The notes below the pieces were generated by a model. It ran no database searches, was not told the DNA's origin, and worked only from the letters and a program-made list of their open reading frames with translations. A stretch of 64,000 nt of DNA from Bemisia tabaci (lineage: Eukaryota > Arthropoda > Insecta > Hemiptera > Aleyrodidae): contig NC_092794.1 of the NCBI RefSeq assembly GCF_918797505.1, positions 32,478,122 to 32,542,121 of the forward strand. The letters run 5' to 3'. The position numbers and the translations under genes are program-made. Below are positions 1-64,000 of the stretch, in pieces (the first letter of the stretch is position 1; every line of letters begins with the position of its first letter).

Positions 1-512
1 GCATCACACTCTCGCGGAGGCGAAGCTTTGTGATAGCCTGAGTCAAATGAGAAATCTTTTTTCCACGTTGTTAGTATTTTGTGGACTTTCTGATCCCATG
101 TTTCTATGGAATAAGTATAAAGAAAGCCTTTCGGAGGACATAATGTATGGTCACCGAAGACTTTTTGATAGCTCTGTTCCAATATTTAGCAGATGGGTAG
201 AAAATGAGTGTCTGAAAAAATTAGAAGAAATTGTTTTATCAGTTGGAGGTCAGCCGTTGAGCAGCTACGGGTTACCATCGCCACAAAAGGGTGACGATAT
301 GGGTCTGAATCAGGAGTATTTGCGTGAAATCAGTTATGATCAGAATGAAATGCAAAAAATTGTCGCAGAGAACTTAATAAAATTAACGGATGAACAAAGA
401 TCATTATACGATGAGATACTTTTAAGCATAAATAGTTCCTCTGGAGTAACATTTTTTCTAGATGCCCCAGGTGGAACAGGTAAAACTTTTCTAATTAACG
501 TGTTGTTAGCTA

Positions 513-888
513 TAGTCTGTCCGAGATGGGAAGGTCCGTGGAAAGTCGGAATAATTAGCACTATTTTGCAGGGTGGGGGTGTCTCGACCCTCGTCAACTG
601 TCACTTATCGATGTTTCGCGCACGCCGCAGCCACCGCACAGGAGGCTATGGACCTCGGAGCGGCGGTTTTTCCCGGGATATGAACCTGGAGCCGCAAATT
701 CCTGTGCTAGGCGCCGAGCTGCGCGATGCGGCAAGCGACTCATAAGGAGTCAGCCCTCTGTGCGGTGCGCCACGACACAGGGTTGGTTCAGTGTCTTCAT
801 CTCTTACAATGGCTCGAACGCTACCCTTGTTTCTACATAGTGCAATTAATTCCGACTTTCCACGGACCTTCCCATCTCGGACAGACTA
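513..888. mobile_element. 376-bp MITE with about 50-bp TIRs, TSD TA, inside the Helitron gene
   Basis: The ends are inverted copies, starting TAGTCTGTCCGAGATGGG at 513 and ending with its complement at 888, with about 50 bp of near-perfect terminal inverted repeat. TA at 511-512 and TA at 889-890 are the presumed target-site duplication. Removing the element plus one TA rejoins the helicase reading frame in the conserved region just after Walker A. The GC-rich interior encodes nothing recognisable. The TA target suggests a Tc1/mariner-type transposase acted in trans, but no transposase is present. Confidence 0.88.
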
Positions 889-1529
889 TAAATTACGAAG
901 TGATGGCAACATCGCGTTGGCGGTCGCTTCTTCAGGTATAGCACCTACCCTCCTCCCAGGAGGGAAAACAGCGCATTCTGCTTTTAAAATACCAATTGAC
1001 CTCAATAGCACGGACACCCTAATGTGCAGTATAACGAAGAATTCAGGTAAGGCATATCTGATGAGGAAATGCTCATTTGTCGTATGGGATGAGAGTACAA
1101 TGGCACATAAAAAGTCGGTGGAGGCAGTGGATAGGTCACTCCGTGATATCATTGGTGTCGACAGTCCTTTCGGTGGAATTACAATGTTGTTTTCAGGCGA
1201 TTTTAGACAAACACTACCTGTTATTTCGCGAGGCACAAGAGCTGATGAGGTAAATGCATGTCTAAAGCGGTCTTACATTTGGCAATTTGTTCAGAAAAGG
1301 TCCCTAACAATCAACATGAGGGTACATCAGTTAGGTGAAGAGAGTGCCTCGAAACAGTTTGCTGATATGCTATTAAATATACCTATAGGTAATGGTGACA
1401 TTGGAGATGCCAATGGTATGATAGGCGTGTCAGAAACTCTTGGTGTCGCAGTTAATTCAGTCGAACACCTTATTGATGAGATTTACCCGGATATTGAATC
1501 ATCAGAAGCAAAAAATGATTCTTGGCTCT

Positions 1530-3068
1530 GGGTCATTCCACGTCAACTGTGCCAGGCTCGGAACCCGACCCCCTCCGATTTGGCTGAAAATTGATATACG
1601 GGGTCTTCACATCATTATAAGAAACTAATTTGAAGGGTTTTCCCATCCGACGCCCCGTTCGCGAGATATCGACCCTCAAAGATGGGGTGAATTTTAGCGA
1701 TATTCAAAAAAGCCCGTTTTAGCGATTCTCATTTTCTCGACTTCCCTCTCTTTGACTCTCCATAGCGAGACTCTGTATCAATCCATCATACTTTGAAAGA
1801 GTGTTTCTAGACCAATTTTTCATGTAGATTCTGAATATGCCATCAAAATTGAGCTAAAAATTATTTAAACGGCCGTAATTTAGAGTTTTTTAAAATTTAC
1901 GATTTTTTCGCCATTCAATGTTCAAACTGAATTATCTAAAAAACAGTCTCTCCGATTTTCGATTTTTTTTTTATACTTCAAGCTTAGGATATATACTTTC
2001 GGTTGATATACTTTTTTCAATTGCCATCGGACGGTTAAGGGCCTAAAAAAATTCAAATAGGCCAAAAAAGGTCAAAAATTGGTAAAAAAAGACGATTTTT
2101 TACATTTTAATCCAAATATTTCGATAATGAACACTTCAATTAACGATGTTTTCCCCCAGTTTACCCTCTAAAATGTATAAAATCAGACTATCGACGCTTT
2201 CCATACATTTACCGATCGATTAACGGCCTGATGGAAACCGGAAACCGACCGAAAATCCTCGAAATTGACGCAAAAAAAACGATTTTTCACACCGTAACCG
2301 GATGCTTTCCATAGATTGTGACTGCAATTTCCAATTTTCTCTCTCTATTTTAACCTTAAGGTATATACTTTCGAGTAATAAACACTTACTAACGTGCATC
2401 GATGGGGCACGGATTTAAACGGAAATGAAAACCGGCCGGAAATGCTCAAAAATAACGGAAAAAGGCGATTTATTGCATAGTCAGGGAAGCATGTGTTCGA
2501 AAATTACGTCCCGTTTGCACGTTTGTGATGCAAGTTTACTCCTTCATTTTGGTCCCTAGAATGAGAAAATCTTTGGTGGACTATCCGCTTTTGATGCCAA
2601 GGCCCCAAAAACAAGATGGCGGCCAAAATGGAGGCTGAAATTGAAATGTTGGTGAAACGGCACAAAACGTCAAGAGAGATGTCGATCCTCATGTTTTTTG
2701 AATCGTAGATTCCAAAAAAATTGTCATACAGACCCCTCGACCCACGGAAATGACCAAAATCCAAGATGGCGGCCGATTTTGGCTCTTTAATGGCTAAAAC
2801 GTCAAATGAGGAGGAAAGAGAGGAGTAAACACCCCAGATATCTGTTTTCGAGGTCACCGATTCCAAAAAAATAGGAGAAAAAAACATCTCATGCCAAATG
2901 GTACTGATTTTGACCATGCAAAGGCCGAACTCGGCAGTCATTCTGATTAGAGTGTTCAGAAACACTCTATAATCGGGACCTCTCGACCCACGGAAATGCA
3001 CAAAATCCAAGATGGCGGCGATTTTGGCTCCTGAATGGTTAAAACGTCAAATTCGGAGCAAAGTTCCA
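1530..3068. repeat. Left arm of the 5.05-kb foldback
   Basis: This arm pairs with 5045-6583 in inverted orientation. Its inner part (about 2540-3068) consists of degenerate units carrying the words 'aagatggcggc' and 'gacgttttagccatta', repeated at unequal spacing. The outer part (about 1530-2500) is AT-rich with words such as 'aaaatcgaaaa'. No coding function is supported. Confidence 0.9.
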
Positions 3069-3217
3069 GCAAGTGTGTTTTGAGCCACTGAATCTGAAAA
3101 TTGCGTTTATAATTCCCGACCACCCCTCAGTCTTCCAGAAAACTGACCAGGATAATGACAATTTTTCCGGGCGGAATCGACTTTTCCAGAAAATCGGCCT
3201 GTTGCAAAGTTTTGCTG

Positions 3218-3795
3218 GATCAAAAATAAGATTTGGTAGTACTATAGAAATGTCTCAAAAATCACGATGAGCGGATCGGCAAAGTCTAAAATGTACTCCT
3301 TACTTCACAATTTGCATAAGAAATTTGCGTTTTTTTAGCTTCCCGCCTCAAAAACGATACCACGGCAAAGGTGAACGTTTCGTTAGAGGAGTCATATTCC
3401 ATCCAACCCCTGCTTACAAGGATACTACGCAATATTCAACATAGCTGACGCCAATCCACCAAAATGCTTGAGATGGGACGATGATTCTAACCACTTGATA
3501 ACAATCGGCGTGTTTACACATTCACATTTTTCTCGCGTTGACAGATATCCGCCGTGATTGACCTCATGCTCTCCTCTACTTGCGCGCGGAAGCGTCTGCC
3601 ATGTTGAGGAGGGATTGAACGGAACGACTCCTCTAACGAAATGTTCACCTGTGCCGTGGTATCGTTTTTGAGGCGGGCAGCTTAAAAAAACGGAAATTTA
3701 TTACGCTAATTGTGAAGTGAGGAGTATATTTCAGACTTTGCGAAAGCGCTTATCGTGATTTTTGTGACATATTATCTATAAGGAAAAACTCCAGG
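3218..3795. repeat. Nested inverted repeat (MITE-like) in the foldback centre
   Basis: Positions about 3218-3400 are repeated in inverted, diverged form at about 3626-3795, for example 'ggtatcgtttttgaggcggg' on the right against its complement on the left. The arms differ at many positions and so are older than the outer foldback arms. No ORF or target duplication could be defined. Confidence 0.7.
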
Positions 3796-4039
3796 CCCGG
3801 CCCATTGCAGGGTGATGAGAAGGAACGGAGGAAATTTCCGCATTCAGCGCCTCATAATACGAAGGAATCACCTTATCTCGTCCGGGAGATTATTATATAG
3901 TAATTATTTGGATTTGCTGACTTCTAAACTCGACTTTCGATACTCAGCTATACCAAATTGCGCTTCATGTACTAGGCGTCATCTTGATCTTGAGCAATCA
4001 CCACTTGGTCATCAGCAAATCCGAGAAACTGACAAAGGG

Positions 4040-4700
4040 AGGTGATCAGCAAAGCACTGAGTTGGAGGATGGGCAGCAGATCAAAGGCTGCGCGCACTAT
4101 GGGTACTTGGGGGGGGGGGGGGGGGAGGGGGTGCGGTTGGCAGGATGGAAGAACGGATCAAGGGATCAAGGAAAGAAACATCCAAGCAACGAAGGCCACA
4201 GCGATGTTCAATGGAATCCTCTGGGTTCCGCGGATTTCCAAAGAGAACAAGAGAAAAATTTACAAAGTTGAAGTCAAAAGTATTCTTACATATGACAGTG
4301 AAGTTTGGCAGCTGAAGGAACGGACCCAAGGGATGCTGAGAGCTACGAAGATAGATTTCTGGAGGAGGTGGCTGTAGGAATTTTTAGGAACGATCGGGTT
4401 CGCAACGAAAGAGTGCGGCAGATCATGGGAGTCGAAAATGTCATGGTATTCGACGACATGATCAGACAGCTTGACTGGTATGGCCATGTTAATAGAATGA
4501 CGGACGAAGGACTGCCAAAGAAGATGCTTGATTGGGTATTCCTCCCGGGAGGAGACGAAGTGGATGCCCAGTGAAAGGGTAGCGACATAGGGTTTTAGAA
4601 GGAATGAGGGTAAGCAGGCCCGCCACAAGGGTGGGGATACTGGGTCCATGGTACCGGGGCCCGGGCCTTGGAGAGGCCCGTGCCGCCCATGACACACTTT
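4040..4700 (+). pseudogene. Non-LTR retrotransposon C-terminal remnant (RTE/BovB-like tail)
   Basis: Fragments in two frames resemble the region after the reverse transcriptase of many animal LINEs. A piece with YDSEVWQLKERTQ (about 4290-4330) is followed, after a frameshift near 4360, by a piece with NERVRQIMGVENV and LDWYGHVNRM (about 4405-4500). A low-similarity tail continues to about 4690. A 17-G run at 4109-4125 and stop codons show that it is dead. The family pattern (W..k...rrl, R.drirNe.ir, rL.W.GHv.RM) is known; the clade assignment is inferred. It lies inside the foldback and may have been captured by it. Confidence 0.72.
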
Positions 4701-5044
4701 TTCATATTCACATGTAACCCTTGTCTCATAAGGAAAAGTGAAAAATTTTATAAAAGGTGAATAAATTTTCTGAAACTCGCTGGGGCACTGTAGAATTCCT
4801 TTTACTGCTATAGAGGTTTGCTTCTATTTTAAAGATTTTTAGTAGATAATGATATTTTTACAACTGTGCGCTCTAAACTTTAAGATATTAAAAATTATTT
4901 TTCTGGTTGTAAGGTGACCGGGGGTGGGGTGGGGGAGGTTGGTGGCAGTCATGGGGCCGGGATCTTAAAATTGGAACTAGGGCCCGAGGTGGGATGTGGC
5001 AGACCTGAGGGTAAGTGAACTCCCTGAAAGGCTTTTCGAGGATC

Positions 5045-6583
5045 GGGAACTTTGCTCCGAATTTGACGTTTTAACCATTCAGGAGCCAAAATCGCCGCCA
5101 TCTTGGATTTTGTGCATTTCCGTGGGTCGAGAGGTCCCGATTATAGAGTGTTTCTGAACACTCTAATCAGAATGACTGCCGAGTTCGGCCTTTGCATGGT
5201 CAAAATCAGTACCATTTGGCATGAGATGTTTTTTTCTCCTATTTTTTTGGAATCGGTGACCTCGAAAACAGATATCTGGGGTGTTTACTCCTCTCTTTCC
5301 TCCTCATTTGACGTTTTAGCCATTAAAGAGCCAAAATCGGCCGCCATCTTGGATTTTGGTCATTTCCGTGGGTCGAGGGGTCTGTATGACAATTTTTTTG
5401 GAATCTACGATTCAAAAAACATGAGGATCGACATCTCTCTTGACGTTTTGTGCCGTTTCACCAACATTTCAATTTCAGCCTCCATTTTGGCCGCCATCTT
5501 GTTTTTGGGGCCTTGGCATCAAAAGCGGATAGTCCACCAAAGATTTTCTCATTCTAGGGACCAAAATGAAGGAGTAAACTTGCATCACAAACGTGCAAAC
5601 GGGACGTAATTTTCGAACACATGCTTCCCTGACTATGCAATAAATCGCCTTTTTCCGTTATTTTTGAGCATTTCCGGCCGGTTTTCATTTCCGTTTAAAT
5701 CCGTGCCCCATCGATGCACGTTAGTAAGTGTTTATTACTCGAAAGTATATACCTTAAGGTTAAAATAGAGAGAGAAAATTGGAAATTGCAGTCACAATCT
5801 ATGGAAAGCATCCGGTTACGGTGTGAAAAATCGTTTTTTTTGCGTCAATTTCGAGGATTTTCGGTCGGTTTCCGGTTTCCATCAGGCCGTTAATCGATCG
5901 GTAAATGTATGGAAAGCGTCGATAGTCTGATTTTATACATTTTAGAGGGTAAACTGGGGGAAAACATCGTTAATTGAAGTGTTCATTATCGAAATATTTG
6001 GATTAAAATGTAAAAAATCGTCTTTTTTTACCAATTTTTGACCTTTTTTGGCCTATTTGAATTTTTTTAGGCCCTTAACCGTCCGATGGCAATTGAAAAA
6101 AGTATATCAACCGAAAGTATATATCCTAAGCTTGAAGTATAAAAAAAAAATCGAAAATCGGAGAGACTGTTTTTTAGATAATTCAGTTTGAACATTGAAT
6201 GGCGAAAAAATCGTAAATTTTAAAAAACTCTAAATTACGGCCGTTTAAATAATTTTTAGCTCAATTTTGATGGCATATTCAGAATCTACATGAAAAATTG
6301 GTCTAGAAACACTCTTTCAAAGTATGATGGATTGATACAGAGTCTCGCTATGGAGAGTCAAAGAGAGGGAAGTCGAGAAAATGAGAATCGCTAAAACGGG
6401 CTTTTTTGAATATCGCTAAAATTCACCCCATCTTTGAGGGTCGATATCTCGCGAACGGGGCGTCGGATGGGAAAACCCTTCAAATTAGTTTCTTATAATG
6501 ATGTGAAGACCCCGTATATCAATTTTCAGCCAAATCGGAGGGGGTCGGGTTCCGAGCCTGGCACAGTTGACGTGGAATGACCC
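5045..6583. repeat. Right arm of the 5.05-kb foldback
   Basis: This is the inverted partner of 1530-3068. Direct internal repeats are visible: the phrase beginning 'tttgacgtttta' followed by a 'gccgccatcttgg' block occurs around 5062-5139 and 5308-5384, with a third more diverged version around 5438-5520. A truncated, more diverged copy of the outer 560 bp of this arm lies at 9399-9962. Confidence 0.9.
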
Positions 6584-7194
6584 CTCTGTGAACGAGCTAT
6601 TTTAGCACCCACAAACGAAGAAGTAATGTATATTAACAATACCATCATCCAACGTTATCACGGTCAAGAATCTGTTTACAGCTCCATTGATACCGTCTGT
6701 GAGCAGGATGATGCCGTCCATTATATCCGACTGAGTTTTTAAATTCTATTATTGCTCCTGGGCTCCCACCTCACGAACTTACGCTTAAGTTGGGTGCGCC
6801 TATCATGCTTTTAAGAAACTTAAATGCACCAAAACTTTGCAACGGAACGATGAGACTGCGTATTAAAGCTCTACATAAATATCTTATTGAGGCAATTATT
6901 TCAACAGGTTGTGGAAAAGGTGAGAGTGTACTGATTCCGCGTATTCCGCTCATTCCATCCAACTACCCATTTCAATTCAAGCGCCTTCAATTCCCTATCA
7001 CACTTTGCTACGCCATGACAATCAAGAAATCGCAAGGGCAAACATTAAGTATAGCGGGTATCAACTTACGGACCAACTGCTTCGCGCACGGGCAACTGTA
7101 TGTTGCTTGCTCTCGAGTTAAAAGCAACAAACATTTATTTGTATATTCTCCAGGTAAAATTATAAAAAATGTCGTATATAAGGAGGCTTTGTGA

Positions 7195-8057
7195 GGTAAT
7201 TTAATTGAGGTATCCAGCTGCATTTTCAACACTTTCCCACATGTTTTAATATCTTAAGGGAGGAGGGGTCCGTCAAGCGTTACGTAATTATTAAAGAAAG
7301 GTCCGGAGTCGCGTTACAAGAACAGGAGGGGGAGTCAAAATTGCCTAACAGTGCGTTACGTAATTTATGAACACTCTCTCATCAGAAACGCTAAAGCGTG
7401 GTAGAGCGCTTGTTACATTTGTAGTTTTCGTCATGAGGACGATAAATTTTAAAAGTACCTATACGAACAATAAGAACAATATACTTTGAGAGGATATGAT
7501 GGCCAAATGCATGAGATGCTTTTCTTTATTGCAACATTCGAAATTTTCTCTTTTCTTAAGTCTTAAACTCTTCTACTACTTGAGCCACCCGACGTATGAT
7601 TGTTTAAGTCTGTGGCTTTGGCGTGGTGTTGGCTGGAGTCCTGGAGGACGCCAGTGAGCTACTCCTACTGGCCAATACCGTGTGCGCGGGGCTTACTTAG
7701 TCATATTCCGGAGGGACTTTGCCTTTTTTACCTCACGATAAATCCCCCCCCCCCCCCCCAAGAAGAAAAATCCCCTAAAGGAAAATTATCCAAAATGGTC
7801 CTTGACAATTTGCGTAATTTCGTTTCTCTTCTGAAAATTTACAAAGAAGATCAATAAGAAACTGAAAACAGGTAAACTAATTTAGGGAGGAATGCCTTTC
7901 GAATTCATGCATTCATAAAATAATTCTTATTGGATTATATTATTTTATCATCATCTTGCAATCACGGCACGGAATACGGCTCGCTTGCGAGCCGTAAGTC
8001 ACTCGCGAAGCGAGTGACCGGGGGTCCAGGGGGCGGAGCGGCTAAGTTTTGTTCTTC
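7195..8057 (+). other. Helitron 3' non-coding tail with terminal hairpins
   Basis: No gene is visible after the helicase stop. At 7979-7994 'ggctcgcttgcgagcc' forms a hairpin and at about 7998-8016 'tcactcgcgaagcgagtga' forms another. A GC-rich 'gggggtccagggggcggagcggctaag' stretch follows to about 8034. Helitrons typically end in a short GC-rich hairpin followed by CTRR, and CTAA occurs at about 8042-8045, so the 3' end of the Helitron is probably here. The exact terminus cannot be fixed without a second copy. A 16-C run lies at 7744-7759. Confidence 0.5.
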
Positions 8058-8569
8058 TTAAACATTGATATGAGCTCATTGTTTAAAATGTTTTTTGTTT
8101 TTTGTTTTGTTAATATAATTTTCCTGTTTTTCATCATTTTTTAAAATGGTTTAAAAAGGGCGACTCATCTTACACCAAAATTGAACTCCTTTGGCGAACA
8201 ATGTACGTAGATGGTCAAATACTTCCTCTAAAAAAGTTTTTGGATTCAAAGCCTCCCAAAAAAGCCGATGTTGCCATATTTTATCCCCGGAAAACACAAA
8301 AAACCGAGTACCTATTTCAGTATTTGGAGGCTGTTCCTCACCGAGCTCATTGAGCAAATTTCAGCAAACCTTGAATTTTCATACGTTATGACCACATTAC
8401 TAGTGATTATGTACATGTGTTTATCTATACAGCCTCCCACCGCGGCGCGACGTTATGCCACATACCATCGATAAAATTCGATAGAAATCCGCATTTCCTT
8501 AGATTTGAGCCATTTTTTCGGACATTGCACATGGAATACTTACGTAAAACTTAAAATGCAGTATTCAGA

Positions 8570-9045
8570 GATGGAAGGGGATCATACCTTGTAGCAATAA
8601 TCATTATTTTAAGATCCTGCGCTTATTGACGACCCATTTCTTACGAATTCTAAGCATGATGTTTGTGATGTCTCCTAATCTTAGGGAGTGCAAACTCCTT
8701 GAAGGACTTTGGGAGGGTAGAGGAATTTCCACTTTGTGGTTTGAGAAAAAAATGGGGAAATTACGAGGCAGCATTCTTAGCAATCGATACCCGTCCAAAA
8801 AGACGGGGGTGGGGGGGGGGGAGGGCTAGGGTCAAGGATGGGCAAAAATTCAGCAATGAGAACCCGTGTTTTTGAAATGTGGCACTGTTTCTTTTTGGTC
8901 CTCAGATCACGGTCAATGTTTGAAAGTCGCATCCTCGTGCACAAACATCATGACTCGAAATCGTAAGAAATGGGTCGTCAATATGCGCAGGGTCTTAAAA
9001 TAATGGATATTGGCACAAGGTATGATCCCCTTCTATCTCCACGGA
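8570..9045. repeat. Inner inverted repeat
   Basis: About 8570-8660 ('ggatcataccttgtagcaa' and onwards) recurs inverted at about 8945-9045, including the shared 'gacgacccatttcttacga' block. The arms are diverged. Between them are unique AT-rich sequence and a run of 11 G at 8811-8821. No gene is supported. Confidence 0.7.
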
Positions 9046-9059
9046 AAAAACGAGTTTAG

Positions 9060-9300
9060 GGTTGGGACATGCGGGGCAGGGCCGGCCCTACACCCGGGGT
9101 AGGTAAAATTGCTTCACCTAAACATCGGAGGGGCAGGCCCATGCTGAAGTTAAGGTTCAGCCCTACCTGCCTCAGGGCCCAGTCCTACCTGAGGCGGGGC
9201 CGAGCACTAACCACATAGGGCTGGGCCCTGGAGAAGGTAGGGCTGGGTCCTGAAGAAGGTAGGGCTGGACCCTGCAATGCGGGAAGGGCCGGGCCCCATA
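9060..9300. repeat. GC-rich short tandem repeats ('ggtagggctgg')
   Basis: An unusually GC-rich patch with repeated words 'ggtagggctgggtcctgaag' and 'ggccgggcc', partly self-complementary. The composition differs sharply from the AT-rich surroundings. No function is assigned. Confidence 0.6.
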
Positions 9301-9398
9301 AAAAAGAATTCGAGGATGTTACTCTAATTGTACGAGCATATTTAGCGCGCTCTATGCACTGTTCTATGAAGTACTCACACATTGCCGGTAATTTCGTC

Positions 9399-9962
9399 TT
9401 TTTTTACCAATTTTTGACATTTTTTTGGCCTACTTGAATTTTTTTAGGCCCTTAACCGTCCGATAGCAATTGAAAAAAGTATATCAACCAAAAGTATATA
9501 TCTTAAGCTTGAAGTATAAAACAAAAAAATCGAAAATCGGAGAGACTGTATTTTGGATAATTCAGTTTGAACATTGAATGGCAAAAAAATAGTAAATTTT
9601 AAAAAAGCCTAAATTACGGCCATTTAAATAATTTTTAGCTCAATTTCGATGGCATATTCAGAATCTACATGAAAAAGTGTTCTAGAAACACTCTTTCAAA
9701 GCATGATGGATTGATAAAGAGTCTCGCTATGGAGAGTCAAAGAGAGGGAAGTAGAGAAAATGAGAATCGCTAAAACGGGCTGTTTTGAGTACCGCTAAAA
9801 TTCACCCCATCTTTGGGGGTCGATATCTCGCGAACGGGCGTCAGATGGGAAAACCCTTCAAAATTGGTTTCTTAATATGATATAAAGACCCCGTATACCA
9901 ATTTTCAGCCAAATCGGAGAGGGTCGGGTTCCGAGCTTGGTTGCGTTGACGTGGAATGACCC
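9399..9962 (+). repeat. Truncated second copy of the 5.05-kb foldback end
   Basis: This segment matches about 6020-6583, the outer part of the right arm, with scattered substitutions, and ends in the same GTTGACGTGGAATGACCC terminus at 9962. It shows that the foldback belongs to a repeated family with a defined end. Its left side is truncated. Confidence 0.88.
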
Positions 9963-10443
9963 ATATGTATTCCATGTGCAATATCCGAAAAAATGGCTCA
10001 AATCTAAGGAAACGCGGATTTCTATCGAATTTTATCGATGGTATGTGGCAACGTCGCGCCGCGGTGGGAGGCTGTATAGATAAACACATGTACATAATCA
10101 CTAGTAATGTGGTCATAACGTATGAAAATTCAAGGTTTGCTGAAATTTGCTCAATGAGCTCGGTGAGGAACAGCCTCCAAATACTGAAATAGGTACTCGG
10201 TTTTTTGTGTTTTCCGGGGATAAAATATGGCAACATCGGCTTTTTTGGGAGGCTTTGAATCCAAAAACTTTTTTAGAGGAAGTATTTGACCATCTACGTA
10301 CATTGTTCGCCAAAGGAGTTCAATTTTGGTGTAAGATGAGTCGCCCTTTTTAAACCATTTTAAAAAATGATGAAAAACAGGAAAATTATATTAACAAAAA
10401 AAACAAAAAAAAAAACATTTTAAACAATGAGCTCAATGTTTAA

Positions 10444-10958
10444 AAGCAACAAAAATTGGCCAAAGTGACCCTCTTACACCTCTAATGAACATACTTGAAG
10501 GACTTTTTACTCCTACAATGGGATCATTGTGAAACAGCGCGTCAAATGCCGCGACATTTAAGTCGAGCGACGGTCGAGCAGCGGTTTGACTACAAAATGC
10601 TAAAATCGCTGATTTTTGCATTTTGAGAGCTAAGAACGAGGGATTCTGATCCTCGTGGGTCCAAACCGTTATTTTTCTCTTAAAATATAGTATCAGAAGT
10701 CTCATTATCCGCATTTGCGACTTTTTACCTCGATTGCATTTACCGAAAAAAAATCTGCAAGATCGCCAAGATTGCCAAGATGAGAAATCGGTGAAACATC
10801 TTAAGTACCTTGCGGGACCACTCAAACTTTAGCTACGACCCTGAGATTTTTTTGTGCTTTTTTTTCTAACTATGAGACAACTTTTTGGCAGGTATCTCTG
10901 TTGGATTTCGCAATGTTTTTTTTTGTAACGTCCAAAATGGGACACCCTACTGTTCAAA
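10444..10958. other. Unannotated AT-rich sequence
   Basis: Nothing recognisable: the short ORFs on both strands show no conserved motif. The stretch links the inverted-repeat element on the left to the degenerate tandem array on the right. Confidence 0.4.
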
Positions 10959-10959
10959 C

Positions 10960-11460
10960 GCGGTCAATGCCTGGGCAGCAGCCATTTTGGCTTTTGGAGA
11001 ACTTCTATCAGCTTATTTTGTTATTTGGACCTCATTTTTGGAATCTACGACCCAAAAAATCTATACAGTGACACCTCATTCGACGATATTTGCATCAACA
11101 AAATATTTCACTCCGCAACGGCAGCCCTTTTGGCCGCCATTTTGATTTTTTTGGGCTTCAATGGATCCGTGGTAAGTTTTTGACATCATAGGTGAAATCT
11201 ACGACCCAAAGAACCATACCAAGGACACCCTACTTGGCACTTTTACATACGTATCGCAGTTTTGACCCTATCTTGGAGATCTTGGCGGCCATCTTGGATT
11301 GGGGGCATCCCTTTGGGTCGGAGAGTATTTTGGACCTCAAATTCGGATTCTACGACCAAAATTACATTAGAATTGACCCCGATCATGACATCAAAATCAA
11401 ATTCCATAATTTTCACCCCCCCCCCATTTTGGCCGCCATCTTGATTTTGGGGGGTTAGAC
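10960..11460 (+). repeat. Degenerate tandem array, about 152-bp unit, four units
   Basis: The word GCCAT within a GCCGCCATYTTG-like block lies at about 10981, 11136, 11288 and 11437 (spacings 155, 152 and 149). The word 'ctacga' after 'gaatt/gaaatct' lies at 11045, 11199 and 11350 (spacings 154 and 151). Between these anchors the units are strongly diverged. The same anchor words occur in the arms of the 5.05-kb foldback, so the two repeats are related. Confidence 0.75.
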
Positions 11461-11699
11461 GCAAAATTGAGCTTGACAACATCGAAATTCTTTTTTTACG
11501 CATCGAAATGAAGAGATTAAGATATTTTCCACACTTACTTCACTTACCGTTCCACGGGAAGCTTTTTTTGAACATAAGAACCCGGACTATTGTGCATGGA
11601 AAAAGGTCCGAACATAGCTTACATACCTAAATTCAGCCAAAGCTTTTTCTGCTCACCAAAGTTCATTTCTGCTGTAGCCATATAATCGGAATAAAAATT

Positions 11700-13073
11700 A
11701 TCTTCCTGCTTTAGAAAGAGCGACGCTAAGAATGACACAATTTGGGCCAACGGGGATTTTTCTGAAACCGGGCCCAAACGATACCTTATGATACCCTAAA
11801 ACTATGGTGAAAATTTTAGCTTAAGTATAAGCACGGTTTTTGAGAAATGAGGGGGCAAAGTTGCCAAATCGCCATCATTCTGGACAGCATTTCTACAGCA
11901 AAAAGACGGGGAAAATGGAAGAAAAAGTTACACCTTTGATGGGTTTCGGCTGTAAATGTTCTCATTGGGCCCCCAAGCATGTAACTGCGTTCAGTTTCAA
12001 AAATTTAGGTCGCACAGTGGTCCAAAATGGGGAGAAATCGTCGACATATCAGGATTCTTTGTCAAATTTTTAGAAATGGAAGTAAAATTGTCGGTCTGCT
12101 GCAGTTTTCATGGCTAATAATGTTCTTATCGGTCCTCAATACCTACATGTAATTAAGTTCAGCTTCACAAATGTACATCGCACAGTGGTCAAAAATGGGG
12201 GAATTAGTGGACAAATTAAGATCCTTTGTCAAACTTTTTAAAAATGAAGTGATAAACTGTTGGTCCCCATTAGACTTTAGAACCCGGAAAAATTCATGTT
12301 TTTAATTTTTTTAATTATTACTACATAACAGTCCGTATTGTTTACAGAACGTTGTTATTGAATAGACTTTGTAGCATTATCTCAATAAAATATGCAAACT
12401 TTCAGAAATTTAAAAAAAAGAAGGAAAAATGGAGAGAAAAAAGTAAGGAAAGATTTAAATAGTCAAAAAAAATTGAAGAATTTTTCCAGGATCTGAAGTC
12501 TACTGGGGACCAACAGTTTCACTTCATTTTTAAAAAATTTGACAAAGGATCTTAATTTGTCCACTAATTCCCCCATTTTTGACCACTGTGCGATGTACAT
12601 TTGTGAAGCTGAACTTAATTACATGTAGGTATTGAGGACCGATAAGAACATTATTAGCCATGAAAACTGCAGCAGACCGACAATTTTACTTCCATTTCTA
12701 AAAATTTGACAATAAAGAATCCTGATATGTCGACGATTTCTCCCCATTTTGGACCACTGTGCGACCAAAATTTTTGAAACTGAACGCAGTTACATGCTTG
12801 GGGGCCCAATGAGAACATTACAGCCGAAACCCATCAAAGGTGTAACTTTTTCGTCCATTTTCCCCGTCTTTTTGCTGTAGAAATGCTGTCCAGAATGATG
12901 GCGATTTGGCAACTTTGCCCCCTCATTATTCAAAAACCGTGCGTATACTCAAGCTAAAATTTTTACCAGAGTTTTAGGGTATCATAAGGTATCGTTTGGG
13001 CCCGGTTTCAGAAAAATTCCCGCTGGCCCAAATTGTGCCAAAAAACGGTCGTTTTTGGCGTCGCTCTTGATTC
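11700..13073. repeat. Inverted-repeat element with about 600-bp arms
   Basis: About 11700-12297 and 12476-13073 are inverted copies (coordinates sum to about 24773) with small differences. Within each arm two units are repeated about 168 bp apart, anchored by 'cgcacagtggtc' at 12011 and 12179 in the left arm. The central 180 bp is AT-rich. The outer part shares words with the element at 50.7-53.0 kb ('taaaattttagctt...gtatac'). Confidence 0.85.
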
Positions 13074-14524
13074 TTGCTTTGAGGCTGACTTTTTAAGCAT
13101 TTGAGGATATAAAATAATTAAAGCTGAGTTGTTCTCCAGGGTTTTTAAAAACTTAACTTAAACTTGCCCGAAGAGTGATGATGTTGTGTCACACTCACTA
13201 ATGGCATGAATAAACAGTATGTATTTGGCTCTCACTTCATTTTGAAGGCTGCCTCGGTTGCAAGGTTTTTGTGGAGTCTTACCTTTGCCGCATTTTGGAA
13301 GAAAATCATTTTTGAAACTTCGTGACTGAGTTGTACGGAGGACAAGAAGGTTCTTTTCCTACAATATTAAAGCAATTTCGCCCTGTTTTGCCATTTCCAA
13401 AGCCTTTGAAACTATAAATATGTCAGCGACTTTACTCTAGTTGAAACATCGACACTGTTTCAGCCCTGAAACGTTTCATGAGCATTTGGATCAAACGGAA
13501 TTTGTTTTTGCCGTTTTTCAAAAGATTTGCTTGTGATGTTGTTCGAGCCATACTTTCATGAAGTTTTATTTCCACTTATGAAGCTGTTCCTCTTCGAAAT
13601 CTTTCAAGAATTTTCGTGCTGCATCTTGTAATATCCTTGGGATGGCCGGAGCTGCAGATGATCAAAGTATTGGAAGAGCATACTTTATTGCGTAAGACAC
13701 ATTAGTTGTTGCATATTGATGAAAATTCTTAATTTTGTCCCCAAATCACTCGATGGAGCAATAAATGGACATCAATGACATAACTCAGATTCTTGTCATC
13801 AATTTTATCTCCACACAGTGTAAATGCATCATATAATGAGGACATAGTTAGTTTCTTCACGCATGCCGTCTGCTAAGTTTAACAAAAGAGGATAGGGTGA
13901 GAGTTCAACAAACAATTTTGAAATTCCTCACCTGATTTTTTATTTAAGTACAACCATGCGCCGAAATAATAAGAGAGGGTTCATTGGAAAAACATCGTTT
14001 TCAACTCATATTGAACTTCTACTTAACCCGGAGAACGAAGGGCGACCGCCTGCACCCGAGTCATGAAAACGGGGGAGGATCCTGCAGCTGCGCTCGTACG
14101 GACCCCCCCCCCCCCCCCCCCTCGTCCACTGCCGTTCTTGTAAGTCAAGAACTCAAAATTGCACTCCTTTTATCAGTCATACTTAGGTACACGTATCTAC
14201 GATTTAATGATCAGTTGCCTTGAAAGCTCTCTATTCACAGAGAAAGTTACGGAAATTGCCCATGCGTGAAACTTTCCAACACTGTAGGTACGGCATTTGC
14301 TATCATCCGATCTGGACTATCATTGGGCTCGTTTTAAAGGAAATTTTATGTAATTTAATTTTGGAAATAACTTCTTTTGCCGTAAACTCCATGATATACG
14401 AGTTATTTCGGCTTTTTGGCCGAAAAACGCAAATTTCGGTCTTTTCTTCAAGATGGCGGCTTTGGCTCGCCTCAGATCTGTTCGCAAAAGTGAAATTCGG
14501 ATTCAGCGACCAAAATTACATGGG
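13074..14524. other. Unannotated sequence with a diverged repeat at its right end
   Basis: No supportable gene. A 19-C run lies at 14103-14121. The last 200 bp contains 'caagatggcggctttgg' (about 14450) and 'ggattcagcgaccaaaatta', words shared with the other degenerate repeat families, ending just before the LINE. Confidence 0.4.
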
Positions 14525-14529
14525 AATAG

Positions 14530-15197
14530 TTTATCAGAAAGTTTCCTCAGAAATTGTCTCTACTTTACCCCCTATTGACTGGACTATAACCTCAAACGCT
14601 GATCAAGAGCAAACGAACCCTGATAACTTCCAATACTCTATCGACGACCTTAGAAGACCCTACTCAAAAATTGTTTTTTCCCCTTCCCCTATAAGGAGGA
14701 AAGTCAAGATTTCAGAGCTTAACGATCTTGTCATGCCATCAGATAAATTGCTTAAAAACTATCAAAACCAATCTTCTTCTCAGGGGTGTAAACCAACCAA
14801 TGAGCAGAATAAAGGCCTCTGGCCCTCCCCGAATAAAGGAAGCCAGTCTAGTATCTCTCAATCCCACTTAGCTCAACATCAATTTAAATTGACCCCTCCC
14901 CCTCTGAGCAAAAATTCTTCAAATCCTAACTCATCCAGCATTCCTCCGAAACAGACCCTTTCCCCTAGAACCTCTCTACAGTCACCTAACCCTGGACAAA
15001 AACAAGCCTCCCAACAACACAACAAACCTTCGTCTATTTCTACAAAATCAATAACCCCAACCAATCTTCAAACTAAAAAGATAAATTCAGCACAATCCAC
15101 TTACATTACATCCCCTTCCACTCTAACTCAATCTTCTGAACCTGTCTCCTCGCCAATCCTTATGGATATTGGTAGTGAGACTATTCTATCTTCCTGA
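14530..15197 (+). pseudogene. LINE ORF1-like fragment (low-complexity, Ser/Pro/Gln-rich)
   Basis: The open frame ends at a stop at 15195-15197, about 100 bp before the endonuclease ORF. The product is rich in Ser, Pro, Gln and Asn with no visible zinc knuckle, which fits a truncated, disordered part of a LINE ORF1 (nucleic-acid-binding chaperone). The assignment rests mainly on its position directly upstream of ORF2 in the same orientation. Confidence 0.5.
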
Positions 15198-15299
15198 TCC
15201 TTTTTCCCCCAATCCCACTTCTTTCACTCTTTTTCTTTTATTCTCTTTCTATTTTAACCCCCCCTTCCTTCCCTCTTTCCCCTCTTCCTTTTTCTCCCT

Positions 15300-16630
15300 A
15301 TGTCTCCTCCAGCTTTGTTTACTCTTCCTTCTAACTTCCATATACTGAACTGGAATATGAGATCTTTACTTTCGAATGAAACTGATCTGAAAATTCTTCT
15401 TACTGACTTGAAGCCAGACATAGTTTTGTTATCTGAAACCTGCCTAAATGACTCCTCTCGATTCAAATTTCCAGGTTACAACATTGTAAGGGACGATCGC
15501 TACGGTGGCCTCTTATCATTAATTAAAATCAAACATAAATTTCAACGCCTCCCCCTAGACGCAACATCATTATTGAACACAAGAATTGAAACTCAAGCCT
15601 TCAAGCTTATCCTTGATAATTCATCTGAATTCTTCTTCTTCCATACTTATGTACATCAATCCTGTAAGTAAATTACTACTTAAGGTTTATCTTCAGCTGT
15701 AGTTCCGAAAAAATCCACCACGTCGCGCTGCTAAAATCCGACTCCGAAATCAGTGATTATTTAAATATCACAATAGGTATCTTAAATTCTAAGATTCATA
15801 AGTTCTAGCAGCATACGTCTGGAATCCTTAGAAACAAACGCGAGCTTTGAAAGTCTAATAATAAGAGCTGTAAATTGATCCCAGTTTCTCTTACAGGATA
15901 TCTGTAAGTGCGAGAGAGACAGCTCACGGTGGGAGAGAGATATCTGCCAACTGCTGAGAGCGATCAAGCGCGATTGGTTGCATCAAGGTCATTATGCTTA
16001 ACCCTACTTTTTTCTGGGATCAAATTGCAGAGCTTCAGAAATGACTTTTCACGTTGTTTTTAGGGTCAATAGGAAGGAGAATGATATGGCTAGAACTTAT
16101 AACTTTTCGATTTAAACAGAAATTCCTTCAACTTTTATAAAAGCTCAAGGACTCACGTGGAGCTGTACGGACTCTAAAACACAGCGGTGGCGCCCCCTGC
16201 GCGGAGAAATTTCTTACTTCACGCAGCTGTAGATAAACCTTAACAACCTTTTGACCTTTGAATCCAATAACCTAGTTGGCAAACCTCTCTTCTGGGCTAG
16301 TGACTGTAATGCAGAACACCCTCTGTGGGGTTACCTACATAGTGACCCTCAAGGCGAAGTTATTTTTAACCTTTCCCATCAATTAGATCTTTTCAATATC
16401 AATTCACTTAACCCCCAACCAACGAGGAAAACTGCTCCAGGCCGTAGCCCCAGATTCAACGATTTAGCCTTCACCTCTGAACCATTCTGGAGGAACACCT
16501 TCTGGAAAACTCTCCAAACTGGCGGTGGTGACCACTTCCCATGCTCCTACTTCTTAAATAAAACAATCTCTTCAGATACCACATCGAAACACCCCCCCCC
16601 CCCCCCACCTCCTCAATTTCTCCTCCTAAA
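15300..16630 (+). pseudogene. LINE ORF2 endonuclease domain, split by a MITE
   Basis: The N-terminal piece (15300-15671) has the AP-endonuclease start ILNWNMRSLL and the catalytic block DIVLLSETCLND with the conserved Glu. The C-terminal piece (16251 to about 16560) has SDCNAEHPLWG, matching the family G-D-x-N-A-x-H-x-x-W-G block, and later SPRFNDLAF (the S-x-x-D-L region) and GGGDHFP with the catalytic His. The enzyme nicks target DNA for target-primed reverse transcription. The MITE at 15680-16243 separates the two pieces. Confidence 0.85.
15680..16243. mobile_element. 564-bp MITE inside the LINE endonuclease
   Basis: The ends are inverted copies: 'ttaaggtttatcttcagctg' at 15680 and its near-complement ending at 16243, one mismatch over about 20 bp. 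It interrupts the LINE endonuclease coding region. No ORF with known motifs is present, and the target duplication is unclear. Confidence 0.75.
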
Positions 16631-16663
16631 CTGGAAAAGTTACCAAAACTGGAAAACTGGAGC

Positions 16664-17257
16664 TTGTTTAAAACCCACCTTAATCAACTTCTCACTTGCC
16701 CCTACTACGGATATGAAGACTACACTAATATTGTTCAAGAAGCCTACGCTAACAGTGTGAGAGATGAGGGAGTTTTGAAAACCCCACACTCACAGTATGT
16801 CCAACTTCCTCCCTCCTCCCCGACAATCCCTAACCTTTCTAAACCCAAGAAATATAAAAGAATTCCCTGGTGGAATGAGGAATGCCAAATGTTAAAAAAT
16901 AAACGTGACTGCCTCCTAAGAGATTATCAGAGAAATTGTTCTTTTTCTACTTTTTTAGAATATAAGAAGATCAGTGCTGAATTTAAACTCCTTGTTAAAA
17001 GTACAAAAAAGAAAAATTGGAGAGAATTCAAAGACAAATTAAATCACTTTACCCCTGCCAAAGAAATTTTTGAAAAAATAAAGATTCTTAACAGATCACT
17101 AACCCCGTATCAAGACATTAATTATGATTGGATTGACGACCTTCATCTAGCCCTCACCTCGGATTCTCAGTTCATTAAACAATGGAACAACTCTTCATCC
17201 TTCTCTAACACATTTGAAAAAATCTCGAAAGAATAATTTTTATCGGCAATTATGAAA

Positions 17258-17305
<48 letters not shown>

Positions 17306-18200
17306 GTTTAGACAACACCCTGGTTCAATTTATTTCAGAAGCCGCCGCCCCCCCCCCCCAGCCCAAGCTATCCTCATTGACATTTTTAACAATATCTTAA
17401 CTGCTAAAGAGATCCCCGACTCAAAATGTTAAAATTTTTACCAGTCTTAAGAAAGATAAGACCCACAATTGGCCTCTACCTACAGACCTATTGGAATTAT
17501 ATCAGCATATAGAAAACTTTTTGAAAGAATAATTCTTAATCGTTTAGAATACTTTCTTGAAAAAAACCATTAACTTTCGCCTTTTCAAAACGGTTTTAGG
17601 AAGGGTAAAAATGTTTATAATAACCACTTCCAAATGTCCAGCCATGCGTACAAAGCGATAGGTGAAGAAGCATACATAGCAACGCTATTTTTGGATATCA
17701 AAGACGCCTACAATAACGTTAATTACAAAATCCTTTACAAGAAACTCATTTCGATTGGTATAAATCCTGACCTAGCCGGGATTATTTTTAACCTTATATC
17801 AAATAATAGCATTGGAGTCACATATTTTAATGAAGTTACGAATCCTCGCCTCCAGCCCAAAGACCTGACCCAAGGTGGTATCCTTAGCCCGTTACTCTAC
17901 CTTATCTACACTTCTGACCTATTTAGATCCCTCTCTACATCATACATTTCAGAATTTGCTGATGATTTAGATATTTATAATATCCATAAAAAAGTAAAAG
18001 TGGCTTTGGAATTACTTAATTCAGATCTGAAGCGTATTAACAACGCTCTCACAGCTCTAGGACTCGACCTTTCTTCCTAAAATCCAAGCTATCATTTTTT
18101 CTACTAGGAGGCTCCCTGAAAATCTATCTTTTAATCTGGATGAGTTCTTAATCCCTGTACTACCCTCAACCACCTATTTAGGCCTCCCTATATACCAGGA
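16664..18200 (+). pseudogene. LINE ORF2 linker and reverse transcriptase
   Basis: An EN-RT linker is open to about 17236 (motif WWNEECQMLKNKRD near 16870). After the A42 and C12 runs, the RT shows TYRPIGIISAYRKLFERIIL (about 17480-17540, frameshifted), LDIKDAYNNV (the first catalytic Asp, about 17693), LTQGGILSPLLYLIY (about 17867-17910) and FADDLDIY (catalytic FADD, about 17954). It is broken by frameshifts and stops and is not expressible as a single protein. Confidence 0.88.
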
Positions 18201-18241
18201 AACTGAACTGGTTTCCTCATATCAATTCTATTAAACTAAAA

Positions 18242-19290
18242 ATGTCTTGCAAATTAAACATTCTGTCATATCTACATGGCTCTTCGTACGGTATGAGCCA
18301 GGGTGACTTCCGAGAACTTTTCATTAGTATGATTCGCTCGGTCCTTGATTGCGGCCTCCCGATTTATTGCAGAAACTTCAATCTTATTGAAAGAACCAAT
18401 ATACTCCAAAACTCCTGCCTTCGTAAAACCTTAAGTGTTCTCAGATCAACCCCTAATAACAATCAAAATGACGAGGCAGCCATCCCTCCCATCCTTAACA
18501 GATTTAACTTCCTAACAGACAAACTCCTGATCAGAGCTATGAGCCTAAAACACAATCCCATTATTAGGAATATTAGGATATGCTTGAGAGATCAATTATG
18601 TCATGTAACTATTGGGTTAATAAATAACACCCACTTTTTCTTAATAGATGGTTCCTGAGAAAAACTTTAGAAACCAAAATCTTACAAAGTGATTTACCGT
18701 GCTCACTTATGAGAGATCCTGCCATCCAATTTTTCCAACCAAATACCATCTTTCTAGACATTCCTCCCAAAAAACTAACCGACCACATTTCAATTCAACT
18801 GAACTTTAATGAATTAATGAGATCTAAGTTTAGGAACTTTACCCAGTATTATACTGACGGTGTCAAAACGACTGACTACACCTCTTCAGCCTTTCTCTCT
18901 AATGAATCCTACAAAGTCTATTCCCTATCTGAATATAATACTATTTTTGAAGCCGAAACATGGGCTATTCTCCGAGCGGTCAAACATAGCATTAGTCTTA
19001 ATCTATCCAATGTTGTAATCTGTACAAACTCTCATAGCGCCTTAGTTAACCTTAAAAATCAAAGACCTGACCTCCACCCTCTCATTGAAGAAACCAAAGA
19101 AACCCTTTTTAGACACCAAAATAGAAATACTTGGTTGGTTTGGATCCCTAGTCATTCAGGGATATTAGGTAATGAGAGAGTCGACCAATTGACTAAATCG
19201 ATTCACCAAGCTCAGATAGTTGATAATAAAATCTGTTTTAAACAATTTTTCCCCCTTATTTCCCAACAAAATTTTAATGATTGGAATTGA
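18242..19290 (+). pseudogene. LINE ORF2 RNase H region
   Basis: The open pieces 18242-18658 and 18709-19290 contain the RNase H landmarks YYTDGVKT (first Asp), FEAETWAILRAV (Glu), TNSHSALVNLK (the usual D-S is N-S here, so a catalytic Asp is lost) and WIPSHSGILGNERVDQL (His and last Asp). The domain removes RNA from the RNA/DNA hybrid in I-type LINEs. The missing Asp and the breaks fit a dead copy. Confidence 0.85.
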
Positions 19291-19417
19291 GACTGGTTAG
19301 CATGTACCTGGAAAGGTCAAAAATTAAAATCACTTCTCCCTTCACTTTCTCGCAAACCGTGGTTTTATAGACTAGATTGGAAACGCTCCCTTATTACTAA
19401 CTTAATTAGGCTTAGAA

Positions 19418-19681
19418 TTGGTTACAGCCTTTACCCCAACTCACTTGTTTAGAATCAATATAGCAACCTCTAATATGTGTGAATGTGGTTTTATCGGAAA
19501 CTTAGACCATATCCTTCTCCAATGTGAAAAGCTGCAATATAGAGACACCCTTTTTTCTGAACTTATTAATAGATTTGAAATCTTCCCACTCTATTCAACT
19601 CTATACCTTCTTTCGGTCGGTGATCTCAATACTCTTAAATCCATAGCCCTCTTTCTAGATAAGAATGTTATCCATCTCTAA
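19418..19681 (+). pseudogene. LINE ORF2 C-terminal Cys/His knuckle
   Basis: The fragment holds CECGFIGNLDHILLQC, the C-x-C...H...C knuckle found at the end of I/R1/Jockey ORF2 proteins (pattern C.C....T..H.l..C). It follows the RNase H in the expected order. Confidence 0.75.
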
Positions 19682-19689
19682 TCTACCAA

Positions 19690-20704
19690 ACTTTTATTCT
19701 TACATTCAAAATTTTCTTAGCCTTATTCCACTCTCGCCAACCATCTTATTCTCTAACTCATTCAATCCACCTGTTTCCAAACAAATCATTTTCACTTCCA
19801 CACACAGCTTCTACCCTATGTTCACTTTGTATGTTTTCCATTACCCAGTCTCTTGGCATAGGAAGTCGCTTGGCCGGGTATCAGAGCGTGAAACTGGTGA
19901 AGGGTTCCCCCCCCCCCTCCCTCCTCAACACTACTTTTTTAACAGCCCCCCTTTTTTCCCCCTGTTTCTATGTATTTTTACCTCTCACATCCAGAAATTC
20001 GGAACCTAATCACTCATAACTTAAATTCGTAACACACACACACTAGTCTAAATTTGGCTGCAGGTGCATGACACAAAGCCATTAAATAACAGGAAAAAAA
20101 AAGGTTCCGCTTTCAAAGCAGCGTAGGGGCTCTTACCTTCACCAAATGACTGGACTAGAAGCATTTGAGAGCAGAATAACAACGGATGAGTTACAAAAGT
20201 TTACGAGAAACCTAAAGCAGTAGTGTTTGATCAAATAGAATGTTAGAATAAAAAGGTATCAATATGAGGTAGCATTAGGCTTCAAAGAGGAAAAGATGAG
20301 GCACCCACTGAGGTAACTCATCATAAAATACATATCAATGGACTTCTATTACCTGAAAATTGAACAGGTGCTTGACAATATTTCTCTACTCGTTTCTTGC
20401 AGAGAATGATTTTTCATTCATTGCATAGTGGTTTGCCGCTGTTATTTTAAAGTCATGCTCAGCATGTGCAATACAGATCATTAGTCTGAATTATTAGTCT
20501 GATTATTAGTCTCGCTATTGTCGCAAAAACTGTTGATTTTTCAACAATTCAAATGAGACTTACTTGAAAGCAGGTAAAATTGCGATCATTAACTACAGTG
20601 AAAACAACGGTTTCTGAAAATGCCCTGGAAGCTTTAAACATTTTCAACGGACTTCGAAAAATAGAATATTGTAAATTAATCACAAGACACAGCAACCTTA
20701 AAAA
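19690..20704. other. LINE 3' flank and unannotated sequence
   Basis: About 300 bp of C/T-rich sequence ending near 20040 in a short CA run may be the LINE 3' UTR. The rest shows no gene or clear repeat. Confidence 0.4.
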
Positions 20705-21042
20705 TGTGACATACCGCGATAAATAGCGATTTTATCGGTTGGTTATCGAGATTATATCGGTGGCAATATATCGAGATATTATCGCATTAAAAATTGCGAT
20801 ACATGGCGATTAAATCGCTACACATCGCAATTTTTGGTTTGATAAAATCGTGATCAATTTTCGTCGATAAAATCGAGACTAAATCGCCATTTATCGCGAT
20901 TTTTATTTCGAAAATATCGCGATAAATTGTCGGGCAATAAAAGCACGATTTTACTGCGATTAGATGAAGGATAATCGCTCAGATGCTGATGATCCTGGCG
21001 ATTTTATCGCCGATAAAATCGCAATATTTAGCGATTTTTCCG
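20705..21042. repeat. Cluster of CGAT/ATCG words (degenerate palindromic-word repeat)
   Basis: By my count this 340-bp stretch holds 27 CGAT or ATCG tetramers, usually in forms such as GCGATTTTATCG, CGCGATAAA and CGATAAAATCG. There is no fixed period and no ORF. The cluster is sharply bounded against ordinary AT-rich flanks. Confidence 0.8.
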
Positions 21043-22338
21043 TTGAGAAATGCTACTTGGGACACTAATTAAATTGCACAGCGTTAGAGAAACAAAAACT
21101 GCCTTCCTTTAAATCTCTCATATGTGTCATCTTTTCACGCAAGTTGCAATCCAGTGAAGAGGAGACAAATTACAATGAATAAGAGAAACTCTCTCTCTGT
21201 TCCATTCTTGTTCGAGACTGCGAGGATCAAACCCCATGGAAAATTTTCCGACTTAATGCTAATTAGCAGCTTGAATCTGAGTTTTTTGATTAGATACTTC
21301 ATAATTCCCAAGCTTCATTTATTTTTTAGGACATGACCAATGACCCAAGCAGTCCAGAGTTATTTGAAATAGTTAATTTTTTTCAAAAAGGGATGACAAG
21401 ATAAAGAAGTTTAGGAAATAATTCATGATAAGTTCCCTGTGTTAAAAAAATATATGAATAGAGAGAGTAACATCGAAAAGCAAGGGCGTACTCTCAGATT
21501 TTCGCCACAGATGTTGCTTACCAACAAAAAATAGGAATCTAACAAACTGCTGCATGTTAAAATTGGTTTTTCAAAAAAAAAGGGAAGAAATGTCATTGAA
21601 ACTGGGAGTGGATTGGATCACTTGATCTTCTTCACAGGGTTTAACTTAGATTCTGAATGGATTATCAGGGACAGACAAAGATAGCATTTTATGTAGCTAA
21701 TGCTATAATAAGAAAAAGATAATGGGGCTCACGCAATATGACTGACCAATGATGCAACTAAAGATCGGCTTGCTCAATATCTCATGCTTCCAAATAAATA
21801 CCAAGTTTCGATAATTATCAATCTGTAGGGTGGAATTAATAACCAGATATTCTTTTAAAAGATAAAATCGAGTGCAGGTTTCATTAAAGTACCAATGAAT
21901 TTTTCTTTTACTACCAGAACTTTAAAAGTTGAGAGAAGAACCTGAGTTGAGAGGAACATCCACAGTTCTGCAAGATTACCCCTACGACCTCTGAGGTAAT
22001 GGTTAGCGTTTTGCAGCTTTTTAGAGGTAAGGAGGATCAAGTCAAGAGGAAGTTAAGAGGGATCATGGAGGGTATGGAGATGTGAATCATGAGTTCATAG
22101 TAAAAATGAGTCAAGAAAGAGAGAAATGAGTTCATAGTAAAAATGAGTCAAGAAAGAGAGAAATGAGTTCATAGTAAAAATGAGTCAAGAAAGAGAGAAA
22201 TTCTGTGAAACAGATGCAAAATATTATGCACTCATTGTTTAAAAACTTCTACACCAATCCAGAGATACTCTTAATCAATGTGTTAGTCTTTTTAAAAAAC
22301 AATATGAAACCATATCTGTACTGCTGGAATTAATATTC
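21043..22338. other. Unannotated sequence with a small tandem repeat
   Basis: Apart from the 37-bp tandem repeat at 22089-22199, nothing recognisable is present. Short ORFs show no conserved motifs. Confidence 0.4.
22089..22199. repeat. Tandem repeat, 37-bp unit, three identical copies
   Basis: Three directly adjacent identical copies of a 37-bp unit starting 'atgagttcatagtaaaa'. There are no spacers between units. This is a simple minisatellite. Confidence 0.95.
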
Positions 22339-23009
22339 ATGCTGGAATTTCGGGTACACAGCTATTCTTTTGGCTTATTTCATGTTTTTGGGTCGCTGAA
22401 TCCTGAATCCGAATCTTGAAGTTTCTTTACACATATATGGTGAGCATTTGCCGCCATTTTGAAAAAATAGCCTAAAAAGGCCTTTTTTGCGGTTTTTTAA
22501 AAATAGCGGCTTCGCATAAGGAAAAATCCCGATTTACTTAATGTTTTGAATAGCTGACGTAATTTGGAAGATAATAGTGTATACACGTGCTAGGTTTGCT
22601 CAAAAATTGAGGGTTCTCGGAACTCGGAACTTTGGAACGCTCCGGAACTTAGCGGACCGCGGCGAGCCGGACGGCGCGTTGACGCGTGCGCCGCGAAAAC
22701 GTGGATGGGCGCCATGTTCAAGATGCTTTATCTTCCTCAATTTTTGAGCAAACCTAGCATACATATACACTATTTTCTTCCAAATCACGTCAGCTATTCA
22801 ATACATTAACTGAATACGGGATTTATTCTCATGCGTAGCCGCTATTAAAAAAAAAAAAAAAAAAAACGCATGAAAAGGTCTTTTTAGGCAATTTTTTCAA
22901 AATGGCGGCAAATGCTCACCAGATGCGTGTAGGGAAACTTCAGATTCGGATTCAGCGACCTAAAAAACATAAAGTAAGCCAAAAGAATAGCTGTGTACCC
23001 GAAATTCCA
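22339..23009. repeat. Inverted-repeat element with about 270-bp arms and a GC-rich loop
   Basis: About 22339-22612 and 22735-23009 are inverted copies (coordinates sum to 45347), including 'cctcaatttttgagcaaacc' at the inner right edge. The 122-bp loop (22613-22734) is GC-rich with 'ccgcggcgagccgg' and contrasts with the AT-rich arms. An A run interrupts the right arm near 22850. Confidence 0.85.
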
Positions 23010-23110
23010 GGTCGACTTACCAGGGAAACTTCAGATACGGATTCAGCGACCTAAAAAACATAAAGTAAGCCAAAATAATAGCTATGTACCCGAAATTCCA
23101 GGTCCACTTA
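22925..23110 (+). repeat. Direct duplication of the outer right arm
   Basis: About 85 bp containing 'ggattcagcgacctaaaaaac' at 22925-23010 is repeated in direct orientation at about 23025-23110 with a few changes. This local duplication extends the inverted-repeat element to the right. Confidence 0.8.
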
Positions 23111-23597
23111 CCGGGTGCCTGGACTAATCGAACATCCACCATTTTTAGGGATAACATCTCTTTAGAATCCGCTAACCTTTGAGAGTGTTGGTACTAAGTT
23201 TCATACTTCTGGCACAATTTCCCACTTAGAAGAGGTGAATAAAAAGCATGGTATATCTATAAACAGCGGCTGTCAGAATTTGTTGAAATTATACATTTAG
23301 AGCTAAATAATTCACTAAAGCTCAGTAACCTCCTCAAGGATCTTGTATATGAGCACATCACAATAGTGATAAAAATTGATCAGACTTACTGTGCATAGGT
23401 CTTGAGAGGGAGGGGGTTAGCACTTTTTTTTTAATATTTTACCAATTTTAAAAGACCATAGTTTGTTCCTATTTTTTTTGGGAAGTTACCAAATATTTAT
23501 TTTTCTATAAAAATATTGAAAAACTTAACAGTAATCACAATTTGGTCAATATCATACGCTTTATTTTGCTCACATTAGCTAGGTGGTTCATTTTATA

Positions 23598-24618
23598 CGA
23601 GGGGCGTTCAATAAGTAAGTATCCCCCCCTCTCTAAAATCGATAGGAATGGACCAATTTTAAAAAAAACTTGGGCTCAAAATCTTCCTTAGGATATACTG
23701 ATTGTGAGTTCAACAAAACAAATGGCAACAAAATCGGACCATGTGCGGCCGAACGCGAGCCGTTTGAACGCGCCGAGGTGCACGCCGCTCCCGCCGAATC
23801 CGCGGAGATTTGAAGTCCGCAACAAGAGAAGAGCTTCTCTGCCAACGCTTCAGTCGTTCATCACTGACGAAAAATCAAAGAAGTTTTTGAAGAATAAGGT
23901 GCTTACCTCACCTCTCCACATAACCAGCTCGATCCAAGCAGGCCTGAGACTGATTGTGAGACTAAGAGAACAGCTTTTGGACACCGCGCCTGTAGAAGTC
24001 TTTCAATTGGCTGGGGATGAAAGTGTTGACGGCTTGTTTGACCTCTTCCACTGATTCAAAATGAGTTCCCTTGAGTTCAGATTATAGAAAGGGGAATAAA
24101 TGGTGGTCTTTTTTGCCATTTATTACCGTATCTAGTATCTGAACGCGGGGGAGTTCATTTTGAATCAGTGGAAGAGGTCAAACAAGCCATCAACACTTTC
24201 ATCCCCAGCCAGTTGAAAATCTTCAACAGGCGCGGCATCCAAAAGCTGTTCTCTTAGTCTCACAATCAGTCTCAGGCCTGCTTGGATCGAGCTGGTTATG
24301 TGGAGAGGTGAGGTAAGCACCTTATTCTACAAAAAATTCTTTGATTTTTCGTCAGTGATGAACGACTGAAGCGTTGGCAGAGAAGCTCTTCTCTTGTTGC
24401 GGACTTCAAATCTCCGCGGATTCGGAGGGAGCGGCGTGCACCTCGGCGCGTTCAAACGGCTCGCGTTCGGCCGCACATGGTCCGATTTTGTTGCCATTTG
24501 TTTTGTTGAACTCACAATCAGTATATCCTAAGGAAGATTTTGAGCCCAAGTTTTTTAAAATTGGTCCATTCCTATCGATTTTTGAGAGGGGGGATACTTA
24601 CGTATTGAACGCCCCTCG
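23598..24618. mobile_element. Mariner-type foldback with about 480-bp arms, TSD TA
   Basis: The left end CGAGGGGCGTTCAATAAGTA (preceded by TA at 596-597 of this kilobase) and its complement at the right end (followed by TA at 24619-24620) resemble mariner TIRs. Positions pair as p and 48219-p. The inner arm, read toward its end, encodes SVEEVKQAVNTFIPSQLK followed by a GVQKL-like stretch, matching the C-terminal region of mariner transposases. The element thus carries an inverted duplication of a mariner 3' end and cannot encode a whole transposase. Confidence 0.82.
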
Positions 24619-25593
24619 TACCTAAAAAAGGTTCTCCGTAAAAACAGCGGATGTGGTCATTTTTTAAAATCACTGTATCTCACTAACATTTCTCTCTAAC
24701 TTAAAATTCTAAAGCTCATTTTTTTGGAGGAAGATTCTTCATAAAAGAAATTCCTTGGCCCCACCCAATTTGCTGCATGGACATCAAAATGCACAGCTTT
24801 GAAAACTTTAAACAAAATTTTCTGAAAACTTAAAAAGGGAATATTTTTACATATAATGCTTCATATGTTAGTTACTTCATATGAAAATTGAGCATTTTGA
24901 TGAATATGTATTATCTTTATTTTTTTTATGGGTAGGATTCGCATCAAAAAATCCGTTCCTAGAAAAATGCGATAAATGGAACAATTTATTCAGAAATTAT
25001 TGTTAGAGGCAGACAACTGCAGAGGTCTCAAACGACAATGTTTTACTGGCGATCTATAAAACATAGTATTTGATGATTTTCATGACAATATTTATAGTTT
25101 TGAACAGAAATATTGCAAATACAGAGGTAACTTAGATACAGTGAAGAACAAAACGCAAAAAGGCATTTTTACTTGCAAGGAAATTTTGCTCAACTTTTAT
25201 CGACTCACCCGTATGAAAACTTTTCCTTTAATACATAGGAAAAATACCAATTTAAGGCAAAGAGGAGAGAGCAAGGTGTGAACATAACTCGGACAATTGT
25301 TAAAATTAATTCCACTATTCTCACTAAAACCTAGCAACAAAAGAAGTGTGATGCTATAAAGCCTAACAAAATTCTTTGGTTGAACAAAACTACAAGAGAA
25401 AAGGGACATTAGAGTAAGTAAGAGAGACCCAAATTAGATCCTGGATTTTTTTTGAATTTTGAGACTGTTAAAACGAAGTCATGGTCTTCATCATTAAAAG
25501 CACACTGTTTAAAACTGAAAGATTTTTCAATTATACAATGGAAATGGACATACTCTCAGAATAAGGTCTATTTCGTCGTTGTGATGATGATCA
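24619..25593. other. 3' flank of the WDTC1-like gene
   Basis: No ORF is supported. On the minus strand, downstream of the stop codon at 25594, candidate polyadenylation hexamers are ATTAAA at 25232-25227 and AATAAA at 24990-24985. The 3' UTR probably lies here. Confidence 0.4.
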
Positions 25594-25788
25594 TTAACTT
25601 GGTCGACAAGTATGAGTGTGATTATCTCTATCTGTCATCCTTATGCGGACAACGTTCTCTTCTTGTTCTACGGAGCGGATTCCCCAGTTCATGAGTACAA
25701 TGTCAAAAGGGTCGGTTTTCATTCTGCGTTGATTTTTATGAGCTGCCTTTTCAAAATCAGTTTCTTCTCTGGAATCCACCTTCCCATC
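25594..25788 (-). CDS. WDTC1: WDTC1 terminal exon with stop (195 bp)
   Basis: The acceptor TTGCCTTCTAG precedes GAT at 25788, and the TAA stop is at 25596-25594. It encodes NQRRMKTDPFDIVLMNWGIR and ends CRPS, matching the end of vertebrate WDTC1 (NQRRM..DP...ML.N.G.R and CRPS) from memory. The first two-thirds is acidic/basic linker. Confidence 0.93.
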   Translation of the reverse strand, partial: DGKVDSREETDFEKAAHKNQRRMKTDPFDIVLMNWGIRSVEQEENVVRIRMTDRDNHTHTCRPS

Positions 25789-28700
25789 CTAGAAGGCAAG
25801 GTTTTAAATTTTAAACAATTCCTCACGAAGTATACAGTCCTTTGGAATTAGAGGAAAACAAATCAAGAATACAAAGGTTGGAATAAACATTTAGCAGGAG
25901 TTACTTCAAAAATATTGGGTGAATTAAGAAACCATTAATATTTCAGTTCATATGTGAAGGCTAGATGTTTTTTCTAGACTTCTAAAATTAGTGTTCGCAG
26001 TGAATGATTAGAGAGGAGTATTCTTTCCACTCAAGAATTATAGGTATAAATTTGGCAACCTTTTTTTATTGATCAAATTGAGATTTTTTAAAAAAGGTCA
26101 ACTGTCTTGAGCAAATATACAGGGTGTTAGAAAAATCCCCTCCTTCCTCTAACTTTTTACCCAGTAGAGGTGGAGATTTAAAACTTGGAGAACGTTACTA
26201 GGTCACAGAGAAATACTTTTTGAACCCCCTAAAATTTTCAGGGGGGCTCCCTTGGGGGAGGGGGGACCCCAACTTTTTATTTTTTAAATGGGAAGACTCC
26301 TCTTGTAATACCTCGTTCAAAAGGGCATAAAAAAGAAAACTTTACGTTTTAACCCGAAGTCGATATCTCAAACCGTTTCAAAATGGCAGCTGGTTAAAGT
26401 TCAAAATGGCCGAAAATCGGCACGTAGGTTTTTTGTTGCATCGGTACGTGAGTAAATAAAGGACCCCGCACACTCCTTGTGGGAAAACGCACCACGATCG
26501 ATTTTTAATTTTTTTATTGCATTCAATTCATCTCAAAATGCTGATCAAAAGTCATCATTGTGCCAACTTTCTACGATGCACCGTTTTTGCACAATATGCC
26601 CGGAACGCATCAATTATTTGGCGACAAAGAGTTAGAAAGGTTCCTCACTCTTATCTCGGATTCTGCACGCCTTTTTGCTTGACCATCCAAATCAGATTCG
26701 TGAGGAGCATAAGAACAGGGAAGTCGGAGAAAAACAGTGACCGTCAAACGGACAAGAGTGGGAGGGAGATAGCCCCAGAGTAGGCAGGAATAGATAAAAA
26801 GACAGACACTCGTTACGTTTTTCCTCATTCACAGCAGACCTATTCTCGAATCCCTTGTTCTTTTTGACTCTTTTTCGCCGAATAATTGAAGCGTTCCGGG
26901 CGTATTGTGCGAAAAACGGTGCATCATTAGAAGTTGGCACAATGATCCCTTTTGATCGGCATCTTGCGATGAATTGAATGCAGTAAAAACATAAAAATCG
27001 ATCGTGGTGCACTTTCCCAGGAGGAGTGTACTTATTTCATGCATCTAGGCAAACATTCATTTTTGTTTCATAGTCAATATGAGTTGATGCAAATTTATGT
27101 TTTAATGATCACAAAGGAAGGTAACTCCCCTGGCCCCAGAACTGTTAGGTAGACGGAAAACTACGCAGTAAAATGGGGGTTTTCTCCAAGTAGTTCATTT
27201 ATGGGTGTTTCACCACCCCCTCCCCTTGAGAATGATTTCTGTGGGGTTGAAATGTGCAGAGAGACGTTAGCTGTTTATTTAAGACCTTGATATGATACAC
27301 TGTAAACAGAATTTTCAAGCAAAGGCATAATATGCGTGTAAATTGTTTGCTTGGAAATGCACTGAGAGATCAACTTTTGGGCACCAGAAAAATAATATCT
27401 GTTAATCTTTTGCAACTATCGACATGAGATTCGAAGGGTACCTTATGCAGGGTATGAGTTAATTATCTTTATCGCGAAAATCCGAGCAAACAGCTTATAC
27501 ACGTATAAGCTGTATGGTCGGAAAGATCCTCAGTTATTGTGCTTGTGCTTTCATAAATTTTCTTACTATTCTTTTAAATATTTAGTTAAATCTTACATTT
27601 TTTCAAAATTAATAGAATTGTAAAAATTGGTACTATGAGGTACAAAAATGAGCATATTTAACGCAAAATTTTTCTAGAGCAGTATTTCTACCAAATGAAA
27701 GAGGAAGAAAGGTGTTATCAGGGTTGCTATAATTTCATAATCAAATTCCTTGAATTTTTCCGAATTTTTTTGCTTATCCCTGACCTTCAACAACAAAATT
27801 TCCACCAATTTTTTTTCTTCCTTTTCTTTAATACGCTGTATTTTGCTGAACTTTGGGCAAAATTTCTTGGTTTAGAGACCAAATTATGGAAAAAGGCATT
27901 TAGTAGCTACTTAAAAGATGACCAGAAAGGATAAACAGTTTGAGGACCAGTGAAATATTTTAGTGATAAGTAGGTGTGTCAGAAATTTCCCAACTTTTCC
28001 CGCGAATCCCCTGACTTCCAGTCGTCGCAAATTCCCCAACTTTCCTGGTTTTCCAAACTACCGGCAACCTTGGTTACACAATTTCTAGAATTAGAATGAT
28101 AGAAAAAAGAACTGTACTACATTAACTTAAAAAACAAACTAGAAAAGTTTTGTGAAAAAGATAATATTAAACCACAGATGGAAGCTTTTAAGCATTAACT
28201 AAGAAAATGAAGGTGAAAAGGTATAAAAAAAATGCTTACCTCCGGTTGAGGAGACCACAGACGTACTACAGGTTCAATACCACTAGTTGCCAGAAGACAA
28301 AGAAAAGGATGCGGTTGTAAACAGTTTACTATCGACGAGTCGCCTTTCAGAATTTTGACATTGTTTTCTGTTTGGCGATCCCAAACATAAAGTGCTCCGT
28401 CATCAGAGCCCGCCACTATATATTGACCATCACTGAAAAAGCCAAAAAGTGACTTAAGCATCATTTTTAGAAATTAAAAGAGAAGGAAAAAGTGCATTCA
28501 GTAAAGGAATGGCCCGGAGATCTATTTCTGCCCTCTCTTTCTATGTATTTTATCATTTGTGTCATGAAATATGGCAACAACTGATAAGTGTTGAACGACC
28601 TTTCTATGTTTAATGTTTACTCTTCAATATTGACGAATGCACCTCGCCTGCGAGCGTTGACCGAGGACAATTACCTGTATATAAGTATCTGTTCTGTGAA

Positions 28701-31700
28701 TAAAGTTTGTTAGTATGAAAAGCCGATTTTACTGGCGTTATTCTGTGTGTGCCGTCCTTTTCCCCCCTTCTCCCGCCCATACATCTTGACAGGTTATGGA
28801 GCCCAGTCACTACAGCAGTCACTACAGTCATCGTGAGTAAGTAACTCTGCAAATAGCTGGTATCTTTGTCTTTGTTCAAGTTTGCACCGAACCGAAATTA
28901 CAAGTCACTTATCCAATGGGCTGGTTCGACTCGTCTAGTAAAGAATCCAAGGAGAACGTCAACACTCAGACTCAAACCGTGGAGCAGGAGGTTGCAGTGG
29001 ACTATCACAACTACATCTTGTACGGACTGATCATCGCACTAGTACTGGCTTATATTTTGGTTTGGTGGTGCAAATTGAACTATAGGACTCAGAGAAGGCT
29101 ACGAGCAGAGGTACAAGAACTCAAAAAGGTTACATCCACAACTCCAGGACAGCGTCTCTGAGGCAGCAGGCATCCAGAGGGAGCTTTGGGCGGTTCTAGC
29201 AGGTGGACATCTGACGTGAGGTCCAGGAGCAGAGAACGGGCGCCAAACTCAGGATAGCAGCCAAGATGGAGAACGCATTCATAAAAATCGAGAAACTTCG
29301 GGGTGAAGACAACTTTCAAATATGGAAGTTTCAGGTGACGATCTTGCTTAAGGATAAGGAAGCCTTCAGCATTGTGGAAGGGAGGCAAGCGAGATCATCA
29401 ACGAATGCAGAGGAGGCGCACCAATGGGATCTTAAGGACGTGCAGGCACAGAAGATACTCGTCCAAACTGTGGAGACGGGAATCTTGACGCACATCATGA
29501 CAGCGACAACGAGTTTCCAGATGTGGACAAAGTTGCTTGAGCTTTACGAGAGAAATACGGCACAGAGGAGATGCAACCTACTTCAGGAGTTTTATGGGTT
29601 CAGGATGACGAAAGGAAGTAAACTGGTGGATCAAATCGGAAAACTGCAGAACTTGGCGTATCAACTGGCTCAGACAGAATGCAGGATTAGCGACGACATG
29701 TTGATCTCCAAAGTGCTCGTATCTCTCCCGGAAAGTTTCAGGTACTTTGCCACGTCTTGGGAATCAACAGAAGCGAGGGAGAAGACTCTTCAGAATTTGG
29801 TGGCGAGACTCGCGGCAGAAGAATCACGAGGTGGCGTGAGGACTTCGGGCACAAAGGACGAATCTGGAACAACGGCGTTTCAGGCGACAAGGAAGGGAAA
29901 GTGTCACAACTGCGGCATCCCTGGACATTGGAAACGAGAATGTAAGAAACCACCTAAGCAGCAGAACAACAACAACAGCGGCCACAACAATGGAAGGAGT
30001 GGACCAAACAAAGGAAAAGGCGACAAGAAGAATTCAGATCAAAAATCAGGCTACCATGCAGACAAGGACGCAGCTGGCAGCATTTGCTTTCTAACAGAAA
30101 ACGCAGTGAGCGAAAATAAAAATTGCATTGAATTCTATGTCGATTCTGGTTGTTCTGATCATCTAGTGTTTCAAAAGGATTTATTTAGTGAACTAACATT
30201 ACTAAAGGAACCTATACATATTGCCATAGCAAAAGAAAATGAGTTCATTGAGGCTGTTGGTATCGGAAATATAAATGTTATGAGTGAAGTAGGGAATAAA
30301 AAAATCGATTGCTGCATAAAAAACGTTCTGCTAGTCCCAAAACTAAGGAAAAATCTCCTATCCGTAAGAAAACTGAACTTGGCGAATATAAAAGTAATTT
30401 TTGAAAATGAGGAAGTAACTCTATCCTGTGAAAATGAGATAATTGGTGTGGGATATGTGAAAAATCTTTATAAAATTCATTTCGAGGTTGTTATGAATCA
30501 AGCTCTGGTCGTAGAAGTTGACAATGAATTAGCTATGAAATGGCATAAAAGACTTGGCCATATCAGCAACACATACTTCGAGAAGCTGATTCATAACAAT
30601 CTGGTCAGTGGCTTGGAAAAGGTCCGAGTCAGCAAGGTCGCATTCTGTGAATCTTGCATAGCTAGTAAACAAACGAGATCAGTTTTCAAAACACGGAGTA
30701 AGAGTACACGAGTTTTACAAATAGTACACTCTGATGTAGGGGGGCCAATATCACCTCAGGGCATGAACGGCGAAAAATATTTCGTGATTTTTGTTGATGA
30801 TTACTCGAATTTTGTTTGGGTATATGTAATCAAAAACAAGAGCGAAGTATTTGGTTGCTTCAAAGAATTCTCACAAATGGCTCAGGCCAAGTTTGAAAAG
30901 AAAATTTCTGTGCTCAGGTGTGATAACGGCCGAGAATATATTTCAAATGAATTTAAAATTTATTGTAAAGAAAACGGGACTACGGTCGATTATGCTATTC
31001 CGTATTCACAAGAACAAAATGGTAAAGCAGAGCGTTTTATGCGAACAATTGTAGAGAAAGCTAGGGCAATGTTGATTGATTCTAATATGCCCAAGAAATT
31101 TTGGCCAGCAGCAGTTTTAAGTTCAGCTTATTTAATAAATAGAAGTCCGACGGTAAACTTCAATGACATGACACCTGCGGAAGTATGGTATGGTAAAAAA
31201 CCTGACGTAAGCAATCTGAGAATTTTCGGTTCGATTGCATACCGCCATATTCCGAAGGAGTTGCGTAAGAAGTTAGACTCGAAGACCGAGAAATGCATTA
31301 TGATAGGGTATTGCAACAATGGGTATAGACTATGGAGTCCAGAAAAAGGAAAAGTGGTTGTTTCAAGAGATGTAATTTTCAATGAAAATGAGTTGTATTT
31401 TGGGAATCATGCTGTTTTACCGGACTTTGAAGAACATTTCCAGTTAAAAGAAAAAGATAATAAAGAGAATACATTTACTAAAGAAAATGAGATCAGTGAA
31501 ACTGAAAGTGATTCTTCAAGTGAATCAAGTGAGGAAAGTGATTCTCAATTCAATAGCTCAAAAGAAGAACCTGATTCCGATTTCGAAACTCCCGAAAAAG
31601 AGATAAACCCAGGGGTTTTACCCAAACGTGAGGTAAAATTACCAGCACATCTTAAAGATTTTGTACTCTATTCTGCATACAATGCCATTGCTTTAGTCGA

Positions 31701-34700
31701 TGATATTCCAAGAAATTTTTCTGAGTTGGATTCTAGAGAGGACAAGAAAGAATGGTATCAGGCAGTGAATCGGGAGTTAGAATCAATTAACAAAAAGAAA
31801 GTATGGACTGAGGTGCCAAAACCCAGTAATGCCGAGATCATTGATACAAAATGGGTCTTTACATACAAACCTCATGCAGATGAAAAATACAAAAGTCGTT
31901 TAGCAGTAGCTCGGGATTTTGCTCAGAAAGACAGTTTTTGCTATGAAGAAATATATTCTCCTGTTGCTAGAATGGCTACCATTCGAACCCTTTTAGCCGT
32001 AGGAAACCAGTATGGTTATGAATTTGCTCAATTAGATGTAAAAACTGCCTTCCTGAACGGAAAATTGAATGAAAATGTGTACGTTTATCTCCCTAAAGGT
32101 GTAAAATGTAAGAGTGGATTTGTATTAAAATTGAATAAGGCATTATATGGGCTAAGGCAATCAGCAAAGGTCTGGAATTCAGAGTTCAATGAGTTTTTAA
32201 TGAAACTGGGTTTTATCCAATCTGAAAACGATTTCTGTTTATACACAAAAGAATGTGGGGAAGGATTAATTTTTATTTTGATTTTTGTTGATGACATAAT
32301 TATAAGTGCTTCTCGTCATGAACTAATTGAAAGATATAAATCTGAGCTAATCAAGAAATTTGATATTGTAGATTTAGGAACATTGAAACATTTTCTCGGA
32401 TTAGAAATCGAGATTGATCCTGAACAGCAAAAAATCAAATTGAGTCAAAAAGAGTATATCTTAAAGGTGTTGGAAAAATATAATATGTTGGAATGTAAAC
32501 CAATTTCTACTCCAATAGATGCACAATTGAAACTAGATTTATCAGCTCAACCAAAATCCAATGTTATTGTAAAAGAGGTGAGGGAAATGGTAGGATGTAT
32601 TATGTATTTAATGTTGGGAACACGCCCAGATTTAAGTTTTGCCATAAATTATTTCAGTAGATTTCAAGGTAAAGCTACGCATGAACTTTTGATCTATTTA
32701 AAACGAGTTCTGAGATATTTAAATGAAACAATGAACCTGGAATTAATTTATCAAAATCATAGTACAGACCAGGTGCTTGATTGCTTCGTGGACCCTGACT
32801 GGGGGGGAGATATAAGTGACAGAAAATCTGTTTCAGGATACCTATTTCAAGTATTTGGGAACACAGTGTCTTGGAGTACGAGAAAACAAAATTGTGTTGC
32901 CCTATCGAGTACTGAGGCTGAATTAATATCCCTTTGCAGTTCGATCCAGGAAGGGATTTGGTTGGAAAAACTGTTGGCAGATTTTCAAATCAGAGTCAAC
33001 TCAGTCAGAGTGCATGAAGACAATCAAGGGTGTATAAATATTATTAAGAACCCTTCAAATAATAAACGAGTCAAACATATGGACATAAAATATAACTATA
33101 TTTCAGATTTATGGAAGAAAGGAAGAATTTCTCTTGAGTACGTTGAGAGTAAAAAACAGTTAGCTGATATTTTAACCAAAGGCCTACCCAGGGTACATTT
33201 TTGTTTTTTGAGAGAGAAACTAGGCTTAGTATAATCAAAGCGTAAACATTAAGTGGGGGTGTCATGAAATATGGCAACAACTGATAAGTGTTGAACGACC
33301 TTTCTATGTTTAATGTTTACTCTTCAATATTGACGAATGCACCTCGCCTGCGAGCGTTGACCGAGGACAATTACCTGTATATAAGTATCTGTTTTGTGAA
33401 TAAAGTTTGTTAGTATGAAAAGCCGATTTTACTGGCGTTATTCTGTGTGTGCCGTCCTTTTCCCCCCTTCTCCCGCCCATACATCTTGACAATTTGTAAG
33501 AGGTTTGGTGAAAAATCTCAATAAGGTTAATGTGCTTGACCAAAAACATAAACCAACAACTGGATTTGCTTCCTGATTTATGGCTGTGCCAACAGTTTAT
33601 GCAGAGAATGCATGTTTGACAAGCTGACAACCTGACACTTTCAATCATACGAGTAGGTATACTGGATGTCTTTTTGTTTGAAGTCACCTAAATTTCTAGG
33701 GAGCAATTTGAGATAACTCCATGAGACTCGCACCCATGCGACTAAAAAAAAAATCGCGACTATTTAGGTGGAATCTCAGCCCCCTGGAAATGAGAATCCT
33801 CATCTTTTGACACCTTTGAAAAACAAGATGGAAGGAAACATTTATAGCCCAAATTTCAGATCATTAGACTTGGGCCAATTCTGTCATCACTTACTTTCAA
33901 AAATTGTGTTACTGATTTTGCATAATTGAGGTTTTAGTTCAATGATGTGAAAAAAGATCAATGGATATTAAAAGTCACCAATTCTCAGCTCAATTTTTAC
34001 CTGCCAAAAAAGTTAGCTTCTTTGATATCTGTTGCTGTGTTGCAATGACCCAGGTATCTTTTCTCGTAGTCAAAGGCTTTTTGTCGCCATTCCCATTCTT
34101 GCTGAGAGCAAAGGCCGTACCAGTTTGGAACTTTGTTGTTTTTGTTAGGGTCATCTACAATAAAAAACAGGAGAAAAGAAAAAAGAACAGTGTCAGTCTT
34201 CCAGGATCTCAATGAAGTGTGTGATAAAATTAAGACAATGAACTTCCAGCAGAATTTTACATTTGAAAGTGATTTAATTTTTTGCTACAGTTAATACTAA
34301 AAAAAAACTGCTTACAGGAATTGCGGTTAAATAGTTACCCTTGCCAGGAACTTGTGGCACAAAACAGTCAATGACATGAATTGATTTAAGTCAATTGCAT
34401 CAATGGGTTAGTTGCGTGACATTTTTCAATTCAATTTTTAAAGTTTGAGGTCTACTGAGAATTAACATATTTTTTAAAAAGTTTTCTGGTCACTGGGACT
34501 TCGAGAAAGAGCTCCCCAAAGTCAAAAGCGATTTGAAACGGGTCTTTTCCCGCGCTTTGGAAATAGGACACCGGGACGTCACATGGTATACACACAGCAG
34601 CCTGATTGTTGAAATTTTGTGTTTGTCAGGTTGATATAGATGACATAGGTTAGAAGGCGGAGCGTGATTGGTCGGCTATGTCTTATCGCTGCTTTATCGT

Positions 34701-37700
34701 GCCTTCGTTAGGTGGAATGGACAACATACTGTTGGAAACTTAAGAGGTGCCACTAGCTTGTCCTGAGTTCAACCCGACATGGGCAAAGCAGCGATAAGAC
34801 AGCCGATCAATCACGCTCCGCCTTTTAACCTATGTCATCTACGTCAACCCGACAAACCACACAAAATTTCAACAGTCAGGCTGCAGATTCACCCTGTGTC
34901 AAATACATGTAAATACGGTCGTTTTATAAATTCGCGAAAAAATGATTTTTCTGTCTAGACTTGATTTCTTAGCGTCGCTGAAATGCGCTGATGTGCATTA
35001 AATGGATTCAGAATTTGAATAATTTTAAAACAATTTTGAAGGCTCTCCATCATGATTTCTTGGTGAAAAAGGGAGTTGAAATAGAGCTGTTCGCGTATCT
35101 TCTGCCGCCTCCGCATGCCATGCGGTAAATCGGATTCGGATCAGCCCGGACTGCATTGGCAGTGTCCGTGCGTCGGGGCCAATCAGAGCTCGAGTTGGCA
35201 TCACTTGGAGCGGGTGACCAAAAATCACAACACCATAACATAACCTCGGTGGCTTGTTGTTATCACTTCCCTAATCACAACTTATGCTGTGTTTGAGTCC
35301 GTACCCCCCCCCCCCCCTTGTAACTTTTGAACGGTTAGAGATAGAAAAACGAAACTTTGGGAATGTTTCCATCTTAAAGGGGTCCATCTTCTAAAGGGGT
35401 CAAAATTTTTGTCCCCCCCCTCAGGGGGGAGGCACGGGGGCCCCCAACTTTTTTTTTTCAAATGGTAACCCCTATCTTGTGATACATCATTAGAAAGAAC
35501 ATAAAAAACTTAGAATTTTGGCTTAAATCGAAAATCAATATCTTAATTTTTTACCGAGTTATGATAGGTCAAAGGTCAAATTTGACCTATTTTCAAAAAA
35601 CCATATCTCCGGTTCAAATCATCGTAAAGAAAAAAATAAAACGGAAAAATTTACCAAATTGTAAGCACTTTCAAGTAAAAATCACAGAAATTACTTCAAA
35701 CTAATTTTAAGGGGGGTTTCGGACCCCCAAATACGTCATTTTAAAGGTCATACGATATTCTCGCGAAATGAGCCAATTTCCCCTACTTTTCCTCAACATT
35801 ATCTTAGTAAGTTCAAAATTAGTTCAACATTGCGTTTTCAAGTCCCCAAATTTCGAACAAAGTTTTAAAAAAAATGAAATTTAAATGGTTGAATTGAATC
35901 ACCTTAAATTTCGTTTTTTGAACTTTGCTCGAAATTTGGGGACTTGAAAACGCAATGTTGAACTAATTTTGAACTTACTAAGATAATGTTGAGGAAATGT
36001 AGGGGGAAATTGGCTCATTTCGCGAGAATATCGTATGACCTTTAAAATGACGTATTTGAGGGTCCGAAACCCCCCTTAAAATTAGTTTGAATTAATTTCT
36101 GTGATTTTTACATGAAAGTGCTTACAATTTGGTAAATTTTTCCGTTTTATTTTTTTCTTTACGATGATTTGAACTGGAGATATGATTTTTTGAAAATAGG
36201 TCAAATTTGACCTTTGACCTATCATAACTCGGTAAAAATTAAGATATTGATTTGCGGTTTGCGCCAAAATTCTAAGTTTTTTATGTTCTTTCTAATGATG
36301 TATCACAAGATAGGGGTTATCATTTGAAAAAAAAAAGTTGGGGGCCCCCGTGCCCCCCCCTGAGGGGGGGACAAAAATTTTGACCCCTTTAGAAGATGGA
36401 CCCCTTTAAGATGGAAACATTCCCAAAGTTTCGTTTTTCTATCTCTAACCGTTCAAAAGTTACGAGGGGGGGGGGGTTACAGACTTTTGGGACACCCTGT
36501 ATACATGCCATTCATTTTCTGTCGTATATATTTCACTAAAAACACGACCTGGGGAAAGAGGGCTAAAATTACAAATGAAAAATTCGAGACGTTTCGCCTA
36601 AAATCTCAGGCATTTTCAATCAATAAAATAAAGGTTAAAACATAAAATTACCGTTGTCCCTTAGACCGTAGTAGCGAGGCACTGGCTGGTGATTATGTAA
36701 TCTCGGAACCGGTAAACAGACTAAGAGATAAATGGAAGGATCTCTCTTCATGCACACACTAGTTGGACCTCTGTGGCTGGAAAAACTGATGGTAGGCAAC
36801 ACCAAGTTTTTCAACATCAGTTCGGTAGTTACTAGTTGTACCTCTGTTTTTAATCATTTCAAATAAAGTTCTGGCGTTGTCATTGGATTCACTACCCAAA
36901 ACTTTGGTGTTTGCACAATCAAAAGCATGACCATTGTTATTTTCATGCTGATGAAGCGCCATAACCTCTTTTTTTATCATATTTGTGACCATTAAGTCTT
37001 TTGGACAGTTGCTGTTTTGTTTGGCCAATTCAAACAATCTATTCAATAAACGACACAAGAGAGTTGTTAGGTGAGCCTTTTCTATTTTAAAGGGAATCAA
37101 AGGAACGAAAGATTGTTGCAGTTGGTGTTCACTACAGTAAAATTAAATTTCCGCAGCATGGATGAGATGTTCTGAGAGGCAAGCGTACATAAGGTAAACA
37201 TATGACTTTCGATGGATCGATGGCTGGTTTTTTGTGGGAATTTGTACCATCATCGGCCAACTTTACGGTCTAATGACTGCGTCAAAAGTTTTATCAATAA
37301 TTTGAGAGGGATAGCAGTTTTGTAAAAGTAATAATTTCTTTTTTTCACAGCCTCTGATCATAAACTTTTGTCAAGTACCCCAATTCCGCGTCTATGCAAC
37401 CATCTAGTTTTGAGAAAAATGTGGTATTGAATTTGGCACGTCGAGTAGTCGAGATAACTGACAAAAGAGGTTGTTCCAAAAACGCCGATTTTGCCCCCCC
37501 CCTGGATTTGGCCCAAACTTTGCTCAGACGTTGTACTAAGTGTCCCCGATGCTTGGGCAAAATTTCAGCCCCCTCGGATAATTAGGGGGGAGGGGGCAGG
37601 GGGGCAAAGTTGCAATTTTTTTAAAACTTTAAAAATCGATATCTCCCGAACGGTTTGAGTGTAAGTGTTGCGGTTTGCGCTAAAAAACGTCAAAAAATAT

Positions 37701-40700
37701 TCTCTACAAGAATATTAATGCTGTTTGCAAGGTTGCGCAATTTATCGCGGTCATAAATCGATTTTTTTTTATTTTGAAGGTTCGACTTTTTTTTGTTTTT
37801 CGTCTCTCCTCTCTTTGGAATCGTTGCTACGTGAATAAAAACCTGTTGAGGTGATTTTCCATGAAATTCTGCATCTACCACACTTTGTTTGATCTTGGGG
37901 AAACGATTCGTTCGTGAGTTATAGCGATTTTTCTGCGCGTTATCGGTTACGCGCGGGCGGCTTATCGGCGGCGCTCCATCCCGCGCGGGCAAGGCAGAGG
38001 TTGTTTCACCGCTAGGGCCTTATATTCATGCTGTAGGCTGTAATTATTATTAATAAATATATTTATTAGGTAGTACGAAGTGGGGGGCCGCGGGATTAAA
38101 TAGGGAATTGACCCCAAGGTCACAATGTCTCCCGACTTATGGATCGTGACCCCCTCTTTACCTCCCAAGGGGGGCATGGGGGGTTTCGGGACCATGAAAT
38201 TCGGATTCCTTGGGGTCAATTCCCTACTTAATCCCGCGGCCCCCCACTTCGTACTACCTAGACCAACCGAGAAAAAGACCTGTTACGGGTGGTCTGGGAT
38301 ACCCTGTATAACGAAGTATTAAACAAATATTTATTACAGGGGAAGGGTGGGGGGAGGAGAAAATATCGATAATTACAGCCTACAGCATGAATATAAGGCC
38401 CTAGCGGTGAAACAACCTCTGCCTTGCCCGCGCGGGATGGAGCGCCGCCGATAAGCCGCCCGCGCGTAACCGATAACGCGCAGAAAAATCGCTATAACTC
38501 ACGAACGAATCGTTTCCCCAAGATCAAACAAAGTGTGGTAGATGCAGAATTTCATGGAAAATCACCTCAACAGGTTTTTATTCACGTAGCAACGATTCCA
38601 AAGAGAGGAGAGACGAAAAACAAAAAAAAGTCGAACCTTCAAAATAAAAAAAAATCGATTTATGACCGCGATAAATTGCGCAACCTTGCAAACAGCATTA
38701 ATATTCTTGTAGAGAATATTTTTTGACGTTTTTTAGCGCAAACCGCAACACTTACACTCAAACCGTTCGGGAGATATCGATTTTTAAAGTTTTAAAAAAA
38801 TTGCAACTTTGCCCCCCTGCCCCCTCCCCCCTAATTATCCGAGGGGGCTGAAATTTTGCCCAAGCATCGGGGACACTTAGTACAACGTCTGAGCAAAGTT
38901 TGGGCCAAATCCAGGGGGGGGGCAAAATCGGCGTTTTTGGAACAACCTCTTTTGTCAGTTATCTCGACTACTCGACGTGCCAAATTCAATACCACATTTT
39001 TCTCAAAACTAGATGGTTGCATAGACGCGGAATTGGGGTACTTGACAAAAGTTTATGATCAGAGGCTGTGAAAAAAAGAAATTATTACTTTTACAAAACT
39101 GCTATCCCTCTCAAATTATTGATAAAACTTTTGACGCAGTCATTAGACCGTAAAACAACCTCTTTACGATCAGAGGCTAATAAAAAAGGGAACTTACTAC
39201 TTTTACAAAACTGCTACCCCTCTCTATTTATTGATAAAACTTTTGACGCAGTCATACTTCATTTCAGGATTACATAATCACCAGTCAGTTCCTCGCTACT
39301 CCAGTCTAAGAGATGACCATAATTTTGAGTTTTAACCTTTTTTATTTTATTGATTGAAAATGCCTGAGATTTTAGGCGAAATGTCTCGAATGTATCATTC
39401 GTAATTTTGATCTTCTTTCCCCAGGTCGTGTTTCAAGTGTTATATCAATTCAGGCTACTTTAAAGTCACACACACTCTCGTACATATACACAGGGTGCGC
39501 TTGAACTCACTTATTATGCGACTTGAATTTACATAAAAAATTCAAGTTGGAGGTTGTAGTGGGGTACTCCCTGATGGGTTTTTGGGAGATTTCAAAACAG
39601 GTTTTCGGAGCTCCTGGAAAAATAATCGCATTTTTGTGGTTTTTTAGGGGTAAAATAGCCAAATTGGCCTTGGGGCGACAAATTAAATCCCCTCTCCCTT
39701 ATCCTTGCCTCGACCGATCTGAATTTTTAGTATGTTTTCGCCTGGTATAAGATGTGACTTTTCTGAAATTTTCATGCCCATACAAATTTTTTTGCTCCTG
39801 CTGCAGCGTTGCCAAGTTGCAGACTCTAAAATATCGAATTTAATGATAAAATGAAGGTTTCAAAATGTGATTTCCATTCAAAATCAAAAATTCAAATCGT
39901 AAGTTGTAGTAGGGTACTGCCTGATGGGTTTTTGGCCAATTTCGAAGTAGAGTGTTTGAGTTTTTCGGAAAATATTCGAATTTTGGTGGTTTTTTGAGGG
40001 TAAAGTGGCAGACTGGGCACGGGGCGACAAATTAAACCTCTTCTCCCTCATCCTTGCCGTGACCAATCTGAATTTTTTGTACGTATCAACCTGGTATAAG
40101 ATGTGACTTTCATGAGATTTTTATGCCCATAAAATTTTTTTGGCCCCTGCGGCAGCATTGCCGAGTTGCGGACTCAAAAATATCGAATTTGATGATAAAA
40201 TGAAGGGTTCGAGGTGTGATTTCCTCCAAAATTTCCCGGAAACGGTGCAATCTGAGAGTTTTCGATTAGAAAAAGCATATTCGAACAATTTAGAGTTGCA
40301 AAGCTGTCAGCTTTACGATTTAAAATTCGTCAAAATGACCCGAATCGCGATGCAACCTCAAGGTCTGGATTTTTATTTCGTTCGGAATTGGTCATTACGG
40401 TTTTTCTGTACTCTATGCATTTAGGTACCATGAAATTCATGCCATCACTTACTTGATGGGTGCAGCTAACTCAGCAAGAGAGGCCGGATAAAGCGAAGAT
40501 TCGGGGAAAACGAGGGGTTTGGGTCGACAGAAAGTTCTTAAATCTACTCCATCAACAGAAAGTAGAATTTGAGAACTTTCTCCATCCCCCAAACCTTATC
40601 CCTGTTGCTGTCAATACTTTGAATATTCTATCTATAATCTTGCCCCCCAAATTTTTCCCAAAAACATGAAAACTTAAAACACAAATAAAAGGAGTGGAAA

Positions 40701-43700
40701 ACGACGGTTCAAAAAACGTTTGAAAGTCCCCAAATTCGACCTCCTCTCACAGCGGATGGAATAGTTCGAATCCAGAAAATTACCTTCAACAATTTAAAAA
40801 ATAAAAAATTTGCAAAATATTGCAATAATTTTGAGTTATATTGAAATTAATTCCCTCATAACAAAAGTACACTAGAAAACGAAATTAAAAATGTTTTGTA
40901 AATTTTATGTCATGTAAAGAGAGCTTTCTGTCAACCCGAACCACTCGTTTTCCACGAATCTTCGCTTTATCCGGCCTCTCTTGCTGAGTTAGCTGCACCC
41001 ATCAAGTAAGTGATGGCATGAATTTCATGGTACCTAAATGCATAGAGTACAGAAAAACCGTAATGACCAATTCCGAACGAAATAAAAATCCAGACCTTGA
41101 GGTTGCATCGCGATTCGGGTCATTTTGACGAATTTTAAATCGTAAAGCTGACAGCTTTGCAACTCTAAATTGTTCGAATATGCTTTTTCTAATCGAAAAC
41201 TCTCAGATTGCACCGTTTCCGGGAAATTTTGGAGGAAATCACACCTCGAACCCTTCATTTTATCATCAAATTCGATATTTTTGAGTCCGCAACTCGGCAA
41301 TGCTGCCGCAGGGGCCAAAAAAATTTTATGGGCATAAAAATCTCATGAAAGTCACATCTTATACCAGGTTGATACGTACAAAAAATTCAGATTGGTCACG
41401 GCAAGGATGAGGGAGAAGAGGTTTAATTTGTCGCCCCGTGCCCAGTCTGCCACTTTACCCTCAAAAAACCACCAAAATTCGAATATTTTCCGAAAAACTC
41501 AAACACTCTACTTCGAAATTGGCCAAAAACCCATCAGGCAGTACCCTACTACAACTTACGATTTGAATTTTTGATTTTGAATGGAAATCACATTTTGAAA
41601 CCTTCATTTTATCATTAAATTCGATATTTTAGAGTCTGCAACTTGGCAACGCTGCAGCAGGAGCAAAAAAATTTGTATGGGCATGAAAATTTCAGAAAAG
41701 TCACATCTTATACCAGGCGAAAACATACTAAAAATTCAGATCGGTCGAGGCAAGGATAAGGGAGAGGGGATTTAATTTGTCGCCCCAAGGCCAATTTGGC
41801 TATTTTACCCCTAAAAAACCACAAAAATGCGATTATTTTTCCAGGAGCTCCGAAAACCTGTTTTGAAATCTCCCAAAAACCCATCAGGGAGTACCCCACT
41901 ACAACCTCCAACTTGAATTTTTTATGTAAATTCAAGTCGCATAATAAGTGAGTTCAAGCGCACCGTGTATGGTGAAGAAATGGTACCAAATTTAATGGTA
42001 CTTAATAAGGTGGAAAAATGGTGCTCGGTCCACACCGGCCGAGGGATTGCGAAGGAATGTGGGTGGCGAGTGACGAACGACGATGCGATCCAAACCTCCA
42101 TCTTTGAGGTTGGTGGGAGGAGAGCTATACGAAAGAAAACGGAGATTGCCGAAAGAATGTGGAGGGAGGGGTAGCTGAGGCCGTAGAGGGGGGTACCTAG
42201 GGACGGGCAAGCAGGTAGCGGCCGGACGACCGCTCGAAACAGCTGAACTTTACTCGTCGATAAAAGTAAGAAGAGTTGAGAAAATCGAAAAAATAATTAC
42301 AGCCTGCAAATCTACAGATCAGAAGCTTCCATTTAAGAAAAAACCCATGCAAATCGGTCCGGTAGTTCTCTCAAAGTTAATGTCCCAAAATTCGGTCTTT
42401 AGTCTGAATTAATGGGAGAAAATTCAAGCCCAGCTAATCTTCACTCGTCGATAACAGTAAGAAAATTTGAGAAAATCGAAAAAACGACCACAGCCTGCAA
42501 ATCTACAGATCAGAGGCTTTCATTTAAAACAAAAATCATGCAAATCGGTCCGGTGGTTCTCTCAAAGTTAATGTCCAAAGATTCGGACCTCTGTTTTAAT
42601 ACATTGGAGAAAATTTGAGAAAATTATAGGAGACAATCTGAAAAAATCGAAAAACAAATTACAGCCTGCAAATCTACAGCTCAGGGGCTTTTATTTAAAA
42701 AAAAGATAAGGCAAATCGGTCCGGTGGTTCTCTCAAAGTTAACGCCCAAAGATTCGGAACTTTGCATTTTAATATATAGGATAGGGGTTGCCTTGTGAAA
42801 AAATTTAGGAAGGGGGGGGGGGACAAAAAGGAATTAACTTTGACTTCGGAACATTACTAAACTTTCAACTCAATAGTATATTTATCAAAAAATTTACAAG
42901 GGTGGTGGGAGACTGTTGGATCAAATTCTGGACACTCAATGTGACATTTTTTTTGGACAGTGGAGCTGAAGATTGGAGATTCTCATTTTTACTAAATAGT
43001 GAATTCAAAGACTAAAATGTAGATTAAATACCAGAATCTTTTTCTCCTTTGGGCTCTTTGAGAGCATCTTTGATATCTTTTTCTAAAGCTTGGGTGGCAT
43101 GAGTTGAACCATGGGATGGAAATTTAGCCTTGAATTCTTCGAGACATCGTTTTGCTTCTTTCAACCAATTCAATCGATAAAGACATCTGGCCAATCTGTT
43201 GACAAAAAGGTTTACAATTGACACTGTTTAACATCAAGAAGACTTGCTTAAAAACAAAGGAAAAAGAGGAATATGCTGTCAGATCCAGAGCCTTTGAATT
43301 GATCAAGAGCTGTTTAATAAGAATTTTTTAGTCTCCAACTTCTGAAATGAGTTCTGAACAATTTTGAATGGATATTTCTGCCAAGAATTTCACTTTTTCC
43401 ATTGAGAATCATTCATATCTCTCTAAAAAATGCAAAGTTCATTACATCGGATTTTTTAACATTGTTCTGAGCTTTACAAAAAGCCTAAGACTGATGAACA
43501 AATAGAAGAACGGCACAGCTATGGCCATCTCTATCTTTATACCTATAATAAAGCTGATACGTCGATCCGCAGGGCCGAAAATTTGTGAGCTAAAAAATGC
43601 CGAGAACTCGGCGTTTCCCATTGGATTACATTGTTTAATTTGCTTAAAACCTTGAATTTCAACTTGTATCACTCAAGTCGTTGGAGCACCAAAAACATAA

Positions 43701-46700
43701 ACATTTTCGTAATTATTTTCCTTGCACACGGTTTCTTATCTCCCCACACGTCAACTCTAAAGATTGTAAAAGAGTCTAAAAAAAATTGAAAATTTCAAGA
43801 AAAAAAAACACCTGCCCAAAGTTTTGAGAGATGAAATCTTAAAAAAAAGAGCGTAAGATGCTTGAATAAAGATGGTAAGCTACACACAATGGGTAATTTT
43901 AATTATCCATAAGTGAACGATTTTAATACATTGTCGAGCATGCAGAGCTTCATCACTTTTCTGCTACAGTTGGAAATGCAAAAAAATTTTACACTTCTGG
44001 AACACTGACAACGAGTCTCATACAGATATCTCTGTTGCTGGGTGACTGGAGATTAAATTATTTTGAGTAAATCCTGGCTTTAAATAACAGAATCTTTAAC
44101 AAAAAAGTGAAAGAGAGCGAAATACAATCAATGGTATATGACATTTGCTCATAGTGAGATTTGATTTTTGATTATGCAAATATTAACTCGAAAGCCACTT
44201 CACAGAGCTCATTATTAAGCTCTTGCTCATGGTTATTCATCTGAAGACCACCTGGCTTTTCTTAAATGTTGGACATCTTGCGAGAAAATCTTTGAAATAA
44301 AAATTAATTTATATCCTTAAATGTGTAATTCAAAGTATCATTACTCCTATTTTTTGCAAATGAAAGGATATTCATGTGTAGACTTTTCAAATCAACACCC
44401 AAGAAGTTGACTTCTTGGGTGTTGATTTAAAAAAGGTAAACTTTTTTGGTGGCCTAATTGATCAAAGTTAAAAATAAAAAGTTAGACTCTATAATTTAAG
44501 ATACCTGAAGAAGGCTTTAACATGATTTGGATCTAATTTCAGAGTCATATAACAATCTCTCAGAGCAGCATATGTATCTCCATCCCTGGAAAAGAACAGA
44601 TGAAATGACTTCAATAAAAAATAAATAAATCCACAGATATTTTATGGTGCTTTTGGAGACAGAATGATGGAAAAATCTGGAAGAGTGAGGAAAAGTCACA
44701 ATGTGAGAGCGAAACTGATAGAATGCATACCTTGCTCATGGTGTTTCAAATCTCTGCTCTCATTTTATTTTATTAAAGGAAAAAAAATGATATTGCTTGA
44801 AATGTACACTGCACATTTTTTGCTTGTTTGTTCTTACTGTTTGAAGAATAATCTTATTCTTCAAACAGTAAGAACAAAAATCAGGGAGCAGATTTTCAAG
44901 AAATGATGTTGAGTGCTTATTCATTTAAAAAATAAAGTATGAAGAAGTAAACAGAAACAAATCGGAATCTTTCAAATTTCATGAATATCGTGCAATGTCA
45001 GAACACTTTTTGACGTTGCTGAAGTACGTAGTAACGATGTATGAAAATAGGAAGATTCCGTTGTGTTTATAGTTACTCTTTTCGTTCTAATGCATGCGCA
45101 AGGACGATGGATCGCGCCGGAGAGAATGCAGAGTCAAAAGTATGGCTAAAGTTGAATCAATCTGCGCGGCCGCCATCTTACATGACCCAGCGAAATAAAT
45201 GGGCAAAACAGGATTTAAACCTGGGCTTAGAATGTGCAACTTCAAACTCGTTTTTCGTGGGTTAATACCGTTCAAAAAATTCAGGGAAAATTCCTGTGAA
45301 CTATGAGCACTCTCTAGCTTTTAGAAATGCAATAAAATACCTATACATCGTTTTGATCTAATTTCTTTTGTGGACCCTGCGATATCAAAGCAAAATTATG
45401 CCCAGAGCCACATAACCCTAGAGCCTTCAGCACATCCACTCCGTGGCATAATATCATTGTCTAAATGATGGGCCAACACTGCCAACAGTGTGAGACAAGG
45501 CAGCTTATCATGATTTACATATGATAACGCTTCACAACTGAATGCAAAAACAAGAATCACACGCATCTTATTGGAGGACTTCGGACATAAAATTGAACTA
45601 AACAGACTACGTAACAAAATTATTGGTGGTCCGCCGTGACCTTAAGATTCTCGGGCACCCATGTCCCAAGCCCCCGAATATCGATCGGCGGAACCCCAGC
45701 GGCCGGGTCACCGCACTGTGGGGCACAGAGGCCTGTTTCACACGAAAAATACCGTTTTTAAGAGTGTTCAGTTTTGTATTGATGATAAGGAATTCGTTAA
45801 AATGCCTCTCTAAGGGATAAGGATTTATCATCATTTCATCCAATAATGGCTTAACAGCGATGTTTTGGAGGGGGAACATGGGTACCTCTCATACTGCACC
45901 GATAATATATAGAAGTGTGTTCTGAACTGCAACTGTGTAAGGCTTTATCACGGCTCAGCGGTTGCACAGGATGAAAATTTGTTCACTAGGACTTCTTCTC
46001 CTAAAAAAGAGCTTTCATTTGATGTATACACTTTTTCCATTGCGCACTTTCCACGGTCCAAAAATCTTGTTAGCAAACGTGCCTAATATATCTTAAAAAT
46101 TCCATCAAAAAAGCTTTCTGCAGTTTTTTAATTAGGTTTCTATAGAGTTTTGAGGCCAGACACTTTTTCTTCAAACCCTCAACAATCATTTGCACCACAG
46201 ATTTGCTGTAAAAAACTGCGGGAAACCCATTTTTTAAATTTTTTTTTAAATTAAAGTCGACTCATCAAAAAAAAGATTAAATTCATATTTCACATTAACG
46301 ACCTAAGATATCGTACAGTAAATAAATTCTTCCGAGTGAATAGTTATAATATTGTTAAATTGAGTTAATGCGCTTCGGCGGGTGCACACTTTTTTCCAGG
46401 GTTGCCACATTTTTCCATATTTAATAAGTGCAAAAAAGGTTCTCAGAAGAGACAACATTATAAAGGAGGGGTATCGATAAGGGCCGATTTTGGCCCCACT
46501 TCAAAAAATCATCTGAACCCATATTTTAAGTACCCTAGGATAGGTGCATTCTGGCGCAAAATGTTTTTGCGATTGTGCATCGTTTTCCTGCCACAACAGC
46601 CGACTCAATTTTTCGGCTGAAAAATGGTTTTAATTTTATGACGAGCCTAAAAAAGCTTTGTTTCATGAATACCGGGGTTCCATTTACGTAATTTTTTGCG

Positions 46701-49700
46701 TACTTTTCAATAGAACAGGCGAAAATTGTCTAAACTCACTTTAAGTGGGTCTTTCTGGACATTTTCAACGATTTTTGGGGTTTTTTGGCAATTTTTCACC
46801 TGTAACTAGAAAACGGTTAATTACACAACTAAAGCGATTGCAGATTCAAAAAGAGCGTAAAAAATCCGTTAGAAATCATTGGTTAGACATTTTCTCAGCT
46901 TTAACTGTCAACACGAAAAACAGCTCTAAACTTGAGAAAACCGAAAAAACTGCATTTTCCACAATTATTAGTCTTCATTTACACCCAGCACAATTTTTCC
47001 ACATCACCAAAATTCAACAGATTAAAGTTACATACCAGTACATGAAACACGCCAAAAATTACGGTATGGAAAAATTGTGCTCATAGTTAAAAATAGAATT
47101 TTGTTGAATGGAACCATCCTTAAATAAAAGATGAAAATTCTCTAACTATCCGGGAAGATTCGCCAATCATTCATGGGATACCTGTATCCGGGTAATTTTT
47201 TGCGTACGTTCGTCTGGAACGAGTGAAAATGGGGAAAAATCCTGTTAAGTGGTCCATTCAGAGAATTTTTCACGATTTTTGGGGGATTTTGGGGTTTTTT
47301 TGTGAGGGGGGGGGGGTTAAGGGGTTTTTTGGGGGGCTCGGGGAGCATTTTTTGTTTGTAATACAACAAAAACAATAACAAATTCAGAAAGAACGCGAGA
47401 AATTCGATAGGATTGGATACTTGACACGCTCTCTTAGCTTGGACTGTCTACACGAAAAACGGTCTCAAACTCGAGAAACTGGAAAAAACAGCCTTTTCTC
47501 CAGCTCCCCAGTCATAATTTACATCCTGGTCACTTAACAGGTTAGAACGTTAAGCAGTATACAAGGTGTAACAACTAAGTGACGACAAACTTCCAGGGGT
47601 TGTTCCATGGCTCAAAACAAGCAGAAAAGTCCCGCACCAAAATCCTCTAGGATGCGTGGTTCTCGAGTTATGGGGAGTTCAATTTTTGAAAAAAATACCG
47701 CACGTGTTCAATTATGACGTCACAGTGGCTGTCCTAATTGTCGGAACCGAAAAAAGTTGTGGTTTCGTAAAGTGCTCATCAATAGCTCAACAAAAGGTTT
47801 TTCGTTTTTTTTTGTACAACCCCTCTGAATGGAGTTATTGACCGTTAAAAAAAATACCGTATTACCGTACGTCTCAAATAAAGTTGGTCAGGACGTACGG
47901 TAAAACGGAATTTTTTTTAACGGTCATTAACTCCACTAGGTTTTATTGAAGAAATGCCAGAGGGTGGTTCGGGTGTGTATGCAGAAGGCAGATATAAGGC
48001 CTTAATTTAATTTTTTAACTGTAATGCGATGTATTTAGTACTAAGTATACAGTCTGTATATGATTGTTCACAATAAATTGACTTGTTAAATAATAAAATA
48101 AATAAATGAATAAATAATTATAATAATACTAATAATAATTAAAAAAAAAATTGAAAAAAATATCTCCATTAGAAGGAGTTTTACGAAAATAAACGAAAAA
48201 ATCTTTTGTTACGCTATTGATGTAAATTATAACTGGGAAGCTGGAGAAAAGGCCGTTTTTTCCAGTTTCTCGAGTTTGAGACCGTTTTTCGTGTAGACAG
48301 TCCAAGCTAAGAGAGAGTGTCAAGTATCGAATTCTATCGAATTTTTCGCGTTCTTTCTGAATTTGTTATTGTTTTTGTTGTATTACAAACAAAAAATGCT
48401 CCCTGAGCCCCCCAAAAAACCCCTTAACCCCCCCCCCCTCACAAAAAAAACCCCAAAATCCCCCAAAAATCGTGAAAAATTCTCTGAATGGACCACTTAA
48501 CAGGATTTTTCCCCATTTTCACTCGTTCCAGACGAACGTACGCAAAAAATTACCCGGATACAGGTATCCCATGAATGATTGGCGAATCTTCTCGGATAGT
48601 TAGAGAATTTTCATCTTTCATTTAAGGATGGTTCCATTCAACAAAAGTCTATTTTTAACTATGAGCACAATTTTTCCATACCGTAATTTTTGGCGTGTTT
48701 CATGTACTGGTATGTAACTTTAATCTGTTGAATTTTGGTGATGTGGAAAAATTGTGCTGGGTGTAAATGAAGACTAATAATTGTGGAAAATGCAGTTTTT
48801 TCGGTTTTCTCAAGTTTAGAGCTGTTTTTCGTGTTGACAGTTAAAGCTGAGAAAATGTCTAACCAATGATTTCTAACGGATTTTTTACGCTCTTTTTGAA
48901 TCTGCAATCGCTTTAGTTGTATAATTAACCGTTTTCTAGTTACAGGTGAAAAATTGCCAAAAAACCCCAAAAATCGTTGAAAATGTCCAGAAAGACCCAC
49001 TTAAAGTGAGTTTAGACAATTTTCGCCTGTTCTATTGAAAAGTACGCAAAAAATTACGTAAATGGAACCCCGGTATTCATGAAACAAAGCTTTTTTAGGC
49101 TCGTCATAAAATTAAAACCATTTTTCAGCCGAAAAATTGAGTCGGCTGTTGTGGCAGGAAAACGATGCACAATCGCAAAAACATTTTGCGCCAGAATGCA
49201 CCTATCCTAGGGTACTTAAAATATGGGTTCAGATGATTTTTTGAAGTGGGGCCAAAATCGGCCCTTATAGATACCCCTCCTTTGTCTTTCATCTTTTCCT
49301 TCTTTTTCGTAAGTGAAATTATTAATACTCCCATATGTGACGCAGGAGGACAAAATGTGCTTTTAAATGAAAACTGAAATTGTTTAGTGCACTCGAAAAC
49401 AGTTTGAGGGTAAAAAAAACCCCCCAAAAGCCCACACTATTTTAGTTTTCAATGATGATAATTCCTAATGTAATATTTTGAAGGGCATTTGGGTCGATCT
49501 TTCAAGAGATGATTTGTATTATTAATAATGTAAGCGTTTAAGGTGGATTGGTCCTCCAGATTGGCGACAATGCAGACAAACTTCGACTGCTATTTGCTTG
49601 GAAAACTTGTTTTCCTCCCTCGGACTTTGGAATGCTGCCAAGTGGTCAACTTTAGGAATATTTCAGTTATATCTTTGTGCCAACTGCAGAATGAACCCTT

Positions 49701-52700
49701 CTAACCCATGGTACAAATCACCTTAAGGCAAATTTTGTCCTGCTGCTTCACTTACGACATTTGGTCTCCTGAATGTAATGGTGTCCTTTCATACCAGACG
49801 ATCACAGCGACTGGCCTACAGTTTTCGAGCTTCTCAAATGTATTGACGATTTCAGTCGCACTAGAAGCTGCTAATGTTGACTAGCTCAGTTGATGGCATG
49901 TCCCTGGATATTTGAACACAGTTCTAATTTGATATGAAGCCATTTTTTTTTTTTTTTTTTTTAAATTTATTTCTGAATTTTGAGCTCAGCCAATAATTGG
50001 TAAACATTTGGGCGGAATTTATTAAAGTCCAAGAATATTGCACCAAATGCAAGAGAGGTAAAAAATACTATTCAGCTGACCGTTATTTCCAGTAAACGTT
50101 GTAAGTACATTTTGTCCAATTCCATACCAAGCGCCTCTCAAGAAAATTCATAGGATGCATCTTTGATCCTCTGAAATGATACTTGATAGCTTACAACAGC
50201 AAAACATAGAACCGGAAAACCATGCAGGGCATTAATTTGCAAAGTTATTCTTTTTATTTAAGCATGGTAACCCACAAGAATCAATAATACGAGGAGACAG
50301 TGACAAAAATAAATTAACATATAAAGCGTTAATCTGTGAACATTCTAGTCTTTTATTCTTCTAATTTTAACAATCTTAGGTCGTTTTCCAGACTCTTCTT
50401 GGTCACTTTCAAGCTCTCAGTTTTGTTTTTGAAAGTTTTTTCAGCGTTAAAATGGTTTCTGATCCCAGTGCGATTGCTCAAAAAAGGAGTCATCACTGGA
50501 CCAGCTCAAATCCTCATAACAAACTTTTGTTGTAATTTTTGAACAAATCTGACATCAGATTTGAGTTCAGCGACCCAAAAACCTCAACGAACCAAAAACT
50601 CAGTGATTTTCGTTCAGATTTAGCCGAGATATCAATTATTCTCGCGCAACCGGCACCTCTGGCCCACAGTGCTTTGGTCCCCCCCTGAGTTGTCCGATCC
50701 GATCCTTCAGAAGGTTGCTGCAGCTGCAGAAAGAAAATCAGCCCAAAAGAGCCTCCCAAAAAAAGGGTCTTTTTTGGCCCCTTTTGTGAAACTCGGGGAT
50801 TTCATTCAAATGTGGCCTAAACGAAACCTTATGATGACCCAAGACTCCAGTAAAAATTTTAGCTTGAGTATACGTCTGGTTTCGGAGATACAACGTTGCA
50901 AAGTTTGCATATTTAAGCTTTAAAAATCTTCATATTTTGAAATATTATCTTCCTAAAACTAACATGAGAGTGAACTTTACAATACTGAAACACATAGCGT
51001 AAATGAAGCATAATGATAAAGCAAGTCTCCAGTAAAAGTTTCAGCTTATGTATGACCCCTGTTTAGGTAGTGCAACGTTGCAAAGTTTACCTTTCTGAGC
51101 TTTAAAAATACTCAAATTTTTGAGTTTCTTATTTAAAAACCAATTTTAGTGAATGTCCAATTGTATTTTGTGGCACGAAATTAACCCCTAGTGGTATTCG
51201 TGGATGCATAGTGCATTGATGTAAGGCTACAATAATTTCAAGTAACACAGCGTTGCAAATTTTACATCTTATACCTCTGAACATGTCTTTTCTATTGTTT
51301 TTTTATTAAAAAAAAACTTTGATCAAACATGTCTCGATATTTTAAAGCAAAATGTTAGGACTCTAGTTAGAACTAGATGACAATTGGTATAAAAAATTAC
51401 ACTGTTGCCTATTTTTTTTTTCCTTCAACATTTATACATAAAATAATTTTAAAATTAGGATACTTCCAAAAATAATAATCTGATTTCAAAATCAAATTCA
51501 AGAGACTTTGTCATGCTTAATGGAATACTCATCATCAGCGTTTCTTTCAAAATCCAACAAATTCTGCCTCGCCATAGTTGCCAATTCGACCTTTTGTTAA
51601 GAAAAATTAAAAAATAAACATAGAATACGGAATATTTCGAGTTTTTTTAAGTATAAATTAATCTTGATCTAGAGAATACATTTATTACGCCTTGAAAAAA
51701 TAATGCGTTCATCCATTGCATCCGTCCTTGTTCCTTTAGTGTTCATTTAATCATTTATTTGTTTTTTCTTTTTTTTTTTTCTTAATGTTAAAGTTTAAGA
51801 TTAGCGACAGTGTCAAGCGAGTGTCAAGACATTGTCCATAGATTTGCAGGCAGAACTTGTACCGATGTGTGATAAATTCATGCAAAAAAAAAAATAAATA
51901 TAAAAAATGAAAAAAAAATGAAGAAAAAAATAAAAAAAAATTATAATTGTTATTTAAAAAATGTAAAAACATTAAAAATGTAAAAACATTAAAAATGTAA
52001 AAACATTAAAAATGTAAAAACATTAAAAATGTAAAAACATTAAACATGTAAAAAAAATAAAATAAAAATTAAAACAGTAAAGCAAAGTTATAAAAAACAA
52101 AAATCAAATATCAATTCTTAGAGGATTCCTTATTTTAATTTCTCATTTATTTATCGTTTTAAAAGAAGTATTAATAAACTTGATCAAAGTATTTTTTCCA
52201 ATACCAATTGTCACTCGGAACTGACATCAACCCTCGATAATTTGCCCTAAAAAACCCTTGATATCAGGTATTACATTCATAGACGTCATCTTTAACTACC
52301 ATAAATAATAATTTCAAGAGTTTAACGTTGTTAGCTTGGCAACGCTGTACCACCACCAATCAAAGTATCCCTGTTTATTCGAACATACATCTACAAATGA
52401 CACGTGGGTAGATTTTACTCCTCAACTTCGAAAACAAGATCCACGAAAATCGCTCTTTAAACGTGGAACTTCAAAATATGAACATTTTTAAAGCTCAAAT
52501 AAATAAACTTTGCAACGCTGTATCATTGAATCTGTGCTTACACTCGCGGTAAGGCCTATATGGAAGACGTATCTTATTATAAAATTACACCTAAACTCCA
52601 TAAACATATATTTTGGTGATCAGTAAGTTTGTCTTTTTATAAAAAAACTAACCAAAATGAGCATTTTTTATAGGTCTTTGGTGTCAACTTTGCAACGTTG

Positions 52701-53424
52701 TATCAAGAGAATTAGCAGTATTATTGTATCAATAGATGTATGCATTCAATAATAAGACTAACTGTTGGTTAAATGTCACAAAATATCATAAAATGTCCGA
52801 TTAAGGTGTTTTCGAAAATAAGATACTTGAAAATATGCAAATTTTTAAGGCTTAAATATGCAAACTTTGCAACGCTGTATCTCGGAAACTAGACGTATAC
52901 TCAAGCTAAAATTTTTACTGGAGGCTTGTCTCACCATAAGGTTTCATTTCAGCCACATACGAATGAAATCCCCGAGTTTCAAAAAAGGGGCCACTTTTTG
53001 GGAGGCTCTTTACAGTAAATCTATGTTTATGCTATTGATTTTGCTAATACTAACTTTCTACAGATGAAACTTGATAATATTTTACTTCATATTTGAAATT
53101 TCTATGATTGTTGTACTAAGTCTTGATTTCTTGTATGAAGAAATTTTTAGAGGCAGAGAAAAATCTGACAGTGTGAAATTCTCAACAAACACTATCTAAA
53201 ACATTGAGCTTTCATTATTCTTGTAAATAAATGATGATGAAAAAAAGATCCTGCTTTTGGGTGAAGAGACAGCGGTTGGATATCAAATAAACTCACCAGT
53301 CACGATTTAAATAAGCAGCAGCTCTATTTCCATACAGTAAAGCGCAATCTGGATACTGACTGATTGCTAAATTGTACAGCCTAATAGCACCTGTAAACTG
53401 CTCTGACTTAAAAAGTGAGTTGGC
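25594..53424 (-). CDS. WDTC1: WDTC1/adipose orthologue, six 3' exons (partial gene)
   Basis: The six exons 53424-53297, 44585-44505, 43195-43032, 34154-34001, 28432-28240 and 25788-25594 all have canonical GT donors and AG acceptors with compatible phases (0, 2, 2, 1, 2, 0 at successive exon starts). They total 915 bp, or 304 residues plus TAA. In order the product has TPR motifs (exons 1-3), a charged linker, the diagnostic block GHCNTATDIKEANFFG, two WD repeats with VWD and LATSG..PVVRLW signatures, and the CRPS C-terminus. The order and local sequence follow human WDTC1 as I recall it. Known role: a DDB1-CUL4 substrate receptor (DCAF9) and anti-adiposity factor; in flies, adipose. The N-terminal WD40 exons were not found here. 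Introns of 8.7, 1.3, 8.9, 5.6 and 2.5 kb are loaded with transposons and palindromes. Confidence 0.93.
26119..26460 (+). repeat. Diverged 'ACAGGGTGT' repeat in the WDTC1 intron
   Basis: It begins ATACAGGGTGTTAGAAAAAT, the kind of terminus seen on many arthropod MITEs. It shares the order of features with the arms at 35.3-36.5 kb: a C/G-rich stretch, then 'cccaactttttatttttt', then 'aagggcataaaaaa'. The right boundary is uncertain. Confidence 0.55.
26468..27031. repeat. Inverted-repeat element with about 170-bp arms
   Basis: About 26468-26640 is repeated inverted at about 26868-27031 (coordinates sum to 53499), including 'accacgatcgatttttaatt' and 'gcaccgtttttgcacaatat' blocks with several differences. 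The 230-bp centre encodes nothing recognisable. Confidence 0.8.
27719..28074. repeat. Probable MITE with CAGGGTTGC ends in the WDTC1 intron
   Basis: The left end CAGGGTTGCTATAATTTC and right end ACCGGCAACCTTG are imperfect inverted copies. The interior has pyrimidine-rich phrases such as 'ccccaactttcctggttttcc', typical of a common arthropod repeat type. The boundaries are approximate. Confidence 0.5.
28240..28432 (-). CDS. WDTC1: WDTC1 exon: C-terminal WD repeats (193 bp)
   Basis: The acceptor GCTTTTTCAG precedes the exon, and the donor GAG|GTAAGC is a consensus 5' splice site. It encodes GQYIVAGSDDGALYVWDRQT and VNCLQPHPFLCLLATSGIEP followed by VVRLW, two WD signatures. A full copia element (28560-33491) sits only 128 bp upstream of the acceptor. 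Confidence 0.95.
28560..28791 (+). repeat. 5' LTR of the first copia element
   Basis: It runs from TGTCATGAAATATGG to CATCTTGACA. Inside are a TATATAAG box at 28678-28685 and AATAAA at 28699-28704, giving a plausible U3-R-U5 layout. Confidence 0.95.
28678..28685 (+). promoter_or_regulatory. TATA box in the copia LTR
   Basis: TATATAAG lies 113 bp before the LTR end and 14 bp before the AATAAA hexamer. The same motif recurs in the 3' LTR. Inferred to start the retroelement transcript. Confidence 0.65.
28792..28808 (+). promoter_or_regulatory. Primer-binding site (internal initiator tRNA-Met)
   Basis: GGTTATGGAGCCCAGTC directly follows the 5' LTR. It resembles the Drosophila copia site GGTTATGGGCCCAGTC, which pairs with the anticodon region of a cleaved initiator tRNA-Met. 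One extra A interrupts the match. Confidence 0.8.
28916..29161 (+). CDS. Small predicted membrane protein ORF upstream of copia gag-pol (81 aa)
   Basis: The ORF begins MGWFDSSSKES in a good start context (CCAATGG) between the primer-binding site and gag-pol. Residues 2-6 fit an N-myristoylation pattern (G-x-x-x-S). A polar N-terminal third is followed by one strongly hydrophobic segment around residues 32-52 (LYGLIIALVLAYILVWW) and then a basic, helical tail (RTQRRLRAEVQEL). It ends 105 bp before the gag-pol ATG. I know of no such ORF in the reference Drosophila copia. It could be a genuine accessory protein or a fortuitous upstream ORF; the intactness and tidy architecture favour coding. Confidence 0.6.
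   Translation: MGWFDSSSKESKENVNTQTQTVEQEVAVDYHNYILYGLIIALVLAYILVWWCKLNYRTQRRLRAEVQELKKVTSTTPGQRL
29266..33234 (+). CDS. Copia gag-pol polyprotein, intact (1322 aa)
   Basis: One open frame encodes, in the copia order, gag (N-terminal copia/UBN2-type domain), the CHNCGIPGHWKREC zinc knuckle (about residue 213), protease DSG (about 292), the integrase HHCC zinc region (about 427-468) with HSDVGG, CDNGREY and the Glu of QNGKAE (about 590), RT with QLDVKTAF and catalytic FVDD (about 1006), and RNase H with SSTEAE (about 1220). Integrase preceding RT places it in Ty1/copia. There is no frameshift or internal stop. The Kozak context (CCAAGATGG) supports the start. With near-identical LTRs it is probably competent or was so very recently. 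Confidence 0.96.
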   Translation: MENAFIKIEKLRGEDNFQIWKFQVTILLKDKEAFSIVEGRQARSSTNAEEAHQWDLKDVQAQKILVQTVETGILTHIMTATTSFQMWTKLLELYERNTAQRRCNLLQEFYGFRMTKGSKLVDQIGKLQNLAYQLAQTECRISDDMLISKVLVSLPESFRYFATSWESTEAREKTLQNLVARLAAEESRGGVRTSGTKDESGTTAFQATRKGKCHNCGIPGHWKRECKKPPKQQNNNNSGHNNGRSGPNKGKGDKKNSDQKSGYHADKDAAGSICFLTENAVSENKNCIEFYVDSGCSDHLVFQKDLFSELTLLKEPIHIAIAKENEFIEAVGIGNINVMSEVGNKKIDCCIKNVLLVPKLRKNLLSVRKLNLANIKVIFENEEVTLSCENEIIGVGYVKNLYKIHFEVVMNQALVVEVDNELAMKWHKRLGHISNTYFEKLIHNNLVSGLEKVRVSKVAFCESCIASKQTRSVFKTRSKSTRVLQIVHSDVGGPISPQGMNGEKYFVIFVDDYSNFVWVYVIKNKSEVFGCFKEFSQMAQAKFEKKISVLRCDNGREYISNEFKIYCKENGTTVDYAIPYSQEQNGKAERFMRTIVEKARAMLIDSNMPKKFWPAAVLSSAYLINRSPTVNFNDMTPAEVWYGKKPDVSNLRIFGSIAYRHIPKELRKKLDSKTEKCIMIGYCNNGYRLWSPEKGKVVVSRDVIFNENELYFGNHAVLPDFEEHFQLKEKDNKENTFTKENEISETESDSSSESSEESDSQFNSSKEEPDSDFETPEKEINPGVLPKREVKLPAHLKDFVLYSAYNAIALVDDIPRNFSELDSREDKKEWYQAVNRELESINKKKVWTEVPKPSNAEIIDTKWVFTYKPHADEKYKSRLAVARDFAQKDSFCYEEIYSPVARMATIRTLLAVGNQYGYEFAQLDVKTAFLNGKLNENVYVYLPKGVKCKSGFVLKLNKALYGLRQSAKVWNSEFNEFLMKLGFIQSENDFCLYTKECGEGLIFILIFVDDIIISASRHELIERYKSELIKKFDIVDLGTLKHFLGLEIEIDPEQQKIKLSQKEYILKVLEKYNMLECKPISTPIDAQLKLDLSAQPKSNVIVKEVREMVGCIMYLMLGTRPDLSFAINYFSRFQGKATHELLIYLKRVLRYLNETMNLELIYQNHSTDQVLDCFVDPDWGGDISDRKSVSGYLFQVFGNTVSWSTRKQNCVALSSTEAELISLCSSIQEGIWLEKLLADFQIRVNSVRVHEDNQGCINIIKNPSNNKRVKHMDIKYNYISDLWKKGRISLEYVESKKQLADILTKGLPRVHFCFLREKLGLV
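33260..33491 (+). repeat. 3' LTR of the first copia element
   Basis: Same length as the 5' LTR with one visible substitution. It is preceded by the purine tract AAGTGGGGG (33251-33259) and followed by the ATTTG target duplicate. Confidence 0.95.
34001..34154 (-). CDS. WDTC1: WDTC1 exon: linker and GHCNT..DIKEANFFG block (154 bp)
   Basis: The acceptor TTTATTGTAG and donor GGCAG|GTAAA bound 50 full codons plus split ends. It encodes DYEKRYLGHCNTATDIKEAN followed by FFG, the most diagnostic segment for the WDTC1 family and the start of the C-terminal WD unit. The Ser codon is split with the next exon. Confidence 0.95.
34584..34893. repeat. Small inverted-repeat element (about 115-bp arms)
   Basis: About 34584-34702 and 34778-34893 are inverted, mildly diverged copies, including 'ggcggagcgtgattg' on the left and its complement on the right. 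It lies in the WDTC1 intron. No ORF. Confidence 0.78.
35298..36490. repeat. Near-perfect hairpin, about 585-bp arms, almost no loop
   Basis: Positions pair as p and 71783-p with very few differences, from a C14 run at 35304-35317 to a G11 run at 36466-36476. The loop near 35890 is only a few tens of bases. The right flank reads GGGACACCCTGTATAC, matching the terminus of ACAGGGTGT-type elements. It lies in the 8.9-kb WDTC1 intron. Confidence 0.9.
36537..37100 (-). pseudogene. Penelope-like element fragment (RT end joined to the region after GIY-YIG)
   Basis: The minus-strand frame 37100-36759 encodes AHLTTLLCRLLNRL, resembling the end of a Penelope-like RT. This is followed directly by HENNNGHAFDCANTKVLGSE and YRTDVEKLGVAYHQF, resembling the region after the GIY-YIG nuclease core. 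The catalytic core is missing, so there is an internal deletion. The non-coding tail to 36537 reappears in inverted orientation at 39283-39433. Confidence 0.68.
37262..39154. repeat. Inverted repeat with about 790-bp near-identical arms
   Basis: Positions pair as p and 76416-p; the 100-codon shadow ORFs in the two arms (37690-37992, 38424-38726) translate identically. The centre (38067-38262) is itself a GC-rich inverted repeat built on 'gtacgaagtggggggccgcg'. A partial direct duplication of the outer right end follows at about 39168-39255. It lies in the WDTC1 intron. Confidence 0.92.
39283..39433 (+). repeat. Inverted copy of the Penelope-like tail
   Basis: About 150 bp containing 'aaaatgcctgagattttagg' matches the complement of 36537-36700 with scattered differences. 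Together the two copies flank the 37262-39154 palindrome. Confidence 0.75.
39487..41971. repeat. Inverted repeat with about 1.05-kb near-identical arms and TA at both ends
   Basis: Positions pair as p and 81458-p; shadow ORFs of 94, 75 and 60 codons translate identically in both arms. The ends read TACACAGGGTGCGCTTGAA and its near-complement, with TA at 39487-39488 and 41968-41969 as a possible target duplication. Each arm contains two direct copies of a unit about 350 bp long, anchored by 'ttgtagt' at 39554 and 39904. The centre (about 40536-40922) is unique. It lies in the WDTC1 intron. Confidence 0.93.
42240..42790 (+). repeat. Degenerate tandem array, three units of 171-191 bp
   Basis: The anchor 'acagcctgcaaatctacag' occurs at 42299, 42490 and 42661. 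Each unit also contains 'gcaaatcggtccggt' and 'gttctctcaaagttaa'. The units are diverged but clearly homologous. The array directly follows the 39.5-41.97 kb palindrome. Confidence 0.9.
42791..43031. other. Intron sequence next to exon 43195-43032
   Basis: AT-rich intronic sequence with a G10 run near 42820. Nothing recognisable beyond the splice donor. Confidence 0.4.
43032..43195 (-). CDS. WDTC1: WDTC1 exon: TPR end and charged linker (164 bp)
   Basis: The acceptor TTGTCAACAG precedes the exon, and the donor G|GTATTT splits an Asp codon that is completed at 34154. It encodes LARCLYRLNWLKEAKRCLEE, then FKAKFP and a Lys/Glu-rich end. This matches the third helical repeat and start of the linker in WDTC1 proteins. 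Confidence 0.92.
44389..44428. repeat. Perfect 19-bp-arm hairpin in the WDTC1 intron
   Basis: AAATCAACACCCAAGAAGT and its exact complement are separated by two bases. It lies 76 bp beyond the splice donor of exon 44585-44505. Confidence 0.95.
44505..44585 (-). CDS. WDTC1: WDTC1 exon: second TPR motif (81 bp)
   Basis: The acceptor TCTTTTCCAG precedes the exon and the donor CAG|GTATC follows. It encodes DGDTYAALRDCYMTLKLDPN followed by HVKAFF, with split Trp and Arg codons at its ends. Short perfect hairpins flank the exon at 44389-44428 and 44827-44878. Confidence 0.93.
44827..44878. repeat. Perfect 25-bp-arm hairpin in the WDTC1 intron
   Basis: Arms beginning TTTGTTCTTACTGTTTGAAG are exact inverted copies separated by TC. 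It lies 241 bp upstream (in gene sense) of the acceptor of exon 44585-44505. Confidence 0.95.
44879..46461. other. Unannotated WDTC1 intron sequence
   Basis: No gene is supported. There are two CpG-rich pockets: about 45095-45185, with a 'gcggccgccatctta' block, and about 45625-45735. The rest is ordinary AT-rich sequence. Confidence 0.4.
46462..49283. repeat. Inverted repeat with about 1.06-kb near-identical arms
   Basis: Positions pair as p and 95745-p; the 113-codon shadow ORFs (46745-47086, 48659-49000) differ at one residue. The left arm is 46462 to about 47525 and the right about 48222-49283. The unpaired centre contains a smaller imperfect palindrome (about 47836-47935) at the symmetry axis. 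The outer ends carry 'aaaggaggggtatc' and its complement. No target duplication was found. It lies in the 8.7-kb WDTC1 intron. Confidence 0.93.
49284..50742. other. Unannotated WDTC1 intron sequence
   Basis: No gene motif. A poly-T run lies at about 49946-49962, and 'ttcagcgacccaaaaacctc' near 50564 belongs to the word set of the other degenerate repeats. Confidence 0.4.
50743..53010. repeat. Diverged inverted repeat whose arms are about 178-bp tandem units
   Basis: The outer blocks 'cccaaaagagcctccc' (50743) and 'gggaggctcttt' (ending 53010) are inverted copies. In the left arm the word 'caacgttgcaaa' (CG at 50894, 51076 and 51251) recurs every 175-182 bp. In the right arm its complement (CG at 52343, 52516, 52696 and 52873) recurs every 173-180 bp. 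Units are diverged, so the element is older than the other palindromes. The centre is AT-rich with a 17-bp minisatellite. It lies in the WDTC1 intron and ends 287 bp from exon 53424-53297. Confidence 0.85.
51957..52041. repeat. Minisatellite, 17-bp unit, five copies
   Basis: Five adjacent copies of 'aaaaatgtaaaaacatt'; the unit itself is partly palindromic (aatgt/acatt). A decayed sixth copy follows. Confidence 0.95.
53297..53424 (-). CDS. WDTC1: WDTC1 exon: first TPR motif (128 bp)
   Basis: The acceptor TTTCTTGCAG precedes GCC at 53424, and the donor TG|GTGAG ends the exon at 53297. It encodes 42 residues including ANSLFKSEQFTGAIRLYN and LYGNRAAAYLNRDW, the classical TPR pattern (N-x-x-A-x-Y). 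It starts in phase 0, so an upstream exon ending on a codon boundary is expected but was not found in this window. The last codon (Trp) is completed in the next exon. Confidence 0.93.
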
Positions 53425-53891
53425 CTGCAAGAAAGAAACAATAAAACAATCTGTGTAAATGCCTTGTATTAGATTAGATCATTCAAACCAATCCAATTAC
53501 ATGTGTATACATCTTTCACTTGAGATGGAGGCAGAAAAGAAATTGGCGCCCAGCTAATTCATGCGCGATGCCAATGATCCATGTCAACATTTGGGGGGCT
53601 TCGCGCTGTGGTGCGCAGACAGTACAGGACTGTCTCGATCAAGCCGGCTATCGGATATTAGGTAAAAATACCATTTTATCATTTTCATTCAAGCCACTAA
53701 ACTTTATCATAACTCTCTCCATGATATGTGATGTTAATATTCCGAATCAACTTATCAATACCATGGGGCAATTTCAAGTAATTAATTCATGAATGATCCA
53801 ACACGGTGAAGACTGTAATCCTTAAAAATCTTAGCACTTCTAATTTTCATTGACATCATGCTTTAGACATGGCAATAATACCTAAGTAAAT
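53425..53891. other. Upstream intron of WDTC1, unannotated
   Basis: Only the acceptor of exon 53424-53297 is recognisable. An ORF at 53520-53792 has no known motif. Confidence 0.4.
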
Positions 53892-54210
53892 GAAATTGGA
53901 AGGATTTTGACCAAGGCCTTAGAAGAGCTAAGGTATTAAAACTTTTTAAAAAATTTAAAAAAGTCACGCTTTCACCAAATGGTTATTTCTCGGACGCGTT
54001 TCGGTGGCTACCCGGGCCATCATCATCAGCTGACTGCCGAACTTGCAGTCTTTTTGATCGCCTCACTGTTAGCTGCGCAGGCGCGTTAGTTTCCGGTGTT
54101 TTCGTGGGCGGGCGTATCCGAGGTTCAAATACTTTTTTTGAAGGTATAGATTGCAAAAAACGATTTTGGAGACATTGTAAATCAGTGTTGATTAAATTCG
54201 CTTTATTTCT
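53892..54210 (-). pseudogene. Penelope-like element: end of the GIY-YIG ORF and terminal region
   Basis: On the minus strand the frame entering at 54210 encodes KANLINTDLQCLQNRF, ends ADDDGPGSHRNASEK and stops near 53983. This continues the nuclease ORF cut by the copia element (its other half is at 59313-59700). The tail contains a hammerhead-like sequence. The outer end (about 53892-53927) recurs inverted at about 60000-60033. Confidence 0.8.
53985..54045 (-). ncRNA. Probable hammerhead ribozyme of the Penelope-like element
   Basis: Read on the minus strand, the core CTGATGA (54029-54023) is followed by a stem with TGGC...GCCA, then CGAAAC (54003-53998 region) and a cleavage-type GTC near 53995-53993 within ACGCGTCC. 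Penelope-like elements are known to carry such minimal hammerheads with a very short stem III. Stem I pairing looks weak, so activity is uncertain. Confidence 0.6.
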
Positions 54211-54422
54211 TGTTGAAGTGCAAGTTGGCAATGCAGTGTAAAACTGTTAAGTTGGTAGTACGGAGTACTAACCTAGTCGTGTGAGACTGCGTGCTGTAGC
54301 GTAGTCAGGTTTTCTTACATAATGTGATAACTAGAATAAATCACTGTTCGGTCATCTTAACTCTCTTCAATGCCTTCCTTTTTTTACATATTATCCACTG
54401 CTTTAATTAAGCTACCTCAACA
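54211..54422 (+). repeat. 5' LTR of the second copia element
   Basis: Starts TG, ends CA. AATAAA at 54335-54340 is the likely polyadenylation hexamer. No clear TATA box was seen. Confidence 0.95.
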
Positions 54423-54434
54423 GGTTATGTGCCC
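54423..54434 (+). promoter_or_regulatory. Primer-binding site (internal initiator tRNA-Met)
   Basis: GGTTATGTGCCC directly follows the LTR and matches the copia-type site GGTTATGGGCCC at 11 of 12 positions. Confidence 0.78.
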
Positions 54435-54579
54435 TTATAAGTAAAATTTACGCGTTGTTCAGTTTTCGATCGCGAGTTTGTTTTTTCGTTCCGTCGCCGT
54501 ATCATGTCCGTGAGTCTACACCTCGTGCCGCGTACCGGTCCTGAAGCAGATTTCTTCAGAAAATACTGAAAAATCTTCT

Positions 54580-57500
54580 ATGACGACTGACGACGACGAT
54601 CAATCAGTGGAGTCAACTTTGGAGGATCAATCAGAAACTAACGACAAGCTGCCTGCATCACAGCCTCAGCAAACTTCTGACTCCACTATGGCTGCTGGAG
54701 CGGCTCCCTTGCCCACCTTCCAGAAACTCAAAGGTCAAGAAAATTGGTCAACTTGGAAGTTCCAGATGTTCAATTTCCTAAACTATGATGATCTCTGGGA
54801 TGTAACAGATCCTACACAAGAAGGTAATGATTCACTTTCTAACAACTCAGCTACCAAACTGAAACAACGGAAGGCTTCAGCAAAGATTAATCTCATGATC
54901 GAACCATGTTGCATTGTGCATGTTCGCAATACTGAAACCCCCAGTCAAGCATGGCAAAAACTTCAAAAAGCCTATGAAAGCTCTGGTCTATCTCGTCGTT
55001 TAAGGTTGTTAAGAAACCTCTTCAATGTTCGTCTTGAAAATTTCCCCACTATGACGGATTATATTTCAGAAGTTTTAAATTTGTCTCAACAACTGAACGA
55101 CATCAGTGCCCCACTCGATGATGAATTTATCGGTGTTATTCTTCTTAGTGGTTTAACTGCAGATTTTGATGCAATGGTCCTAGCTCTAGAGCATTCTCAA
55201 ACTAAAATCACGTCTGACCTTATCAAGAGTAAGCTTCTAGACCATGCCGATAAGAAAGTAGAAGAAAATGCGCAAGTCTTCTTCACTGGTAAACGACCCT
55301 ACAAAACTATTAAATGTAATTATTGTGGTTTATTAGGTCATCGCACTGTTAACTGCCGTAAGAAACCCAAAGGAAATGGTGAGTCAAACACATCCACTAA
55401 CAATGCCTCAGCATCATCCTCATCTCATTCTAATGGCAAAGACTCAGACATAAAAATAAATCAACAACATGGGAAAAAGAAACCTAAACACTCTTTTTTC
55501 ACAGCACTAGCATCTTTTAATTTTAGTTGTAATGAATGGTTTCTAGACTCTGGCGCCAGCAAGCAGCATATGACATGCTATCGTGAGATCCTCAGTGAAT
55601 TTCAAACTTTACCACCAGAATGTATCACTACTGCCAGTAATACGGTCATTAAATCACAAGGTCAAGGTAATTGTTTGATTAAGTTGCAAGGATCCACAGA
55701 ACCGATTGAAGTTCATGATGTGTTGTATGTGCCTGATTTAACTGTCAATTTGTTATCTGTAAGCCGATTAATCTCCAAAGGTTTATCTGTCCTCTTTGAT
55801 GATGAAGGAGGAACAATCATCAATTCTGATGGAGATATTATTGCAACAGCATCTCTATTTCATGGTGTTTATAAATTAGATGTTCAATCCAATGAGTTTC
55901 CTCAACAGCAAACTGAAGTTTCCTTTACTTCAGCAAACTTAGCGTTGCAGGACAACCAAACCTTATGGCATCGCAGACTTGGTCACTTAAATATGCGCTC
56001 CATGAATCTTCTTAAAAATAGTCTAGCTGATGGCATCACATATCAAAACTCTCGAGTAAACAAACCGTGCGCACAGTGTGTTCTAGGAAAACAAACATCA
56101 TTGCCCTTCGGCATATCTTCTTCTCGAGCCAAAGCCAAATTAGAAATTATTCATACTGATTTGTGTGGCCCAATGCCTGTACCGTCACACAATGGAGCAA
56201 AGTACATTCTAACTTTTACCGATGACTTTACTCGAAAAACCTGGGTATATTTTCTCAAAGCTAAAAGTGAAGTATTTAACAAATTTCGAATCTTCCAAAA
56301 CTTAGTTGAGAAACAATCAGATCGATCCATTAAATGCCTACGTTCTGATAATGGCAAAGAATATGATAATTCTAAATTTCATAATTTTTTCGATGATATA
56401 GGTGTTTGCCATTTAACTACTGTTGATTACACTCCTCAACAGAATGGAGTCGCAGAAAGGGTGAATCGCACGCTACTCGAAAAAGCCAGATGTATGCTGT
56501 TTGATGCAAATCTTCCAAAATCATATTGGGCAGAAGCAGTAAATCATGCTGCATTTCTCAAGAATCGATCTCCAAGCAGAGCAATTCCAGACCATACACC
56601 AGAAGAAATGTGGTCAGGTGAGCGCACAAATTTAGTGAATCTCAAAATTTTTGGCTGCAAAGCATATTGTCACTTACCCAAAGTTAAAAGAAACAAACTA
56701 GATGCTAAAAGTAAAATCATGATTTTTGTTGGTTTTTGCGAGAATAGTAAAGCCTATAGACTTATCGACCCGCAAAATCCTACAGTCTTTACAAAAGCTA
56801 GAGACGTCATATTTGATGAAACCTCATTTTTAAATAAAGATCCATCACTCAACTACAACAATGAACCGCAATTCTTTTCCAGCACATCTACAGATGATTC
56901 TCAAACACTCAGTGAACAAAATGATGTCGCATCTACAAGCAAACAGACACCACAATCTACAAAAGAATCTCAAACAAAGAATAAACCAATTACAAATGAA
57001 TCAAAAATACAAATTGAACAAGTTACAAATTTGGCAGAAAATTCAAACAAAATGAAATCTACATCTTTTGAAGAAACTGCTGATCTCACAGAAGAAGATG
57101 AAGAAGATATCAGTTCATCAGAAAACAGCTCACATGAAGAATCGTACGAGTCTATCAATTCTGACCAAATCACAACCGTTAATTCAGAATTATTACCAGA
57201 TTCTCAAGCTGTTCAACCGCAATTAACTTCAGAAACTGATGTCCAAGAATGCCCTACGCGACCTCACAATCTTCCTGCCTGGACTGCTGATTACAAAATT
57301 TGGCAAGCTTTAATTCATCCTAACAACCAAGAAATACCCGACACACCTAAACAAGCTCTAAAAGATCCTGAATGGAAACGAGCCATGGAAAAAGAACTAC
57401 AATCCTTCGAAAACAACAATGCGTGGGAAATCGTAGATAAACCCCATGACCAAAAGCTTTTAGAGACTAAATGGGTTTTCAAAACTAAAATTAATCCAAG

Positions 57501-58848
57501 TGATCATCATCAAATAAACAAAGCAAGGCTAGTAATTAAAGGTTGTGCACAACGCTACGGTATAGACTATTTAGAAACGTTTTCACCTGTGGTAAGGCAC
57601 TCTACACTAAGACTACTATTTGCTTTATCTGTACACTTCAATTTAAATTGTTATCATTTTGATGCCATGAATGCATTTCTCCACGGAGAACTAAATGAAC
57701 AACTTTATGTGAAACCGCCAGAAGGTCTCATTCTTCCTGAAAACAAAGTGTTACGCCTCAAGAAAGCTGTTTACGGTCTAAAACAAGCACCTCGTTCTTG
57801 GAACTCACAAGTAAACTCAGTTCTCATCAATAGTAATTATCAACGCTCTAAACATGAACCGTGTGTCTATTATAAAAGACACGACAAAAAATTAACAATT
57901 ATTGCAGTTTTTGTTGATGACTTCTTCACGTTTAGAAATGATCAGGAAGAAACTAAATTCTTGAAGAAAAAACTGTTCAAATCTTTCAACCTTAAAGACT
58001 TAGGAAAAATATCTAATTGTCTAGGTATGGCTGTCACTCAAAATGAAAAATCTAAAACAATTAAATTAAGTCATGAAAAGTACATTTTAGAATTACTCGA
58101 AAAATTCAACATGACCAACTGCAAACCAGTCTCCACTCCAATTATCAAAACACAATTTGATGATCTACCAGCCAATCCAAGTTTCGAAAAAACCTATCAG
58201 CAACTCATTGGCTCCTTATTGTATCTCTCCGTCACAAGTAGACCAGATATTTCTTATGCTGTTACCTTCCTTAGTCAATTCTCAAAACGGCCTAATCATC
58301 AACATTGGACCAGTGCCAAACGCATTCTTCGTTACCTAAAAGGTACTTCCAATCACTGCCTTACCTACAAAAAATCAAACAACAATCTGATGGGGTTTGC
58401 AGATTCAGATTGGGCCAACAACGATGAAAAAAGGAAATCCTTCTCTGGGAATGTCTTCATTTTCTCAAATGGTGCAGTATCCTGGGAATGTCACAAGCAA
58501 CGCACTGTCGCTCTTTCTAGTACAGAGGCTGAATATCTGTCGCTCTCCGACGCCTCGAAAGAAGCAATCTACCTCAAAAATCTTCTTGAAGAATTAACCG
58601 GAATATCTGGACCGATCACACTCGACTGTGACAATCAAAGTACCCTGGCACTTGCAGAGAATCCAGTTCATCATAGGCGGACAAAACACATAGATGTACG
58701 TCACCATTACATTCGAGAACAAGTTGAAAACAAACAAATCATCCTCAATTACGTTCCTGATGAGCAAATGGTCGCAGATGTGTTAACAAAGCCAATTCCT
58801 AATCCAAAGTTGAAATTCTGTGCAAATGGCTTCGGTCTCAAAGTGTAA
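54580..58848 (+). CDS. Copia gag-pol polyprotein, intact (1422 aa)
   Basis: One open frame. An acidic N-terminus (TDDDDQSVES) precedes a copia gag domain; the zinc knuckle CNYCGLLGHRTVNC is near residue 246, protease DSG near 323, the integrase zinc region about 464-505 with HTDLCGP (about 525), SDNGKEY (about 588) and the Glu of NGVAER (about 629), RT with HFDAMNAFLHG (about 1026) and FVDD (about 1110), and RNase H with SSTEAEY (about 1310). A Ser/Glu-rich linker (about 770-900) separates integrase and RT. Order and motifs are Ty1/copia. It is clearly a different lineage from the element at 28560-33491. No disabling change was seen. Confidence 0.96.
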   Translation: MTTDDDDQSVESTLEDQSETNDKLPASQPQQTSDSTMAAGAAPLPTFQKLKGQENWSTWKFQMFNFLNYDDLWDVTDPTQEGNDSLSNNSATKLKQRKASAKINLMIEPCCIVHVRNTETPSQAWQKLQKAYESSGLSRRLRLLRNLFNVRLENFPTMTDYISEVLNLSQQLNDISAPLDDEFIGVILLSGLTADFDAMVLALEHSQTKITSDLIKSKLLDHADKKVEENAQVFFTGKRPYKTIKCNYCGLLGHRTVNCRKKPKGNGESNTSTNNASASSSSHSNGKDSDIKINQQHGKKKPKHSFFTALASFNFSCNEWFLDSGASKQHMTCYREILSEFQTLPPECITTASNTVIKSQGQGNCLIKLQGSTEPIEVHDVLYVPDLTVNLLSVSRLISKGLSVLFDDEGGTIINSDGDIIATASLFHGVYKLDVQSNEFPQQQTEVSFTSANLALQDNQTLWHRRLGHLNMRSMNLLKNSLADGITYQNSRVNKPCAQCVLGKQTSLPFGISSSRAKAKLEIIHTDLCGPMPVPSHNGAKYILTFTDDFTRKTWVYFLKAKSEVFNKFRIFQNLVEKQSDRSIKCLRSDNGKEYDNSKFHNFFDDIGVCHLTTVDYTPQQNGVAERVNRTLLEKARCMLFDANLPKSYWAEAVNHAAFLKNRSPSRAIPDHTPEEMWSGERTNLVNLKIFGCKAYCHLPKVKRNKLDAKSKIMIFVGFCENSKAYRLIDPQNPTVFTKARDVIFDETSFLNKDPSLNYNNEPQFFSSTSTDDSQTLSEQNDVASTSKQTPQSTKESQTKNKPITNESKIQIEQVTNLAENSNKMKSTSFEETADLTEEDEEDISSSENSSHEESYESINSDQITTVNSELLPDSQAVQPQLTSETDVQECPTRPHNLPAWTADYKIWQALIHPNNQEIPDTPKQALKDPEWKRAMEKELQSFENNNAWEIVDKPHDQKLLETKWVFKTKINPSDHHQINKARLVIKGCAQRYGIDYLETFSPVVRHSTLRLLFALSVHFNLNCYHFDAMNAFLHGELNEQLYVKPPEGLILPENKVLRLKKAVYGLKQAPRSWNSQVNSVLINSNYQRSKHEPCVYYKRHDKKLTIIAVFVDDFFTFRNDQEETKFLKKKLFKSFNLKDLGKISNCLGMAVTQNEKSKTIKLSHEKYILELLEKFNMTNCKPVSTPIIKTQFDDLPANPSFEKTYQQLIGSLLYLSVTSRPDISYAVTFLSQFSKRPNHQHWTSAKRILRYLKGTSNHCLTYKKSNNNLMGFADSDWANNDEKRKSFSGNVFIFSNGAVSWECHKQRTVALSSTEAEYLSLSDASKEAIYLKNLLEELTGISGPITLDCDNQSTLALAENPVHHRRTKHIDVRHHYIREQVENKQIILNYVPDEQMVADVLTKPIPNPKLKFCANGFGLKV

Positions 58849-59101
58849 AATTCTAATAAAATTTTCCTTGAATATATTTGGCTTATAAGCAAAGTTCTAT
58901 TTTTAAACGCGAATCTTTTAAATAATAAAAAAAAAAAAAAAAAAAAATTCAATTTACATCTTTTTAACTTTCGTGTTTAATTGTATTCATTGCCAGATTG
59001 AGGAGAAGTGTTTTTGTGTTAAATTTTTAGCAATCTGTCATTTCAATTTTTTCCTCAAATGAATTTCTTCCATTTTTTCACATTGCCAAATTGAGGAGAA
59101 G
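58849..59101 (+). other. Copia 3' untranslated segment with duplicated purine tract
   Basis: It contains an A-rich run at about 58928-58946. The sequence 'attgaggagaagtg' occurs both at about 58997 and directly before the 3' LTR (GAGGAGAAG at 59000-59008 and 59093-59101), so the region ahead of the polypurine tract is duplicated. Confidence 0.75.
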
Positions 59102-59312
59102 TGTTGAAGTGCAAGTTGGCAATGCAGTGTAAAATTGTTAAGTTGGTAGTACGGAGTACTAACCTAGTCGTGTGAGACTGCGTGCTGTAGCGTAGTCAGG
59201 TTTTCTTACATAATGTGATAACTAGAATAAATCACTGTTCGGTCATCTTAACTCTCTTCAATGCCTTCCTTTTTTACATATTATCCACTGCTTTAATTAA
59301 GCTACCTCAACA
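59102..59312 (+). repeat. 3' LTR of the second copia element
   Basis: One base shorter than the 5' LTR because of a T run. It is followed by the TTTCT target duplicate. Confidence 0.95.
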
Positions 59313-59700
59313 TTTCTGAATATCTGGATACTCTCCAAGATATTAAGCGTGCTGATTTTTGGGCAGTTTTTGTCAGTTTCGGCTCAAAATTAATATCGTG
59401 CTCTTCCTTGCAAAAATATTTGGCAACAGCTGATTTGTCTATTTCTCTGTCGAGAGCATTTCCTCTATAATCGATCCCTTTTTGCCCAATGGTCCTCCAG
59501 GTCTGGCCCAATGTAGACTTTATCACAATCATTACATTGGATTTTATAATTCCCAGACTGTTGTTCATTTGTTATTCGGTCCTTAGAAAATGATTGGAAT
59601 GTTTGTCTGATGTTGTTTCTATAAAAGGGTGCTGCTTTTAGGTTCCAGTTTTTGCAAAAACTAAGTATGGAAAAGAAAGAGAACAACAAAATCGATGGAT
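59313..59700 (-). pseudogene. Penelope-like GIY-YIG endonuclease region
   Basis: On the minus strand, SGNYKIQCNDCDKVYIG (about 59560-59507) shows the GIY-YIG signature in the Y-x-I...YIG form, with the two Cys typical of Penelope-like nucleases. After a frameshift, IDKSAVAKYFC and a LNILESIQIF stretch (different frames) follow and lead across the copia insertion to 54210. The nuclease nicks DNA for target-primed synthesis. At least two frameshifts make this copy inactive. Confidence 0.8.
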
Positions 59701-59845
59701 TAATCATCTTAAGAAACAAAACATAATTATCACGAAAGCAGACAAAGGAAGCAAGATAGTTATTTTACATAAAGCTGATTACATTGAGAGAACTGAGTTA
59801 ATGCTAGAACGCCCAAATATGCAAAAATCAGCAAGAACCCCCTAA
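59640..59845 (+). pseudogene. Penelope-like RT N-terminal fragment, inverted relative to the GIY-YIG part
   Basis: On the plus strand the fragment encodes NIIITKADKGSKIVILHKAD followed by YIERTELML, matching the ADKG block near the start of Penelope-like RTs, and stops at TAA near 59845. It abuts the GIY-YIG fragment head to head, so the element is internally inverted. The catalytic RT core is absent. Confidence 0.75.
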
Positions 59846-60527
59846 ATAAATGTGTGTCTGCAGTAAACAATACCTTAAATACCTTTATTATGTTTCTTTA
59901 ATTTTCTCTCCCTGACGGTGTGCGTTTGTGCAACAGTACGAAGAGCTTTGGATTTAATTAATTTTGGTATGTCCCGTACTTATTAACTACCTTGTCTCTC
60001 CTAAGGCCTTGGTCAAAATCCTTTCAATGTCACTTAAAATAGCCTTATCAAAAATAAATCTTAACAATCCTCAAGTGCAGTGAAAAAGCTAACAAAACCT
60101 ACAATTACAAGTAGATTTTAGAGATGGACACTTTCGCTACAGTAAATTAAATGATAAATCCTGCTATGTTTGCAAAATCATAGAGTTTGATTGGAATTTG
60201 GCTTGAATTAAAACAGCTATGAATTTTCGAGTGGAATAAAATTTCAATGACTTTTTCATAGAGAGAAATTTTGAAGCTATTTAATAGATCAAATGAGGAC
60301 AAAAAAAAATAAAGAGAGCTTAAAGGGAAATATTTGTCAAAGGCGCAGAGAACGTCCTTACATGGCGTAGAGGATACCTAGCCCAGAGGATGAGTAGATA
60401 CCCAGCAAGACAGCTTGGAGCGGCCTGACAAGTCACTTGTCATGCCACACAGTGGATCAAGTCAATGGTAAAGGTCGGACATACGCGATTTCGGCCGATC
60501 CCATGTCTGGGGGCTGAAGAGTGATCC
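59846..60527. other. Penelope-like terminal region and unannotated sequence
   Basis: About 60000-60033 ('ctaaggccttggtcaaaatc' and onwards) is the inverted copy of 53892-53927, so the Penelope-like remnant probably ends near 60033. The remaining 500 bp shows no gene. Confidence 0.55.
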
Positions 60528-60770
60528 TTATGGGTTATATTTAAAGGATATGGCACTAGTTTGGGCCAAATCATTTCCATTTATGCGCCACATCCCACCA
60601 AACATGGGTACATGCAAATTCCTAATTTCAGCTGAGTTACATGTAATTTTTTCCACCTCATCTGGTCCATCACAACTTCCGCAAATGTAAAAATCAACGA
60701 TTGATTGATAATATGCAGAGTTTGGAGAACATATTTCTCTATTATAAATATCTTTTATATTTTTTTTCAC
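60528..60770 (-). pseudogene. Possible LINE C-terminal knuckle remnant
   Basis: The minus-strand frame contains CGSCDGPDEVEKITCNSAEI, resembling the C-x-x-C...E(H)...C knuckle that ends many LINE ORF2 proteins. The usual His is Lys here. Evidence is thin; a chance ORF is possible. Confidence 0.33.
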
Positions 60771-61082
60771 GATCTTAACGACTGTTCAAAGGCACCTATC
60801 TCCAAAAAACTGAGAAAGAAGTTTAAGTAAAAATTCAGTTAGTTGTCTCGACGAGTCTCAAGCTCTCTTTTCTATGAGGACATTTGTAGGACCCTTGAGT
60901 ATGATAATCCAGAAAAATCAGCTGTCAAAATCTGCCAATGTGGCGGAGACATCACTTTTAGTGTATTTTCTGAAGGAAATACACTATTGCATTCTCCCAT
61001 GATGTCGGACCCAGACCTGAGACATTGTGAAGAGCACCGATCACGGGTCGTAGATCACGAAAATATATGCTATTCAAATTCA

Positions 61083-61141
61083 TGTGTATATATATATGTA
61101 TGTATGTATGTATGTATATATGTATGTATATATGTATGTAT
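61083..61141. repeat. TATG/TA microsatellite
   Basis: Alternating 'tatg' and 'tata' units over about 60 bp. Confidence 0.93.
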
Positions 61142-61509
61142 TTCCGCCTTTTGAAGATTTTTCGATTTTTGAGTGGTTATATCTTTCTTACGTTGATAGA
61201 TATTTTGACCAATTTTTTTGCATTTTGTAGAGACTCATTAGGACTACTATTCTGCGAAAAAAAATTGAAATTTGAGGCGATAGATTTTGAGGGGTGGGGC
61301 TCGAAAGTGGGGGGAGGTGAAATCTTGTCCACTCGATAACTCGAGCGAAAATGAATATTTTGAGCTGAAATTTTTACGGGTGGTAGTTCTCCCCTAGGAC
61401 TGGTTTGGTATTGAATTTGAGCTAAATCGGCCAAGCCGTTTAAAAATGGCGAGCTTTGAAAGTTTTAGGCGAGGGGTGCGCGGCATGAGGGGAGCCGGCC
61501 GGAGCAGGG

Positions 61510-61677
61510 CCGCACAGTGGGTCGGGGGAGAAAGTTTTTGGACAAGCTGATCGTCGCACAGTGGGTCAGGGGAGAGAAGTTTTTGGACAAACTTTTCGTC
61601 GCACAGTGGGTCAGGGGAAGGAAGATTCTGGACAAATTGTTCGTCGCACAGTGGGTCAGGTTAAATGATCTGTTCTT
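61510..61677 (+). repeat. Tandem array, about 45-bp unit, 3.5 copies, with CGCACAGTGG anchors
   Basis: CGCACAGTGGGTC begins at 61511, 61555, 61600 and 61645. Each unit continues 'ggggagagaagtttttggac' with changes. The anchor resembles 'cgcacagtggtc' in the 11.7-13.07 kb element. Confidence 0.92.
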
Positions 61678-61679
61678 GA

Positions 61680-62180
61680 ACAAAATCTCACCATTTAACC
61701 GTCACAACCTTTCGCAGCGCGTTCGCTGGCAACGTACGCAACTACTATTTTGTGCTATTGCTTTCTGGTGACTGCCGGTGGGTATGTTGCTGCCGGACCG
61801 CCTCCACGTAGGCAATTTCTCGTACATCGTCCGTCCGCAACTCTCGCCTCTGGTCAATCAGCGCAGTAGTGGGATTCCCGCTCGCCGCGCACTCTCGCGA
61901 AAAGGTACGCAACTTCTTGCTCACAACGTGCTCACCTGCTCACAACTCAACTTCTGTTTCAATTCTTAATTCATTCCCTTACAGATTGATCCCCCCCCCC
62001 CCTTCGGAAAATACACTCTTCCCGCGGTGGACGCGCGGGTCGCTTAAGAAGACAGAACAACTGGAATGGACACTCAAACTAAAAAGCGCGCGCGAAGCGC
62101 GCGTCCTGGGGGGGCTTGGGGGGGCGAAGCCCCCCCAAAAAACCGGCGCGGAGCGAAGCGGAGAGCCGGTTTTTTTCTCT
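61680..62180. other. CpG-rich sequence with GC palindromes
   Basis: This is more CpG-rich than the rest of the window. About 62083-62172 contains nested palindromes ('gcgcgcgcgaagcgcgcg', 'gggggggcgaagccccccc', 'accggc...gccggt') resembling the Helitron tail near 7980-8040. A 12-C run lies at 61991-62002. It could be a transposon end or a promoter-type CpG region; no gene was recognised. Confidence 0.45.
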
Positions 62181-64000
62181 TGAATTTTGCAGTTGCTTGC
62201 TACCCTTTCTTCATGAATACGTCGTCGCTGCTTTGAGTCAGGCGGCCTTATCTGCGATTTCACTGATTGATGGCTCTTTTATGGAGCCTGGTGAATATTT
62301 TCCATTTTTTTCTTACCCCCCCCCCCCTCCCTTCTCCCTTTCATAATGCGCTTTATTGGCACTCATCTCAAAAATACTGATGAGTTCGGCGAAAATTAAA
62401 TAGAGAAAATCCTGATAATTACGGAATGTCCTATGCGCAGCGTGCTATGTTCGACCTCTCCCATTGACTCGCTCCATTGTGTGCTGTGTTAACGCACCCT
62501 TGCGAATTTTATTTTTTAGGTTAGTCTTAGTTGAATGGATAAACATCACAATAAAGAAATTGTTGATATGTATAATCAATGATTCAATCATGTTCGTGCC
62601 ATAATATTATGCTTGAGCTAATTTTGTCCTAAAAAGGAACCGCTAAAGATGGAATCTGCCGGAATGCTTAAGTTCGTGAGCACCATATTAGCTTCCGACA
62701 AAGATCTAGTGTTGGTTTCTCAATTGAACACGGCTTGGTTGATTCACGATATGTATGTCTGATTAGCAGTCTAATTTTCCTGAATACATACAGAGTAATT
62801 TTGAAAATAATACATTTGAAATAATAGGTTTCACCTGACTCAAGGCACTTGCTGAGTTTGTATTGCTAATACCCAGGAGTTTTCTGTCTTCTTCAGCGGT
62901 GGACTCAAATGACAATTTGACAAATTCCTCGTTTTTGCCCCATAGCCCCCCCTAAAAAAAATTGATGTACCTTACAGATACTTGAACTTGAAGGACATTA
63001 GAACATTATAAGCACGGTCGTCTCTGTGAATTTAAGTGATTACTTGCCAATAAATGTTTGCACGCCCAAAAGTTACAGTTTAACGTAGGTTAGCGCTAAA
63101 GGCCCCTCTCCAATTTGGAGATGTGCCACTGCGAAAACCGCAGAGCAAGTTTTTTTCGTACCACTTGGCGACAATGCCAGACAACAGCGCTCCAACAGAG
63201 CATTTGTTTGTATTTTCCCCCTTAAAGTTCCCTGTAAGTCTTTGTGGACAGAGCTTTCAGCTCCTCTTGCGTTGTGCTCCCTTTTATTTCTCCATAACTT
63301 GATTTCGGGCCTGATGGTAGTTCTGCATGACAGATTCTTATCCCCCCCCCCCCCACGTTTTTAGTAAGCCCTTCTGGCACTAATCATGTATTGGTTTTCC
63401 TGGGTTTGAGTGCCAGTACTGAGTAGTTTTTCTTACCTCAATCTTTAGCCTTCTCTAATTTATATTGTGAATCCCCCTTATCTCAGAAATCCTTTAGGTG
63501 TGCTGTATTTCGATGTGCTTATGTGATCATTTTGTAGCCAAGTTGTAGTGGTTACTGGAATGGTGGTGTCTCGACCAGAAGTTGGTAAACGGCGATTGTT
63601 GCCAAATTTATTCTACCTTTTTGACCCCAGTTGATGATATGTTTTCTTGTGTTTTTAGAAAGAGCCTTCAGCTCAAATCTGTGATTAAACCAAGTGTTTC
63701 AATTTATATTCCATGCAAGCCATTTTGAAATGAGCTAATTGTGTTTTTAATAAGAGCCTTCAGCTCAAATCTGTGATTAAACCTTGTGCCTTAATTTATA
63801 TTCTATGCAAGCCATATTGAGATTTAAGCTATTTGCATATTGCCTGTGTATTTCCGTGGTTTACTTAAATGGCTTATGTGTGTTGTTGTCCTTCAGGCCT
63901 AAACATTAGAAAAAGCATTTTGCATACTGAGATGCCCACAATTTTTACTACATATATGAATCATTTCCCAGGGTCCCCGGTTTCCCTTAGGAAATCCGAG
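62181..64000. other. Unannotated right end
   Basis: No supportable gene. It holds a 13-C run at 63342-63354 and a direct duplication at 63649-63830. Upstream WDTC1 exons were looked for on the minus strand and not found. Confidence 0.4.
63649..63830 (+). repeat. Direct duplication, 92-bp unit, two copies
   Basis: The unit starting 'gtgttttta' and containing 'agagccttcagctcaaatct' is repeated 92 bp later with about a dozen differences. Confidence 0.88.

What the first reader, a model, noticed from the sequence alone, without database searches (positions are those of the whole stretch)
1530..6583. Five-kilobase foldback with 1.54-kb arms and a clean 4-bp target duplication
The sequence shows a defined terminus (GGGTCATTCCACGTCAAC), near-identical arms, a CTCT duplication and exact restoration of the Helitron helicase frame on removal. 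That combination makes this a bona fide recent insertion rather than an assembly artefact. It has no recognisable transposase, unusually long arms, and arms built partly of degenerate repeats. I cannot match the terminus plus 4-bp target to a superfamily with confidence, so it may represent an undescribed foldback family.
Basis: partly seen in the sequence, partly recalled or inferred. Interest (0 to 1): 0.78.

Follow-up and report, generated by a model that had tools for sequence, protein, structure and literature searches.

The report
Foldback jumping gene with self-copied arms
This is a recent insertion of a transposase-less, hairpin-shaped DNA transposon whose gene-carrying relatives sit in the same genome, and its two arms appear to be kept identical because one arm is copied from the other.

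Summary
The foldback is real: 1538-nt arms, 100% complementary, flanked by CTCT; removing it restores the Pif1-like helicase frame at the site. The 18-bp terminus occurs 211 times exactly in the 610-Mb genome (reversed control 0). Of 37 two-ended copies examined, 31 have a perfect 4-bp target duplication (chance about 0.5%). Coding partners exist: two near-identical elements with the same terminus, about 945-bp arms and 4-bp duplications carry a transposase-like gene, one open for 646 aa; an element with a 38% identical protein shares the first 11 end bases. The focal element is thus a non-autonomous derivative. Arms evolve in concert: 38 mismatches in 27,013 positions within 21 elements against a 6.3% median between them; 36 of 37 carry the same subterminal hexamer at both ends. 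L059 keeps a probable fossil of the copying: 290 bp of left flank, inverted, between the right arm and a stub of the right end. Superfamily unnamed: no Pfam model passes; Sola2 is a recalled candidate.

The parts
1526..1529 (.). left target-site duplication CTCT
1530..3067 (+). left arm, 1538 nt
1530..1547 (+). terminus GGGTCATTCCACGTCAAC; 211 exact copies in the genome
1913..2478 (+). three degenerate direct units of about 187-189 bp in the left arm (58-61% identity)
2731..3063 (+). two 88-nt units 246 apart (89%) holding AAGATGGCGGC
3068..5045 (.). loop; parts shared with other family members, no Pfam family found in ten frames tested (nine from the loop and arms without any or with only sub-threshold matches)
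3250..3770 (.). inverted-repeat element inside the loop, arms 85.5% alike
5046..6583 (-). right arm, 1538 nt, exact reverse complement of the left arm
6584..6587 (.). right target-site duplication CTCT
746..1529 (+). interrupted Pif1-like helicase, upstream part (open frame from 746)
   Evidence: Pfam PIF1 E 1.7e-52
6588..7194 (+). interrupted helicase, downstream part; frame changes within it
   Evidence: Pfam Pif1_2B_dom E 4.4e-17
9394..9962 (-). second, one-ended copy of the arm end, 93% over 570 bp, stopping exactly at GGGTC; it lies inside another foldback (F, 8040-10461)

Best explanation
A non-autonomous foldback DNA transposon inserted into a Pif1-like helicase gene. Shown: ends, 4-bp target duplications, many copies, and gene-carrying elements with the same ends in the same genome. 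Inferred: the protein encoded by L087-type elements is the transposase; it recognises GGGTCATTCCACGTCAAC at both ends and inserts the element at 4-bp staggered cuts (weak W-N-N-W preference). Long arms are not special to the focal copy: coding copies already have arms of about 945 bp, and arm length shifts when inner DNA beside one arm is copied onto the other side or lost. Arms stay identical because one arm is rewritten from the other by templated repair (gene conversion or break-induced copying between the inverted arms), probably around excision or gap repair.
For: Terminus occurs 211 times with control 0. Perfect 4-bp duplications: 15 of 15 first-batch two-ended copies (L059 counted at its outer end), 13 of 19 second-batch, 2 of 2 coding elements and the focal one: 31 of 37. 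Coding copies L087 (5648 bp, AGCT, 646-aa frame) and L088 (5333 bp, TTAA, broken frame), which are about 99% alike, share the terminus and 93.6% of the focal arm over about 948 bp; L070 (12,018 bp, CAGT) has the gene in pieces. L089: protein 38% identical over 621 aa, ends GGGTCATTCCATGTCAAC and GGGTCATTCCATACCAAA. Concerted arms: 38 mismatches (gaps apart) in 27,013 positions within 21 elements, against mean 7.1% and median 6.3% over 210 between-element pairs; both arms of each of 13 elements fall in one clade; same hexamer at both ends in 36 of 37, shuffles mean 12.6, maximum 23. L059: arm plus 290 bp of flank copied, 2 mismatches and 1 gap in 1581 columns, then a 56-57-bp stub and the TGAA duplication. 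Arm length: L056 arm 946-1224 matches at 88.6% DNA beside only one arm of L087 and L088, and the first 47 bp of the focal extension match DNA beside the other arm.
Against: No transposition or binding was measured. The protein has only sub-threshold Pfam matches (best E 0.052, among them two helix-turn-helix models), none in NCBIfam (core only) and only weak PDB matches (E 0.01 for the core to a tetratricopeptide protein, 0.24 for the whole), so its catalytic nature is inferred from conserved motifs. Six of 37 copies lack a perfect duplication (L069, L072, L076, L082, L084, L085), and L089 has ACTT/ACGT. L070, also coding, has the L056-type extension on both sides, so arm loss in L087/L088 is as possible as arm growth elsewhere. 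Eight of the 29 elements with a duplication have arms under 800 bp and were left out of the 21; they are 94.97-99.75% alike, so copying is not continuous. L059 is the only overshoot case I found. Arm identity could be partly inflated by assembly or polishing.
Confidence: 0.87

Rival explanations
1. Assembly artefact: a fold-back chimeric read produced the inverted arms.
For: Arms are 100% identical over 1538 nt; inverted-repeat artefacts of long reads are known (recalled).
Against: Arms end exactly at the terminus found 211 times, the flanks carry a 4-bp duplication and the host frame is restored; 31 of 37 copies show the same pattern.
Confidence: 0.03
2. Arms are identical only because each insertion is young; no arm-to-arm copying takes place.
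For: Copies with more diverged arms exist (95.0-97.4%: L060, L075, L079, L080, L083), so arms do decay after insertion.
Against: Without copying, the two arms of one lineage should differ about as much as lineages differ from each other (median 6.3%); they differ by 0.14% in 21 elements and share the same hexamer variant in 36 of 37.
Confidence: 0.1
3. The transposase-like gene is cargo captured by the family, and the true transposase is encoded elsewhere.
For: The gene has no recognised domain, and loops do carry other fragments, such as an SGNH-hydrolase-like frame (recalled motif; L054 and L070).
Against: A 38%-identical protein occurs in another element whose two ends share the first 11 bases; cargo would not be expected to keep the ends.
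Confidence: 0.1
4. Mutator-type foldback, as for most described foldbacks.
For: Same architecture as Tetris and Tm1; PMC10045372 gives 4-10 bp duplications for the Mutator/IS256 group (passage), so 4 bp alone does not exclude it.
Against: The described foldbacks of that group have 8-10 bp duplications; no MULE domain match in the 646-aa frame.
Confidence: 0.05

Closest known systems
Tetris of Drosophila virilis (PMC4079207; abstract and three sections read: Characterization, Tetris Is a Foldback TE, Origin of TIR-220)
   Same: Long terminal arms up to 1735 bp built partly of about 220-bp tandem repeats, variable middle, no transposase in known copies
   Different: 8-10-bp target duplications there, 4 bp here; coding partner found here, not found there
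Galileo, P superfamily (PMC4168063; passages seen)
   Same: Foldback arms; arm growth by internal repeats and by recruitment of inner non-arm sequence
   Different: 7-8-bp duplications with GTATTAC consensus, P-type transposase
Tm1 of root-knot nematodes (PMC3169594; abstract and part 1 of 2 of the Discussion read)
   Same: Foldback family with non-autonomous and transposase-carrying forms
   Different: 9-bp duplications, Mutator/Phantom transposase, about 14-bp arm motifs
Sola2 transposons (PMC3627910; passages seen, amoebozoan examples)
   Same: 4-bp, AT-leaning target duplications; large single transposase (888 aa in one family)
   Different: Terminal repeats there are 12-21 bp; transposase and terminal sequence could not be compared, so membership is open

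Membership tests
Foldback element (architectural class) | Long terminal inverted repeats occupying much of the element | tested here: met
   3076 of 5054 bp are arms
Foldback element (architectural class) | Arms containing internal direct repeats | tested here: met
TIR DNA transposon (class II) | Fixed-length target duplication at defined ends in many copies | tested here: met
   31 of 37 perfect 4-bp duplications
TIR DNA transposon (class II) | Transposase-coding copies with the same ends | tested here: inconclusive
   L087, L088 and L070 carry a conserved gene between the ends; that it encodes a transposase is inferred
Mutator (MULE) | MULE transposase domain | tested here: not met
   No MULE match in the 646-aa frame
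Mutator (MULE) | Duplication of 8-10 bp (4-10 bp in the wider IS256/MuDR group) | tested here: inconclusive
   4 bp; ranges
P superfamily / Galileo | 7-8-bp duplications and P-type transposase | tested here: not met
   4-bp duplications; no P-type Pfam match
piggyBac (also Kolobok and Sola3, recalled) | TTAA target | tested here: not met
   Duplications vary; TTAA for piggyBac
IS481EU (also Ginger, recalled) | TG..CA ends | tested here: not met
   Ends are GGG..CCC; IS481EU ends
Sola2 | 4-bp, AT-rich duplication | tested here: inconclusive
   4 bp met; A/T at positions 1-4 is 83, 66, 55 and 93% in 29 duplications
Sola2 | Sola2 transposase sequence and terminal sequence | not testable with these tools
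   No Sola2 reference sequence at hand; the DOI I tried for the founding paper is not held

The most novel reading that the evidence does not exclude
Foldback transposons renew themselves by copying one arm over the other, and when the copying overshoots the terminus it turns flanking DNA into new outer arm. L059 would be the first stage (290 bp of flank now inverted on the other side). The foldback F in this window (8040-10461) and L076, where a 1449-bp GGGTC-ended element sits at the centre of the same F palindrome (whole 2049-bp stretch 97% palindromic, flanks 99% like the window's F arm), would be later products: new foldback families born from old ones, which might explain why ten foldback structures span a third of this 64-kb window.
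Probability: 0.3. Interest if true: 0.78.

Novelty: new variant of a known kind. Interest (0 to 1): 0.55.

Why it matters
Many foldback elements have no known transposase, and how their arms arise and stay identical is open. Here a probable coding partner, the target duplication, shifts in arm length and a probable fossil of arm-to-arm copying occur in one genome, so the question becomes directly testable, in a transposon group with 4-bp duplications and no matching Pfam transposase rather than in the Mutator or P groups of the foldbacks I read about.

Tried and rejected
Terminus scans of IMG/VR (31 stretches) and GTDB contigs (7): no similarity to the element's ends beyond 20 bases, taken as chance. 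A subterminal 19-mer in IMG/VR: 0. The protein in IMG/VR: no relative. Arm in phages: no match. Paper search for an 11-base piece of the terminus: 38 papers, 20 listed, none opened, titles of gene-expression type; an 8-base piece: 4 papers, two opened at the passage, unrelated. Searches for Sola terminal sequences, with passages seen in four papers, gave none.

Arm reading frame of 180 aa (5067-5609): three database proteins (P0121 95% identity over 92%, P0122 56% over 56%, P0123 85% over 30%), on contigs of 1.0-1.6 kb; P0123 is open where the arm frame has stops, so I read the arm as non-coding and the hits as other copies. Ten frames of loop and arm: only sub-threshold Pfam matches; one loop frame has two short relatives on ENA contigs. 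Rfam: nothing. I first took the loop for freshly captured DNA; dropped, because loops are shared within subfamilies. I first read the long arms as growth from the coding copies only; weakened, because L070 has the extension on both sides. An ungapped check of the L059 flank gave 167 of 290 because of a one-base gap; the gapped alignment gives 2 mismatches and 1 gap in 1581. The joined-flank (empty-site) search and a degenerate-terminus search did not complete. I sent no structure prediction, because the stated rule does not list loci of whole-genome calls.
Full report
Observation. The inverted arms, terminus, CTCT duplication and frame restoration are as described. The third terminus in the window (9945-9962) belongs to a truncated arm copy, 93% identical over 570 bp, that stops exactly at GGGTC, which already makes the boundary a real element end.

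The genome. The window lies in an assembly of 609,955,014 bp in 151 contigs. A query of the first 371 arm bases gave 376 candidates, of which only the best 40 were scored; the places listed are 96-100% identical apart from one 56-bp stub at 89%. The exact 18-bp terminus occurs 108 times forward and 103 times reverse, with 0 for the reversed control; only the first 100 places, on contigs C1 and C2, are listed.

Copies. I fetched 13 close plus/minus pairs and 7 single ends; five other ends of that list were not fetched. All 13 pairs, and two of the singles (L060, L064), show both ends and a perfect 4-bp duplication, 15 of 15 (in L059 it is found at the outer of two right ends; two ends carry one mismatch in the terminus). 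Five singles (L061, L062, L063, L065, L066) show no second end in the stretch held. From the listed termini I took 19 further pairs: 13 of 19 have perfect duplications; L069, L072, L076, L082, L084 and L085 do not. With the two coding copies and the focal one this is 31 of 37. In 29 of these duplications, positions 1 and 4 are A or T in 83% and 93%. These samples lean towards copies close to the focal arm and to two contigs.

Coding partner. L070 (12,018 bp, CAGT) holds a gene in pieces on its minus strand. Its core, searched in the genome, gave 49 matches; two are 95% identical, one with an open frame of 646 aa. Both lie between exact termini with 4-bp duplications and arms of about 945 bp: L087 2647-8294 (AGCT) and L088 1913-7245 (TTAA). 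The L088 frame is broken, and the two elements are about 99% alike, so they are not independent lines of evidence. A more distant copy, L089, has an 846-aa frame, 38% identical over 621 aa, in an element whose ends begin GGGTCATTCCAT; its flanks ACTT/ACGT are not a perfect duplication. The Repbase rule quoted in PMC4455052 asks for the same duplication length and agreement in the first 11 positions (passage); focal and L089 ends agree in those 11, but the duplication of L089 is imperfect. No Pfam model passes its cut-off. Conserved stretches between L087 and L089 include DF.ENY, YFSDG and ATSHGK..CDGVGGTVKRLA; reading them as a DDE-type core is my inference, and the resemblance to Sola2 is recalled and untested.

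Arms. Of 29 elements with a duplication, 21 have arms of 800 bp or more: 38 mismatches in 27,013 positions (99.2-100%); the other eight, with shorter arms, are 95.0-99.8% alike. Between the 21, the first 800 bp differ by 7.1% on average, median 6.3%, over 210 pairs; 15 pairs differ by under 1% and 22 by over 10%, the largest ones involving L086. A first set of 16 elements gave 4.4%. On the tree of 29 arm rows, both arms of each of 13 elements fall in one clade, alone or with near-identical elements, and no split by side appears; 8 of 17 inner branches are strongly supported and 6 are open. Just inside the terminus, five hexamer variants occur, and 36 of 37 elements carry the same one at both ends (10,000 shuffles: mean 12.6, maximum 23; the exception is L085). 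If arms evolved independently, the two arms of one element should be about as different as separate lineages. They are not; so one arm is rewritten from the other. Copies with diverged arms (L060 97.4%, L079 96.1%, L083 95.7%, L075 95.0%, L080 96.5%) show that this does not go on for ever at one site.

L059. Here the right arm is followed by an inverted copy of the left flank (locus 4943-5232, aligned with 11-300; with the arm, 2 mismatches and 1 gap in 1581 columns), then a 56-57-bp stub of the right end (to 5288), then TGAA matching the left TGAA. The simplest reading is a break near the right end, repair by copying the left arm and on into its flank, and rejoining to the stub. The order of steps is inferred. 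None of the other 14 first-batch copies shows this; L057 has a 41-bp inverted match farther out in its flanks. Second-batch flanks were not scanned for it as a set.

Arm length. The outer part of the L056 extension (946-1224) matches, at 88.6%, DNA that in L087 and L088 lies beside one arm only; weaker matches (76-79%) fall on the degenerate units inside the arms. The first 47 bp of the focal extension (949-995) match DNA beside the other arm. L070, also coding, has the L056-type extension on both sides at 93.6%, so gain by copying and loss by deletion are both possible. Focal 996-1538 has no match in these three coding copies, so its source is unknown.

Context. Ten long inverted-repeat structures that I picked span 21,333 bp, 33% of the window. 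Arms of four others also hold degenerate direct repeats. In an automatic test of 16 inverted-repeat pairs only the focal one had a 4-bp duplication exactly at its arm ends; the test also gave chance matches inside arms. The F foldback (8040-10461) and L076 both hold a piece of the focal family at their centre; the 2049-bp L076 stretch is 97% palindromic and its flanks match the window's F arm at 99%.

Noticed in passing
window 8040-10461; L076: Another foldback (F) has a truncated arm of the focal family at the inner end of its right arm; in L076 a 1449-bp GGGTC-ended element lies at the centre of the same F palindrome.
   Followed up: partly
window 39490-41968, 46462-49283, 37262-39154, 23663-24556, 35307-36476, 11733-13040, 50746-53011: Further long foldbacks, several with near-identical arms; four have degenerate direct repeats in the arms; arms of 11733 and 50746 are 72% alike, the others show no mutual similarity at the threshold used.
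   Followed up: partly
window 511-890: A 380-bp inverted-repeat insert (54-nt ends, 94%) in the same helicase gene.
   Followed up: no
window 29215-33234 and 54514-58848: Two Copia-type frames (1339 and 1444 aa) with flanking direct repeats 99.6% and 99.1% identical, apparently young LTR elements.
   Followed up: no
L072 position 301: Two family members abut head to head (GACC next to GGGTC), with a 300-bp exact direct repeat in the stretch.
   Followed up: no
window 2613, 2763, 3009 and mirror sites: AAGATGGCGGC recurs three times per arm; it resembles a YY1-type site (recalled), function untested.
   Followed up: no
L054, L070 loops: Frames reading GGSQTV...AGTNDF, like an SGNH hydrolase (recalled), shared by two elements.
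   Followed up: no
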